This document shows, piece after piece, positions 1-42,868 of a stretch of DNA of 42,868 nt. Under the pieces are notes generated by a model, which ran no database searches, was not told the DNA's origin, and saw only the letters and a program-made list of their open reading frames with translations. Both the position numbers and the translations under genes were made by a program. The DNA lies in the NCBI GenBank assembly GCA_028875225.1, contig JAPPFB010000010.1:1-42868 (forward strand), given 5' to 3'. Source of the stretch: Chloroflexota bacterium (GTDB lineage Bacteria > Chloroflexota > Dehalococcoidia > Bin125). How positions within the stretch are numbered: position 1 is the first letter of the stretch; each line of letters starts with the position of its first letter.

Positions 1-184
1 ACAAGCATCCGTTGTCTGTCACATAGTTGCATATTGATCGATTCCGTCAAGAACGTTTGCCTGCACAGCGATCACCGCGGCGGATGACCGGCCGCGGCCG
101 GTCTGCGGGCGGCGGTGGTCTAGGCTGACCAACAGGCGCCGGGTTCCGGGTGCACGGCGACGACGGGCATGAAGGGTTCAGCGG

Positions 185-616
185 GTGACTGACCGGTCAG
201 GACTGCCCGATCTCACGTTGCTTCGGTTGCGGCGCGCGGGCGTGGCCGCGGAGCGGCGGCTGGAGGACGGCCTGGCCGGGCTGGGGGTCTCGCTGGACGA
301 ACTGCGGATCCTGGCCGTGTCCGCTGCATCTCCGGGCGTCAGCGCCGTCGAGATCGCGGCGGTGGTGGAGCTGCCGGCGCCCGCCGTCAGCCGCCTGGTT
401 CAGGGGTTGGCCCAGCGCGGGCTGCTGATCCGCCGCCGCTCGCGCCTCGACCGGCGCACGGTGATGCTCCGGTGCAGCCCCGCGGCGCTAACCCTGATCG
501 AGGCATGCCTTCCCGCCCTCGAGGCGAGCGAAGCGGAGTTCCTCGAGCCGCTCAGCGGAGGGCAGCGGCGCGCCCTCCAGGGCGGCCTGGAACGGCTGCG
601 CCGCGCCCAATCCTGA
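185..616 (+). CDS. MarR-family transcriptional regulator
   Basis: This 143-residue protein has the size and layout of a MarR winged-helix repressor. A helix-turn-helix lies at about residues 50-75 (VSAVEIAAVVELPAPAVSRL) and is followed by an Arg-rich wing with the RSRLDRR signature near residue 90, the usual R-x-D-x-R family mark. Such proteins act as dimers in the cytoplasm on promoters of stress or efflux genes. The GTG start is preceded by an AAGGG-type ribosome binding site about 10 nt upstream. A TAGGCT hexamer at 121-126 could be the -10 box. The gene converges with the methyltransferase gene 45 bp downstream, so the two are not an operon and the target is unknown. Confidence 0.8.
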   Translation: MTDRSGLPDLTLLRLRRAGVAAERRLEDGLAGLGVSLDELRILAVSAASPGVSAVEIAAVVELPAPAVSRLVQGLAQRGLLIRRRSRLDRRTVMLRCSPAALTLIEACLPALEASEAEFLEPLSGGQRRALQGGLERLRRAQS

Positions 617-661
617 GCCAATCCCGAACTGAGGCGATCGCTCGATGGCAGCGGGGCCGGC

Positions 662-1489
662 TCAACGCTTCGCGGCAACGGCCTCGCCGAAGGCGATGGC
701 GGCGACCGCGCCGGGGCTCTGCCGCCAGGTCTCGAGCTGTTCCGAGAGCTGATGCAGCTCACGCGCCTCGCCGACCCCGTATTGCTGCGCCGGTCCCGAG
801 ATCTCAGGACTCAAGAACCAACCCGCGACCAGTTGGAAGAACGCCTCCAACTCTGGCGCTTCGGCGAAGGTCTCGAAGGTCATCGACACGCGCGCGTCGG
901 TGTACCCGCATTCGAGCAAGCGGGCGAAAAGCTCCTTGCCCATCTGCGGATGACCATCGTCCGCGGCCAGCAGGTCGGCGAAGATCTGCCAGCCACGGTC
1001 AAGGATCGGATGCCCCGGGTAGACGAAGGAGCTGTCGATGATCATCTCACGGCAGAACAGCAGCCCGCCGGGCCTCAGCACCCGCTGTGCTTCCCCGAGG
1101 ACGGCGGCCGGCTCGGGCACGTAGGCCAGCACGTCGCAGCAGCTGACGACGTCGAACGAGCCGTCGTCGAAGGGCAGCTGCGCGCCGTCGGCGACCTCAA
1201 ACGATGCCTCGCCGCAGCCGTGCTCGGCCGCGTTCGCCCGAGCCAGCTCCACCTGCGACGGCTCCATGTCGATGCCCCAGGCCTCGCCCGGCGCCACCGC
1301 CTCGGCCAGGGCCGCCGTCACCTGCCCCGGTCCGCAGCCGATGTCCAACAGGCGCAGGCCGGGCCTGAGCTGGGGCCGCAGAAAGTCGATCGTCCGCTGC
1401 GCCCGCTCCCGGGCCAGGAAGCGCAGGTACTCATCGCCGTAGCCCATCGTGTAGTCGGGAGTGGATCCAGTCTGCAGCTGCTGCGGCAT
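662..1489 (-). CDS. class I SAM-dependent methyltransferase
   Basis: This 275-residue protein is a small-molecule-type methyltransferase. The SAM-binding motif I is LDIGCGPGQ (Asp49 to about Gln56). Acidic loop II follows (GIDMEPSQVELAR), then a motif IV-like segment (FDVVSCCDVLAYVPEP) and the post-motif LRPGGLLFCRE. This order matches the Methyltransf_11/UbiE-like group. The C-terminal 100 residues form a helical cap that probably binds the acceptor, which cannot be named. The ATG start has a clear AAGGAG site about 7 nt upstream. The gene converges with the MarR gene. Confidence 0.8.
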   Translation of the reverse strand: MPQQLQTGSTPDYTMGYGDEYLRFLARERAQRTIDFLRPQLRPGLRLLDIGCGPGQVTAALAEAVAPGEAWGIDMEPSQVELARANAAEHGCGEASFEVADGAQLPFDDGSFDVVSCCDVLAYVPEPAAVLGEAQRVLRPGGLLFCREMIIDSSFVYPGHPILDRGWQIFADLLAADDGHPQMGKELFARLLECGYTDARVSMTFETFAEAPELEAFFQLVAGWFLSPEISGPAQQYGVGEARELHQLSEQLETWRQSPGAVAAIAFGEAVAAKR

Positions 1490-2197
1490 GGCTCGCTCCT
1501 TGGTTGCTCACGCATCCGTCCGTCGCCTCACTGCCGACGATCGAGGATCGCCCATCGCTCGTTCCAAGTTCCAATAGGCAGCGTACAACAGGCCAAGCTG
1601 TCCAAATCGACCAGAGGCATGCCGTGTCGGCGTCTCAGGATGGCGCTGGGGAATCGAGCAAGGGGCGCGGTGACCGGTTCGCTTTGGCATTCTGGGACTG
1701 CCCAGCTCAAGACTCGCGCTCCAGCCTCTGCTGCGTCTCGCTCCGCCCTGCCTCTCCCTACTCCAGCGAACGTCGCCTCCCGTATGCCCGTCACCAACTG
1801 CGGGGCGGGCTCTGACCTGGGGGATCGCGCACGCCAGCCGGTAGTGGCATCCTGCCCGCAGCACGATGACGCCGGTCCGCGACATGGGCGGCGATTATGC
1901 GGCCGAGACCACGTTCCGCCGTCGGCCGGCGTCGGCGGCGGCTCATGGCGCCCCAGTCAGAGTGAAGATGCGGGGGATAGCATGGCGCTTCCGACAAACC
2001 TCAATCTGCTCCGTGCCACCGGCAATGCCGCAGCGGCGTCAGTGTCGCGCACGGGTTCGCCAACGGCGCCAACGGCGGCACGCGTGTGCGAGCAGTTTCA
2101 TTGCTCCGCACCAGGCGCGGCGGGAGCGGATCCACGCACAGGTCGGGGCCTGAGCACCGGAGCGGCTCCCGGCCCGATGCGGTGGGGGGCGGCGGAG
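1490..2197. other. about 700 bp with no supported gene
   Basis: The frames here give only arginine-, proline- and serine-rich translations with no recognisable motif, and none has a convincing ribosome binding site. I see no tRNA, CRISPR or clear repeat. It holds the promoter side of the methyltransferase gene and, at its right edge, the start signal of the next gene. Confidence 0.5.
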
Positions 2198-2210
2198 TAG
2201 AGTGAAACGC
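2198..2210 (+). promoter_or_regulatory. candidate leaderless promoter -10 (TAGAGT)
   Basis: TAGAGT at 2198-2203 is followed by exactly 7 nt and then GTG at 2211. The same TAGAGT-N7-start arrangement occurs before the genes at 10965 and 39777. This fits a -10 element that places transcription start on the first base of the start codon. No good -35 is visible. Confidence 0.4.
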
Positions 2211-2726
2211 GTGATGCGCAACGTGATCGAGCGGCTGGCGGGTCGGCGGGTAGTGGGGGCGGCCCTGCTCGGCCTCGTCGCGAGCGTGGCGGGGTTGGCC
2301 TGGCGCGGGCAGCGGCTGGAGGGGATGGAACTGCTCGACACGCGCGGCTGGTACACGCCCGACGATGCGGCGGCGCTGTTCGGCGCGCTCGAGCGGCTCG
2401 ACGGCAGCGCGGCGGCGGTCTACGCGATCACCGCGCTGACCATCGACATGCTGTTTCCGGTTTGCTACGGCCTGCTCTTCGCGCTCGTGCTGCGGCGGCT
2501 GTTGCCCGGACCGCCGCTGTTTCTCGTGCCGCTCGCGCTGGCGCTCTCGGACGTGCTGGAGAACGCGACGGTCGCGGCGCTGGCGCTGAGCTTCGACGGC
2601 GAGCCGAGCTCATGGGCCTGGCTGGCGGCGGCCTGCACCCTGGTCAAGACCGTGCTGCTCGCCGCGACGCTCGCGGCAGTCGCCGCGGGCGCCGCGCTGC
2701 GGCTGTCGGAGCGGCTCCGCCGCTGA
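2211..2726 (+). CDS. small multi-pass membrane protein of unknown function
   Basis: This protein of about 171 residues has four likely membrane helices: an N-terminal one (VVGAALLGLVASVAGLAW), one around ITALTIDMLFPVCYGLLFAL, one around LFLVPLALALSDVLENA and a last one (TLVKTVLLAATLAAVAAGAA). Between helices 1 and 2 is an exposed segment containing TRGWYTPDDAA. I do not recognise a family. A GTG at 2202 is also in frame, but it overlaps a TAGAGT hexamer that looks like a -10 box, so I prefer the GTG at 2211 (the ATG at 2214 is also possible). The gene ends 11 bp before the convergent hydrolase. Confidence 0.65.
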   Translation: MMRNVIERLAGRRVVGAALLGLVASVAGLAWRGQRLEGMELLDTRGWYTPDDAAALFGALERLDGSAAAVYAITALTIDMLFPVCYGLLFALVLRRLLPGPPLFLVPLALALSDVLENATVAALALSFDGEPSSWAWLAAACTLVKTVLLAATLAAVAAGAALRLSERLRR

Positions 2727-2737
2727 GGCCGGTAGCC

Positions 2738-3496
2738 CTAGCTGTTGGCCGCGATGAAGGCCTGGACGCGCTGCCAGGCGTCGTTGCAGGCGTCCGCGTG
2801 CTCGTCATAGGCGCGGTCGAAGAAGCTGTGCGGCGCGCCGTCGTAGCTGACGATCTCGTGGGCGACGCCGCGCTCGTTCAGAGCGGCGTCCCAGCTGACG
2901 GCCTCCGCGGCGGGCACCAGCTCGTCCGCCGCGCCCATCAGGCCGAGGATGGGGCAGTCGATCTCGGCGATCCGGTCCAGCGGCGAGCCGCCGCCGTTCA
3001 GCCCGGGGCTGCTGGGGTGGCCGTAGAAACCGATCGAGCCGGCCAGTCCGTGCCCGGCGGCCGCCTGCATCCAGCTGTTGCTGCCGCCGAAGCAGAAGCC
3101 GACGGTGAAGATGGCGCGCTCGGCGTCGGCGGCCCGGAGGGCGGCAGCCGCCGCAGCGGTGTCGGCGGCGATGCCGTCCGGCGAGGTCTGCTGCACGTGC
3201 GGCCAGAAATCGAACTCGGCGTCGCGCTTCGAGACGCCGGCGGTGCGGCCGAAGTAATCGATCGCGACCGCGTCGATGCCGATCTCGGCGAAGCGGATGG
3301 CGAGCTCCTCGTAGAAGCGGAACAGGCCGCGCACATCGGGCAGGATCACTACGCCGGGCCCGGTGGGCGACTCGGCGCGGGCATGGAAGGCGGCGAACTC
3401 GGCGCCGTCGGCGGCGATCAGGGTCAGGTCTTCGACGTCCACGGCCGCGCCGGCGATCGGAGTGATCGCGGGCAGGGCCTCGTAGCGGTGGCACAT
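2738..3496 (-). CDS. dienelactone hydrolase family protein
   Basis: This 252-residue alpha/beta hydrolase has the dienelactone hydrolase layout with a cysteine nucleophile. Cys135 sits in the elbow G-F-C-F-G-G, the acid is Asp191 in GAADELVP and the base is His223 in APHSFF. Family members hydrolyse lactones or esters in the cytoplasm, classically in chlorocatechol breakdown, but the substrate here is unknown. The frame stays open to 3538. I chose the ATG at 3496 because an AGAGAGG site lies about 8 nt upstream and the extra 14 residues are not family-like. The next gene is divergent, 363 bp away. Confidence 0.82.
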   Translation of the reverse strand: MCHRYEALPAITPIAGAAVDVEDLTLIAADGAEFAAFHARAESPTGPGVVILPDVRGLFRFYEELAIRFAEIGIDAVAIDYFGRTAGVSKRDAEFDFWPHVQQTSPDGIAADTAAAAAALRAADAERAIFTVGFCFGGSNSWMQAAAGHGLAGSIGFYGHPSSPGLNGGGSPLDRIAEIDCPILGLMGAADELVPAAEAVSWDAALNERGVAHEIVSYDGAPHSFFDRAYDEHADACNDAWQRVQAFIAANS

Positions 3497-3859
3497 GGGA
3501 TCGGTCCTCTCTGCATCGCGGTTCTGCCACCCGAGCATACTCGCGCGCTCGCGCGGGCCCAGGAACGGTGCGCCAGCGCGGTCGCAAGTCCCAGCTCACG
3601 GCTCCCAGCTCACGGCCAGGTGGACGAAGCTGAGGCAGGGCAGCGCGAGCTCGTCGCCGCGCGTGTGCGGCAGTCGAGGGCGATCCGCTCACAGCGTTCG
3701 TTCGTCCGTTGCATCGGCGGCCGGTCGCCCGTCGGCCGCCTCGACTCTGGACGAGAGCCGCGAACGCGCGTGCGCCGCCGGGTGCGGCCACTATCCTGAC
3801 GCGAGCCGGCGCCGCCGGCGCGTTGAGTTCAGTGACGCACGCAGGACAAGGAGCGATCG

Positions 3860-4786
3860 ATGCCCCCCACCCCCGAAACCCAGGGACTGCTGGCCATGCT
3901 GGAGGAGGCCGGCGGCCCGGATATCTCCGAACAGACGCCGGAGGAGGCGCGCGCGGCGATCGCCAACTTCGCCGCCATGCAGGCCGGCGCCCCCGAGCCG
4001 GCACGCGTCGAGGACCGTAGCCTGCCCGGGCCGGCCGGCGAGATCCCGGTCCGCGTCTACGCGTCGGCGGGCAATGACCTGCCGGTCGTGATCTACTACC
4101 ACGGCGGCGGCTGGGTGCTGGGCGACATCGAATCGCACGACGGCGCCTGCAAGCAGCTGCTGGCCGAGCTCGGCCAGGCGGTCGTGGTCTCGGTCGACTA
4201 TCGCCTCGCGCCCGAGCACCGCTACCCCGCCGCGGCCGACGACTGCTACGCCGCCGCTGTCTGGGTCGCCGAGCACGGGGCGGAGATCGGCGCCGACGGC
4301 TCGCGCCTGGCCGTCTGCGGCGACTCGGCCGGCGGCAACCTCGCGGCCGTGGTCTCGCTGATGGCGCGCGACCGCGGCGGCCCCGCGATCGCCGCCCAGG
4401 TGCTGCACGTGCCCGTCACCGATCATTACTTCGACACCCAGTCGTACCTCGACAACGCCGAGGGCTATCTGCTCACCCGCGCCTCGATGATCTGGTTCTG
4501 GGGGCACTACCTGGCCTCGGCGGAGGACGGCCAGCAGGCCTACGCCTCGCCGCTCAAGGCTGCCGATCTGTCGGGTCTGCCGCCGGCGCTGGTACAGACG
4601 GCTGAGTACGACCCGTTGCGCGACGAGGGCGAAGCCTACGCCGCCGCGCTCGAGGCGGCCGGCGGTGAGGTCGCCATGCATCGCTACGACGGCGTCGTGC
4701 ACGACCCCTTCATGATGTTCGCCCTGATCCCCACGGGGGTCGCCTGCCTCCAGGAAGCCGCCGCCTTCATCACCGAGCGCATCTAG
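3860..4786 (+). CDS. alpha/beta hydrolase, hormone-sensitive-lipase (HSL) family esterase
   Basis: This 308-residue protein is a typical HSL-type carboxylesterase. The oxyanion-hole motif is HGGGW (81-85) and the nucleophile is Ser156 in GDSAGGN. Asp251 (EYDPLRDEG) and His281 (VVHDPF) complete the triad. The N-terminal 45 residues form the helical cap of this family. It probably hydrolyses short-chain acyl esters in the cytoplasm. An AAGGAG ribosome binding site lies 7 nt before the ATG. The 363-bp divergent gap to the preceding gene contains a TATCCT hexamer near 3791 that may be the -10 box, and nothing else recognisable. Confidence 0.85.
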   Translation: MPPTPETQGLLAMLEEAGGPDISEQTPEEARAAIANFAAMQAGAPEPARVEDRSLPGPAGEIPVRVYASAGNDLPVVIYYHGGGWVLGDIESHDGACKQLLAELGQAVVVSVDYRLAPEHRYPAAADDCYAAAVWVAEHGAEIGADGSRLAVCGDSAGGNLAAVVSLMARDRGGPAIAAQVLHVPVTDHYFDTQSYLDNAEGYLLTRASMIWFWGHYLASAEDGQQAYASPLKAADLSGLPPALVQTAEYDPLRDEGEAYAAALEAAGGEVAMHRYDGVVHDPFMMFALIPTGVACLQEAAAFITERI

Positions 4787-4825
4787 CCGGGCCGCCGCCA
4801 GTCTCCGGATCCGCGCGTCGACCTG

Positions 4826-4831
4826 ATAGGC
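4826..4831 (+). promoter_or_regulatory. candidate -10 box (TAGGCT) of the Calx-beta gene
   Basis: TAGGCT matches the TANNNT pattern seen before other genes here (121, 27042, 32605). It would start transcription near 4839 and leave a leader of about 75 nt with a GGGGGAG ribosome binding site. The assignment rests on this short match only. Confidence 0.25.
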
Positions 4832-4914
4832 TGATGGTCGACGAATTCGACCAGCCTGGGTGTCAGGCTGGCCACATCCGTCTCTAGCGCGGCGCAGTCG
4901 GGGGGAGATGTGCG

Positions 4915-7410
4915 ATGGGTGACGTTCGCCAGCAGAACCCAGGAGAGAGTGTCCCCCCCCCCCGACAGATCAGACGTTCTATTTCCGGTGTGGGCGGCGG
5001 CGCAGTGATCAGTCGCGTTGCGCGCTTGCTGGCGCTGGCGGCGTTGGCCTTGCTGCCGATGTGGCTGGTGGGCGGCGCGGTTGGCCAGGGCATTGGCGTG
5101 CTGACGGTCACGGGCGCCCAGGCGAGCGAGGGCGACGCGCTGCGCTTCCGGGTGAACCTGAGTCCCGCGCTGACGTCCGACGTGGTGGTCGAGCTGGAGA
5201 CCAGGATCGACGGCCGGACCGGCGCCGCGGCGGCGACGCCGGATTCGGATTTCCCGTCCAGCTCGGCTCGGCGCCTGACGATCCACGCCGGCTCGACGGG
5301 CGCCTGGTTCACGGTGCCCACGGTCGAGGATGGGCTCTACGAGGGCGATGAGACGTTCGAGCTGCGGATCGCCGATGTCGCCGAGGGTCTCGCGCAGATC
5401 GGCGCGGCGGACCGCGCGATCGGCACGATCGTCGAGGACGACCCGATGCCGCAGGTCAGCCTGCATCAGTCGGCGTCCGGCGTCATCGTGGACAACGCTC
5501 AGGGCGTGGACGACGCCGAGTTGACCCTCGAGGGCGGCTCCGCCTCGGAGCCGGCCGAGATCGTCTACCGCGTCTACCTGTCGTCGCCGAGCGGCCTCGA
5601 CACCACCGTGCCCTACACCCTGAGCGGCACCGCCACCGCTGACCTCGATTACACGGACCCCGCCGTGAAGCAGCTGGTCATTCCCGCCGGCGAACTCTCG
5701 GGCGTGATCTCGATTACCACCTTGCCCGACACGCTCGGCGAAGACCACGAGACGCTGATCGTCACCCTGGGAGCAGCGACCAACGCGACCGTCGCCTCCG
5801 GCGCTGGCGAGGCGACCGGTCGCATCTTCGACGACGACCAGGCGAAGCACATCGTCCTGTCGCTGACGCCGCATCGCGTGCCGGAGTCGGTGAGCACGGA
5901 GATGACCTACACGCTGAGCGCATCGTTGGGCGGCGGCGCGACGGCCGACTCCGCCGTCCTGATCGAGTCACGGGTCGGTGGCCTGCTGATCGTCGGCGGC
6001 GGACACACCGCCACGCACGGCGCCGATTTCGGCCTGCGCGACGCCGTCGAGGGCAAAATCGGCCTGAACATCACCATCCCGGCCGGCCAGAACAGCGGCT
6101 CCAATACGTTCAACGGCACGATCACGAATGACACGCTTGATGAGTTTGACGAGGCGATCGGCTTCGGCCACGACATCAACCGGGTCGCCAACACCGGCGA
6201 GCTCTGGGGCACACACAACGGCTACAGCTTCTTCTATCCGCGGCTGACGATCATCGACAACGACGGCGCCCACGTGCCGACGCTGTCGGTCGCCGACGCC
6301 GCGGCCGTCCAGGAAGGCAACGACGCGTCGGTGACCACCGACATGCACTTTGCGGTCAGCCTCTCCGCCGCCTCAGGCAAGGACGTGACCGTCTGGTACG
6401 CACTGGGCGGCACCGCGACGGCCGGCGATGATTACGACACGCCGCCGCTCTCGCTGACGATTGAGGCCGGATCAACATCGGGCCGCGTCACGCTCCCGGT
6501 GCGCGGCGACAGGGCAGACGAGGGCTCCAGCGAGACCGTTGTGCTGACCCTGTTGGGCGCCGACCACGCAGACCTGGTCCAGGGCGGCACAGCGGCGGAG
6601 AAACGCGCGCTCGATCTCGTCGGCGATTGGGCCTGGCTCAGGCCGGGCCACCTGGCTGCCTTGCTAGGCGTCGGCCGGCGCCGGCTGACGCAGCTGCTCG
6701 CACGACTGGACGACCTGGGCCTCGTCACAAGAGTCCCGCGAGCGGGCGCGCCCCGGCTCACGCTCTCCGACCGCGGTCTCGCCTACCTGGCCCGCCGCGA
6801 CCGGACCTCGGTTGGGATCGCGCGCAAGCGCTGGAGCCCTGAACCGCGCGGGTCGGGCGACGCGTTCGACTGGCGCAACGTCTCAGGGATCCGCTCGCGC
6901 CAGCTGCTGCGCAACCTGGAGCACACCGAGTCGGTGCACTGGTTCAACACGCTGCTGGCCAGCCAGGCGCGCGATCAGGGCAGCCGCCTCGTCCAACTCG
7001 ACCCGCCCCACCGCGCCTCGCGCTACTTCCGCTCCTTTGAGCGGACGCGTTCGATCCAGCCCGACGCCTACGCGCTCCTGGAGACGCCCTCGGGCGAGCA
7101 GGCGTTGTTCCTCGAATGGGAGCGGCGCGCCGTGCGGCCGGCCACGATGGCGGCCCGGCTGGCACCCTACCTGCGCTACTACGCCACCAGCCGTCCGCTC
7201 GAGGACCACGGGCTCCTGCCCCGCGTGCTGGTCGTGTTCGAGGACAAACTGGCCGCCGACCACTTCCTCCGCATCGCCGCAGACGCCGTCGCCCGAGCCG
7301 AGGTGCCCCTGCCGCTGCTGGTCTCGGATCGCCTGAGGCTCGAACAGCACGGTCCGCTGGGCCGCGCCTGGCGCTCTGTTGAGCACCGGGCGCCGCGCGG
7401 CCTGGACTGA
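4915..7410 (+). CDS. chimeric gene: Calx-beta surface protein fused to the C-terminal half of a replication-relaxation protein
   Basis: One uninterrupted frame of 831 codons joins two unrelated parts. Residues 31-60 are a hydrophobic export signal. About residues 60-555 are four Calx-beta-type repeats with the usual EGD, GTATAG-D-Y and DDD signatures, and the first three end in EDDP, DDDQ or DNDG. The fourth stops just before its terminal GTI-x-DDD strand. From about codon 560 (nt 6590) the protein becomes the winged-helix and C-terminal region of a replication-relaxation protein. It aligns almost without gaps to the last 250 residues of the protein at 34245-35858 (shared LAALLGVG, RLTLS-RGL, FDWRN, RQLLRNL, LDPP-RASRYF, RSIQPDA, FLEWERRA-RP, LAPYLRYY). 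The start has a GGGGGAG site. An 11-C run at 4953-4963 precedes the signal peptide. The product is probably non-functional as a DNA protein. Confidence 0.8.
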   Translation: MGDVRQQNPGESVPPPRQIRRSISGVGGGAVISRVARLLALAALALLPMWLVGGAVGQGIGVLTVTGAQASEGDALRFRVNLSPALTSDVVVELETRIDGRTGAAAATPDSDFPSSSARRLTIHAGSTGAWFTVPTVEDGLYEGDETFELRIADVAEGLAQIGAADRAIGTIVEDDPMPQVSLHQSASGVIVDNAQGVDDAELTLEGGSASEPAEIVYRVYLSSPSGLDTTVPYTLSGTATADLDYTDPAVKQLVIPAGELSGVISITTLPDTLGEDHETLIVTLGAATNATVASGAGEATGRIFDDDQAKHIVLSLTPHRVPESVSTEMTYTLSASLGGGATADSAVLIESRVGGLLIVGGGHTATHGADFGLRDAVEGKIGLNITIPAGQNSGSNTFNGTITNDTLDEFDEAIGFGHDINRVANTGELWGTHNGYSFFYPRLTIIDNDGAHVPTLSVADAAAVQEGNDASVTTDMHFAVSLSAASGKDVTVWYALGGTATAGDDYDTPPLSLTIEAGSTSGRVTLPVRGDRADEGSSETVVLTLLGADHADLVQGGTAAEKRALDLVGDWAWLRPGHLAALLGVGRRRLTQLLARLDDLGLVTRVPRAGAPRLTLSDRGLAYLARRDRTSVGIARKRWSPEPRGSGDAFDWRNVSGIRSRQLLRNLEHTESVHWFNTLLASQARDQGSRLVQLDPPHRASRYFRSFERTRSIQPDAYALLETPSGEQALFLEWERRAVRPATMAARLAPYLRYYATSRPLEDHGLLPRVLVVFEDKLAADHFLRIAADAVARAEVPLPLLVSDRLRLEQHGPLGRAWRSVEHRAPRGLD

Positions 7411-7431
7411 GGCCGCTTCAAGTCGGAGTTG

Positions 7432-7797
7432 TCAGGCCGCCCGCCTGGTGTCCTGGGAGCCATCTCTCGCCTCGCCGCCTCCGCACAACCCCGCCCAGAC
7501 ATCCTCCGCGAACAGCCGCGCCTGGCGCTCGTCCGCCTCACCCTCGTCCGTCCCGCTCAGCAAGCAGTCCAACAGCTCACGCTCCGTGGCGAACTCCACG
7601 ATCGCCAGCATGTGCGCCGCGTCCGGGCGGGTCCCGACCCGCCAGCGGTAGAGCGAGCGCACACCGACGCCCAGTTCCCGCGCCAGCCGCCGCCAGGTCA
7701 GACCCGACGCCGCCCGCAGGCGCTCCAGGCGCTGCGGAAAGTCGTCGGGAAACTGGGCTCCGTTGGGCCGGTAGGTGGTTGTCCTGAGTTGGTTCAT
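7432..7797 (-). CDS. small helix-turn-helix protein (paralogue of the adjacent gene)
   Basis: This 121-residue protein has a Cro/C1-like helix-turn-helix at about residues 15-70 (QRLERLRAASGLTWRRLARE, then LGV--RSLYRWRVG-RP). The region matches the upstream neighbour position by position (DF-QRL, GLTW, LA-LGV, R-L-RWR-G). It overlaps that neighbour by 4 bp (ATGA) and is the last gene of a three-gene operon. The C-terminal 40 residues are acidic and unrecognised. It probably binds DNA, perhaps its own promoter. It converges with the replication-relaxation piece, which may come from the same element. Confidence 0.65.
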   Translation of the reverse strand: MNQLRTTTYRPNGAQFPDDFPQRLERLRAASGLTWRRLARELGVGVRSLYRWRVGTRPDAAHMLAIVEFATERELLDCLLSGTDEGEADERQARLFAEDVWAGLCGGGEARDGSQDTRRAA

Positions 7798-8090
7798 CGC
7801 GAGCGCTCATCCCGCCGGGCCGCGCAGGGGTCGTCGCCCAGCAGTTCGTTGAGCCCGCCGGGCAACTGCGCCGCCAGCCGGATCAGCGAGAGCATCGAGC
7901 CGCCCGAGGGGCAGGACCCGCGCCGCCAGCGCAGCAGCTGGCGGTCGTCCACGCCCAGCGCTTCGGCCATCTCTTCCCAGGTCAGGCCGGCGCGCCGTTT
8001 GATCCCGGTCAGCCGCTGGCCGAAATCCCTTGGCAGATGGGCCTCGCCTGGTGCGAACTCCAGTCGTCTCCTCACCCGTCTGCCGTTCAT
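7794..8090 (-). CDS. small helix-turn-helix protein (tandem paralogue)
   Basis: This 98-residue protein has a helix-turn-helix at about residues 22-70 (RLTGIKRRAGLTWEEMAEAL, GVDDRQLLRWRRG). It is a tandem duplicate of the following gene, overlaps it by 4 bp and overlaps the preceding 62-codon gene by 4 bp, so translation is probably coupled. It is likely a transcriptional regulator of an integrated element. Confidence 0.65.
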   Translation of the reverse strand: MNGRRVRRRLEFAPGEAHLPRDFGQRLTGIKRRAGLTWEEMAEALGVDDRQLLRWRRGSCPSGGSMLSLIRLAAQLPGGLNELLGDDPCAARRDERSR

Positions 8091-8275
8091 CGCTCGATCG
8101 CTCCCTGGGCGCTGCCGCCTGGGTCGGCGCTCGCGCTCTCGGGCTCAGCCTGCGCTGCTGCGGCCTCGGCCGCCTGCCGGGCCAGGTGGCGCCGCGCAAT
8201 CATTCGCGCGACGATCCGCAACCCGGCCCGCAGCGTTTGCCGCTCGTCCTCCGTCATCTCCCGCATACGCATCAC
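8087..8275 (-). CDS. small helical protein, first gene of the HTH operon
   Basis: This 62-residue product is basic and helical in its first half (MTEDERQTLRAGLRIVARMI) and Ala/Glu/Ser-rich at the end. It has no recognised domain. The case for it being real is the ATGA overlap with the next gene and the promoter about 100 bp upstream. The start is uncertain because GTG, ATG and a further ATG lie within 10 codons. A longer alternative frame starting at 8339 exists but ends in a low-complexity tail. Confidence 0.45.
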   Translation of the reverse strand: MMRMREMTEDERQTLRAGLRIVARMIARRHLARQAAEAAAAQAEPESASADPGGSAQGAIER

Positions 8276-8350
8276 GTCCGTCTCTCATGTCAACGGGAAT
8301 CTCGATCGGATCGGAGGCCGGCAGGGTCATGGCGCACATCTCTTCTGCGG

Positions 8351-8398
8351 TACAAGTGTTCTGTGTAAGGTCGAAGGTATCGCTGTTCTACAAGTGTT
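8351..8398. repeat. two direct repeats of TACAAGTGTT (operator candidate)
   Basis: The 10-mer TACAAGTGTT occurs at 8351-8360 and 8389-8398 with a 38-bp period. One copy lies between the -35 and -10 of the operon promoter and the other just downstream of the predicted start. The placement is what one expects for autorepression by one of the HTH proteins. Confidence 0.5.
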
Positions 8399-8403
8399 GT
8401 CAA
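8375..8403 (-). promoter_or_regulatory. promoter of the three-gene HTH operon
   Basis: On the minus strand TTGACA (8403-8398, perfect -35) is followed by 17 nt and ATACCT (8380-8375, fair -10). Transcription would start near 8368 and read into the genes at 8275-7432. One copy of the TACAAGTGTT repeat lies inside the spacer, where a bound repressor would block RNA polymerase. Confidence 0.5.
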
Positions 8404-8679
8404 TGACTGTTGGAGTGCATCATTGATGCTGTGGAAGACCTATCTTGGCGATGAGCATATTGGGATGCAAGCCGCGCGGCCCTCCGATCAGAGGCCCACA
8501 CATGCCTCGGCGGATTGGGCAATCGATCGCGATGATCAGGGGCCAATACGACCGCGTACGGAGCGAGGAGGGACCGGCGCGGGGTGTTGTTTGCTACCAG
8601 GGAGGCCGGATGCAATCGGTTCTGAGTCCGCGGTTGGACCACTCTGGCGTGCGGTGGGATTCGGCGCCGGGCGACCGCT

Positions 8680-9468
8680 TCACTCGTTTCCACCCTCGGC
8701 CAGCAGCGGCCGGATCTCGCGTGTGCGCATGTCGAGGAAGGCGTAGTCCTTGAGTAGGTCCACGTCCGGGACCAGCACCTCGCCTCGGAACCGCGTCCCG
8801 GGCCGATCGCCCCACTGGACCACCTGCTCCCGGACCAATTCTGCCAGGCCGACCGACACACCCGAGCGCGACATCGTCGTCAGCCGTGCGATGTCCGTCT
8901 GGCGCACGGCGATCCGGCGATCGACGCCGAAATCGCGGTCCTCCAGCGCCAGCCGTGAGATCAGCGCCGCCGCCACCCGCGAGCCGGGCGCGCCGCTGGT
9001 CGCGAGCGAGACCCAGTAGTAGCGGGCCAGCCGGCGCATCACCAATTCGTGCATTCGCTCGCGCACCGATGGCAGCTCATCCACCACCCGCGCCATCACC
9101 ACCTTCGGAATCCGGACCACGACCGCCTCCGTGATCGCCGAGTAGCTGGCGACCCAGCGCTCCGCGTCCATCAAGAACTCGTGCACCCCGATCAGGAACG
9201 GCGCGGCGAGCTCGGAGTGGGGGGATTGCCAGGGCACTGCCGTGCCGTGTTGCACGAAGACCAGGTCCGCGAACGCCGAACCCGATTGGATGAAGGGTGA
9301 GTCAGCGGAAGGCTCGATGTAGTCCATATCCAGTGCCGGGGCAGAGCCCACGAGCACACGGTCCAAATCCTCGACCGAGACCGACTCGAAGTCGAGGCAC
9401 CGGACGAGCCCCTTGGCGAATCCTGAGACGCGAACGGACATCGACGGCCCCCGGCCTGCGTTGCTCAT
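8680..9468 (-). CDS. Crp/Fnr-family transcriptional regulator
   Basis: This protein of about 262 residues has an N-terminal beta-roll-like region (about 40-130), a long dimerisation helix (about 130-160) and a C-terminal HTH_Crp domain. The recognition segment is VRQTDIARLTTMSRSGVSVG, and a wing follows. The usual phosphate-binding signature (G-E-x-x-x...R-x-A) is not recognisable in the beta-roll, so cyclic nucleotide binding is doubtful. The start is uncertain: the frame opens at 9498 with TTG, ATG occurs at 9468 and 9441, and only the last has a purine-rich stretch upstream. It is separated from the HTH operon by about 270 bp without coding signs. Confidence 0.7.
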   Translation of the reverse strand: MSNAGRGPSMSVRVSGFAKGLVRCLDFESVSVEDLDRVLVGSAPALDMDYIEPSADSPFIQSGSAFADLVFVQHGTAVPWQSPHSELAAPFLIGVHEFLMDAERWVASYSAITEAVVVRIPKVVMARVVDELPSVRERMHELVMRRLARYYWVSLATSGAPGSRVAAALISRLALEDRDFGVDRRIAVRQTDIARLTTMSRSGVSVGLAELVREQVVQWGDRPGTRFRGEVLVPDVDLLKDYAFLDMRTREIRPLLAEGGNE

Positions 9469-9717
9469 GCGTACAGTATTCGATCTGAAGGGCCACAAGG
9501 AGAGCTGTTCTGAACGATGCGATGCGCGTGAACAGGCAAAGACAATGGCGTCTCGACAAGAAGCAGTATCACCGCCTCGTGTAATCTCACACCTTTGTGG
9601 CCTGTTGTGGACATTACAACTAAGGCTGGACTCAGTTTAGATGTGGGGGCGTGGCTCACGCACCGATGAGCTGCCGGAGCCAAGACCTAAGCCGAGCCGT
9701 GGCACGAGCCACTGAGT

Positions 9718-10407
9718 TCAGAAAATCCGCAGGCCCAGCAGGGCAACCGCGCGAACTGTGTCAGGATCGTCGGGCTGGACAGTCTCGAAGCCAAACGAAT
9801 GTAAGGGTGGGGGCGAGTTCGAACCCGGTTCGAAGATGGCCCAGTTTGAGGTCCCATCATCGAGACGCGATCGGTAGTGGATGCCGGCGAAGGGTCTCCT
9901 CTCTTCAGTTCGGCATTCGTAGACGAACCGTGAGACTTCCTGAGTGAATCCTCTGGGAGCGTTGAGTCGAATCGCCGCTGCATCTATGTCTGAAAGCCCG
10001 TAGTGAATGCCCCTACTAGCGAGGTGCGAGCGCAACGAAGCGAGCGAACCAGCGGCGCCGACATCTGCAAAGACTCCATCCACCTCAGCGATGCCCATGA
10101 GTCGGCGCTCGAACCACTCGCGGGGAACCGTCCCGGCAGCGATCGGGTCGTTATCGCCTTCGATCTCGCTAAGCGCCGCGGCTGTCGCTATATCGGGTCG
10201 GAAGGGCGAGAGCGTTTCGATCAATGCTCCGAAACGCGTCGTGCTCGCGTACAAGACGCGATAGGAAGCCTCTGGATCGTCCCAACGATTGCCGAAGGTG
10301 CCGTCTGAACCCGCGTGGCTCCAATCGGGCCACACCCAAGGATCGGGAGTGCGGGCGAGACGAAAGACTGCTCCCGAGGGAGTTACGGTCTCTAGAGCGC
10401 AGGTCAT
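9718..10407 (-). CDS. RES-domain toxin of a RES-Xre toxin-antitoxin pair
   Basis: This 229-residue protein carries the RES domain. Arg41 is in GNRW, Tyr53 in LYAS and Glu64 in ALIETL, followed by the typical R-G-I-HYGLSD and APRGFTQEVSRF segments. Known RES toxins degrade or modify NAD+ and arrest growth. The gene overlaps its upstream partner by 4 bp (ATGA), the normal antitoxin-first order. The domain appears complete, so the toxin is probably active when not neutralised. Confidence 0.8.
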   Translation of the reverse strand: MTCALETVTPSGAVFRLARTPDPWVWPDWSHAGSDGTFGNRWDDPEASYRVLYASTTRFGALIETLSPFRPDIATAAALSEIEGDNDPIAAGTVPREWFERRLMGIAEVDGVFADVGAAGSLASLRSHLASRGIHYGLSDIDAAAIRLNAPRGFTQEVSRFVYECRTEERRPFAGIHYRSRLDDGTSNWAIFEPGSNSPPPLHSFGFETVQPDDPDTVRAVALLGLRIF

Positions 10408-10796
10408 CCAGCGACCAAGAAGGCGCGTGCGGCGGCGATTACATTCGGGCCTACTTCATCAAGATCGCCTTCGCGGAGGAGGTGCAGCGGTGAGCGGTCG
10501 TCAAGCTGTGGATTCAGCCCTTGGAACCAGACTTGCGCGACGGCTGCTGAGTCCGCCGCTGCGATCGGAGCAGCCGCTTGCAAAGCGGTGCGTAGACGCC
10601 GCTGCACGTCGGCACTCGGTTCGCGGGTACCATCCGCCCATTGGTTGACGGCGCGAGTTTCCTTGACCGATCCTAGGTAGGCGCAGAGTTTGACACCAAG
10701 GATGCCTCGTATCTCTTGGACAACCTCCGGAAATGTAGAGCGGGTTGCGCGCGCATGCGCCTCGTAATCCGGCCTGGCGACACTGGTCGTCGTCAT
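10404..10796 (-). CDS. Xre/MbcA/ParS-type antitoxin of the RES toxin
   Basis: This 130-residue protein precedes and overlaps the RES toxin. Residues 20-75 form an Xre-like DNA-binding helical region (LCAYLGSVKETRAVNQWADG). The C-terminus has the toxin-binding pattern of the MbcA/ParS family (WFQGLNPQLDDRSPLHLL, then VIAAARAFL). Family members neutralise the RES toxin by covering its active site and repress the operon. A short GGGGGACC stretch lies just upstream of the ATG. Confidence 0.78.
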   Translation of the reverse strand: MTTTSVARPDYEAHARATRSTFPEVVQEIRGILGVKLCAYLGSVKETRAVNQWADGTREPSADVQRRLRTALQAAAPIAAADSAAVAQVWFQGLNPQLDDRSPLHLLREGDLDEVGPNVIAAARAFLVAG

Positions 10797-10951
10797 TGGT
10801 CCCCCTCAGTCTCACAGAGATCATACCACCTTGAATCCCTTGCCAAACACGCCCGAGATCACGAAGACTCCCTCGGGCGAGATGAACCGACTGGCAGAGG
10901 ACGCGGGGCACCTGAGCCTCACCTAGCGATCCCTCCTTATGTTGCAAGGCG

Positions 10952-10964
10952 TAGAGTAGAGTCA
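10952..10964 (+). promoter_or_regulatory. candidate leaderless promoter -10 (TAGAGT)
   Basis: TAGAGT at 10952-10957, then exactly 7 nt, then GTG at 10965. This matches the spacing at 2198 and 39764 and supports the chosen start of the RDD gene. Confidence 0.4.
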
Positions 10965-11399
10965 GTGAACGATACAGCTAACCTCCAGGAATCGCAGCCC
11001 GAAGCGCTCGCCAGTCCGGGCCGCCGCTTGGCGGGTGCGGTGCTGGAGATCGCCCTGTTCTGTCTGACGCTCGCGATCGGCTGGATCGTCTGGTACCTGA
11101 TCGTCGCGCGCCGGGGGCAGAGCCCGGCCAAGCGGCTGCTGGGCATGCGCGTCGTGCGCGAGGACGGGGCGGCGGCTGACTTGGGCTGGATGCTGGTCCG
11201 CGACCTCGTGGTCCGGGTGGTGGCCCTAGGCGCGCTGGATGCGGCCCTGGTCGGCATTCTGGGGGAGGCGGCGGGCGGGGCGCTGTCCGGCCTCGTGCTC
11301 GTGGCGGCGGCGCTGTGGTGCGTCTGGGACGCACGACACCGCTGCCTCTGGGATCGCGTGGTCGGCACGCGCGTGATCCGAGTCGCCCGCCGAGCCTGA
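10965..11399 (+). CDS. RDD-family membrane protein
   Basis: This protein of about 144 residues matches the RDD family. The RRLAGAVLEIALF start of helix 1 is followed by a second hydrophobic stretch, then the cytoplasmic GQSPAKRLLGMRVVREDG motif, and a C-terminal helix (ALSGLVLVAAALWCVWD) ends in the basic RHRCLWDRVVGTRVI segment. The role of the family is mostly unknown, and some members are linked to sodium or lipid transport. The frame is open further upstream, but the GTG at 10965 sits 7 nt behind a TAGAGT box. It is divergent from the RES-Xre pair. Confidence 0.75.
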   Translation: MNDTANLQESQPEALASPGRRLAGAVLEIALFCLTLAIGWIVWYLIVARRGQSPAKRLLGMRVVREDGAAADLGWMLVRDLVVRVVALGALDAALVGILGEAAGGALSGLVLVAAALWCVWDARHRCLWDRVVGTRVIRVARRA

Positions 11400-11546
11400 A
11401 TGGACGCGAGTGCCGCTAGTCGGTGCTCACAACCGGGCCGGAACGCAGACGTGGAGTTGGCCTCGCTGCTGAGTTGCCTCCGTTCTGGGCTAGCGCGTGA
11501 ACTGTCGGCGGCGTCGCTGCGTTAGCATGGCTCCTAGAGGACGCTG

Positions 11547-12266
11547 ATGACGACCGCCAAACCCCGCGCCGACCGCGGCCGCCTCCGGCTGCCGGACATT
11601 CCCCGGCGAGAGCCCGACGAAGTGACCGCCTTCGACCACTTGCACCAACAGGGCAATGCCCACCACCTGGCCATGCACTTGATTGCCGCGGGTGCCGACC
11701 CCGAGACGCTGCTGGTCACGGCCGACCGCTGGATCGTCCAGCACCTGTCGAGTTTCCGGGAGCGGGCACGCTATCCCGACTTGCTAGTCGCGTTCGACGT
11801 CGCCCCCGAGCTGTACCGGGCCAGCAACGGCTATGTGATCTCAGAACAGGGCAAGCCGCCCGACTTCGTGCTCGAAATCGCATCGGCAAGCACCGGCCGC
11901 GTGGATGTCGGCAAGAAGCAGGACGACTACGAGCGCTTCGGCATCCGCGAGTACTGGCGCTTCGACGAGACGGGCGAGTTCCACGGGGCGCGGTTAGCCG
12001 GCGATCGCCTGGCCTCGGGCCGCTACGAGCCGATTGTCATCGAGGCGCTGCCCGATGGCGATCTCGAGGGCTACAGCGAGGCGCTCAATCTCAAGCTGCG
12101 CTGGCAGGCTGGGAGGCTCGGCTGGCACGAACCGATCAATGGACGTCACATCGCAACGTTCGAGCAAGAACGTGCTCGCGCCGACGCCGAGCATGCCGCA
12201 TACGTCCAATCAGAGCGGCGAGTTCGCGAACTGGAAGCCGAGCTGCGCCGATTACGTCGCGACTGA
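11547..12266 (+). CDS. Uma2-family (DUF820) putative restriction-endonuclease-like protein
   Basis: This 239-residue protein has the Uma2 fold of the PD-(D/E)XK group. The signature order is YPDLLVAFDV, then GKPPDFVLEIASAST, then K-x-DDYERFGIREYWRFD. The acidic residues in PDLLVAF-D and VLEIAS and the following Lys are the likely metal site. The last 45 residues are a coiled coil (EQERARADAEHAAYVQSERR). Uma2 genes are abundant in multicellular bacteria and their role is unsettled. The ATG has GAGGA about 5 nt upstream. The MmeI-like gene starts 36 bp further on and may be co-transcribed. Confidence 0.8.
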   Translation: MTTAKPRADRGRLRLPDIPRREPDEVTAFDHLHQQGNAHHLAMHLIAAGADPETLLVTADRWIVQHLSSFRERARYPDLLVAFDVAPELYRASNGYVISEQGKPPDFVLEIASASTGRVDVGKKQDDYERFGIREYWRFDETGEFHGARLAGDRLASGRYEPIVIEALPDGDLEGYSEALNLKLRWQAGRLGWHEPINGRHIATFEQERARADAEHAAYVQSERRVRELEAELRRLRRD

Positions 12267-12302
12267 CGCACTCGGCTTGACTCGGCTTCGCTCCCGTTGA
12301 TC

Positions 12303-15206
12303 ATGAGTATCCGCGAGTTGTCGGCCGCCCAGTTCGCCGCCAAGTGGCGCGACAACGCAAGGCGTGAGAGCGCCTCGTCGCAAGAACACTTCATCGACCT
12401 CTGCCGACTCCTCGGCGTTCAGACCCCTGCCGAAGCGGATCCGTCAGGCGAGTCCTACACCTTTGAGGCCGGCGCCGAGCGGCTGAGCACCGGTGGTCAG
12501 GGCTGGGCCGACGTCTGGAAGCGCGGACACTTCGGCTGGGAGTACAAGGGCGACCGCGCCGACCTCGCCGCCGCCTACCGACAGCTCCTCGACTACCGCG
12601 AAGACCTGGAAAACCCGCCCGCGCTGGTGGTCAGCGACATGGACCGCATCGAGGTCCACACCAACTTCACCAACACCCGACCCCGCGTCCACGAGATCAC
12701 GCTCGACGACCTCGCCGAAGGCGGCGACCGGACCGCCGAGGCGCTGCGCATCCTCCGCGCCGTGATGATCGAGCCCGAGGATCTGCGCCCGCGCCAGACG
12801 CCGGACGAAGTCACACAGGTTGCCGCATCGCGCTTCGCCGACCTTGCGCGCTCGATGCAGGAGCGCGAATACGAGCCCGAAACCGTCGCGCACTTCCTCA
12901 ATCGCGTCCTCTTTTGCCTGTTCGCCGAGGATGTCGGCTTGCTGCCGCGAGGCCTGATGACCGACCTGATCGAGTCGCGCCAGGACGCCCCCGAGGCGTT
13001 CACCAGCGGGCTCGCCGATCTCTTCCGCCTGATGTCGGACCGCGAAGCCGGGCGATTTTTCGGCACCCAGCGGATTGAGTGGTTCAACGGTGGGCTGTTC
13101 GACGACGATGTGGTGCTGCCGTTTAACCGCGACGAGCTCCGCACCGTCGCCGACGCCTCCAAGCTCGACTGGTCGCAGGTCGAGCCCGCGATCCTCGGCA
13201 CGCTGTTCGAGCGTGGACTCGACCCGGCCAAGCGCGGGCAGCTCGGCGCGCACTACACCGACCGCGAGAAGATCCTGATGGTCGTCGAGCCGGTCGTGAT
13301 GACCCCGCTGCGCCGCGAGTTCGCGGCCTTGCAGGAGCGCGTCGCCGAGCTGATGAAGGACCGCGAGCCCAGCCCCCTCACTCGCGAGGGCCTGCGCCGC
13401 GCCAACCTGCCCAAATGGGAGCGGGACGCCGAGGCCGAGTGGCGCGCCTACATCCAGCGCCTGCGAGACGTGCGCGTGCTCGACCCCGCCTGCGGCTCGG
13501 GCAACTTCCTCTACGTCACCCTGCGCCTGCTCAAGGACCTCGAGCAGCAGGCGATCCGCTGGGGTGCCGAGCGGCTGCGGATCACCGGCGAGTTCCCCCG
13601 CGTCGACCCGCACAACGTGCTCGGCATCGAGATCAACCCCTACGCCAAGGAGCTGGCCGGCGTCGCCATCTGGGTCGGCCACATCCAGTGGATGCTCGAC
13701 CACGGTTACGGCTTCCCCCGAGACCCGGTCCTCCAACCGCTCGACAACATCGAACTCCGCGACGCCATCCTCGCCTACGACGAAGACGGCAACCCTGTCC
13801 CTGCAACCTGGCCAGAGGCCGAGTTCATCGTCGGCAATCCGCCGTTCCTGGGCAAAGCGAAGCTACGCGAGTCTCTGGGAGACGAGTACGTGGAATCTCT
13901 CTATAGGACTTGGGGTTCGCAGGTTCCCAACAGCGCGGATCTGGTCTGCTATTGGCACGAACTCGCCCGGCAAGTCATTGCCGCAGGTTCGTCAAGGCGC
14001 GCGGGGCTGCTGGCGACAAACAGTATCCGAGGCGGCGCGAATCGTCAGACTCTCGAAGCGATCAAGGGCAGTGGTGAGTTGTTTCTTGCATGGTCGGACG
14101 AACCGTGGATTGTTGAAGGAGCTGCAGTTCGTGTCTCGATCGTTGCGCAAGACTCCGGAATGGAGACGGACCGAAGTCTCGATGGTGAGGCAGTGCCATT
14201 CATCAACGCTGATCTGACGACCGGAGCCGACCTAAGCGCTGCACGGTCTCTCGATGAGGGTGCCAAGCTGTGTTTCGAGGGAGTCAAGAAGGCAGGATCA
14301 TTTGATATCACCGGTGAGGCGGCGAGGGCGATGCTGATGCAGCCCTCGAATATCAATGGGCGGCTGAACGCGGACGTCGTCGTTCCTTCCGTCAATGGCT
14401 GGGATGTCACTCGGCGCCCCCGTGATGTGTTCATCATCGACTTTCAGGACATGCCTCACTCTGATGCGGCTGGCTACGAGACACCGTACTCACATGTCGA
14501 AGAGCATGTCTTGCCGTTTCGCGCCAAGAACCGCGAGAAGCGAAGCCGCGAGCTCTGGTGGCAGCATCAGCGCCCTAGACCACTGCTGCGTTCGGCACTG
14601 GAACCCCTTAGCAGATTCATTGTGACCCCGGCAGTCGCTAAGCACCGCGTCTTCGTCTGGCTCTCAAAGCCGCAACTACCTGATCACCAGCTGTACGTGT
14701 TCGCCCGCGACGACGACTACGCGTTTGGCGTCCTCCACTCGCGAGCCCACGAACTCTGGTCGCTGCGGATGGGCACCAGCCTTGAGGACCGCCCGCGATA
14801 CACGCCGACCACGACCTTCGAGACCTTCCCCTGGCCGCTCAGCACGCCCGACGAGGCCCTGACGCCCGAACAGCGGGGGCACCGCGACGCCATCGGCGCC
14901 GCGGCGAAGGAGTTAGACGAGAAGCGCCGGCTCTGGCTCAACCCGCCCGAGTGGGTCCGCGAGGTCCCGGACGTCATCCCCTCTCTGCCCGACCGCCTCC
15001 TGCCCGTCGACGACGAGGCCGCGATGCAACTTGAGAAACGCACCCTGACCAATCTCTACAACCAGCGTCCCACCTGGCTCGACAACCTCCATCGAACCCT
15101 TGACGCCGCCGTCTTCGCCGCCTACGACTGGCCCGCCGAGATCGACGACGAAGACATCCTCGAACGCCTCCTCACCCTCAACTTCGGTCGAATCGCGATC
15201 ATGTGA
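12303..15206 (+). CDS. MmeI-like (type IIL) single-chain restriction-modification enzyme
   Basis: This protein of about 967 residues has the full MmeI layout. The N-terminal nuclease has Asp70-x9-Glu80-x-Lys82 (D then WEYK), the spacing described for MmeI. A helical linker follows (FLNRVLFCLFAEDVGLLP). The methyltransferase has LGAHYT, motif I DPACGSGNFL (Asp394) and motif IV NPPF (Asn512), the latter typical of adenine-N6 methylation. Next come a target-recognition domain (about 520-800) and the conserved end (RYTPTTTFETFPWP). It should methylate one strand of a short asymmetric site and cut some 20 bp away. Third-position GC drops in the recognition domain and recovers near 14700, which suggests a swapped specificity segment. 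A TTG at 12297 is in frame, but the ATG at 12303 is preferred. Confidence 0.85.
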   Translation: MSIRELSAAQFAAKWRDNARRESASSQEHFIDLCRLLGVQTPAEADPSGESYTFEAGAERLSTGGQGWADVWKRGHFGWEYKGDRADLAAAYRQLLDYREDLENPPALVVSDMDRIEVHTNFTNTRPRVHEITLDDLAEGGDRTAEALRILRAVMIEPEDLRPRQTPDEVTQVAASRFADLARSMQEREYEPETVAHFLNRVLFCLFAEDVGLLPRGLMTDLIESRQDAPEAFTSGLADLFRLMSDREAGRFFGTQRIEWFNGGLFDDDVVLPFNRDELRTVADASKLDWSQVEPAILGTLFERGLDPAKRGQLGAHYTDREKILMVVEPVVMTPLRREFAALQERVAELMKDREPSPLTREGLRRANLPKWERDAEAEWRAYIQRLRDVRVLDPACGSGNFLYVTLRLLKDLEQQAIRWGAERLRITGEFPRVDPHNVLGIEINPYAKELAGVAIWVGHIQWMLDHGYGFPRDPVLQPLDNIELRDAILAYDEDGNPVPATWPEAEFIVGNPPFLGKAKLRESLGDEYVESLYRTWGSQVPNSADLVCYWHELARQVIAAGSSRRAGLLATNSIRGGANRQTLEAIKGSGELFLAWSDEPWIVEGAAVRVSIVAQDSGMETDRSLDGEAVPFINADLTTGADLSAARSLDEGAKLCFEGVKKAGSFDITGEAARAMLMQPSNINGRLNADVVVPSVNGWDVTRRPRDVFIIDFQDMPHSDAAGYETPYSHVEEHVLPFRAKNREKRSRELWWQHQRPRPLLRSALEPLSRFIVTPAVAKHRVFVWLSKPQLPDHQLYVFARDDDYAFGVLHSRAHELWSLRMGTSLEDRPRYTPTTTFETFPWPLSTPDEALTPEQRGHRDAIGAAAKELDEKRRLWLNPPEWVREVPDVIPSLPDRLLPVDDEAAMQLEKRTLTNLYNQRPTWLDNLHRTLDAAVFAAYDWPAEIDDEDILERLLTLNFGRIAIM

Positions 15207-15282
15207 TTGCGGTACCGTCGGTACTGAGCCCTGATCGCGATATGCATCCACAGAGGAAATCGGAAGGCGGGCGTGAGGTCGC

Positions 15283-15402
15283 GATGGACATTCGTCTCCA
15301 GCCGCGCGAGCTCGACATTCCCCAGGCCGACCCGTTCGCCAACGATCTCTTGGAACGGCAGCCAGAGATCGCGGCACTGACCAATGTCCTCGCTTCGATG
15401 TC
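15283..15402 (+). pseudogene. N-terminal stub of a KAP-family P-loop NTPase
   Basis: The first 40 codons (MDIRLQPRELDIPQADPF, then ANDLLERQPEIAALTNVL) match the start of KAP P-loop NTPases, which normally continue within about 15 residues into a Walker A loop. Here the frame runs instead into the antisense of an HsdM fragment, so the ATPase core is missing. KAP NTPases are common in phage-defence loci. GTGAGG upstream of the ATG may be the original ribosome binding site. The identification is from family memory. Confidence 0.6.
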
Positions 15403-15552
15403 TTTGGTGTCCGTCAGGATGCGGTCGAACCGTCGGAGCACGGTGAGTGGCAGGATGACCTTGCGGTACTCACTCCGCTTGTAGGGCCCCCGCAGCAGGT
15501 TGCAGATGCCCCAGATGAAGTTCGCCAGTTCGCCATGCGTTCGGGCGTTCAT
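15400..15552 (-). pseudogene. hsdM: N-terminal fragment of a type I restriction methyltransferase (HsdM)
   Basis: About 50 residues starting at the ATG at 15552 are a textbook HsdM start: MNARTHGELANFIWGICNLL, RGPYKRSEYRKVILPLTVL, RRFDRIL. After TDTKDI the frame meets the KAP stub on the opposite strand and continues as antisense of it. The catalytic motifs are absent and no hsdS or hsdR is visible nearby. The gene was cut by recombination at about 15400. Confidence 0.7.
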
Positions 15553-15639
15553 GCCGTTCTCGCCTCCCGTCCTGAAGCAGGGTACGTCAGTGCCCGCGCC
15601 GCCAACCTGAGCGAACGAGCGAGGTCCCACGTCGACTCC

Positions 15640-16147
15640 ATGGACGCCGTGCCGGAGGACCTCTTGCACCACGTCCTCGCCACGCTCGACGAGCCCGCTT
15701 ACGGCGGGGTCAACGCCGGCGGACTGCGCTTGGGCTGGCCCGCATCGCCCTGCCCGACGACCCGGCTGACCTCGCCTAGTCCGCCGTCCGAGGCTACCGC
15801 CCCGCCCGCATTCTCGACACCGACTCCAGCGTCACCAACCTCCTCACCGACTACACCCACATCACCCACATCGCCGTCCCCACCTCAGTTGACGGCCATC
15901 CAATGCGACCTGCCGACTCTCATTGCACCGCCGGCTGGGGCCATTTCGGAGCCAACCAGGCCGTCATGCCCGGTCAGGGCAAGATTATCCGCCACGGAGA
16001 TGTTATCGACGTTTATCTGAACGGATGAACCTATTGGCGAGACATACCAATCGAGGTTCGGACGTGCCGTCTCGGCGGCTACCCGGTCCTCAAGAAGTGG
16101 CTCACCGACCGGGAGTCGAAGGTGCTGGGACGGGCGTTGTTGGTGTG
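15640..16147 (+). pseudogene. degraded C-terminus of a type ISP/large methyltransferase-type restriction enzyme
   Basis: Two frames with a shift near 15735 and internal stops at 15777 (TAG) and about 16027 (TGA) together give a C-terminal end. The pieces are DLLHHVLATLDEPAYGGVNA, GLRLG-ARIALPDDPADLA, GQGKIIRHGDVIDVYLNG, and TYWRDIPIEVRTCRLGGYPV followed by LKKWLTDRESKVLGRALLV. The Y-x-LNG-TYWRD and GGYPVLKKWL-RE-VLGR ends recall the specificity domain of LlaBIII-like type ISP enzymes. No catalytic part remains. The family assignment is from memory of those ends. Confidence 0.5.
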
Positions 16148-16236
16148 AGCGGTCGGCTGGTCCTTCAAGGTGGCGCTTCGTAGGGCGGTGATCCTAGAGG
16201 AATCGTAAGATACACGCTCCACCTGGCCAGAGCTGA

Positions 16237-17472
16237 CTACCTTATCTTCTGCAGCTCATACTTCAATGCTTGCATTGTGGTCGCGGCATCGTTCACTTGT
16301 TCCGAAGCCAGGTAGAAGCGTCTCTCATCGCTCCATTTGGCTTCGTTGGTTTCCGAGAACAGGATCGGAATGTTGTCTATGTTCCCTGCTGCCTGCTGCA
16401 GGAGGTTGTCCACCTCCTTGCACTCGAACGGTGCCCCGGGCATATCAACGACTTCCCTATAGATCTGTGCCGCGTTGTCGAGTTGCGCCTGCGATCGTCT
16501 TACGAATGCACCTCTTGTCATTTCGGCTCCAATGAGTGAGCGAAGAGCTTGCCGGAAGAACTCTATGAGGTCTTCTAGTCCTTGGACCAATGGAGTTGCC
16601 GCCCTCAAGTACTCTTCCTTTGTTGATTCGTGCTCCGAGAACAGACCGGCCATGAGGTCGTAGTTTGGGTTCCAATCAACGATTATGCCGTCACCGACGT
16701 TCTCTCCTTGGAATGCCGTCGGACGCTCCCTCTCTGGCAGACCTGGGTTGATCCAAAGGCCCCTACACTTGAAGTTGTTGTTCGCAAGGTCGGCCATGCT
16801 TGGGTAGACAAATGACCAGATAACTTGGGCATCGGAGTCACCCCAACGTTGCTCAACGCGGTGACTTCGATAGTATCGTCGCTGAGCGCCTTGAGTCGTG
16901 ATTTGCCTCACTATTGAGGCGATTTCGGCCTTGCTGAATGTGCCGTTCAAGACTGCCTTGAAGCTGTAGCGCTTCGCGGTGGCGTGACTCTGATCCTTGG
17001 TTTCGCTTAAGGTGTACCTCTCAGAGGGAACCACGATGGTCAGGAGATCGTGGAGAGGGGGCAGGGAGTCGCGGTCGATGACTTGGTGTTTCGGCACGAA
17101 GATACGATAGTTGGAGTTCGTGAGCTCGGCAGTGTCGTTGTCAATCACCTGCCAGTGGACCAGGTCGTTCTCAAGATCCACGAGACACACGAGAACCGGC
17201 AAAGCGTGGTTGACCCAGTAGTCCACATGCGTGGCATCCGCCCTAAACACATACCTGCCGCCGATGGTCTCGGATAGGTAGCTCCTGCCCGCTTTCACTT
17301 GTATCCCCAGCAATCTGCCAGTAGGAGAACTGCCTTGAATAAGCTCAACATGGGCGTCGATCCCGTAATCGCTTTCGTGTTGTTCTCGAAACGCGAAGTC
17401 AATGGCCTCAAACGCGCGGGTAGCTAAGGCGATGCCTTGCCTGGCTATTCGATCAGTGTGCTGCGCCCGCAT
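16237..17472 (-). CDS. DUF4365-domain protein, putative PD-(D/E)XK nuclease, candidate defence gene
   Basis: This 411-residue protein has an N-terminal DUF4365 domain with a nuclease-like signature: Asp35-Tyr-Gly-Ile-Asp39, Glu43, then GIQVK (Gln58-Val-Lys60) AG-SY, followed by HVDYWVNHALPVLVCLVDLE. Residues 160-410 are mostly helical and unrecognised. DUF4365 proteins occur in defence islands as probable nucleases. No ribosome binding site is visible, but TAGACT lies 9 nt before the ATG, which suggests a near-leaderless transcript. Its codons are less GC-rich than those of the flanking chromosomal genes, consistent with transfer. It appears intact. Confidence 0.7.
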   Translation of the reverse strand: MRAQHTDRIARQGIALATRAFEAIDFAFREQHESDYGIDAHVELIQGSSPTGRLLGIQVKAGRSYLSETIGGRYVFRADATHVDYWVNHALPVLVCLVDLENDLVHWQVIDNDTAELTNSNYRIFVPKHQVIDRDSLPPLHDLLTIVVPSERYTLSETKDQSHATAKRYSFKAVLNGTFSKAEIASIVRQITTQGAQRRYYRSHRVEQRWGDSDAQVIWSFVYPSMADLANNNFKCRGLWINPGLPERERPTAFQGENVGDGIIVDWNPNYDLMAGLFSEHESTKEEYLRAATPLVQGLEDLIEFFRQALRSLIGAEMTRGAFVRRSQAQLDNAAQIYREVVDMPGAPFECKEVDNLLQQAAGNIDNIPILFSETNEAKWSDERRFYLASEQVNDAATTMQALKYELQKIR

Positions 17473-17511
17473 GGTGCACTCAGTCTATCAGTGGACTGCG
17501 TCACGACATTA

Positions 17512-17655
17512 TCAAACTGCCCGGTCGGTCCGCTTTAGCTCGCGGTCCGACTTGCGGGCTTGGGCGAAGTCGTAGGAGTACCGGAGGCAGAGCCAGGTAT
17601 CGGCAGTGCTGCCGAATGTGTGTTCGAAGTGGATTGCCAGGTCGGGGGGTATCGG
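17512..17655 (-). pseudogene. C-terminal remnant of a HigA-type antitoxin
   Basis: About 47 residues (PIPPDLAIHFEHTFGSTADT, then WLCLRYSYDFAQARK) match the second half of HigA antitoxins: helix 4, the FGTSAEFWL-LQ-AYDL-EAR segment and the tail. The upstream codons are proline-rich and unrelated, so the HTH half is gone. No HigB toxin is visible. The break lies close to the truncated recombinase at 17741. Confidence 0.6.
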
Positions 17656-17734
17656 CTCCTGACAGTTGCGGACGGGGGGAGGGGGTGAGGGCGAGGGCGG
17701 CGTCTCAGATGCAGACCGATAACGGATCAAAACG

Positions 17735-17751
17735 GATAAGATGTTTCGAAC
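17735..17751 (+). promoter_or_regulatory. TANNNT-GTTTCGAAC signature before the truncated recombinase
   Basis: TAAGAT is directly followed by GTTTCGAACA. The two full-length recombinase genes have the same arrangement (21008 and 24290). It may be the recombinase promoter with an operator at the start site, or part of an attachment site. Confidence 0.45.
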
Positions 17752-18061
17752 ACAGAACGTAGTGCGTCACAGCCCGTTCTGCGACAGGAACATTTCCAAG
17801 AGACATCATCCCCACCGAAACCTCGTCGCCCTCTACGCCCGCGTCTCCTCCGATCGTCAGGACGCCGCCCTTTCGGTCGCCGCCCAGTTCAGAGCTCTGC
17901 GAGACTTCGCAAAACGCAACGGCTACGTAGTCGCCCGCGAGTGCATCGACGAAGCCGAGTCGGGACGCGTCGCCGACCGGCGCGAGTTCCGCACGGACGA
18001 GGAACTGGACTTCATCGTCAGCGACGACAACGAGTACCGGATGGCCCTGGGCAAGTCGTGA
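17741..18061 (+). pseudogene. truncated large serine recombinase (N-terminal fragment)
   Basis: Residues from LVALYARVSSDRQDAALSVA to ESGRVADRREFR match the first 60 residues of the recombinases at 21076 and 24218, including the catalytic Ser of ARVS. After that the frame switches to an unrelated acidic tail (DEELDFIVSDDNEYRMALG) and stops. The remaining catalytic residues, zinc ribbon and coiled coil are absent. No natural start codon is visible close to the conserved part. The tail may be the end of a different, deleted gene. Confidence 0.7.
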
Positions 18062-18072
18062 ACGGAGCAGAG

Positions 18073-19404
18073 ATGGCGACAGACATCGAGCTGGCAGTGA
18101 TCCAAGTCTCTGTCCGCGACGTGATTCAGATCCTGGAGAATGAGCCGGTTCAACCTGACCTCATTGGCGCGATTACGGCTGCCCAGATCATGAACCGCGC
18201 CGCTATAGCCCATCTCTCAATCGAGCGGGCATTGAAGTTCCTCATCAAGCGGGCTGGCGGACCGCTGCTTGAGAGACATGACCTCGATCTGCAGCTCCGC
18301 AGGTTGGTTCGCCACGATCCGATTTCGGCCGTCTTCCTCATCCACTCGTATCAGGCCGCTGTGCGGCACTATCGCTTCAATCCAAATGCAGACCACATGG
18401 GGCATCTCAGGTCCCTCCAGAGTTACCTGGAAGAAGTCGGCTCCAACGCAGCGTTCCAAAGCGTGCGCTACTGGGAGCTGGCGCAGTCTCGCGATGCGCT
18501 CGTACTGCGCCGGGTCAATCTGACGCTGCACATGGAACTCCTCCACGCGCTGCACGAGCTGCTGAACAGGCACAGGCCAAAAGACACGGTTGTCAGCAGG
18601 GTCGAGGGCGCAGTTCACGAGGTCATGTGGCGTGATCCCGAGTTGACGTACTCGCCTGGTACCGCGAAGGAGGAATCGGTCCACTCCTACCTCAACTGGC
18701 TCAACGGATTCGCCTCTCACAGAGAGGCTCTGACCGAAGCTGCCAGACAACAGTTCATGATCGGCGACGACTTTGCCAATGGGATGGTACTCAGGGCTCA
18801 CCGATCGCTTCTGAGGTCGCCCGACCAGGCGGTATTCTACTTCGCAGACACGCTAGTCGTGTTGCCTAAGCAGCCCAGGGACGTGATCCCGCCGGTGGAG
18901 TGGCTTGGCGATACTCCTGCACGGACAGGCTATGTCAAGGCTCCTTCGGGAGTCGTGCTAGGTGAAATCGCGCGCCGTTGGGACGGGCTTTGGACCGTCT
19001 CTCCGTTCCACAACGGAGTCCCGGTCGCCAAAGCAAGGAACAGAACCGACGCCCAATGTTATCTGGCCGCGCTGTTCGTCCCGCTCGCCGAGCTTTCGGT
19101 GAACGATGAGGTGCGCCGGCTCAGGATTGTGGTGAACGATGAGACGACATCCACCTGGAGCCAGAACCGATACGGCTTCAAGAACGAGTCTGTTGCCGAA
19201 CACGAAAGGTATCCCATCAAGGTTTTCTTCTGGGATGCCGGTCATGGCCTCCAAGTCGGTGACAGCATCACCATCACGGTTTCGCGACGCTATGGGAGTC
19301 CGTTACTCGATGTGCTCAGAGGGGAAGTTACCAACGTGGCCCAACACGTTGTACATCTCGTCGGCAAGCGGTCAAGCGGCATCGCGAAACAGGAACTCGA
19401 TTAG
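18073..19404 (+). CDS. protein of unknown function with an HEPN-like N-terminal region
   Basis: This protein of 443 residues has no family I can name. Residues 30-80 are helical (AAQIMNRAAIAHLSIERALK, then an ERHDLDLQLRRL stretch), which resembles HEPN domains (AiE-aLK ... HdL--L). A classical R-N-x3-H motif is not obvious. The C-terminal 200 residues look beta-rich (VLGEIARRWDGLWTVSPFHN, IVVNDETTSTWSQN, SITITVSRRYGSPLLDV). The ATG has GGAG 6 nt upstream. It sits between a broken recombinase and a broken AlbA_2 gene, so I infer it is cargo of a recombinase-carried element, perhaps for defence. Confidence 0.6.
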   Translation: MATDIELAVIQVSVRDVIQILENEPVQPDLIGAITAAQIMNRAAIAHLSIERALKFLIKRAGGPLLERHDLDLQLRRLVRHDPISAVFLIHSYQAAVRHYRFNPNADHMGHLRSLQSYLEEVGSNAAFQSVRYWELAQSRDALVLRRVNLTLHMELLHALHELLNRHRPKDTVVSRVEGAVHEVMWRDPELTYSPGTAKEESVHSYLNWLNGFASHREALTEAARQQFMIGDDFANGMVLRAHRSLLRSPDQAVFYFADTLVVLPKQPRDVIPPVEWLGDTPARTGYVKAPSGVVLGEIARRWDGLWTVSPFHNGVPVAKARNRTDAQCYLAALFVPLAELSVNDEVRRLRIVVNDETTSTWSQNRYGFKNESVAEHERYPIKVFFWDAGHGLQVGDSITITVSRRYGSPLLDVLRGEVTNVAQHVVHLVGKRSSGIAKQELD

Positions 19405-19523
19405 CAGTAGGACAGTCCGACACGCATGGCTTGGGTGCCCGGGGCGTCAATTCGTTCCCGCTTCGGCCGCGACGCGATACGGTGAACTCACCGACTGCCG
19501 TAAGTCTATGGAAGGACGCTTTG

Positions 19524-20975
19524 GTGAATACGTCTGAGCTCAACGATGTCATCGCACTCGGCGAAGGCTTCACCACAGAGTTCAAGCGAGGCATGCCTTC
19601 TGACCTAGGCCGCGAAGTCTGCGCGTTCGCGAACGCCAGCGGTGGGATCATCCTGCTCGGCGTGACCGACGCTGGCAAGGTGGTCGGAGTTGCTGACCAC
19701 AACCGACTGAGTTCAGAGGTACAAAACACGGCGCGCTCCGCTGATCCGCCGATCGCCGTTGATGTCGAGAGCGTTGGCGACGTGCTCGTCGCCGACGTGC
19801 CGGAGCAGAATGGCAAGCCGTACTCGTTCGGCGGCCGTTTCCACCTTCGAGACGGGGCGTCCAGCCAGCAGCTCTCTCGAGACGAAATCCGAGAGCTCTT
19901 CTTCAAGGAGGGTCTGATTCAGAAGGACGAGGCACCCTGTCGGGCATTCTATCCGGCCGTTGAACTGACACCCGAGCGATGGCCGGAGTTCGCAGAGCGT
20001 ACGAGAATCGACCGGTCGTTGGACCCATTCGCAGTGCTGGAGAATCTGCGCCTGCTCAAGGACGGCGTGATGACCCATACGGGCGCCTGGCTGCTGGCAG
20101 ACGACATCACCCGGTTCACGCATCAGGCCGGCGTCACCTGCGCCGTGTTTCGCGGCACGACCAAGACTCACATCCTTGACCGCAGAGACTTCCGAGGCAA
20201 TCTCTACTCGATCTATCAAGGGGTGATGGCGTACCTCGAGTCCAGGCTCAACGTAGCGCTGATCCCAACGGCGCAAGGCCGAGATTAAAGCCTGGAACTG
20301 CCAGAAGCTGCGCTGCGCGAGGCGCTGGTGAATGCCGTCGCCCACCGCGACTATCGCAACACGGCCAACGTACAGATCTACATCTTCCAGGACCGGGTCG
20401 AAATCGTGACGCCCGGTGGACTGCCAGCGGGCATGAGCGAGGCAAACCTGGGTAGCAAGAGCGTGCCTCGCAATCCGCTGCTGTTCAGCATCCTGTATCG
20501 GATGCGGCTCGTCGAGCAGATCGGCAGTGGCATCCGCCGCATCCTCGACGCTTGTGCCGAACACGGTGTCGAGCCGCCAGAGATGCAAGTCTCGGATGAC
20601 TGGTTCACCGTCTCTTTCTCGCGTGTACCGAGTGGTGCACTCACAATTGAAGGCAACCCGGTGCTCTTGGATGGTCGCTACGTGGTCCTCCAACAAGGGC
20701 GCTCGACCCCTCAAGTGACCCCCCATGAAACCCCTCAAGTCACCCCCCAAGTCGGTCGGCTCGTCGCGGCGATGCACGGCGAGATGTCTCGAGCGGAGCT
20801 GATGGCCGCACTAGGACTGGTTGACCAACGCCACTTCCAGACCACCTATATCCACCCAGCGCTTGAGGCGGGATTGATTGAAATGACTGTCCCTGAACGA
20901 CGTAACAGCCGGCTGCAGCGCTATCGACTCACACAGACGGGTCTGGACATCCTGGAAGAGCGCTCCGCAGAGTAG
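19524..20975 (+). pseudogene. AlbA_2/Schlafen-type ATP-binding regulator interrupted by a stop codon
   Basis: The two halves share one frame, separated only by a TAA at 20286-20288. The N-terminal AlbA_2 domain has TEFKRGMPSDLGREVCAFAN and ASGGIILLGVTD. After the stop, the ATPase-like half has LPEAALREALVNAVAHRDY and LVEQIGSGIRRI, the HATPase_c_4 pattern of this RecG-like or DeoR-like annotated family. The end is a winged-helix segment behind three near-repeats of TPQVTP. The GTG start at 19524 has GAAGGA 7 nt upstream. The single nonsense codon suggests recent inactivation, a sequencing error, or a strain-specific allele. Confidence 0.75.
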
Positions 20976-21005
20976 GGATGTCGGCGGAGCACACTCACTC
21001 GCGGA

Positions 21006-21020
21006 TTGGATACACTTGTT
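21006..21020 (+). promoter_or_regulatory. TANNNT-T-GTTTCGAAC signature before recombinase A
   Basis: TACACT, one T, then GTTTCGAACA. It lies about 55 bp before the start codon at 21076 and matches the signatures at 17735 and 24277. Confidence 0.45.
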
Positions 21021-21075
21021 TCGAACAAGGAGTGCGAAGCGCCGCGGCTCGCTGATCGACAGGAGACCCAATCCG

Positions 21076-22734
21076 ATGAAGCCCTCACCAAACCTCATCT
21101 CTGCCGCCCTCTACGCCCGCGTCTCCTCGGACCGCCAGGATGTCGACCTCTCGGTCGCCGCCCAGTTGCGCGCCCTACGGGATTTCGCCGAGCGCAACGG
21201 CTTCGTCGTCGCCCGCGAGTACATCGACGAGGCCGAGAGCGGCAGAGTGGCCGACCGGCCTCAGTTCCGCAAAATGCTGGACGAGGCCTCCGGTCCGGAC
21301 GCCCCCTTCCAGGAGATCCTGGTCTGGAAGTTCTCCCGCTTCACGAGGAAACGCGAGCACGCCGTCGCCTTCAAGTCGATGCTCAGGCGGCGCGGCATCC
21401 GCGTCACCTCGATCACCGAGCACGCCGACGACACCCCGACCGGCAAGCTGATGGAGGCGATCATCGAGTCGGTCGACGAGTTCTACTCGGAGAACCTGGC
21501 TCAGGAGGTCACGCGCGGGATGCGCGAGGCCGCCGCGCGCGGGTTCTTCCTCGGCTCGCGCGCGCCCTACGGATACACGCGGGTCAAGGTGCAGGACGGC
21601 GGCAAGGAGCGTCCCACGCTGGAGATCGACCCGGCGACCGTGCCGATCGTCAAGGAGATGTTCGAGCGCTCGGCCCGGGGTCAGGGGCTCAAGGAGATCT
21701 GCCAGAACCTGCACGAGCGCGGAATCACGAAGGGCGGCAAGCGCTGGCAGAAGAACATGCTGCACTACGTGCTGACCAACGAGGCCTACACCGGCACCGC
21801 GGTCTGGGGCAAGACGGCTAGGGATGGACAGACTCCCGACCCGGTGCGAGTCGCCGACGCCTGGCCCGCCATCGTCTCGCGGGAGTTGTACGACGCGGTG
21901 CAGGCGGGGCTCCGAGCCCGGGCGCCGAAGATCCAGGCGCCGGCGCGCGTGGGCAGCAAGTTCCTGCTCTCGGGCCTGCTGCGTTGCGGCGTCTGCGGTA
22001 AGCCCTACACGGGCCAGAGCGCCAAGAGCGGTCAGTTCGCCTACTACGTCTGCAACAAACTGCTGCGCGAGGGCGCAGGCGCCTGTGACGGACGCTACCT
22101 CAACGCGGGAAGGATGGAGGACCAGGTCGTCGCCAAGATCATGCAGCGCATCCTCAACCAGGAGACGATTACCGAACTGGTCCAGCTGGTGGCCGAGGAG
22201 GTCGACGCGCTGGCCCAGGAGCGGGCCTCGGACCTGGCGATCATCGAGGCGGACTTGGACGATGTCCGCCGCCGCCTGGAGAAGCTCTACGACGCCATTG
22301 AGAACAGCGAGCTGACCTACGAGGCGCTCTCGCCGCGCATCCTCAAGCTGCGCCAGCAGGAGGATCAGCTGGCAGCGGCCCGCGACGACGCCGTCCGCCA
22401 GCTGGAGCAGCGCCGCGCCGACCTGCCCTCAACGCCCGAGATCAAGCGCTACGTCGCCGAGTTCCGCGAGTTCCTCCAGACCGGCACCATCCCGGAGCGC
22501 AAGGCGTTGATCCGCAACTTCGTCCAGGGCGTCAAGGTCGACGGCGCTGAGGTGTCGATCCGGTACACCATCCCCATGCCCTCCGATGGCGCAACCCAGG
22601 ACCGGGAATCGGTTCTCGATTTCGTCCAGTCCGGCCCACCAACACGTACCGATTTGCGAACTCCGCCCTCCAACCCCACCTCAGCGCGGTCGGAGCGTCC
22701 GATCGGGCTGTCCTCGGGCATCGGGATCGTGTAG
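21076..22734 (+). CDS. large serine recombinase A (site-specific integrase)
   Basis: This 552-residue protein has the three expected parts. The resolvase catalytic domain has YARVS with Ser17, then FSRFTRKREHAVAF and TPTGKLMEAIIESV-EFYSENL. The recombinase domain contains PYGY-RVK and the ITKGGKRWQKNMLHYVLTNE segment. The zinc ribbon has C-GVCGKPYTG and CN-GACDGR, followed by a coiled coil (about 380-470). It ends with VSIRYTIPMP and a short tail. Such enzymes integrate and excise elements at attP/attB. AGGAG lies upstream of the ATG. Its last 286 bp overlap recombinase B on the other strand. Confidence 0.9.
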   Translation: MKPSPNLISAALYARVSSDRQDVDLSVAAQLRALRDFAERNGFVVAREYIDEAESGRVADRPQFRKMLDEASGPDAPFQEILVWKFSRFTRKREHAVAFKSMLRRRGIRVTSITEHADDTPTGKLMEAIIESVDEFYSENLAQEVTRGMREAAARGFFLGSRAPYGYTRVKVQDGGKERPTLEIDPATVPIVKEMFERSARGQGLKEICQNLHERGITKGGKRWQKNMLHYVLTNEAYTGTAVWGKTARDGQTPDPVRVADAWPAIVSRELYDAVQAGLRARAPKIQAPARVGSKFLLSGLLRCGVCGKPYTGQSAKSGQFAYYVCNKLLREGAGACDGRYLNAGRMEDQVVAKIMQRILNQETITELVQLVAEEVDALAQERASDLAIIEADLDDVRRRLEKLYDAIENSELTYEALSPRILKLRQQEDQLAAARDDAVRQLEQRRADLPSTPEIKRYVAEFREFLQTGTIPERKALIRNFVQGVKVDGAEVSIRYTIPMPSDGATQDRESVLDFVQSGPPTRTDLRTPPSNPTSARSERPIGLSSGIGIV

Positions 22735-24218
22735 CGGATCAGGGCCCGGCCGGGCTGAACATCGATGCCCTGGATGAACGTGCGCAGGAAGGCGCGGGTC
22801 TCGGTCAGCTCGCTGGTCGCGAGGAACTCGCCCATCTCCGCGGCGAACGCGGCGACCAACTCGGCCGAGTCGAGCAGCTCGCGCTGCTCGGCCAGCATCC
22901 GCCTCGACTCATCGGCCGCCTGTTCAAGCTGTTGCTTGCGCTGCTTGTGCTCGCGGATGCGGTCGGCGGCGGCGGCCATCTCGAGGTCGGTGGTCTCGAC
23001 CAGGCGCCAGATGCGCTCGAGCGCCCGGTTGACCTCCGCCAGCTCATGCTCGACCGTCTCCAGCTTGCGCCGCTGCTCATGGGCCAGACCGTCCATCTCC
23101 TCATCGACCATCTTGACCAGTTCGCGGATGTTGCGCTCGGTCAGGATGTGGCCGCGCAGCTGCTCGATGATCGTGCGCTCGAAGTCGCGCGCGTTGAGCC
23201 TGGGCGTTGAGCAGGTCTCGGAGCCCTTCTTGATCTTCGACTGGCAGACGTAGTAGCTGTAGCGGCCGCCCTTGGCCTCGGCCGCCGACATGCTCACGCC
23301 GCAGGGCTCGCAGCCAAGCAGTCCCGAGAGCAGGTAGGGGCTGGAGACGCGCCGAGGGTTGGCTTTCCTGGGCGCCCGCGACCTGAGCAGCCGCTGCACG
23401 TACTGAAACTCGTCGCGCGTGATGATCGCCGGGAACGCGTCCTCGACCCGCACCGGCTCAGCACCGTCTTTGGCGTTGTGGCCCCAGACCAGGGTGCCGG
23501 TGTAGGCCTCGTTGCTCAAGAGCCGGTGCACGGTCGTCTTGAGCCAGGGCTTGCCGGTGGTCGTGGGGATGCCGTCGTCGTTGAGCGTGCGGGTGATGTC
23601 GAGCACGCTCTGGCCGGCCGAGGCCATCTCGAAGATGCGCCGCACGACCTCGTCCACGGGCGGGTTGAGCACGAGCGTGGGGCGCTCCTTGCCGCCGTCC
23701 TGGACCTTGACTCGCTTGTAGCCGTAGGGCGGACGGCTGGCCACCCAGAACCCCCGCGATGCAGCCTCGCGCATCCCGCGCGTGACCTCCTGGGCCAGGT
23801 TCTCCGAGTAGAACTCGTCGACCGACTCGATGATCGCCTCCATCAGCTTGCCGGTCGGGGTGTCGTCGGCGTGCTCGGTGATCGAGGTGACGCGGATCCC
23901 GCGCCGGCGCAGCATCGACTTGAAGGCGACCGCGTGTTCGCGCTTGCGGGTGAAGCGGGAGAACTTCCAGACCAGGATCTCCTGGAAGGGCGCGTCGTCC
24001 CCGGCGGCTTCGTCCAGCATCTTCGTGAACTGGGGCCGGTCGGCGACGCGGCCCGACTCGGCCTCGTCGATGTATTCCCGGGCGACCACGTAGCCATTGC
24101 GCTCGGCATAGTCCCTGAGCGCCCTCAGCTGGGCGGCGACGGAGAGGTCGACATCTTGGCGATCCGAGGAGACGCGGGCGTAGAGCGCAGCTGCGACGAG
24201 ATTCATAGGCTTGTTCAC
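22449..24218 (-). CDS. large serine recombinase B (site-specific integrase)
   Basis: This 589-residue protein is a paralogue of recombinase A, facing it tail to tail. It has the catalytic YARVSSDRQDVDLSVAAQL region, the FSRFTRKREHAVAF helix, PYGYKRVKVQDGGKERP, a zinc ribbon (LLGCEPCGVSMS, YYVCQ, ETCSTPRLNA) and a coiled coil (EHELAEVNRALERIWRLVE). After ALIRYTIPMP about 95 further residues follow, the last half of which is antisense to recombinase A. The original end may be near GGPDWTKSRT. I chose the GTG at 24218, which has GAGGAG upstream. The frame extends to 24374 without family likeness. Confidence 0.88.
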   Translation of the reverse strand: MNKPMNLVAAALYARVSSDRQDVDLSVAAQLRALRDYAERNGYVVAREYIDEAESGRVADRPQFTKMLDEAAGDDAPFQEILVWKFSRFTRKREHAVAFKSMLRRRGIRVTSITEHADDTPTGKLMEAIIESVDEFYSENLAQEVTRGMREAASRGFWVASRPPYGYKRVKVQDGGKERPTLVLNPPVDEVVRRIFEMASAGQSVLDITRTLNDDGIPTTTGKPWLKTTVHRLLSNEAYTGTLVWGHNAKDGAEPVRVEDAFPAIITRDEFQYVQRLLRSRAPRKANPRRVSSPYLLSGLLGCEPCGVSMSAAEAKGGRYSYYVCQSKIKKGSETCSTPRLNARDFERTIIEQLRGHILTERNIRELVKMVDEEMDGLAHEQRRKLETVEHELAEVNRALERIWRLVETTDLEMAAAADRIREHKQRKQQLEQAADESRRMLAEQRELLDSAELVAAFAAEMGEFLATSELTETRAFLRTFIQGIDVQPGRALIRYTIPMPEDSPIGRSDRAEVGLEGGVRKSVRVGGPDWTKSRTDSRSWVAPSEGMGMVYRIDTSAPSTLTPWTKLRINALRSGMVPVWRNSRNSAT

Positions 24219-24276
24219 TGATGACTCCTCGCTGTCAAGGCGAATGAGGGTGAGCGAAGCGGTCCCCTCGGGCCCT

Positions 24277-24295
24277 GTTCGAAACAGACTAGCCG
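24277..24295 (-). promoter_or_regulatory. TANNNT-GTTTCGAAC signature before recombinase B
   Basis: Reading the minus strand, TAGTCT is directly followed by GTTTCGAACAGG, about 60 bp before the start at 24218. It is the third copy of the signature found at 17735 and 21006. Confidence 0.45.
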
Positions 24296-24397
24296 AATCA
24301 TAGTCAGCCCTGTACTGGCGCGCATCTCGATCGCCAGGAGATGGGAAACACGGGCTGCGCCGTGGGTTCGCCACTGACGGCCAGCACTGCCGTCGGC

Positions 24398-26131
24398 TCA
24401 GGCCTCAGTCATTGCTCCTTCAACCAAAATGAGCTCCTTCGCCACCCGGTCACACAGAGATTCGAAGTGCGCCCGATAGGAGTTGTGCTCCTCAAGCAGA
24501 CCCTTGATGAATTCGTCGGCTTCCCTGCCAACTGCGTGTACTGCACCAGATTTCACGCGACACTCATTCACTTCTCGCAGCGCCTCTAGCTGACCCGCGG
24601 GCAACAGTACTCCTCGTGCAGGGAGCGATTGCTCAAGGAGCTTGATGCTCTTCCACTCCGTATCAAACTCGACACCCTCTTCACGCAGCACACGACGAAT
24701 GTCCTTGACGACAAAGCCCTCTACGATGCCACTGGAGAGCCACATCACGGCGTCCGACCATTCCCTTCGGTTCTCCATCCGCGGAATGGCAAGGTCGTTC
24801 GTAGAGCCGCTGAGGCGCCACCTCCACCAGCCCACCTTGTCGGCTCGCCAGCGCTCAACTGTCTCGACCAGCCGTTCTCGCGGGGTCGTTTCCTGAGGTA
24901 GTTTGGCTTCAAAGTCGGTCTGAATGACGCGTGCCGAGAGACCAGCTTTCGGCGGCTGATTGTACGTCTTCCAGTAGATCTGCTCTTCATGAGGGATGTC
25001 TCGAAGATCGCAGATGTAGACAGCGATCTGCCCAGCGGCGTTTGCGCTGTAACTCTTGAGCCACCACCCACCACGACAAAGGATGTGATCCTCGAACACC
25101 TCGTACTTCTCCGAGTTGGCCTTGTACTTCGCCAGCACCTCCGGACGGAAGTAGGCAGGAGAAGTCTCAAAGGGCAGCGAGTTTCCGGCAGTCTCGAAGT
25201 AGTTTGTCGTGGTTCGCGGGTCGGTTGAGACCTTCGCCGTGCCGCCGTTCCGAATGTCCTGCACGATGAATTCCACTGGTTCGGACTCCGAAGGATCGAT
25301 GAGTCGTCCTTCCTTGACCAACTGCTCTGTCTCCTGGGCGGACAGTCGCGGCCGAACAATCTGGGCGCCCCGGATCAGCCCGAAATTGCCAGCATTGACC
25401 ATTTCTCGATACTGGAAGTCTGGCTCATCCGTCACTTGGCGCACAGCGTGATCGCTGAAGTCGAACGTCGATGGCAACGAAGGTCTCCGGAGGACGAAGT
25501 CGAACACCCTGACCAGGACGGCGTCGAGTGCGAGCAGATGCAAGTCAAGAACGTCACGGCGCACGGAAAACAGGTCTGCCGGTGCCGATTGTTCTCGTGT
25601 TGACTGGGAGATGACATCTTCCCAGTCACCGCGGAAGTCAATTCGCGAGAACGCGGATCGCTCTCTCTGCCAGTGAATCCCAGCAGAGTGAATGAAGTCC
25701 TGCGCGACCTCGCGGCTGACAGAGTCGTCACCCTCCATGCTGCGAAAGAAAACGAGCGGAGACACAGCCGGGGGCAAATCAAAGGTCCCCCGCTGCTTCT
25801 CGTCGTTGGTGTGTACCGGATGCACACCGCTAACATCCCAACTCCATGCGTAGGTTGACGCATCGTGGTGAAGCGGATTGGGTGACCATTTCATCAACTG
25901 GAGCGGACCCCCTGTCAACTCCGGTAGATCAGACGGAACCACAAATGAGTTGACGAGGGTTTGAGCCGGCGACAGCACGGCGAGAGCGAGTTCGCTCTTG
26001 CTCGTGTCGTCCCGGAACAGCTTCAGGTGACGTTCGCCACGCAGCCAACGAGACAACTCTGGTGCGTCAAGTGGGGGCTGCTCTGCATTTGCAAGGGACT
26101 CGAGTAGGCGCTCGTGTTCGAAGGAGACCAT
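24398..26131 (-). CDS. large protein of unknown function (577 residues), candidate defence cargo
   Basis: I recognise no named domain. The N-terminal 280 residues are rich in aromatic residues (WSPNPLHHDASTYAWSWDV), with a helical part around LDLHLLALDAVLVRVFDFVL. A distinctive middle block (about 330-450) contains YFRPEVLAKYKANSEKYEV, ILCRGGWWLKSY, QIAVYICDLRDIPHEEQIYW and KTYNQPPKAGLS. From memory, similar blocks occur in unnamed bacterial proteins of mobile islands, but I cannot give a family. The C-terminus is helical. The gene lies upstream of recombinase B on the same strand. Its codons are less GC-rich than those of the recombinases. Confidence 0.65.
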   Translation of the reverse strand: MVSFEHERLLESLANAEQPPLDAPELSRWLRGERHLKLFRDDTSKSELALAVLSPAQTLVNSFVVPSDLPELTGGPLQLMKWSPNPLHHDASTYAWSWDVSGVHPVHTNDEKQRGTFDLPPAVSPLVFFRSMEGDDSVSREVAQDFIHSAGIHWQRERSAFSRIDFRGDWEDVISQSTREQSAPADLFSVRRDVLDLHLLALDAVLVRVFDFVLRRPSLPSTFDFSDHAVRQVTDEPDFQYREMVNAGNFGLIRGAQIVRPRLSAQETEQLVKEGRLIDPSESEPVEFIVQDIRNGGTAKVSTDPRTTTNYFETAGNSLPFETSPAYFRPEVLAKYKANSEKYEVFEDHILCRGGWWLKSYSANAAGQIAVYICDLRDIPHEEQIYWKTYNQPPKAGLSARVIQTDFEAKLPQETTPRERLVETVERWRADKVGWWRWRLSGSTNDLAIPRMENRREWSDAVMWLSSGIVEGFVVKDIRRVLREEGVEFDTEWKSIKLLEQSLPARGVLLPAGQLEALREVNECRVKSGAVHAVGREADEFIKGLLEEHNSYRAHFESLCDRVAKELILVEGAMTEA

Positions 26132-27086
26132 TGCTGATACCGCTGTCTAGTCGCTCCAGTATGAGAGCGTCCAATCTACCACCCGGGGGGAGCAGAGAGC
26201 GTGGCTTGTGTCGAATTCGAAACAGCCTCACTCAGGGAGAGAATGTCGCGACTGCGGAAGTGTTGATTGGCCTCCTGCAACAGCTGACCCGGGATGCGCT
26301 CGCGCGGTCTGACAGGGATGGGAAGTTGGGCAAGCAAGTGGCATCCATGTATGCGGCGATGTGCAAGTCCAGCGTGGAGCGGGGATTGGGGCTGAGTTGC
26401 CTTGAAACGGGGGTAGAGCAGGCCGGCCTCTGCGGGGAGCGCGCGATCCGGGCTGTGGGTCAGCGGATGGCCGTGTCCAGGACACTCTGGACAGCTCGCA
26501 GATGGACTCGGTCCGCGAGGCAGGGAGGAGGTGGGCGCCAGGATCGGCCCAACACTCACTCCTTTGCCAGGCTCGCCAGTTTGCTGCTGACGAAGGGCGG
26601 GACCGACCGGCACGGTTGCACAAGGGAGCGTCGGCGTGGGGAGGGCTGGACCTGGTTGGCGCACTGGCGCGTCACTCTGCCCATCAGCCCCACCAGTTGG
26701 CAGGGGATGGGGCCAGGGGCCGAGCACTTCGAGGGCTTGCTTGTCCGCTCGGTTCTGCCGCAGCGAGAGTGCCGCGACGAGATGACCCGAATGCCTCGGT
26801 ATCTTCGCCATGTCACTCGGGTGGCAGAACGTGTCAGGGTCGAAATGGGGCAGGTACCGACCGCCTCTTGGGTGGACGATGACTCGGGTGGCGATCCGAA
26901 ACAAGTTCTACCGCAGGCAGGGTCGATAGGTTCGGCTAAGGATGCTCGGGCTGCTTACCGCACGGCTCCGCAGAGTCGGCAAGGTCGTGATCGACGCTTT
27001 CCGAATCACATCTATCACGGGATTGAGTATCCGGCACTCGCGGTAGGCTCGAACCAATCCTGTGGGCGTTAGCGAAAGCAGATCCA
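26132..27086. other. about 950 bp with no supported gene
   Basis: Frames of up to 336 codons are open here, but the translations are Arg-, Gly- or Pro-rich, have no motif and lack ribosome binding sites. A TTCGAAACAG sequence at 26216-26225 resembles the recombinase-associated GTTTCGAAC signature (minus strand). TAGGCT near 27042, with an upstream TTGAGT, may be the promoter of the next gene. The stretch may be decayed coding sequence or a structured RNA. Confidence 0.4.
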
Positions 27087-28946
27087 ATGAACCTGCGCGA
27101 CTCGAGCGGTGCCATCGCTGCTCAGGACCTAGTGTCATGTGGTTGGGAGGACGTGTTGGCTGAGCTCGATGAGCAGAGCTACATGGCCATGGAGGAGAGG
27201 TTGAGGAACGCGGCGGCCATGGCATTTGAGCAGGATCGCGAGGCAAGCGGAAATGCGCTGCGCCTGTTGGCAGCATTGTGTTCAATGAAGCTCTCCACTT
27301 CTGATTCTGGGATGCCATTCGCACACCTGTCGGTGTTCGAGGACGGACGGTCCATGATTCCGGACGACTTGTCTCCTGAGGAAACTGCCGCTCTCTCTGA
27401 GTTCGTCCCGACAGTTGGGAACCTATGGCTCAAAGGGCGTCTTGCTCACGTCGTGTGGATCACGAGTGAGCCACGAGATGTTCGATTCGCGTTGATGGCG
27501 ATTGATAGCTATCGGTCGCTGCCACTTACCATTTCCGGGTGGCTTCACGGCGGCCATGCCGCATGGGCTCAAGCAATCGTACTGTGCAAGAGTCTTCGGG
27601 GTGCGGTTGGCACGCGCCTACAAGAGATCGAACGTGAGCTCGTCGAGACAGCCTTGTCCTCCGAGCGAGGGCTGGAGGTTCCGATTCTGGCGATCGCTCG
27701 GCTCCTCCGAGAACACGGACTAGGAGAGTCAGCAGCTGGGAGCATCGCATCCCATCTCGCCAAGTGTGCGCAGGACATTGCCGCGGACGGCGAACACACC
27801 AACGCCGCTGCCTACTTCAAGCATGCGGGGGAGTGGTACGGCGTCGCTGACGACCAAACTGCCCGAATCGAGATGGTGGTCGCAGAGGCCGAATCGTACG
27901 TTACGGAAGGTCAACAGCGTCTCCAGTCAGAGTCGCCCTCGGCTTTGGCCGGTGCATCATGGTTCAACGACGCGGTCAAGGCCTATCGCAAGGTTCCAAG
28001 CGCCGAGCGAGCGCCATTTGGCATCGATGAGCGGATTCATGAGCTGCGCACGTTGTTGTCGGAGACGAGGCGTGAGTCCATGACCGAGTTCAAGACCGTG
28101 GAGACCAGCACCGATGTCTCAGAAGCAGTCACGCAGATACAAGACGAACTGCGCGGTCACGATCTGCCTCAATCTCTCAAGCGCTTCGCTGCCTTCGTGG
28201 CGCCGCCGTCGCACCAACAGATGGTCGACGAAACGAAAGCGATTGCCGATCAGACCATCTTCACGAAGCTCGTCAGCGTTAGCCACATGAGTTCTGACGG
28301 CCGTGTTGTTGGCCATCGGGACCCTTCTCGGCCAGGCAACAAGGACCAAGAGGACAAGGGCTTTGCAGACGATGTGTTTCGGCATTTCCAGCATGCATTT
28401 GGCTTCCTCGGAGCCTGTGTCGTTGAACCGGCACGACTTGCGATATCTAAACATCATCAGCCACCGGAGTCGTACTTTGCCGAGCTCGCTGCGTTGTCTC
28501 GACTCGTGCCCCCCGGTCGTGAGGTCCTGTTCGGCAAAGGCCTGCACGCAGGGTTCGTAGGCGATTTCGTCACCGCTGCCCATCTATTGATTCCGCAGTT
28601 CGAGCATCTCATTCGCTGCGCCATTGCGAGCACCGGAGGTCCGACAACCAATCTGTATGGCTCTGGTGTTGAGCACCATAAGGCCCTCGACACGCTCCTG
28701 GCGCTCCCCGAAGCAGAAGCGACATTCGGGAAGGATCTGCTTGAGACCCTCAAGGCCATCCTTTGTGATCCGAACGGCGAGGGTCTACGAAACCAAGTTG
28801 CTCACGGTCTTCTAGACGATGTGGATTTCCCGTGGGGGCCAGCAGCTTTCCTGTGGGGGCTAGCACTATCGCTCGCTGTGCGGTCGCTTGTCGTCGAAGG
28901 CGTGTCGATTCCAGATCTGCGAGAGTTCGACGAGCCAGCTTCGTAA
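27087..28946 (+). CDS. DUF4209-domain HEPN-like protein, putative abortive-infection RNase
   Basis: This 619-residue protein has at its C-terminus the DUF4209 pattern: VPPGREVLFGKGLHAGFVGD, HLLIPQFEHLIR, CDPNGEGLRNQVAHGLLDD. The last contains the HEPN RNase signature Arg568-Asn569-x3-His573. The N-terminal two thirds are helical, with repeat-like segments (AQDIAADGEHTNAAAYFKHA). HEPN proteins of this sort are thought to cleave RNA after infection is sensed. The start ATG has only a weak purine-rich site. The gene is intact and is followed by an IS21 insertion in the intergenic space. Confidence 0.75.
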   Translation: MNLRDSSGAIAAQDLVSCGWEDVLAELDEQSYMAMEERLRNAAAMAFEQDREASGNALRLLAALCSMKLSTSDSGMPFAHLSVFEDGRSMIPDDLSPEETAALSEFVPTVGNLWLKGRLAHVVWITSEPRDVRFALMAIDSYRSLPLTISGWLHGGHAAWAQAIVLCKSLRGAVGTRLQEIERELVETALSSERGLEVPILAIARLLREHGLGESAAGSIASHLAKCAQDIAADGEHTNAAAYFKHAGEWYGVADDQTARIEMVVAEAESYVTEGQQRLQSESPSALAGASWFNDAVKAYRKVPSAERAPFGIDERIHELRTLLSETRRESMTEFKTVETSTDVSEAVTQIQDELRGHDLPQSLKRFAAFVAPPSHQQMVDETKAIADQTIFTKLVSVSHMSSDGRVVGHRDPSRPGNKDQEDKGFADDVFRHFQHAFGFLGACVVEPARLAISKHHQPPESYFAELAALSRLVPPGREVLFGKGLHAGFVGDFVTAAHLLIPQFEHLIRCAIASTGGPTTNLYGSGVEHHKALDTLLALPEAEATFGKDLLETLKAILCDPNGEGLRNQVAHGLLDDVDFPWGPAAFLWGLALSLAVRSLVVEGVSIPDLREFDEPAS

Positions 28947-29138
28947 TCGCCAACCGCGAAGCGCCTGCACCCCGTCCCCAACTGAGAAGAGGCCGTCTTG
29001 GAGAAGCCTTCCATCGTGCGCAACGTCTATCTGGACTTAGCAGGTCGCTGCTCTGCCGGATGAGGATCCAGAGCACTAGAGTCACGTTGAACGTGTTCTG
29101 GGGCCGTTTTCTCCCTGAGTCGAAAGGCCTCAGGAAAG

Positions 29139-29144
29139 TCAGCC
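29139..29144 (+). repeat. target-site duplication TCAGCC, left copy
   Basis: TCAGCC directly precedes the IS21 left end and is repeated at 31555-31560 directly after the right end. Confidence 0.75.
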
Positions 29145-29203
29145 TGTCAACATCGCTTGGAAAGTGATCCACCTCATCGGTGAAGAGGTGATCCACTTAG
29201 GGG
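29145..29203 (+). repeat. IS21 left terminal inverted repeat
   Basis: It starts TGTCAACATCGCTTGG. Two TGATCCAC-containing iterons follow and the repeat ends in ACTTAGGGG. Read from the outer end it matches the right end at most positions. Confidence 0.8.
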
Positions 29204-29243
29204 TGGTGGAAGTGGTCGGGTTTGGGGTGGCTTCACCTCCGGT

Positions 29244-29993
29244 TCAGTCTGTAGTCCGACGACGAGTCCGGTAGGACTGGCCTTTAGTGGTGAGGATGTG
29301 CGCGTGGTGGCCGAGGCGGTCGAGCAGCGCGGTGGTCAGCTTCTCGTCGCCGAAGACCTGGACCCACTCGGATAACGCGAGGTTGGTGGTGATGATCGTG
29401 GAGCGCCGCTCGTAGCGGTCGGCGAGCAGGTTGAAGAGCAGTTCGCCGCCGGCCCGCTCGAAGGGCACGAAGCCGAGTTCGTCGACGATCAGCAGGGCGA
29501 CGCGCAGGTAGCGCTGGTGCAGACGCGTGAGCGTGTGTTCGTCGCGGGCCTCGACCAACTCGCGCACGAGGTCGGCGGCGCGGATGAAGGCGACTCGCTG
29601 ACGGCGCTGGACGGCTTCGACCCCGAGCGCGATCGCGAGGTGGGTCTTGCCGGTCCCGATCGGACCGGCGATCACGACGTCCTCGCCGCGCTCGAGGTAG
29701 TCGCAGGCGGCGAGCTGAGCGAGTTGCGGCCGTTCGATCCCGCGCAGCACGTCCCAGTCGAGTTGCTCCAGGGTCTTGTGGTCGGGGAAGCGGGCCTGGC
29801 GCAGCAGCCGGGCGACGGCGCCGTCGCGGCGGACCAGGACCTCGGCTTCGAGCAGTTGCAGCAGGAACGCCTCGTAGTCCCAGCCGTCGTGCGCGGCCTG
29901 GCGGACCAGCTCGGGGTACTGACGGCGCACGGTGGGCAGCTTGAGTTCGCGGCAGTGGGCCTCGAGCACGGCCTGGCGGGCGGCGTCGCTCAC
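29244..29993 (-). CDS. istB: IS21 helper ATPase IstB
   Basis: This 249-residue AAA+ ATPase has Walker A GPIGTGKTHL, Walker B LLIVDELGF and sensor 1 TTNLALSEW, the standard IstB layout. IstB assembles on target DNA and recruits the IstA transposase. The start codon overlaps the end of istA by 4 bp. Length is normal for the family and no damage is seen. Confidence 0.92.
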   Translation of the reverse strand: MSDAARQAVLEAHCRELKLPTVRRQYPELVRQAAHDGWDYEAFLLQLLEAEVLVRRDGAVARLLRQARFPDHKTLEQLDWDVLRGIERPQLAQLAACDYLERGEDVVIAGPIGTGKTHLAIALGVEAVQRRQRVAFIRAADLVRELVEARDEHTLTRLHQRYLRVALLIVDELGFVPFERAGGELLFNLLADRYERRSTIITTNLALSEWVQVFGDEKLTTALLDRLGHHAHILTTKGQSYRTRRRTTD

Positions 29994-31450
29994 GATGCGC
30001 CCCGTTCCAGCAGCCGGTCGTAGTCGGCCGCCGAGGCGGTCTCCACCTCGTAGCCGCGCAGGGCCTCGGGAACCGCCACCGGTCCGGGCGGATCTTCGTC
30101 CGCGAGCAGACGCTGCAGGCTGAGCGCATCGAAGCCGGCCCTAAGATCGAGTTGCTCCATCGCCGCGAGGACCCGCTGCTCGCCGTGCGCGTCCAGCGTG
30201 CGCAGCAGCCGGGCCAGGCTGCGGGCCGCCTCCTGGGCGCCCTGTTCCGACTCCCACTGCCGCCACAGACGGGCGAACGGTTCGCCCAGTTCGGCCACGA
30301 GCTCTGGAGCCACCTGGCGCACGGCCTGGGGCTTGCGGCTCAGCTCGGCCAGGTAGTGCCGGTAACGCACCCGCCGGCCGCCGAAGCGCTCACGCCGATG
30401 GCTGACCTGCTCGCCACGGCAGGAGAGCGTGAGCTCGTCCACCCCGATCCGGGCCGTCGCCCGCAGCCCGGCCCAGTGACTGGGCACCGAGTACCAGGCT
30501 CCTTCGACACGCGCCATCGCGCTGCGCCCGACCGAGACCGATGTCATGCGGCGCGGGTCGAAGGCCACATCCGGCAGCGGGCGCAGCCAGCGCTGTTCCT
30601 CCTGGAAGCGCTCAGCGACCCGCTCGGGCGCGTGCCGCTCGACCTCGCCCAGGAGCCAGTCCGAGAGCGTCGAGAGCGAGTCTCCGCGCGGGATCGGAGT
30701 CAGGTGCTGCAGCCGGATCGCCTGACCGCGGGCTTCCACCCCGCCCTTGTCATGGCCCTCGCCGGGCCGCGCGAAGCAGGGCTCGAACAGGTAGTGGCTA
30801 GCCAGGGCCTGGAAGCGCTCGGTCAGTTGGCGGCGCGGGAACTGCAGCCGCCGCACGGCCGGCTTGAGGTTGTCGTAGACCATTCGTTGAGGCACGCCGC
30901 CGAAGTGGGCGAAGGCGCGCACGTGCCCGTCCAGGAAGGCGAGCTGGTCCTGGCGCTCGTAGAGCCGGACGAAGTCGCGGCCCGAGTGCATCAAGCGGAT
31001 CAGGAACTTCCAGACCCGCCGGCGCTCGCCGTTCAGTTCGACCGTGGCCGCGAAGAAGTCGACCTGCGCCTCCTCGCCCGGACGATGGACCAGGGGGATG
31101 AAGACCTCGGCCCGCTGGCGGCGCCACTCGCGCAGGTAGTCGCGCACCGTCGTCACCCCGACCGCATGGCCTTCCTCGCGCAACTGGCGGTGCAGCCGCG
31201 TCGCCGTCAGCCGCTGCTTCGGCGTCGTCCGCTCGGACCACTCGCTCAGCAACTCCTCCAGCCGCGGCTGGACCGCATCGAAGACCGGCCGCCGCCGCGG
31301 CCTGCGCTCCCGCCGTATCGGTTCCGGTAAGTCCAGATAGCGCCTGACCGTGTTGCGGCTGATCCCCAACTCGCGCGCCACCTGCCTCCGGCTCCGTCCC
31401 TCGACAAGGACTTGGTGCCGCAGCACGTGCACATCCTGCATCCGTAGCAT
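29990..31450 (-). CDS. istA: IS21 transposase IstA
   Basis: This 486-residue transposase starts with an HTH (SRRQVARELGISRNTVRRYL). The DDE catalytic core has Asp in AQVDFF, Asp in MVYDNLKPAV and Glu in KGGVEARG. A C-terminal beta-barrel-like region follows (ARVEGAWYSVPSHWAGL). GAGAGG lies upstream, and either the ATG at 31450 or the ATG at 31441 could be used. It is complete and overlaps istB. Confidence 0.92.
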   Translation of the reverse strand: MLRMQDVHVLRHQVLVEGRSRRQVARELGISRNTVRRYLDLPEPIRRERRPRRRPVFDAVQPRLEELLSEWSERTTPKQRLTATRLHRQLREEGHAVGVTTVRDYLREWRRQRAEVFIPLVHRPGEEAQVDFFAATVELNGERRRVWKFLIRLMHSGRDFVRLYERQDQLAFLDGHVRAFAHFGGVPQRMVYDNLKPAVRRLQFPRRQLTERFQALASHYLFEPCFARPGEGHDKGGVEARGQAIRLQHLTPIPRGDSLSTLSDWLLGEVERHAPERVAERFQEEQRWLRPLPDVAFDPRRMTSVSVGRSAMARVEGAWYSVPSHWAGLRATARIGVDELTLSCRGEQVSHRRERFGGRRVRYRHYLAELSRKPQAVRQVAPELVAELGEPFARLWRQWESEQGAQEAARSLARLLRTLDAHGEQRVLAAMEQLDLRAGFDALSLQRLLADEDPPGPVAVPEALRGYEVETASAADYDRLLERGAS

Positions 31451-31496
31451 CCTCTCCCCCAGCGTCCGGCCCGCCGCCGGACCTGCTGGGCAGTGT

Positions 31497-31554
31497 CCCC
31501 AAAGTGGATCACTTTCCGAGCGATGACTGGATCAGTTTCTAAGCGATGAATGCA
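31497..31554 (-). repeat. IS21 right terminal inverted repeat
   Basis: On the minus strand it starts TGCATTCATCGCTTAG. Two TGATCCA-containing iterons follow and it ends in ACTTTGGGG. It pairs with 29145-29203. Confidence 0.8.
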
Positions 31555-31560
31555 TCAGCC
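31555..31560 (+). repeat. target-site duplication TCAGCC, right copy
   Basis: This is identical to 29139-29144 and directly abuts the IS end. Confidence 0.75.
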
Positions 31561-32078
31561 CGTTCTCGAGCAGCTCCATCATGACCATGAACTGTCCATT
31601 TGGAGACCCGAGAGCTGGAGCGAAGACGAAGGGTACCGACAAGGCGCTCCAACTGATTGAAGGGGGCGGATCAGCGCCAGAGCGAGTCCAGGGTGGGCGC
31701 GCGCGAGCCGGAAACGGCTCGCGAGTACCGGGAGGACGTACAGTCCTACTCGCCCGCCCGTCGTGGCGGAACGACTATCTGACCTCCAGCGAGTTAGCCG
31801 AGGAACGTGGGGATCGAATCGGTAGTCGAGGATGTGGAGATCACTCCATCAACGGGTCACAGGATGCTTGGCGGCAAAGCCGACGTCGTGGAAGCGGATC
31901 TCGAAGTGGGCGAGCAGGCGGACGCGGTGGTCTTGCCAACGGAGTCGCGGTTGGCTCGTTCGGCCTGTCGAACGAGCCTCGCAGGATCGGGCCATCGCCG
32001 ATTCGCTGGCGTCAAGCAGGTGGATGACTGTCTCGCTGAGGATTGTCCGTCGGATCACCGAAGCTGCCGCGCTGCGAG
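31561..32078. other. about 520 bp with no supported gene
   Basis: Short open frames exist but none shows a family motif or a good start signal. An antitoxin for the following VapC-like remnant would be expected here. I cannot identify one, so it may have decayed. Confidence 0.4.
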
Positions 32079-32550
32079 CCCGTCTATCTGGACACCCCGA
32101 AGTTCATCCACAGCACCAGGCGAGTCGAGGTACACCAGTCCCCAGTGAGTTCGGCTTGGCAGCCAGCGGAGGGGCCGAACTCGCTTTGCCCTACGGCGAG
32201 TTGACGATTGCCAGAACGCTCCTCGGACCCAATCCCGAGGACAGCCACGCGCTGGAGTCGGCCTGCCGCGACGTACTCGCTTCCCTAGAAATTTGGATTG
32301 TGGCGGCGCCCCCGACCTCTTTTGGGAGAACGCCGCTCGACTGCGCTCCGAGACCCGCCTGAGATTCACAGACGCGCTCCACGCAGCGGAATTGCTTGGG
32401 ACCAACTGCGAGGCCTTCGTCAGCGGTGACGCCTACGTCCGCACATTCGTGGCTTGCCTTCCTTGGTCCTGGACGCTCTGCATTAGCACCGCCATCGAAG
32501 GTCGAACTCCTTGCCGAGGTCATGACCAAATGGCCAGGGTCGGGTCGTAA
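32079..32550 (+). pseudogene. frameshifted VapC-like PIN-domain toxin remnant
   Basis: Three frames in succession give the parts of a VapC protein. They are PVYLDTPKFIHST (strand 1 with the first Asp), ELALPYGELTIARTLLGPNP through LASLEIW (the SELTLAE-VGP region), and ENAARLRSETRLRFTDALHA followed by ELLGTNCEAFVSGDAYV (the LR--DALH-A ... C-AFV--D end). Two frameshifts and loss of the start codon show it is dead. Confidence 0.65.
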
Positions 32551-32604
32551 CCCGGCTCTCAGCAACTCAGAGCGTGACCATACCCCGGTAGCCCAGAGTT
32601 GACG

Positions 32605-32643
32605 TAGACTCCCCGGCCAGAACTCGAACTCCGAGTCAGGAGG
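32605..32643 (+). promoter_or_regulatory. promoter -10 and strong ribosome binding site of the ApeA-like gene
   Basis: TAGACT (32605-32610) is a TANNNT -10 candidate. AGGAGG (32638-32643), a perfect Shine-Dalgarno sequence, lies 5 nt before the ATG at 32649 and fixes that start. Confidence 0.5.
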
Positions 32644-32648
32644 CTCCA

Positions 32649-34081
32649 ATGCGCTTGAAGGATTCAAGAGAGTCGCCAGGGATGTTCTGGAAGCCAGAGC
32701 GTCCGTACTACAGAGTGCCCGGCATGCTGACGGTCGACACTGAGGGTTGCCCATCTGTCCGCCTATTCGGCATATTGGATAGGTCTCGGAGCACCGACGC
32801 GAGCCGTCTCGCATCTGCCCGTCCTCCGCATAGTGGGGCAACAAACATCGGTAGAGTGGTCGGCATTCTGGAGGATAGTGTCGCCACGCTCGATGACTGC
32901 ATACAGATGCTCAACCAATACAGCTTCTCCGGCGCAGTGTCCAGCTCAACTCTCGATGCAAAACGAGCCTACTTGACACCCTCACGTTCCCTGGATGCTG
33001 GAAAAACGCTTGCGTTCTCCTCAGTCAGTGTAGGCATAGAAGGACTGTTTGAATGGCTGTCCATGCCTCCTTGGCAAAACGACTCTGGTCTTAACCATGA
33101 TGGAGATGGCTTGCTGATATCGTCTACAGGCATTGAACCACTCGAGCTGCAGCTACAAGATGGCACACAACTTCTTCTGTCATCCTACGGTACGGCTCCT
33201 ACCCGACTTCCGAGTGATGCTGACATCACGCTGAGCCAAGACGCTCGACTGCACATCCGGCCACCCGAGCCATGCGGATTGGATACATACACTGAAATCG
33301 CACAGCGATTTCAGAATTTTCTTTCGCTGGCGGTAGATCGGCCAGTGTCCATTACTTCCCTTGTTGGCTACTCACCTCAGGTGATTTCCTCGGCGCCGGA
33401 ACCAAGGGCTCTGCCAGTTGACATTTTTGGCCGATTCCCAAATCCGCCGAGGGTCGGCGAGTCGGTGAACTCCAACAGCATGCTCTTCCGGCAGCCTGCC
33501 ATTGCGGAGACCCTCGAAGCGAAGCTGAATGCGTGGTGGTCAATGTACGACGACGCCAGGGGCCCACTCAGCTTGTACTTCGCAGTCACTCACGATGCCT
33601 ACGGCAACATCGAAGGGAACTGTTGGCCCTTGCCCAAGCGGCGGAAGGCCTTCATCGATTCCTGATGCCTTCGACTTCAGAGGTCTCGGACGAAGAACTC
33701 GACAAGGTTGTGAAGAAGATCAGGTCACAGCTAGATGGGGAACAGTGGAAGATCGTTGAAGGTCGGCTGGCCTACCCAAATGAGCCTAACTTTGGGGAGC
33801 GCTTGAGAGACCTACTACAACCAATAAAGGGTCACTTGGGCAATAGTGACGAGCGAAAGAGTTTCGTCTATAAGGCGTCGGCCATGCGAAACATTCTTAC
33901 ACATCAGAGGGAGCCACGTGAGAATGTGGACATGAGCCCTGAATCGCTCATTGTGGTGACGAGGAAGATTCGCGCGGTGGTTCAGACAAAGCTACTTGAC
34001 TTACTAGGCTTCTCCGCCGCGGAGATTGACTCGATCGTAATGCACCAAATCAAAAATAGACTGGATGTCTTCCTGTTGTGA
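32649..34081 (+). pseudogene. ApeA-like HEPN defence gene split by one frameshift
   Basis: The first frame (to 33665) begins with an ApeA-type N-terminal domain (GMFWKPERPYYRVPGMLTVD, GRVVGILEDSVATLDDC) and runs to PLSLYFAVTHDAYG. The family-like continuation ELLALAQAAEGLHRFLMPS lies in the -1 frame and carries on to 34081. The C-terminal HEPN signature is KASAMRNILTHQ (Arg at 33887, R-N-x3-H). The switch falls at about 33600-33620. Total length, about 477 codons, suits ApeA, a single-gene abortive-infection RNase. No classical slippery heptamer is seen, so I call it a broken gene or a sequencing error. Codons are AT-richer than those of the neighbours. Confidence 0.65.
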
Positions 34082-34244
34082 ATGCCCGCATCGTAGGACG
34101 GTCAACTCTCGTGGTTCAAGAGGTTGCCGCGGAGTGCCTCAGAGCCTTGGCTCTTACTGAGTGGCGTAGGCGGGCATGGAACACCTCAGATCCGTTGCCG
34201 CTTTTGCGCCACGCTCAGCGGATCCCGTCGACCTCACCGCCGAC

Positions 34245-35858
34245 TTACGCCTTCGCGCGCACGAACAGCGAACACGGGCCAACACGTGCCAACTCGTATC
34301 GGTCCGAGACATTGAGCGGAAGATCAACTCCTCGACCCGCAGTCGCCTCCTGGGCGACACGTCGGAAGTGGTCAGCGGCGAGTGGGTCTTCAAACAAAAC
34401 CAGGACGAGTGGCTGAGCGCCATGATCCTGGAGCGGTTGTCTGGACGAGTAGTAGCGCAAGTAGGGGGCGAGTCGTCGTATCATTGTCGAGGGCCGTATC
34501 GCGCGTCGCTCCCACTCGAGGAAGAATGGCTGGTTTCGCCCCTCGCGATGCAGGACTCCGAATGCATCTGGTTGGATTGAGCGCTGTCGATCCCCAAAGT
34601 GAAAGTAGCGTGAGGCACGCTGGGGCGGATCGAGTTGTGTCAGCTCCCAACCTTTCACGCGAGCCTGTTTTGCAAGGGCCGCCAGGAACCCATGGACGGA
34701 ATCGGTGTGAGCGAGATTGCGCAACAACTGACGGGTCCTGAAGCCCCTAAAGTTACGCCAGTCGAACTCGGCGGCAGGGTCGCTCACTTCGGAGCTCCAA
34801 CGTTTGCGCAGCTCGCCGACCGAGGCGCGGTCCCGTCGGGCCACGAGGGCAAGTCCGCGATGGGAGAGCGTGAGTCGGGTCTGCCCCGCGACGTTGGTCC
34901 GAGCGATCAACCCCCACTGCCCCGACCGTTGTAACAGGCCGCGCAGGCGGGTGCGGCCCACGCCCAGCAGCGCGGCCAGATGATCCGTTCTTGTCCAGGG
35001 CCAGTCACCGATCAGGTCGAGACAGCGCTTCTCCGAAGGTCCCAGGCAGGCGGCCAACATCGAGTCTGGCGGCCTGCCGACAGAGAACTCGCCCGCTGGC
35101 GGCGAGACACGGACCAAGAGGCGCTCCGTCGGCCATGAGTTGTGAGGCCCGGCAAGGCCCAGCGCCTCGCGCAGGCTGAGCGCGACTTCCGGCGTCGGCG
35201 CGCGCCAGATGAGCGAGTCCAGCCCCGCCGTTACTGCGTCCCGCTCGAGCGCGAGGAAGCAGGGTCGTGGGAAACTCCGCAGCCGCCGGGCAACTTCGCG
35301 CAAACGGGTCTCTTCCGGCGCGAGTAGCAGCACGGCGGCGAACGCCGGGCCGTCGCGCAGGCGGGCGAGCCGCCTGGCGAGGGACCGGCGTTCGTTGATC
35401 CTGCCCAGGCGCACGAGCGCGATCGTGCGACCGTCCGCCAGCCGCAGGCTGAGATCGACCGGCAACGCACGGTAGCAGCGGATCCGGATCGGAAATGCCA
35501 CATCGGCCATGGTGCAGCAGAGCCGGTAGAGCACGGCGAGCGCGTCGATCCGACCGAGGAACAGCCGCCGCGCCTGCTCCGAGACAGGCCGCTCGTGCAG
35601 CAGACGCTCGGCGTTGATGCCTTCCGACTCGGCCAGACGGCGCAGCCCTGCGGCCGTGAGCGTGTAGCGGCGGGTCGGCGGGATCAGATCCGAGGCGTGC
35701 GCGACCGGCTGGACCAGGCGCTCGCCCTCCAGCGACTCGACCGCGCGGTAGACGGCGCTGCGCGACCAGCCCGAGAGCGCGGCCAGTTCGAGCCGGTCGA
35801 GCAGCGGTAACTGACTCAACCAGCTCAGAATGCTGACCACCGGATCGCCCGTTCTCAT
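34245..35858 (-). CDS. replication-relaxation family protein
   Basis: This 537-residue protein has two winged-helix regions: residues 10-80 (LLDRLELAALSGWSRSAVYR) and about 285-345 (EKRCLDLIGDWPWTRTDHLA). The C-terminus contains FFLEWERRAIRPSTM, LAPYLRYYSSRQPLQDHG and VLVLFEDPLAADHF, the usual pattern of this family. Members occur on plasmids and integrative elements and are thought to act in replication or mobilisation initiation. It overlaps the upstream ATPase gene by 4 bp, so the two form an operon. Its last 250 residues are closely similar to the fused piece at 6590-7410. Confidence 0.78.
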   Translation of the reverse strand: MRTGDPVVSILSWLSQLPLLDRLELAALSGWSRSAVYRAVESLEGERLVQPVAHASDLIPPTRRYTLTAAGLRRLAESEGINAERLLHERPVSEQARRLFLGRIDALAVLYRLCCTMADVAFPIRIRCYRALPVDLSLRLADGRTIALVRLGRINERRSLARRLARLRDGPAFAAVLLLAPEETRLREVARRLRSFPRPCFLALERDAVTAGLDSLIWRAPTPEVALSLREALGLAGPHNSWPTERLLVRVSPPAGEFSVGRPPDSMLAACLGPSEKRCLDLIGDWPWTRTDHLAALLGVGRTRLRGLLQRSGQWGLIARTNVAGQTRLTLSHRGLALVARRDRASVGELRKRWSSEVSDPAAEFDWRNFRGFRTRQLLRNLAHTDSVHGFLAALAKQARVKGWELTQLDPPQRASRYFHFGDRQRSIQPDAFGVLHREGRNQPFFLEWERRAIRPSTMIRRLAPYLRYYSSRQPLQDHGAQPLVLVLFEDPLAADHFRRVAQEATAGRGVDLPLNVSDRYELARVGPCSLFVRAKA

Positions 35859-38410
35859 TCGTCAGCGTCCTCCTCGCGCTTGGCCTGGCGATCCTCCCGC
35901 TTCGGCTTGGGCGAGGCATCAGGTTTGCCGCGCTTAGGTTCCTTGCGGTTGCGGAGCGCGTTTGCACCGTCCTGGTACTGATCCAGCTGGCGCTTCAGCT
36001 CCATCTCCTGCGCCTCTAAGCGGTGCGCGGGCGTGAGATAGGCCGACGCGGCCTTGCGGATTTCGGCCGCCCGCCCGGAGTCGCCCAGTTCGGGCTTACG
36101 CACACGCATCGAGAACACGGGCGTGCGCTCTGTTCCGACCGTGGCACGCACGTAGCAGTGATGCACGGGCTGGGAGACGATGTCCTCCTCCGAGACCCGC
36201 TCGCGGTTCAGCTCCCAGATCAGCTCGCGCGCATCGTCGCCAGCGACCTGGAAGACGGCCAGGCAGCCGACGTTGGCCAGGAGCGTGTGGCGCATCGAGG
36301 GCGAGATCTGGTCCAGCTTGGCCAGGCTCTGGGTGGCGAGCACGAACGAAGCGCCGTACTTGCCCAGCTCGGAGAGCATCGACTCGAACTCGACCCCGGG
36401 AATCGTCTGCATCTCATCGACCACGACCAAGGCGCCGCGCCGCTCATGCTGCGGCAACCGCTCCTGTTCGCGGATCACCGAGTCCACGAGGTTGAGCAGC
36501 GAGGCTCCCACCAGCGCGGCCACGTCGCGGCCGACCGAGCCCTGGGCGGTGGAGACCAGCAGGACGCCGCCCTCGAGGATGGTCCGCCTGAGGTCGACGG
36601 TCGACCGGGATTGACCCAGGATCGCTCGAGCGTGGGTCGAAGACGCGTAGTAGTTGAGCCGGGTCTGGACCGGGGCCAGGGCGTCGGCGCGGTACTCGCG
36701 CCGCCAACGTCCGAAGTCGTTCGCCCACCACTGGAGCAGGTAGGGGTCGCGCAGCTTGGTCAGCACCTCGAAGCGGAACGACTCGTCGGTCAGCAGCTTG
36801 AGTCCGTCCAGGATGGTGTATTGCTCCTCGGGCTTAGTCGCGGGATGGCTGTTGGCCTCGTGCAGCGTCTTCACCGTCTGCTCCAGGATCGACTGCATCC
36901 GCGGGCCCCATTGCTCCCACAGCCCGCGGGCGACGCGCACGACGGCGTCGGCGGTCCGGTCGCGGTCGGTGAACACCCCGGCGTCAAGCAGGTTGATGCC
37001 GACCGCGCCGCGCTCGTCGGCCAGGTCTATGAGCCGGATCTGGGAGACCAGCTGCTCAGGCACCTGTTCGAGGATCGCGGCGACCAGGTCGGCGTGAGGG
37101 TCGATCACGACCACGGCGTCGCGGTCGCGTCCCGCGGCCTTCTCCTGCAGCTTGTGCTCGATCATGTGGCGCATCAGGGTGGACTTGCCCATCCGCGTGC
37201 GGGCCACGTAGAGGTGGTGGCGGCGCATCAGGTCGGGCGGGAAGTGGATCGGCCGCGCGAGTCCGCTGACAGCCTCGCCGACGTGCGCGCCCTCGCGCAG
37301 CTGCTCGTGCGGCGGCGGAAGCGCCTTGGCGCCTGAGCGTCCAACCTCGTAGGCCTCGTCGTTCGCGCCGGGCGGATGCCAAAGCGCGGCCAGTTCGCGC
37401 ACGCCGAGCACCGAGGGCGAGCCGAACCAGCCCGGGGCTGAGGGCGCCAAGGGCGGAGTCTGCGGCAACCAGCGCTGCAGCTTGCCGGCTTCGAAGCGGG
37501 CCCCGGCCGGATGGTCGTAGCGGCGGTAGGCGTCGGCGACCGGCTCCAGCAGTTGCTTCGCTCGTCCGCGGTCCGCGCCTGCGGGCAAGATCGCGACGAT
37601 CTCGACCTCGGCCTGGAAGGCGGCCTGGCTGATCTTCTCGCGCACCAGCACGGGGTCGAGGATCCGGTTGCGATTCCGGTTCCAGCGCATTTTGAGCCAG
37701 GTGAACCCGGCGAGGGCGACGACGACGCCGAGACCGAGTCCTACTACGTTCACAATCTCGCCTGCCTCGATCCACTTGAGCCCCAGGGCCCCACCGCCGA
37801 AGACGAGGCCGAGCACGGTCAGCGCCAGGGGATCCAGGCCTCCCCGCTGGCTCCCAGCCGGCGCATCGCGACGGACTTGGGCACGCTCCTCGCGCTCAAA
37901 CCCCTGGGCCAGGTAGCGCTGGGACCAGTCCGGTCTCAGCGCCCGCAGCCGCAGCCGAGCGACCAACCGTTCGCCCGCCCCGGCCCGGCCCAGCGCGCCG
38001 ACCAGGGCCAGCAGCGGGTCGGAGCCGGGGTCGAGCAGGTCGCGGTCGCGGAACGCTCGCAGCGGCGCATAGGGAGGACCGGAGGGCCGGAGTGTGATCG
38101 ACCAGGCTTGTTCGTCTTCCGATAGCCGCAGCGGGTCCTCGGCCGGGTGCAGCTCCCGCACCCGCGCCTGGGGGTAGTGGGCCGCGATCTGGGCGCGGAC
38201 CACGTCGTCGCCCGAGCAGCGGGCGAGCAGGCTCACGCCCCCAGCCCGGCCGGCCAGTTCGAGCGCGAAGGGTTCCGGCGCGGCGATCGACTGGAGCAGG
38301 TTCTCGACCCCGAGCAGGGTGCGTTGGCCGGTGCGCGGCGGGGTCACTTCGAGCAGCGCCGGCCCCTTCGGCCGGCGGCGCTTGATCAGCTTGAGTGGGT
38401 TGAGTCTCAT
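35855..38410 (-). CDS. TraG/VirD4-like DNA-translocating ATPase (coupling-protein type)
   Basis: This 851-residue protein has two membrane helices at about 195-245 (LTVLGLVFGGGALGLKWI and VVGLGLGVVVALAGFTWL). The motor domain has Walker A ARTRMGKSTLM near residue 405, Walker B VVVIDPHADLV, a second acidic motif GALVVVDEMQTIPG and the FVLATQSLAKLDQI sensor. The last 60 residues are highly charged. This layout is that of type IV coupling proteins or HerA-like ATPases that pump DNA during conjugation. It precedes the replication-relaxation gene with a 4-bp overlap. The promoter must lie in the 500-bp divergent region with the iterons. Confidence 0.78.
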   Translation of the reverse strand: MRLNPLKLIKRRRPKGPALLEVTPPRTGQRTLLGVENLLQSIAAPEPFALELAGRAGGVSLLARCSGDDVVRAQIAAHYPQARVRELHPAEDPLRLSEDEQAWSITLRPSGPPYAPLRAFRDRDLLDPGSDPLLALVGALGRAGAGERLVARLRLRALRPDWSQRYLAQGFEREERAQVRRDAPAGSQRGGLDPLALTVLGLVFGGGALGLKWIEAGEIVNVVGLGLGVVVALAGFTWLKMRWNRNRNRILDPVLVREKISQAAFQAEVEIVAILPAGADRGRAKQLLEPVADAYRRYDHPAGARFEAGKLQRWLPQTPPLAPSAPGWFGSPSVLGVRELAALWHPPGANDEAYEVGRSGAKALPPPHEQLREGAHVGEAVSGLARPIHFPPDLMRRHHLYVARTRMGKSTLMRHMIEHKLQEKAAGRDRDAVVVIDPHADLVAAILEQVPEQLVSQIRLIDLADERGAVGINLLDAGVFTDRDRTADAVVRVARGLWEQWGPRMQSILEQTVKTLHEANSHPATKPEEQYTILDGLKLLTDESFRFEVLTKLRDPYLLQWWANDFGRWRREYRADALAPVQTRLNYYASSTHARAILGQSRSTVDLRRTILEGGVLLVSTAQGSVGRDVAALVGASLLNLVDSVIREQERLPQHERRGALVVVDEMQTIPGVEFESMLSELGKYGASFVLATQSLAKLDQISPSMRHTLLANVGCLAVFQVAGDDARELIWELNRERVSEEDIVSQPVHHCYVRATVGTERTPVFSMRVRKPELGDSGRAAEIRKAASAYLTPAHRLEAQEMELKRQLDQYQDGANALRNRKEPKRGKPDASPKPKREDRQAKREEDADE

Positions 38411-38516
38411 CTTCGTGTCCGTTCATGGTGGTCGCGGAAACCGCGACGATGGGTGTTCGTTCGTGCTCATCTGGTCATCGTTCGGCCCCCGCATTCCGTC
38501 GGCTATCCTCTCTATG

Positions 38517-38526
38517 TAGTGCACTA
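38517..38526. repeat. 10-bp palindrome TAGTGCACTA
   Basis: This is a perfect 10-bp palindrome in the divergent region between the ATPase and the HTH gene. It is a possible operator and is near TATCCT at 38504. Confidence 0.35.
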
Positions 38527-38671
38527 GTTCGGAGTTGAGTAGGGCGCGGGCGTCGGTACAGCAAGTGATTGATCCGGGCAGACCGGGTATGTCGCCTCCG
38601 ACACAGGCGCTCGGCGCGGCCAGTCGGCGGGCCGCAATGGGGGTCGGGGGCGTGTACAGGAATCCGGACTC

Positions 38672-38688
38672 GATTGCAGAGTGCAATC
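38672..38688. repeat. perfect inverted repeat GATTGCA-GAG-TGCAATC
   Basis: Two 7-bp arms with a 3-bp centre use the same GATTGCA word as the downstream iterons. It may be a higher-affinity dimer site for the same DNA-binding protein. Confidence 0.6.
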
Positions 38689-38777
38689 GGGGCCGGATCT
38701 CCAGTCCTGGGCTGGACTTCGTGCCTCCTACCGGGAGTGAATCGCAAGCAGAGGGGTGCAAGGGCTCCTTCCCCCTG

Positions 38778-38821
38778 GATTGCAGTGAGATTGCAGTGGA
38801 GTTGCACTTGGATTGCGGTTT
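38778..38821 (+). repeat. four tandem 11-bp iterons (GATTGCAGT type)
   Basis: Units start at 38778, 38789, 38800 and 38811, exactly 11 bp apart: GATTGCAGTGA, GATTGCAGTGG, AGTTGCACTTG, GATTGCGGTTT. The period of about one helical turn puts all copies on one DNA face. Such arrays serve as plasmid replication origins or as operators. The array ends about 90 bp before the HTH gene. Confidence 0.65.
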
Positions 38822-38911
38822 TGACTGGGTTGTCCCGGGGTGGGGCGGGATGGTGGACACCTCGTGGACACGTGCGGCATGTGTTCCAGGCAACGGGCGG
38901 GGAGGGGCCGG

Positions 38912-39766
38912 GTGAGCCGGCGGCGACGCGAGGGGGCTCCCAGCGACGAGGTGTTGCTTCAGGCGCTGGACCGTCTGGTCGAGCGCGAGGGCATCGTCGA
39001 GGCGGGCGACCAGCTGGGCGTCAACTACCGCACAGCGGCCAAGTGTCTCGAAGAGCGGCAGGTCAGCCGGCGGATGCGCCAGGCGCTGGAGAAGTACCTG
39101 CGCGAACAGACCGAGGAGACTGAGCAGGACGAGCAGGAAGACCAAGCGACGGCGCCAGGTCGAGACGAGCTGGCGCCGGTTGAGCAGGAGGGTGGGGAGG
39201 AGGCCCGCCTACAGGAACCTGGGGAGGACTGGCGGCGGGCAGTGGACGAACTGCGGGTCGAACTGGCATCGCTGCGTGAGCGGGTGGAGGTGGTTGAGGG
39301 CCATGTCTCACCGGGGCCTGATGATGGAGGTGGCGGAGTCGATGTGGACGATGTGGATGCCGGACAAGGGGTGGAGCAACAGCGGTCAGTGGTCGCACCC
39401 CGCCGCGTCTTCCCTGAGCTGATCACGGAGGAGGCGGAACCGGGCGAGGAGCAGGTCTACGGGGCGGCGGCGGAGACGGTTGTCGAGTGGCGGGACGCAT
39501 GGGCGGCACGCAAGCGGGCGCGTCTCACCCTGGACTGGCTGCAGGCCGAGCGGCGGCGATTGGAGCTGGAGCTTCGGCTGGTCGGCGTGTTCGGTCTGAC
39601 CCCGCCTCCGGCCGATGCCCCTTGGGGCGAACGACGGCGTGAACGGGAGTTGGACTGGCGGCGACGGGCGCTCAGGCGGTTGCGCTGGCAGCTGCCGATC
39701 ACGTGGGGTCTGCACTGGCTGCTTCGGGGACTGACTTTGGGACGCTGGGGACGAACCGCGCAGTAG
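38912..39766 (+). CDS. HTH-containing protein of the mobile module
   Basis: This protein of 284 residues has an N-terminal HTH (LLQALDRLVEREGIVEAGDQ, LGVNYRTAAKCLEERQVS). A long acidic, Glu/Gln-rich linker with a coiled coil follows (VDELRVELASLRERVEVVEG). The basic C-terminus (ERRRLELELRLVG, then WQLPITWGLHWLLRGLTLG) may touch the membrane. The GTG at 38912 has GGGGAGGGG upstream. Its position behind the iterons, divergent from the conjugation-type ATPase, suggests an initiator or regulator of the module. I know no named family. Its stop codon lies inside the -10 box of the next gene. Confidence 0.6.
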   Translation: MSRRRREGAPSDEVLLQALDRLVEREGIVEAGDQLGVNYRTAAKCLEERQVSRRMRQALEKYLREQTEETEQDEQEDQATAPGRDELAPVEQEGGEEARLQEPGEDWRRAVDELRVELASLRERVEVVEGHVSPGPDDGGGGVDVDDVDAGQGVEQQRSVVAPRRVFPELITEEAEPGEEQVYGAAAETVVEWRDAWAARKRARLTLDWLQAERRRLELELRLVGVFGLTPPPADAPWGERRRERELDWRRRALRRLRWQLPITWGLHWLLRGLTLGRWGRTAQ

Positions 39767-39776
39767 AGTTCGCTCG
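39764..39776 (+). promoter_or_regulatory. candidate leaderless promoter -10 (TAGAGT)
   Basis: TAGAGT at 39764-39769, then 7 nt, then ATG at 39777, with no ribosome binding site. The first three bases are the stop codon of the preceding gene. Confidence 0.42.
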
Positions 39777-42191
39777 ATGACCGCGTTCAGACAACTCTCC
39801 AGGATCGCGGTCGCATGCGCGATCCTGTTCGCTGCCGGCTGGTCGCTGCCAGCGCGCGGCGAGACCGAGTCGGATGTGCCGGAGCAGACTGGCGTGGAGG
39901 TGCGGCTGGCCGGCCGGCTGCACGCGGACGGTCGGGTCGAGGTCGCGCTGCAAGCCTGGTTGAACGGTCGTTGGTCAAGGGGCGTCTTTCCGACGCGCCG
40001 CTACCTGCCCAGCGACGCGGAGGAGGATCACTGGCTTGTCTCCGCACCGGTGCGAGTGACCAGCTTCCAGTCACAGGTCAGTGTCGCCGTCGAGCATCCG
40101 CATTGGGACGGCTCGGACGGGCCCGGAGATTTCGAACTGCGGGTCGACGGACAGCGCTTTCGCTCGAACTGCGGCTACCTGGCGCTGGAACTCGACGACG
40201 GGCGGCTGCGGCTGCGTACGCGCGACAGCGCCTGCGCGGAGGATGCGGCGTTAGCCGCGAACCGGCTTGCGGTTCCCACCGGGCAGGGCCGTCAAGATGT
40301 CCGCATCGCGGCGCGGCGCAGCGCCGGAGGAGTGGAGTTGGCGGTGCAACATCGCGAGGACGGTGGTTGGAGCGAACGGCTGATCCCAGCCGCGTCAATG
40401 TTGCCCGACCAGATGAGGGTGGGCCGCTGGTACCACACATTCACGGTGGTCTTGCCGGCGCCGGCTGCGGCAGTCTCGGGACAGCTGCACCGGGCTGCCT
40501 CGCTGACCGTGGTCGAGGGCGACTTTCAGATTGAGACGGGCGATCGGCGTGTGCGTGGCAACTGCGGCGTGCTCGAACTGCGGGCGGCGGACGACGCCAT
40601 CCTGGTCGACAGCATGGACGCGCGGTGCGCGTCGCTCACGGCGCTGGCGACGATCTGCGGACCGGACGTGCGCGAGCGGGACTGCGACTGGCAGCGCAAC
40701 CACGTCTATGAGTGGGAGCGCGCTCGGCTGCAACTGGACGGGGCCGACGGGGTCATGCTCGAACTTGGCGAAGCCCAGGCGCTGGTCGACGCGGTCTACC
40801 GCGACTACTTCCCCAATCGCCCGCGTCCGCCCCGGGTGATCCGTTCAGACAGCGACGAGACCCACTACGACGGCTCAAGGCGCACTATTCAGCTGGCGGG
40901 CTGGGCGATGACGCTCGACGTCGTGCTGCACGAGACGGCGCACGCGCTGATCGACAGCGCTGGGGTCGACGATCCGGGTCACGGCGGACGCTACCTGGCG
41001 CTGCTGCTCGAGCTCTGGCAGCGCTACCTGCCGATCGTCGACAAGGGCGCCGCCCGCGCCGCCGCGCTCGCCGCCGGCCTCGAGGTCGAGGACTCGGTTC
41101 GGCCGCTGCTGCTGCGCGTGCGAGGCCCGGCGGCCTTGCGGGATCTCATCTGCGTGCATCCGGTGCGCTCGGAGCGCCTCTGCCGGGCCCTGGCGGGCGA
41201 GCTCGACCCGGGAGCGGGGGACGAGGGCGCCGGCCGCTTCGGCGGACGCCTGGGCGGCCTCTGGTGGCTGAGCCAGGTCGATGCCGACACCGGCGCACGG
41301 GAGACGATGCTCGTGCGCGAATCGACAGAGCAGCTTAACGGCGCGTCGATCGCCCGCCTAAGCATCAGTTGCGAGAGCGACGACCAACTTGAGCTGGCGA
41401 TCTGGTGGCGCGACTTGGATGCGGTGTCACCTCATCTCTCGTTCCGCATCGGCGACGGTTCCCGGCAGAGTGACCGCTGGCGGACGTTCAGCGGCGGCAT
41501 ATGGAGTGGGGACAAATGGGCTGGCCATCAGGCGCTCGACGCAGCCTCGTTCCTACAGGCGCTCAACTGGCGAGCGGCTGTCGCGGACGCGCTGCATGTG
41601 CAGTTCCCGCAGAGTGGGCGTGTGCACCGCGCCAGCTTCGAGCTTCCCGGCCTGTTCAGCACCCCGGTGCAGTCCGCCCTTGTCCGCTGCGGCGCCGAAC
41701 GCCCGGCGCGAGATTCGAACGCGCCAATCGTCGATTGGGGGCGCTTCGGAGCAGACCTCTGGTGGGGCGTCGCCGAAGATGACGAACCACCCCGAACGTA
41801 CGTGGTCAGTGAGACGACGATCTCCGGTACGGACCGCAAGGCGCGGCTCCAACTGGAATGCCAACAGGGGGAGCTGGGGTTCGACGTCTACTGGGCCGTC
41901 GACGAGGACCTCGCTCGGACCGTTGTCTACCAGATCGCCGGCGGCCCGCCGCAGCGCGAAGAGTGGACCGCCGGTTGGGCTCGTTGGGGTGATGTCGAAT
42001 ACAATTGGACGGGCCCAGAGGACGCCGCCGGGCTGGTCGCCGAGTTGGCCTGGGCCGCCCAGACCGGAGGCGCGCTGGTCGTTGAGGCGCGCGAGCGGGG
42101 CAATCCCAACCGCCGCTACACCGCCCGCTTCGAGCTGGCGGGGATCTTCGCGACGCCGGTCCAGCCCAACCTCGTGAGATGCGCTCGCTAG
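39777..42191 (+). CDS. secreted HExxH metalloprotease-like protein with duplicated flanking modules
   Basis: This 804-residue protein begins with a signal peptide (ISRIAVACAILFAAGWSLPA-type, cleaved near ARG-ETE, about residue 28). Two related N-terminal modules (about 35-155 and 165-290) each end with an NCG-L-L stretch and a following Cys, which suggests disulphides. The centre has VLHETAHALID with His385-Glu386-x2-His389 and a GHGGRY (His402) that could be the third zinc ligand, as in SprT-like or TIGR04338-like metalloproteins. Two C-terminal modules (about 490-645 and 655-804) end alike (LPGLFSTPVQSALVRC, LAGIFATPVQPNLVRC). It is probably exported and cleaves protein or binds surfaces. 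The substrate is unknown. Confidence 0.7.
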   Translation: MTAFRQLSRIAVACAILFAAGWSLPARGETESDVPEQTGVEVRLAGRLHADGRVEVALQAWLNGRWSRGVFPTRRYLPSDAEEDHWLVSAPVRVTSFQSQVSVAVEHPHWDGSDGPGDFELRVDGQRFRSNCGYLALELDDGRLRLRTRDSACAEDAALAANRLAVPTGQGRQDVRIAARRSAGGVELAVQHREDGGWSERLIPAASMLPDQMRVGRWYHTFTVVLPAPAAAVSGQLHRAASLTVVEGDFQIETGDRRVRGNCGVLELRAADDAILVDSMDARCASLTALATICGPDVRERDCDWQRNHVYEWERARLQLDGADGVMLELGEAQALVDAVYRDYFPNRPRPPRVIRSDSDETHYDGSRRTIQLAGWAMTLDVVLHETAHALIDSAGVDDPGHGGRYLALLLELWQRYLPIVDKGAARAAALAAGLEVEDSVRPLLLRVRGPAALRDLICVHPVRSERLCRALAGELDPGAGDEGAGRFGGRLGGLWWLSQVDADTGARETMLVRESTEQLNGASIARLSISCESDDQLELAIWWRDLDAVSPHLSFRIGDGSRQSDRWRTFSGGIWSGDKWAGHQALDAASFLQALNWRAAVADALHVQFPQSGRVHRASFELPGLFSTPVQSALVRCGAERPARDSNAPIVDWGRFGADLWWGVAEDDEPPRTYVVSETTISGTDRKARLQLECQQGELGFDVYWAVDEDLARTVVYQIAGGPPQREEWTAGWARWGDVEYNWTGPEDAAGLVAELAWAAQTGGALVVEARERGNPNRRYTARFELAGIFATPVQPNLVRCAR

Positions 42192-42195
42192 CCGA

Positions 42196-42210
42196 CGTCC
42201 GTCGCGGACG
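42196..42210 (+). terminator. possible terminator hairpin after the metalloprotease gene
   Basis: CGTCCG-TCG-CGGACG is a perfect 6-bp stem beginning 5 nt after the stop codon. No T run follows, so it may only stabilise the mRNA end. Confidence 0.3.
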
Positions 42211-42868
42211 CCTGGGTTACTGACGGCGGCGGACCACCGCCCGCTCGGGCGCCGCTACTGGGTGTTCTTGGTTGACCATGCTGTACACCCTCTCCGGCCT
42301 CGCTGAACCAAGCGATCGAGCGAGCCCGAGACGTTCAACGGCTCAGCCTCGTGGGCTCACCCTCCCAGCGCGCTGTTCTCTCTGGCCCGATCGACGAGCT
42401 GTCCGCTATCCGTCTTGCCCATGGCTCTTTTCCCTATCGGACTGAGGGCCGCTGGAGCATCACGTGCCGGGAGACGTGGCAGTTCTCGCACCAGAACAGG
42501 CAGCACAGCCGTGAAGCATCGCCCAACGCTGTGACATGCTCCAGCAAGGCCTCGCGATTACCGAGGTCTCAACCCTCCAGGCGAGCCGGGCCTGCATGGT
42601 GGGTGGGTGCGCACGCCAGTCGCCGTCGAGTTCCGGCCGGGAGGGTCGGATTGCCGCCGCGGTGTCCTCGGTCGCGCTCACTCGCGCCGAGCGCGCGGCG
42701 ACAAGCAAAGCCACTGTCCCCGGGAACTTGAGGCTGGGGTCGAACGGACGCTGTTCGAGGCGGAGCGCGTAGAAGCCGAGGAGCAGCAGTGGGACGGCGC
42801 GTAGCAAGCGTTCCTGGTGCCGAACACGGTGCGCGGTCGCGAGCAGCGTCACGCATAGTCCTTTGAGC
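42211..42868. other. last 0.66 kb without a confident gene
   Basis: On the minus strand a frame from 42852 (GTG) to 42460 gives 130 residues. One hydrophobic segment (LLRAVPLLLLGFYALRL) is followed by GTVALLVAARSARV and a non-descript tail. It could be a small or truncated membrane protein, but start signals and family likeness are lacking. I do not call it. Confidence 0.3.

Follow-up and report, generated by a model that had tools for sequence, protein, structure and literature searches.

How did a Calx-beta surface protein and half of a replication-relaxation protein come to share one reading frame, and is the hybrid a protein that the cell uses? The window analyzed here, meaning the whole stretch of 42,868 nucleotides, is the entire contig C9 of a 29-contig, 3.2 Mb genome. 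On its forward strand, positions 4915-7410 form a stop-free frame of 831 aa, in which residues 1-559 (4915-6592) make up the Calx-beta side and residues 560-831 (6593-7410) the replication-relaxation side. The Calx-beta portion has a signal-like N-terminus followed by repeats, which Pfam profile search recognized in three stretches (PF03160, 60.2 bits against a cut-off of 27). The last stretch ends at position 94 of the 119 in the profile, ahead of the terminal strand, leaving the final repeat incomplete. The second portion, a winged helix plus C-terminal domain, reaches its own stop intact and scored 24.6 bits for Replic_Relax (PF13814) at residues 578-771, just below the cut-off of 25.3. An intact paralogue with both halves, encoded on the reverse strand at 34245-35858, scored 27.5 bits and shares 61% identity with the retained half over 255 aa. 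The sequence-only reading had described one open frame passing between the two families, a Calx-beta repeat cut before its last strand, and a second part matching this intact paralogue; all of this holds. The presence of two unrelated families in one frame is far beyond chance similarity, whereas the in-frame state as such is merely a 1 in 3 chance, the other two phases at the join giving ORFs of 583 and 641 aa. A run of 11 C residues was found at 4953-4963, directly past the ATG of the Calx-beta frame; translation may instead begin from the GTG at 4990.

The position of the join was fixed by alignment with the four closest intact copies, which are found on C24, a contig of the same genome, and in the genus mates G004, G003, and G013. 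The DNA match to C24, G004, and G003 opens at 6593 (6595 in G013) with none before it, a sharp change in the five-copy alignment that places the breakpoint, where Calx-beta DNA gives way to the replication-relaxation gene, at 6592/6593 (+ strand), inside the 6585-6600 estimated earlier. From there to about 9484-9504 the window is 85-88% identical in DNA to the four copies, and the retained half shows 88-91% protein identity to their products. The truncated module piece at 6593-9486 (+ strand), comprising the replication-relaxation half, HTH genes, and a Crp-type HTH, is collinear with C24:2492-5401 at 88% DNA identity over 2.9 kb, making C24 a nearer paralogue than the gene at 34245-35858. The latter adjoins a TrwB/TraG-like coupling ATPase recognized by Pfam (35855-38410, - strand). 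Moreover, ORF-by-ORF analysis of 15 genus and family genomes, this one included, found the first half of the gene in 31 of 31 distinct intact copies; the window copy alone is without it, departing from the two-half Replic_Relax form of the genus, and it alone has Calx-beta in frame. The break falls in the linker that connects the halves, at the start of the winged helix and thus at a domain boundary, which by chance would occur in about one case in twenty, as roughly estimated from linker length. Compared by BLASTP, the intact protein's two halves show negligible similarity (E 0.09). A literature search on the replication-relaxation/coupling module returned nothing.

The join had been taken as an element boundary, and it could have arisen if a serine recombinase had used 6593, within the Calx-beta gene, as the site for inserting the island. 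Two large serine recombinases are indeed encoded in the same island: recombinase A at 21016-22734 (+ strand; Resolvase, Recombinase, and zinc-ribbon domains) and recombinase B, identified by domain search, at 22449-24374 (- strand) and convergent with A. However, the module extends upstream of the equivalent point in all four relatives: each keeps the gene's first half with the coupling ATPase ahead of it (4/4), and they are alike among themselves there. Up to the right edge of the module, collinearity spans 22 kb in G004 and G013, and 10.7 kb in G003, where it runs to the contig end. Nor is there an inverted repeat centred on 6592/6593, and the edge that the copies do share lies elsewhere: all five contain CGTACRGTATTCGAT (9475-9504 in the window) and then diverge immediately, near 9486-9490. 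Because the intact copies continue homologously upstream and share their edge at 9486-9490, the left edge of the 6593-9486 piece is a truncation, not an element end, and its right edge is a natural limit of the variable cargo. The element boundary proposed at the join is thus not borne out, and site-specific integration at 6593 is quite improbable.

Several further features of the island were recorded. CGTACRGTATTCGAT, at the cargo edge, is a candidate attachment or recombination site. Recombinases A and B (21016-24374) overlap at their 3' ends, and the pair is kept on a second contig, at C18:35510-38598, with 92% identity over 3.1 kb. The layout of A-arm, recombinase A, recombinase B, and B-arm is shared by G013, where 6 kb separates the two recombinases, while in the window they touch. 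A transposase element at 29144-31568 (Mu-type C-terminal domain and rve integrase core) is also present in C12 and G013 at 80-88%.

On the left of the join, the Calx-beta gene was found to have no DNA homologue within its own genome or among 14 genus mates, with weak, domain-level protein matches at most, and no match at E 1e-12 in other family genomes. A scan of 85,000 species gave no orthologue, the nearest multi-repeat proteins having 24-31% identity to the Calx-beta part. Since an orthologue is absent from all of these sets, the gene is accessory and genome-specific, and the host gene suggested by the sequence-only reading is not supported; the uninterrupted orthologues that were to be compared across the join were likewise not found in related genomes. 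The missing Calx-beta end was not found elsewhere in the genome, and it would be unrecognizable because there is no orthologue for comparison. Its left neighbors are extra copies of a hydrolase (2738-3538) and an esterase (3860-4786), whose conserved copies sit in two separate places, C17 and C8. As these are second copies, the region 1-6592 is also a patchwork. G+C content falls from 70.5% over 1-6592 to 64% over 6593-22700.

In this genome, the chromosomal flank found ahead of the module in G004 and G013 lies on C12, in which the coupling gene is kept and the replication-relaxation gene and the rest of the module are absent. At 88%, the C24 and C9 module copies are nearer to G004 than the C12 flank is (83%), a difference which suggests that these copies moved between species. 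Other broken copies, disrupted by in-frame stops, were found at G002:C105, G003:C14, and G010:C7. If the missing first half had survived as a reciprocal product, it might be expected in this genome; all first-half matches here lie in copies that are already whole, with none in C12.

A join seen in one genome may also be an artifact, two unrelated pieces having been merged in metagenome assembly or by a chimeric read. The genome is divided into 29 contigs, one of them being the complete window, and it contains many paralogous module copies. In addition, the first 55 bases of the window (1-55) recur exactly at C23:1-55 on the reverse strand and the last 55 (42814-42868) at C11:32728-32782, as is typical of a short-read assembly graph with k=55; these overlaps likely reflect contig adjacency or branch points in the assembly graph. 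Against a chimera, the two sides of the join have no sequence in common, and therefore a de Bruijn graph would offer no shared k-mer for passing from one side to the other. Among the stretches checked, the 20-mer on the left is unique and that on the right is confined to intact modules, and they are joined neither to each other nor to a common repeat. A graph-made chimera is therefore unlikely and a chimeric read possible; taken together, an assembly error is unlikely, and the join is most likely real DNA.

If the two parts belonged together, the same architecture should recur as a conserved family, which was the finding named in advance as fatal to a one-off fusion. No frame joining Calx-beta to replication-relaxation was found in 20 family and order genomes, no match in a 393-genome class sample joined both parts, and a scan of viral contigs revealed no relative. 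Candidates whose match extended leftward past the join, and several in unusually long frames, proved otherwise on inspection: in none was Calx-beta joined to replication-relaxation, and the close ones had their own first half. On this sampling, a conserved family of this kind is scarcely conceivable. Two frames from class members, L157:1395-5741 and L158:1146-5435, encode 1430-1449 aa with a C-terminal Replic_Relax domain after about 1100 residues that have no Pfam match.

A single genome could still make and keep a working hybrid, secreted or membrane-bound. The open frame, the signal-like N-terminus, and the break at a domain boundary are consistent with such a protein, as is the condition of its second half, in which private codon changes number 9 synonymous and 1 nonsynonymous (48 and 17 in the four intact copies together). 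One nonsynonymous change in ten differs from the roughly 70% expected without constraint (P about 1e-4) but not from the proportion in the intact genes (P 0.43). The retained half was also predicted by AlphaFold to be compact on its own (mean pLDDT 91), and a structure search returned a MarR/SlyA-like winged helix, with no match at E < 0.001. From the codon changes, the lack of decay would indicate either a recent join or continuing constraint, and the data fit both alike. The undecayed second half is the sole positive sign of a secreted hybrid, and a recent break explains it equally well. Moreover, no other genome was found with the hybrid, the final Calx-beta repeat is without its last strand, and a winged-helix, DNA-handling domain would have no evident extracellular role. 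A functional hybrid is accordingly very unlikely. The narrower proposal that the retained half is a self-sufficient domain, under selection since the break and now carried in a membrane- or surface-targeted hybrid, is slightly less credible again.

The hybrid frame is therefore best explained, with good though not full confidence, as a one-off rearrangement scar at the edge of a patchwork island that is in frame by luck. The starting point would have been a replication-relaxation/coupling-ATPase module of the kind that adjoins variable, serine-recombinase-bearing islands in the genus. A break in the linker joining the replication-relaxation halves would have led to loss of the first half, and the cut end would have been joined to the accessory Calx-beta gene at a point that shows neither a repeat nor an att site, staying in frame by the 1 in 3 chance. 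Directly observed are where the break lies, the shortening of the window copy against intact ones, the lack of this architecture in any other genome sampled, and the mosaic neighborhood; the event was presumably illegitimate recombination, by deletion or translocation, and the rearrangement at 6593 appears to be recent. In favor of a scar are the sharp start of similarity at 6593-6595, upstream of which the intact copies resemble each other, the first half kept by every intact copy examined, the mosaic flanks, the other broken copies, the orthologous locus C12 that has the coupling gene and none of the rest of the module, the G+C step, and the lack of a shared or inverted repeat at the join. 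Against it stand the position of the break at a domain boundary, the share of nonsynonymous changes in the retained half (1/10), and the fact that neither the missing first half nor the Calx-beta end was found elsewhere in the genome. The low nonsynonymous share no longer counts against a scar if the break is indeed recent. Of the two outcomes offered by the sequence-only reading, the scar that stayed in frame is thus preferred, the secreted hybrid being very unlikely. Most likely the hybrid is an accidental by-product that serves no function as such.

By itself the hybrid matters little, being another chance fusion at a breakpoint. An automatic label of "secreted replication-relaxation protein" for the frame at 4915-7410 would be wrong, and in several relatives the replication-relaxation/coupling module sits just outside the edge of variable cargo, which is a different matter from marking an element end at 6593.

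Three known systems invite comparison. The second half of the hybrid resembles the Replic_Relax family (PF13814), found beside TrwB/TraG-like coupling ATPases, with 88-91% identity to its four closest intact members, but the first half of that family is gone and Calx-beta sequence stands in its place. Like Calx-beta repeat surface proteins (PF03160), the hybrid has repeats scoring above the cut-off and a signal-like N-terminus; unlike them, it has a cut last repeat, and its identity to the nearest multi-repeat proteins is about 24-32%. The third comparison is with chance fusions at the breakpoints of island deletions or translocations, with which the hybrid shares a sharp breakpoint, a single copy, mosaic flanks, and an in-frame join at 1 in 3 odds, and from which it differs solely in the coincidence of its break with a domain boundary.
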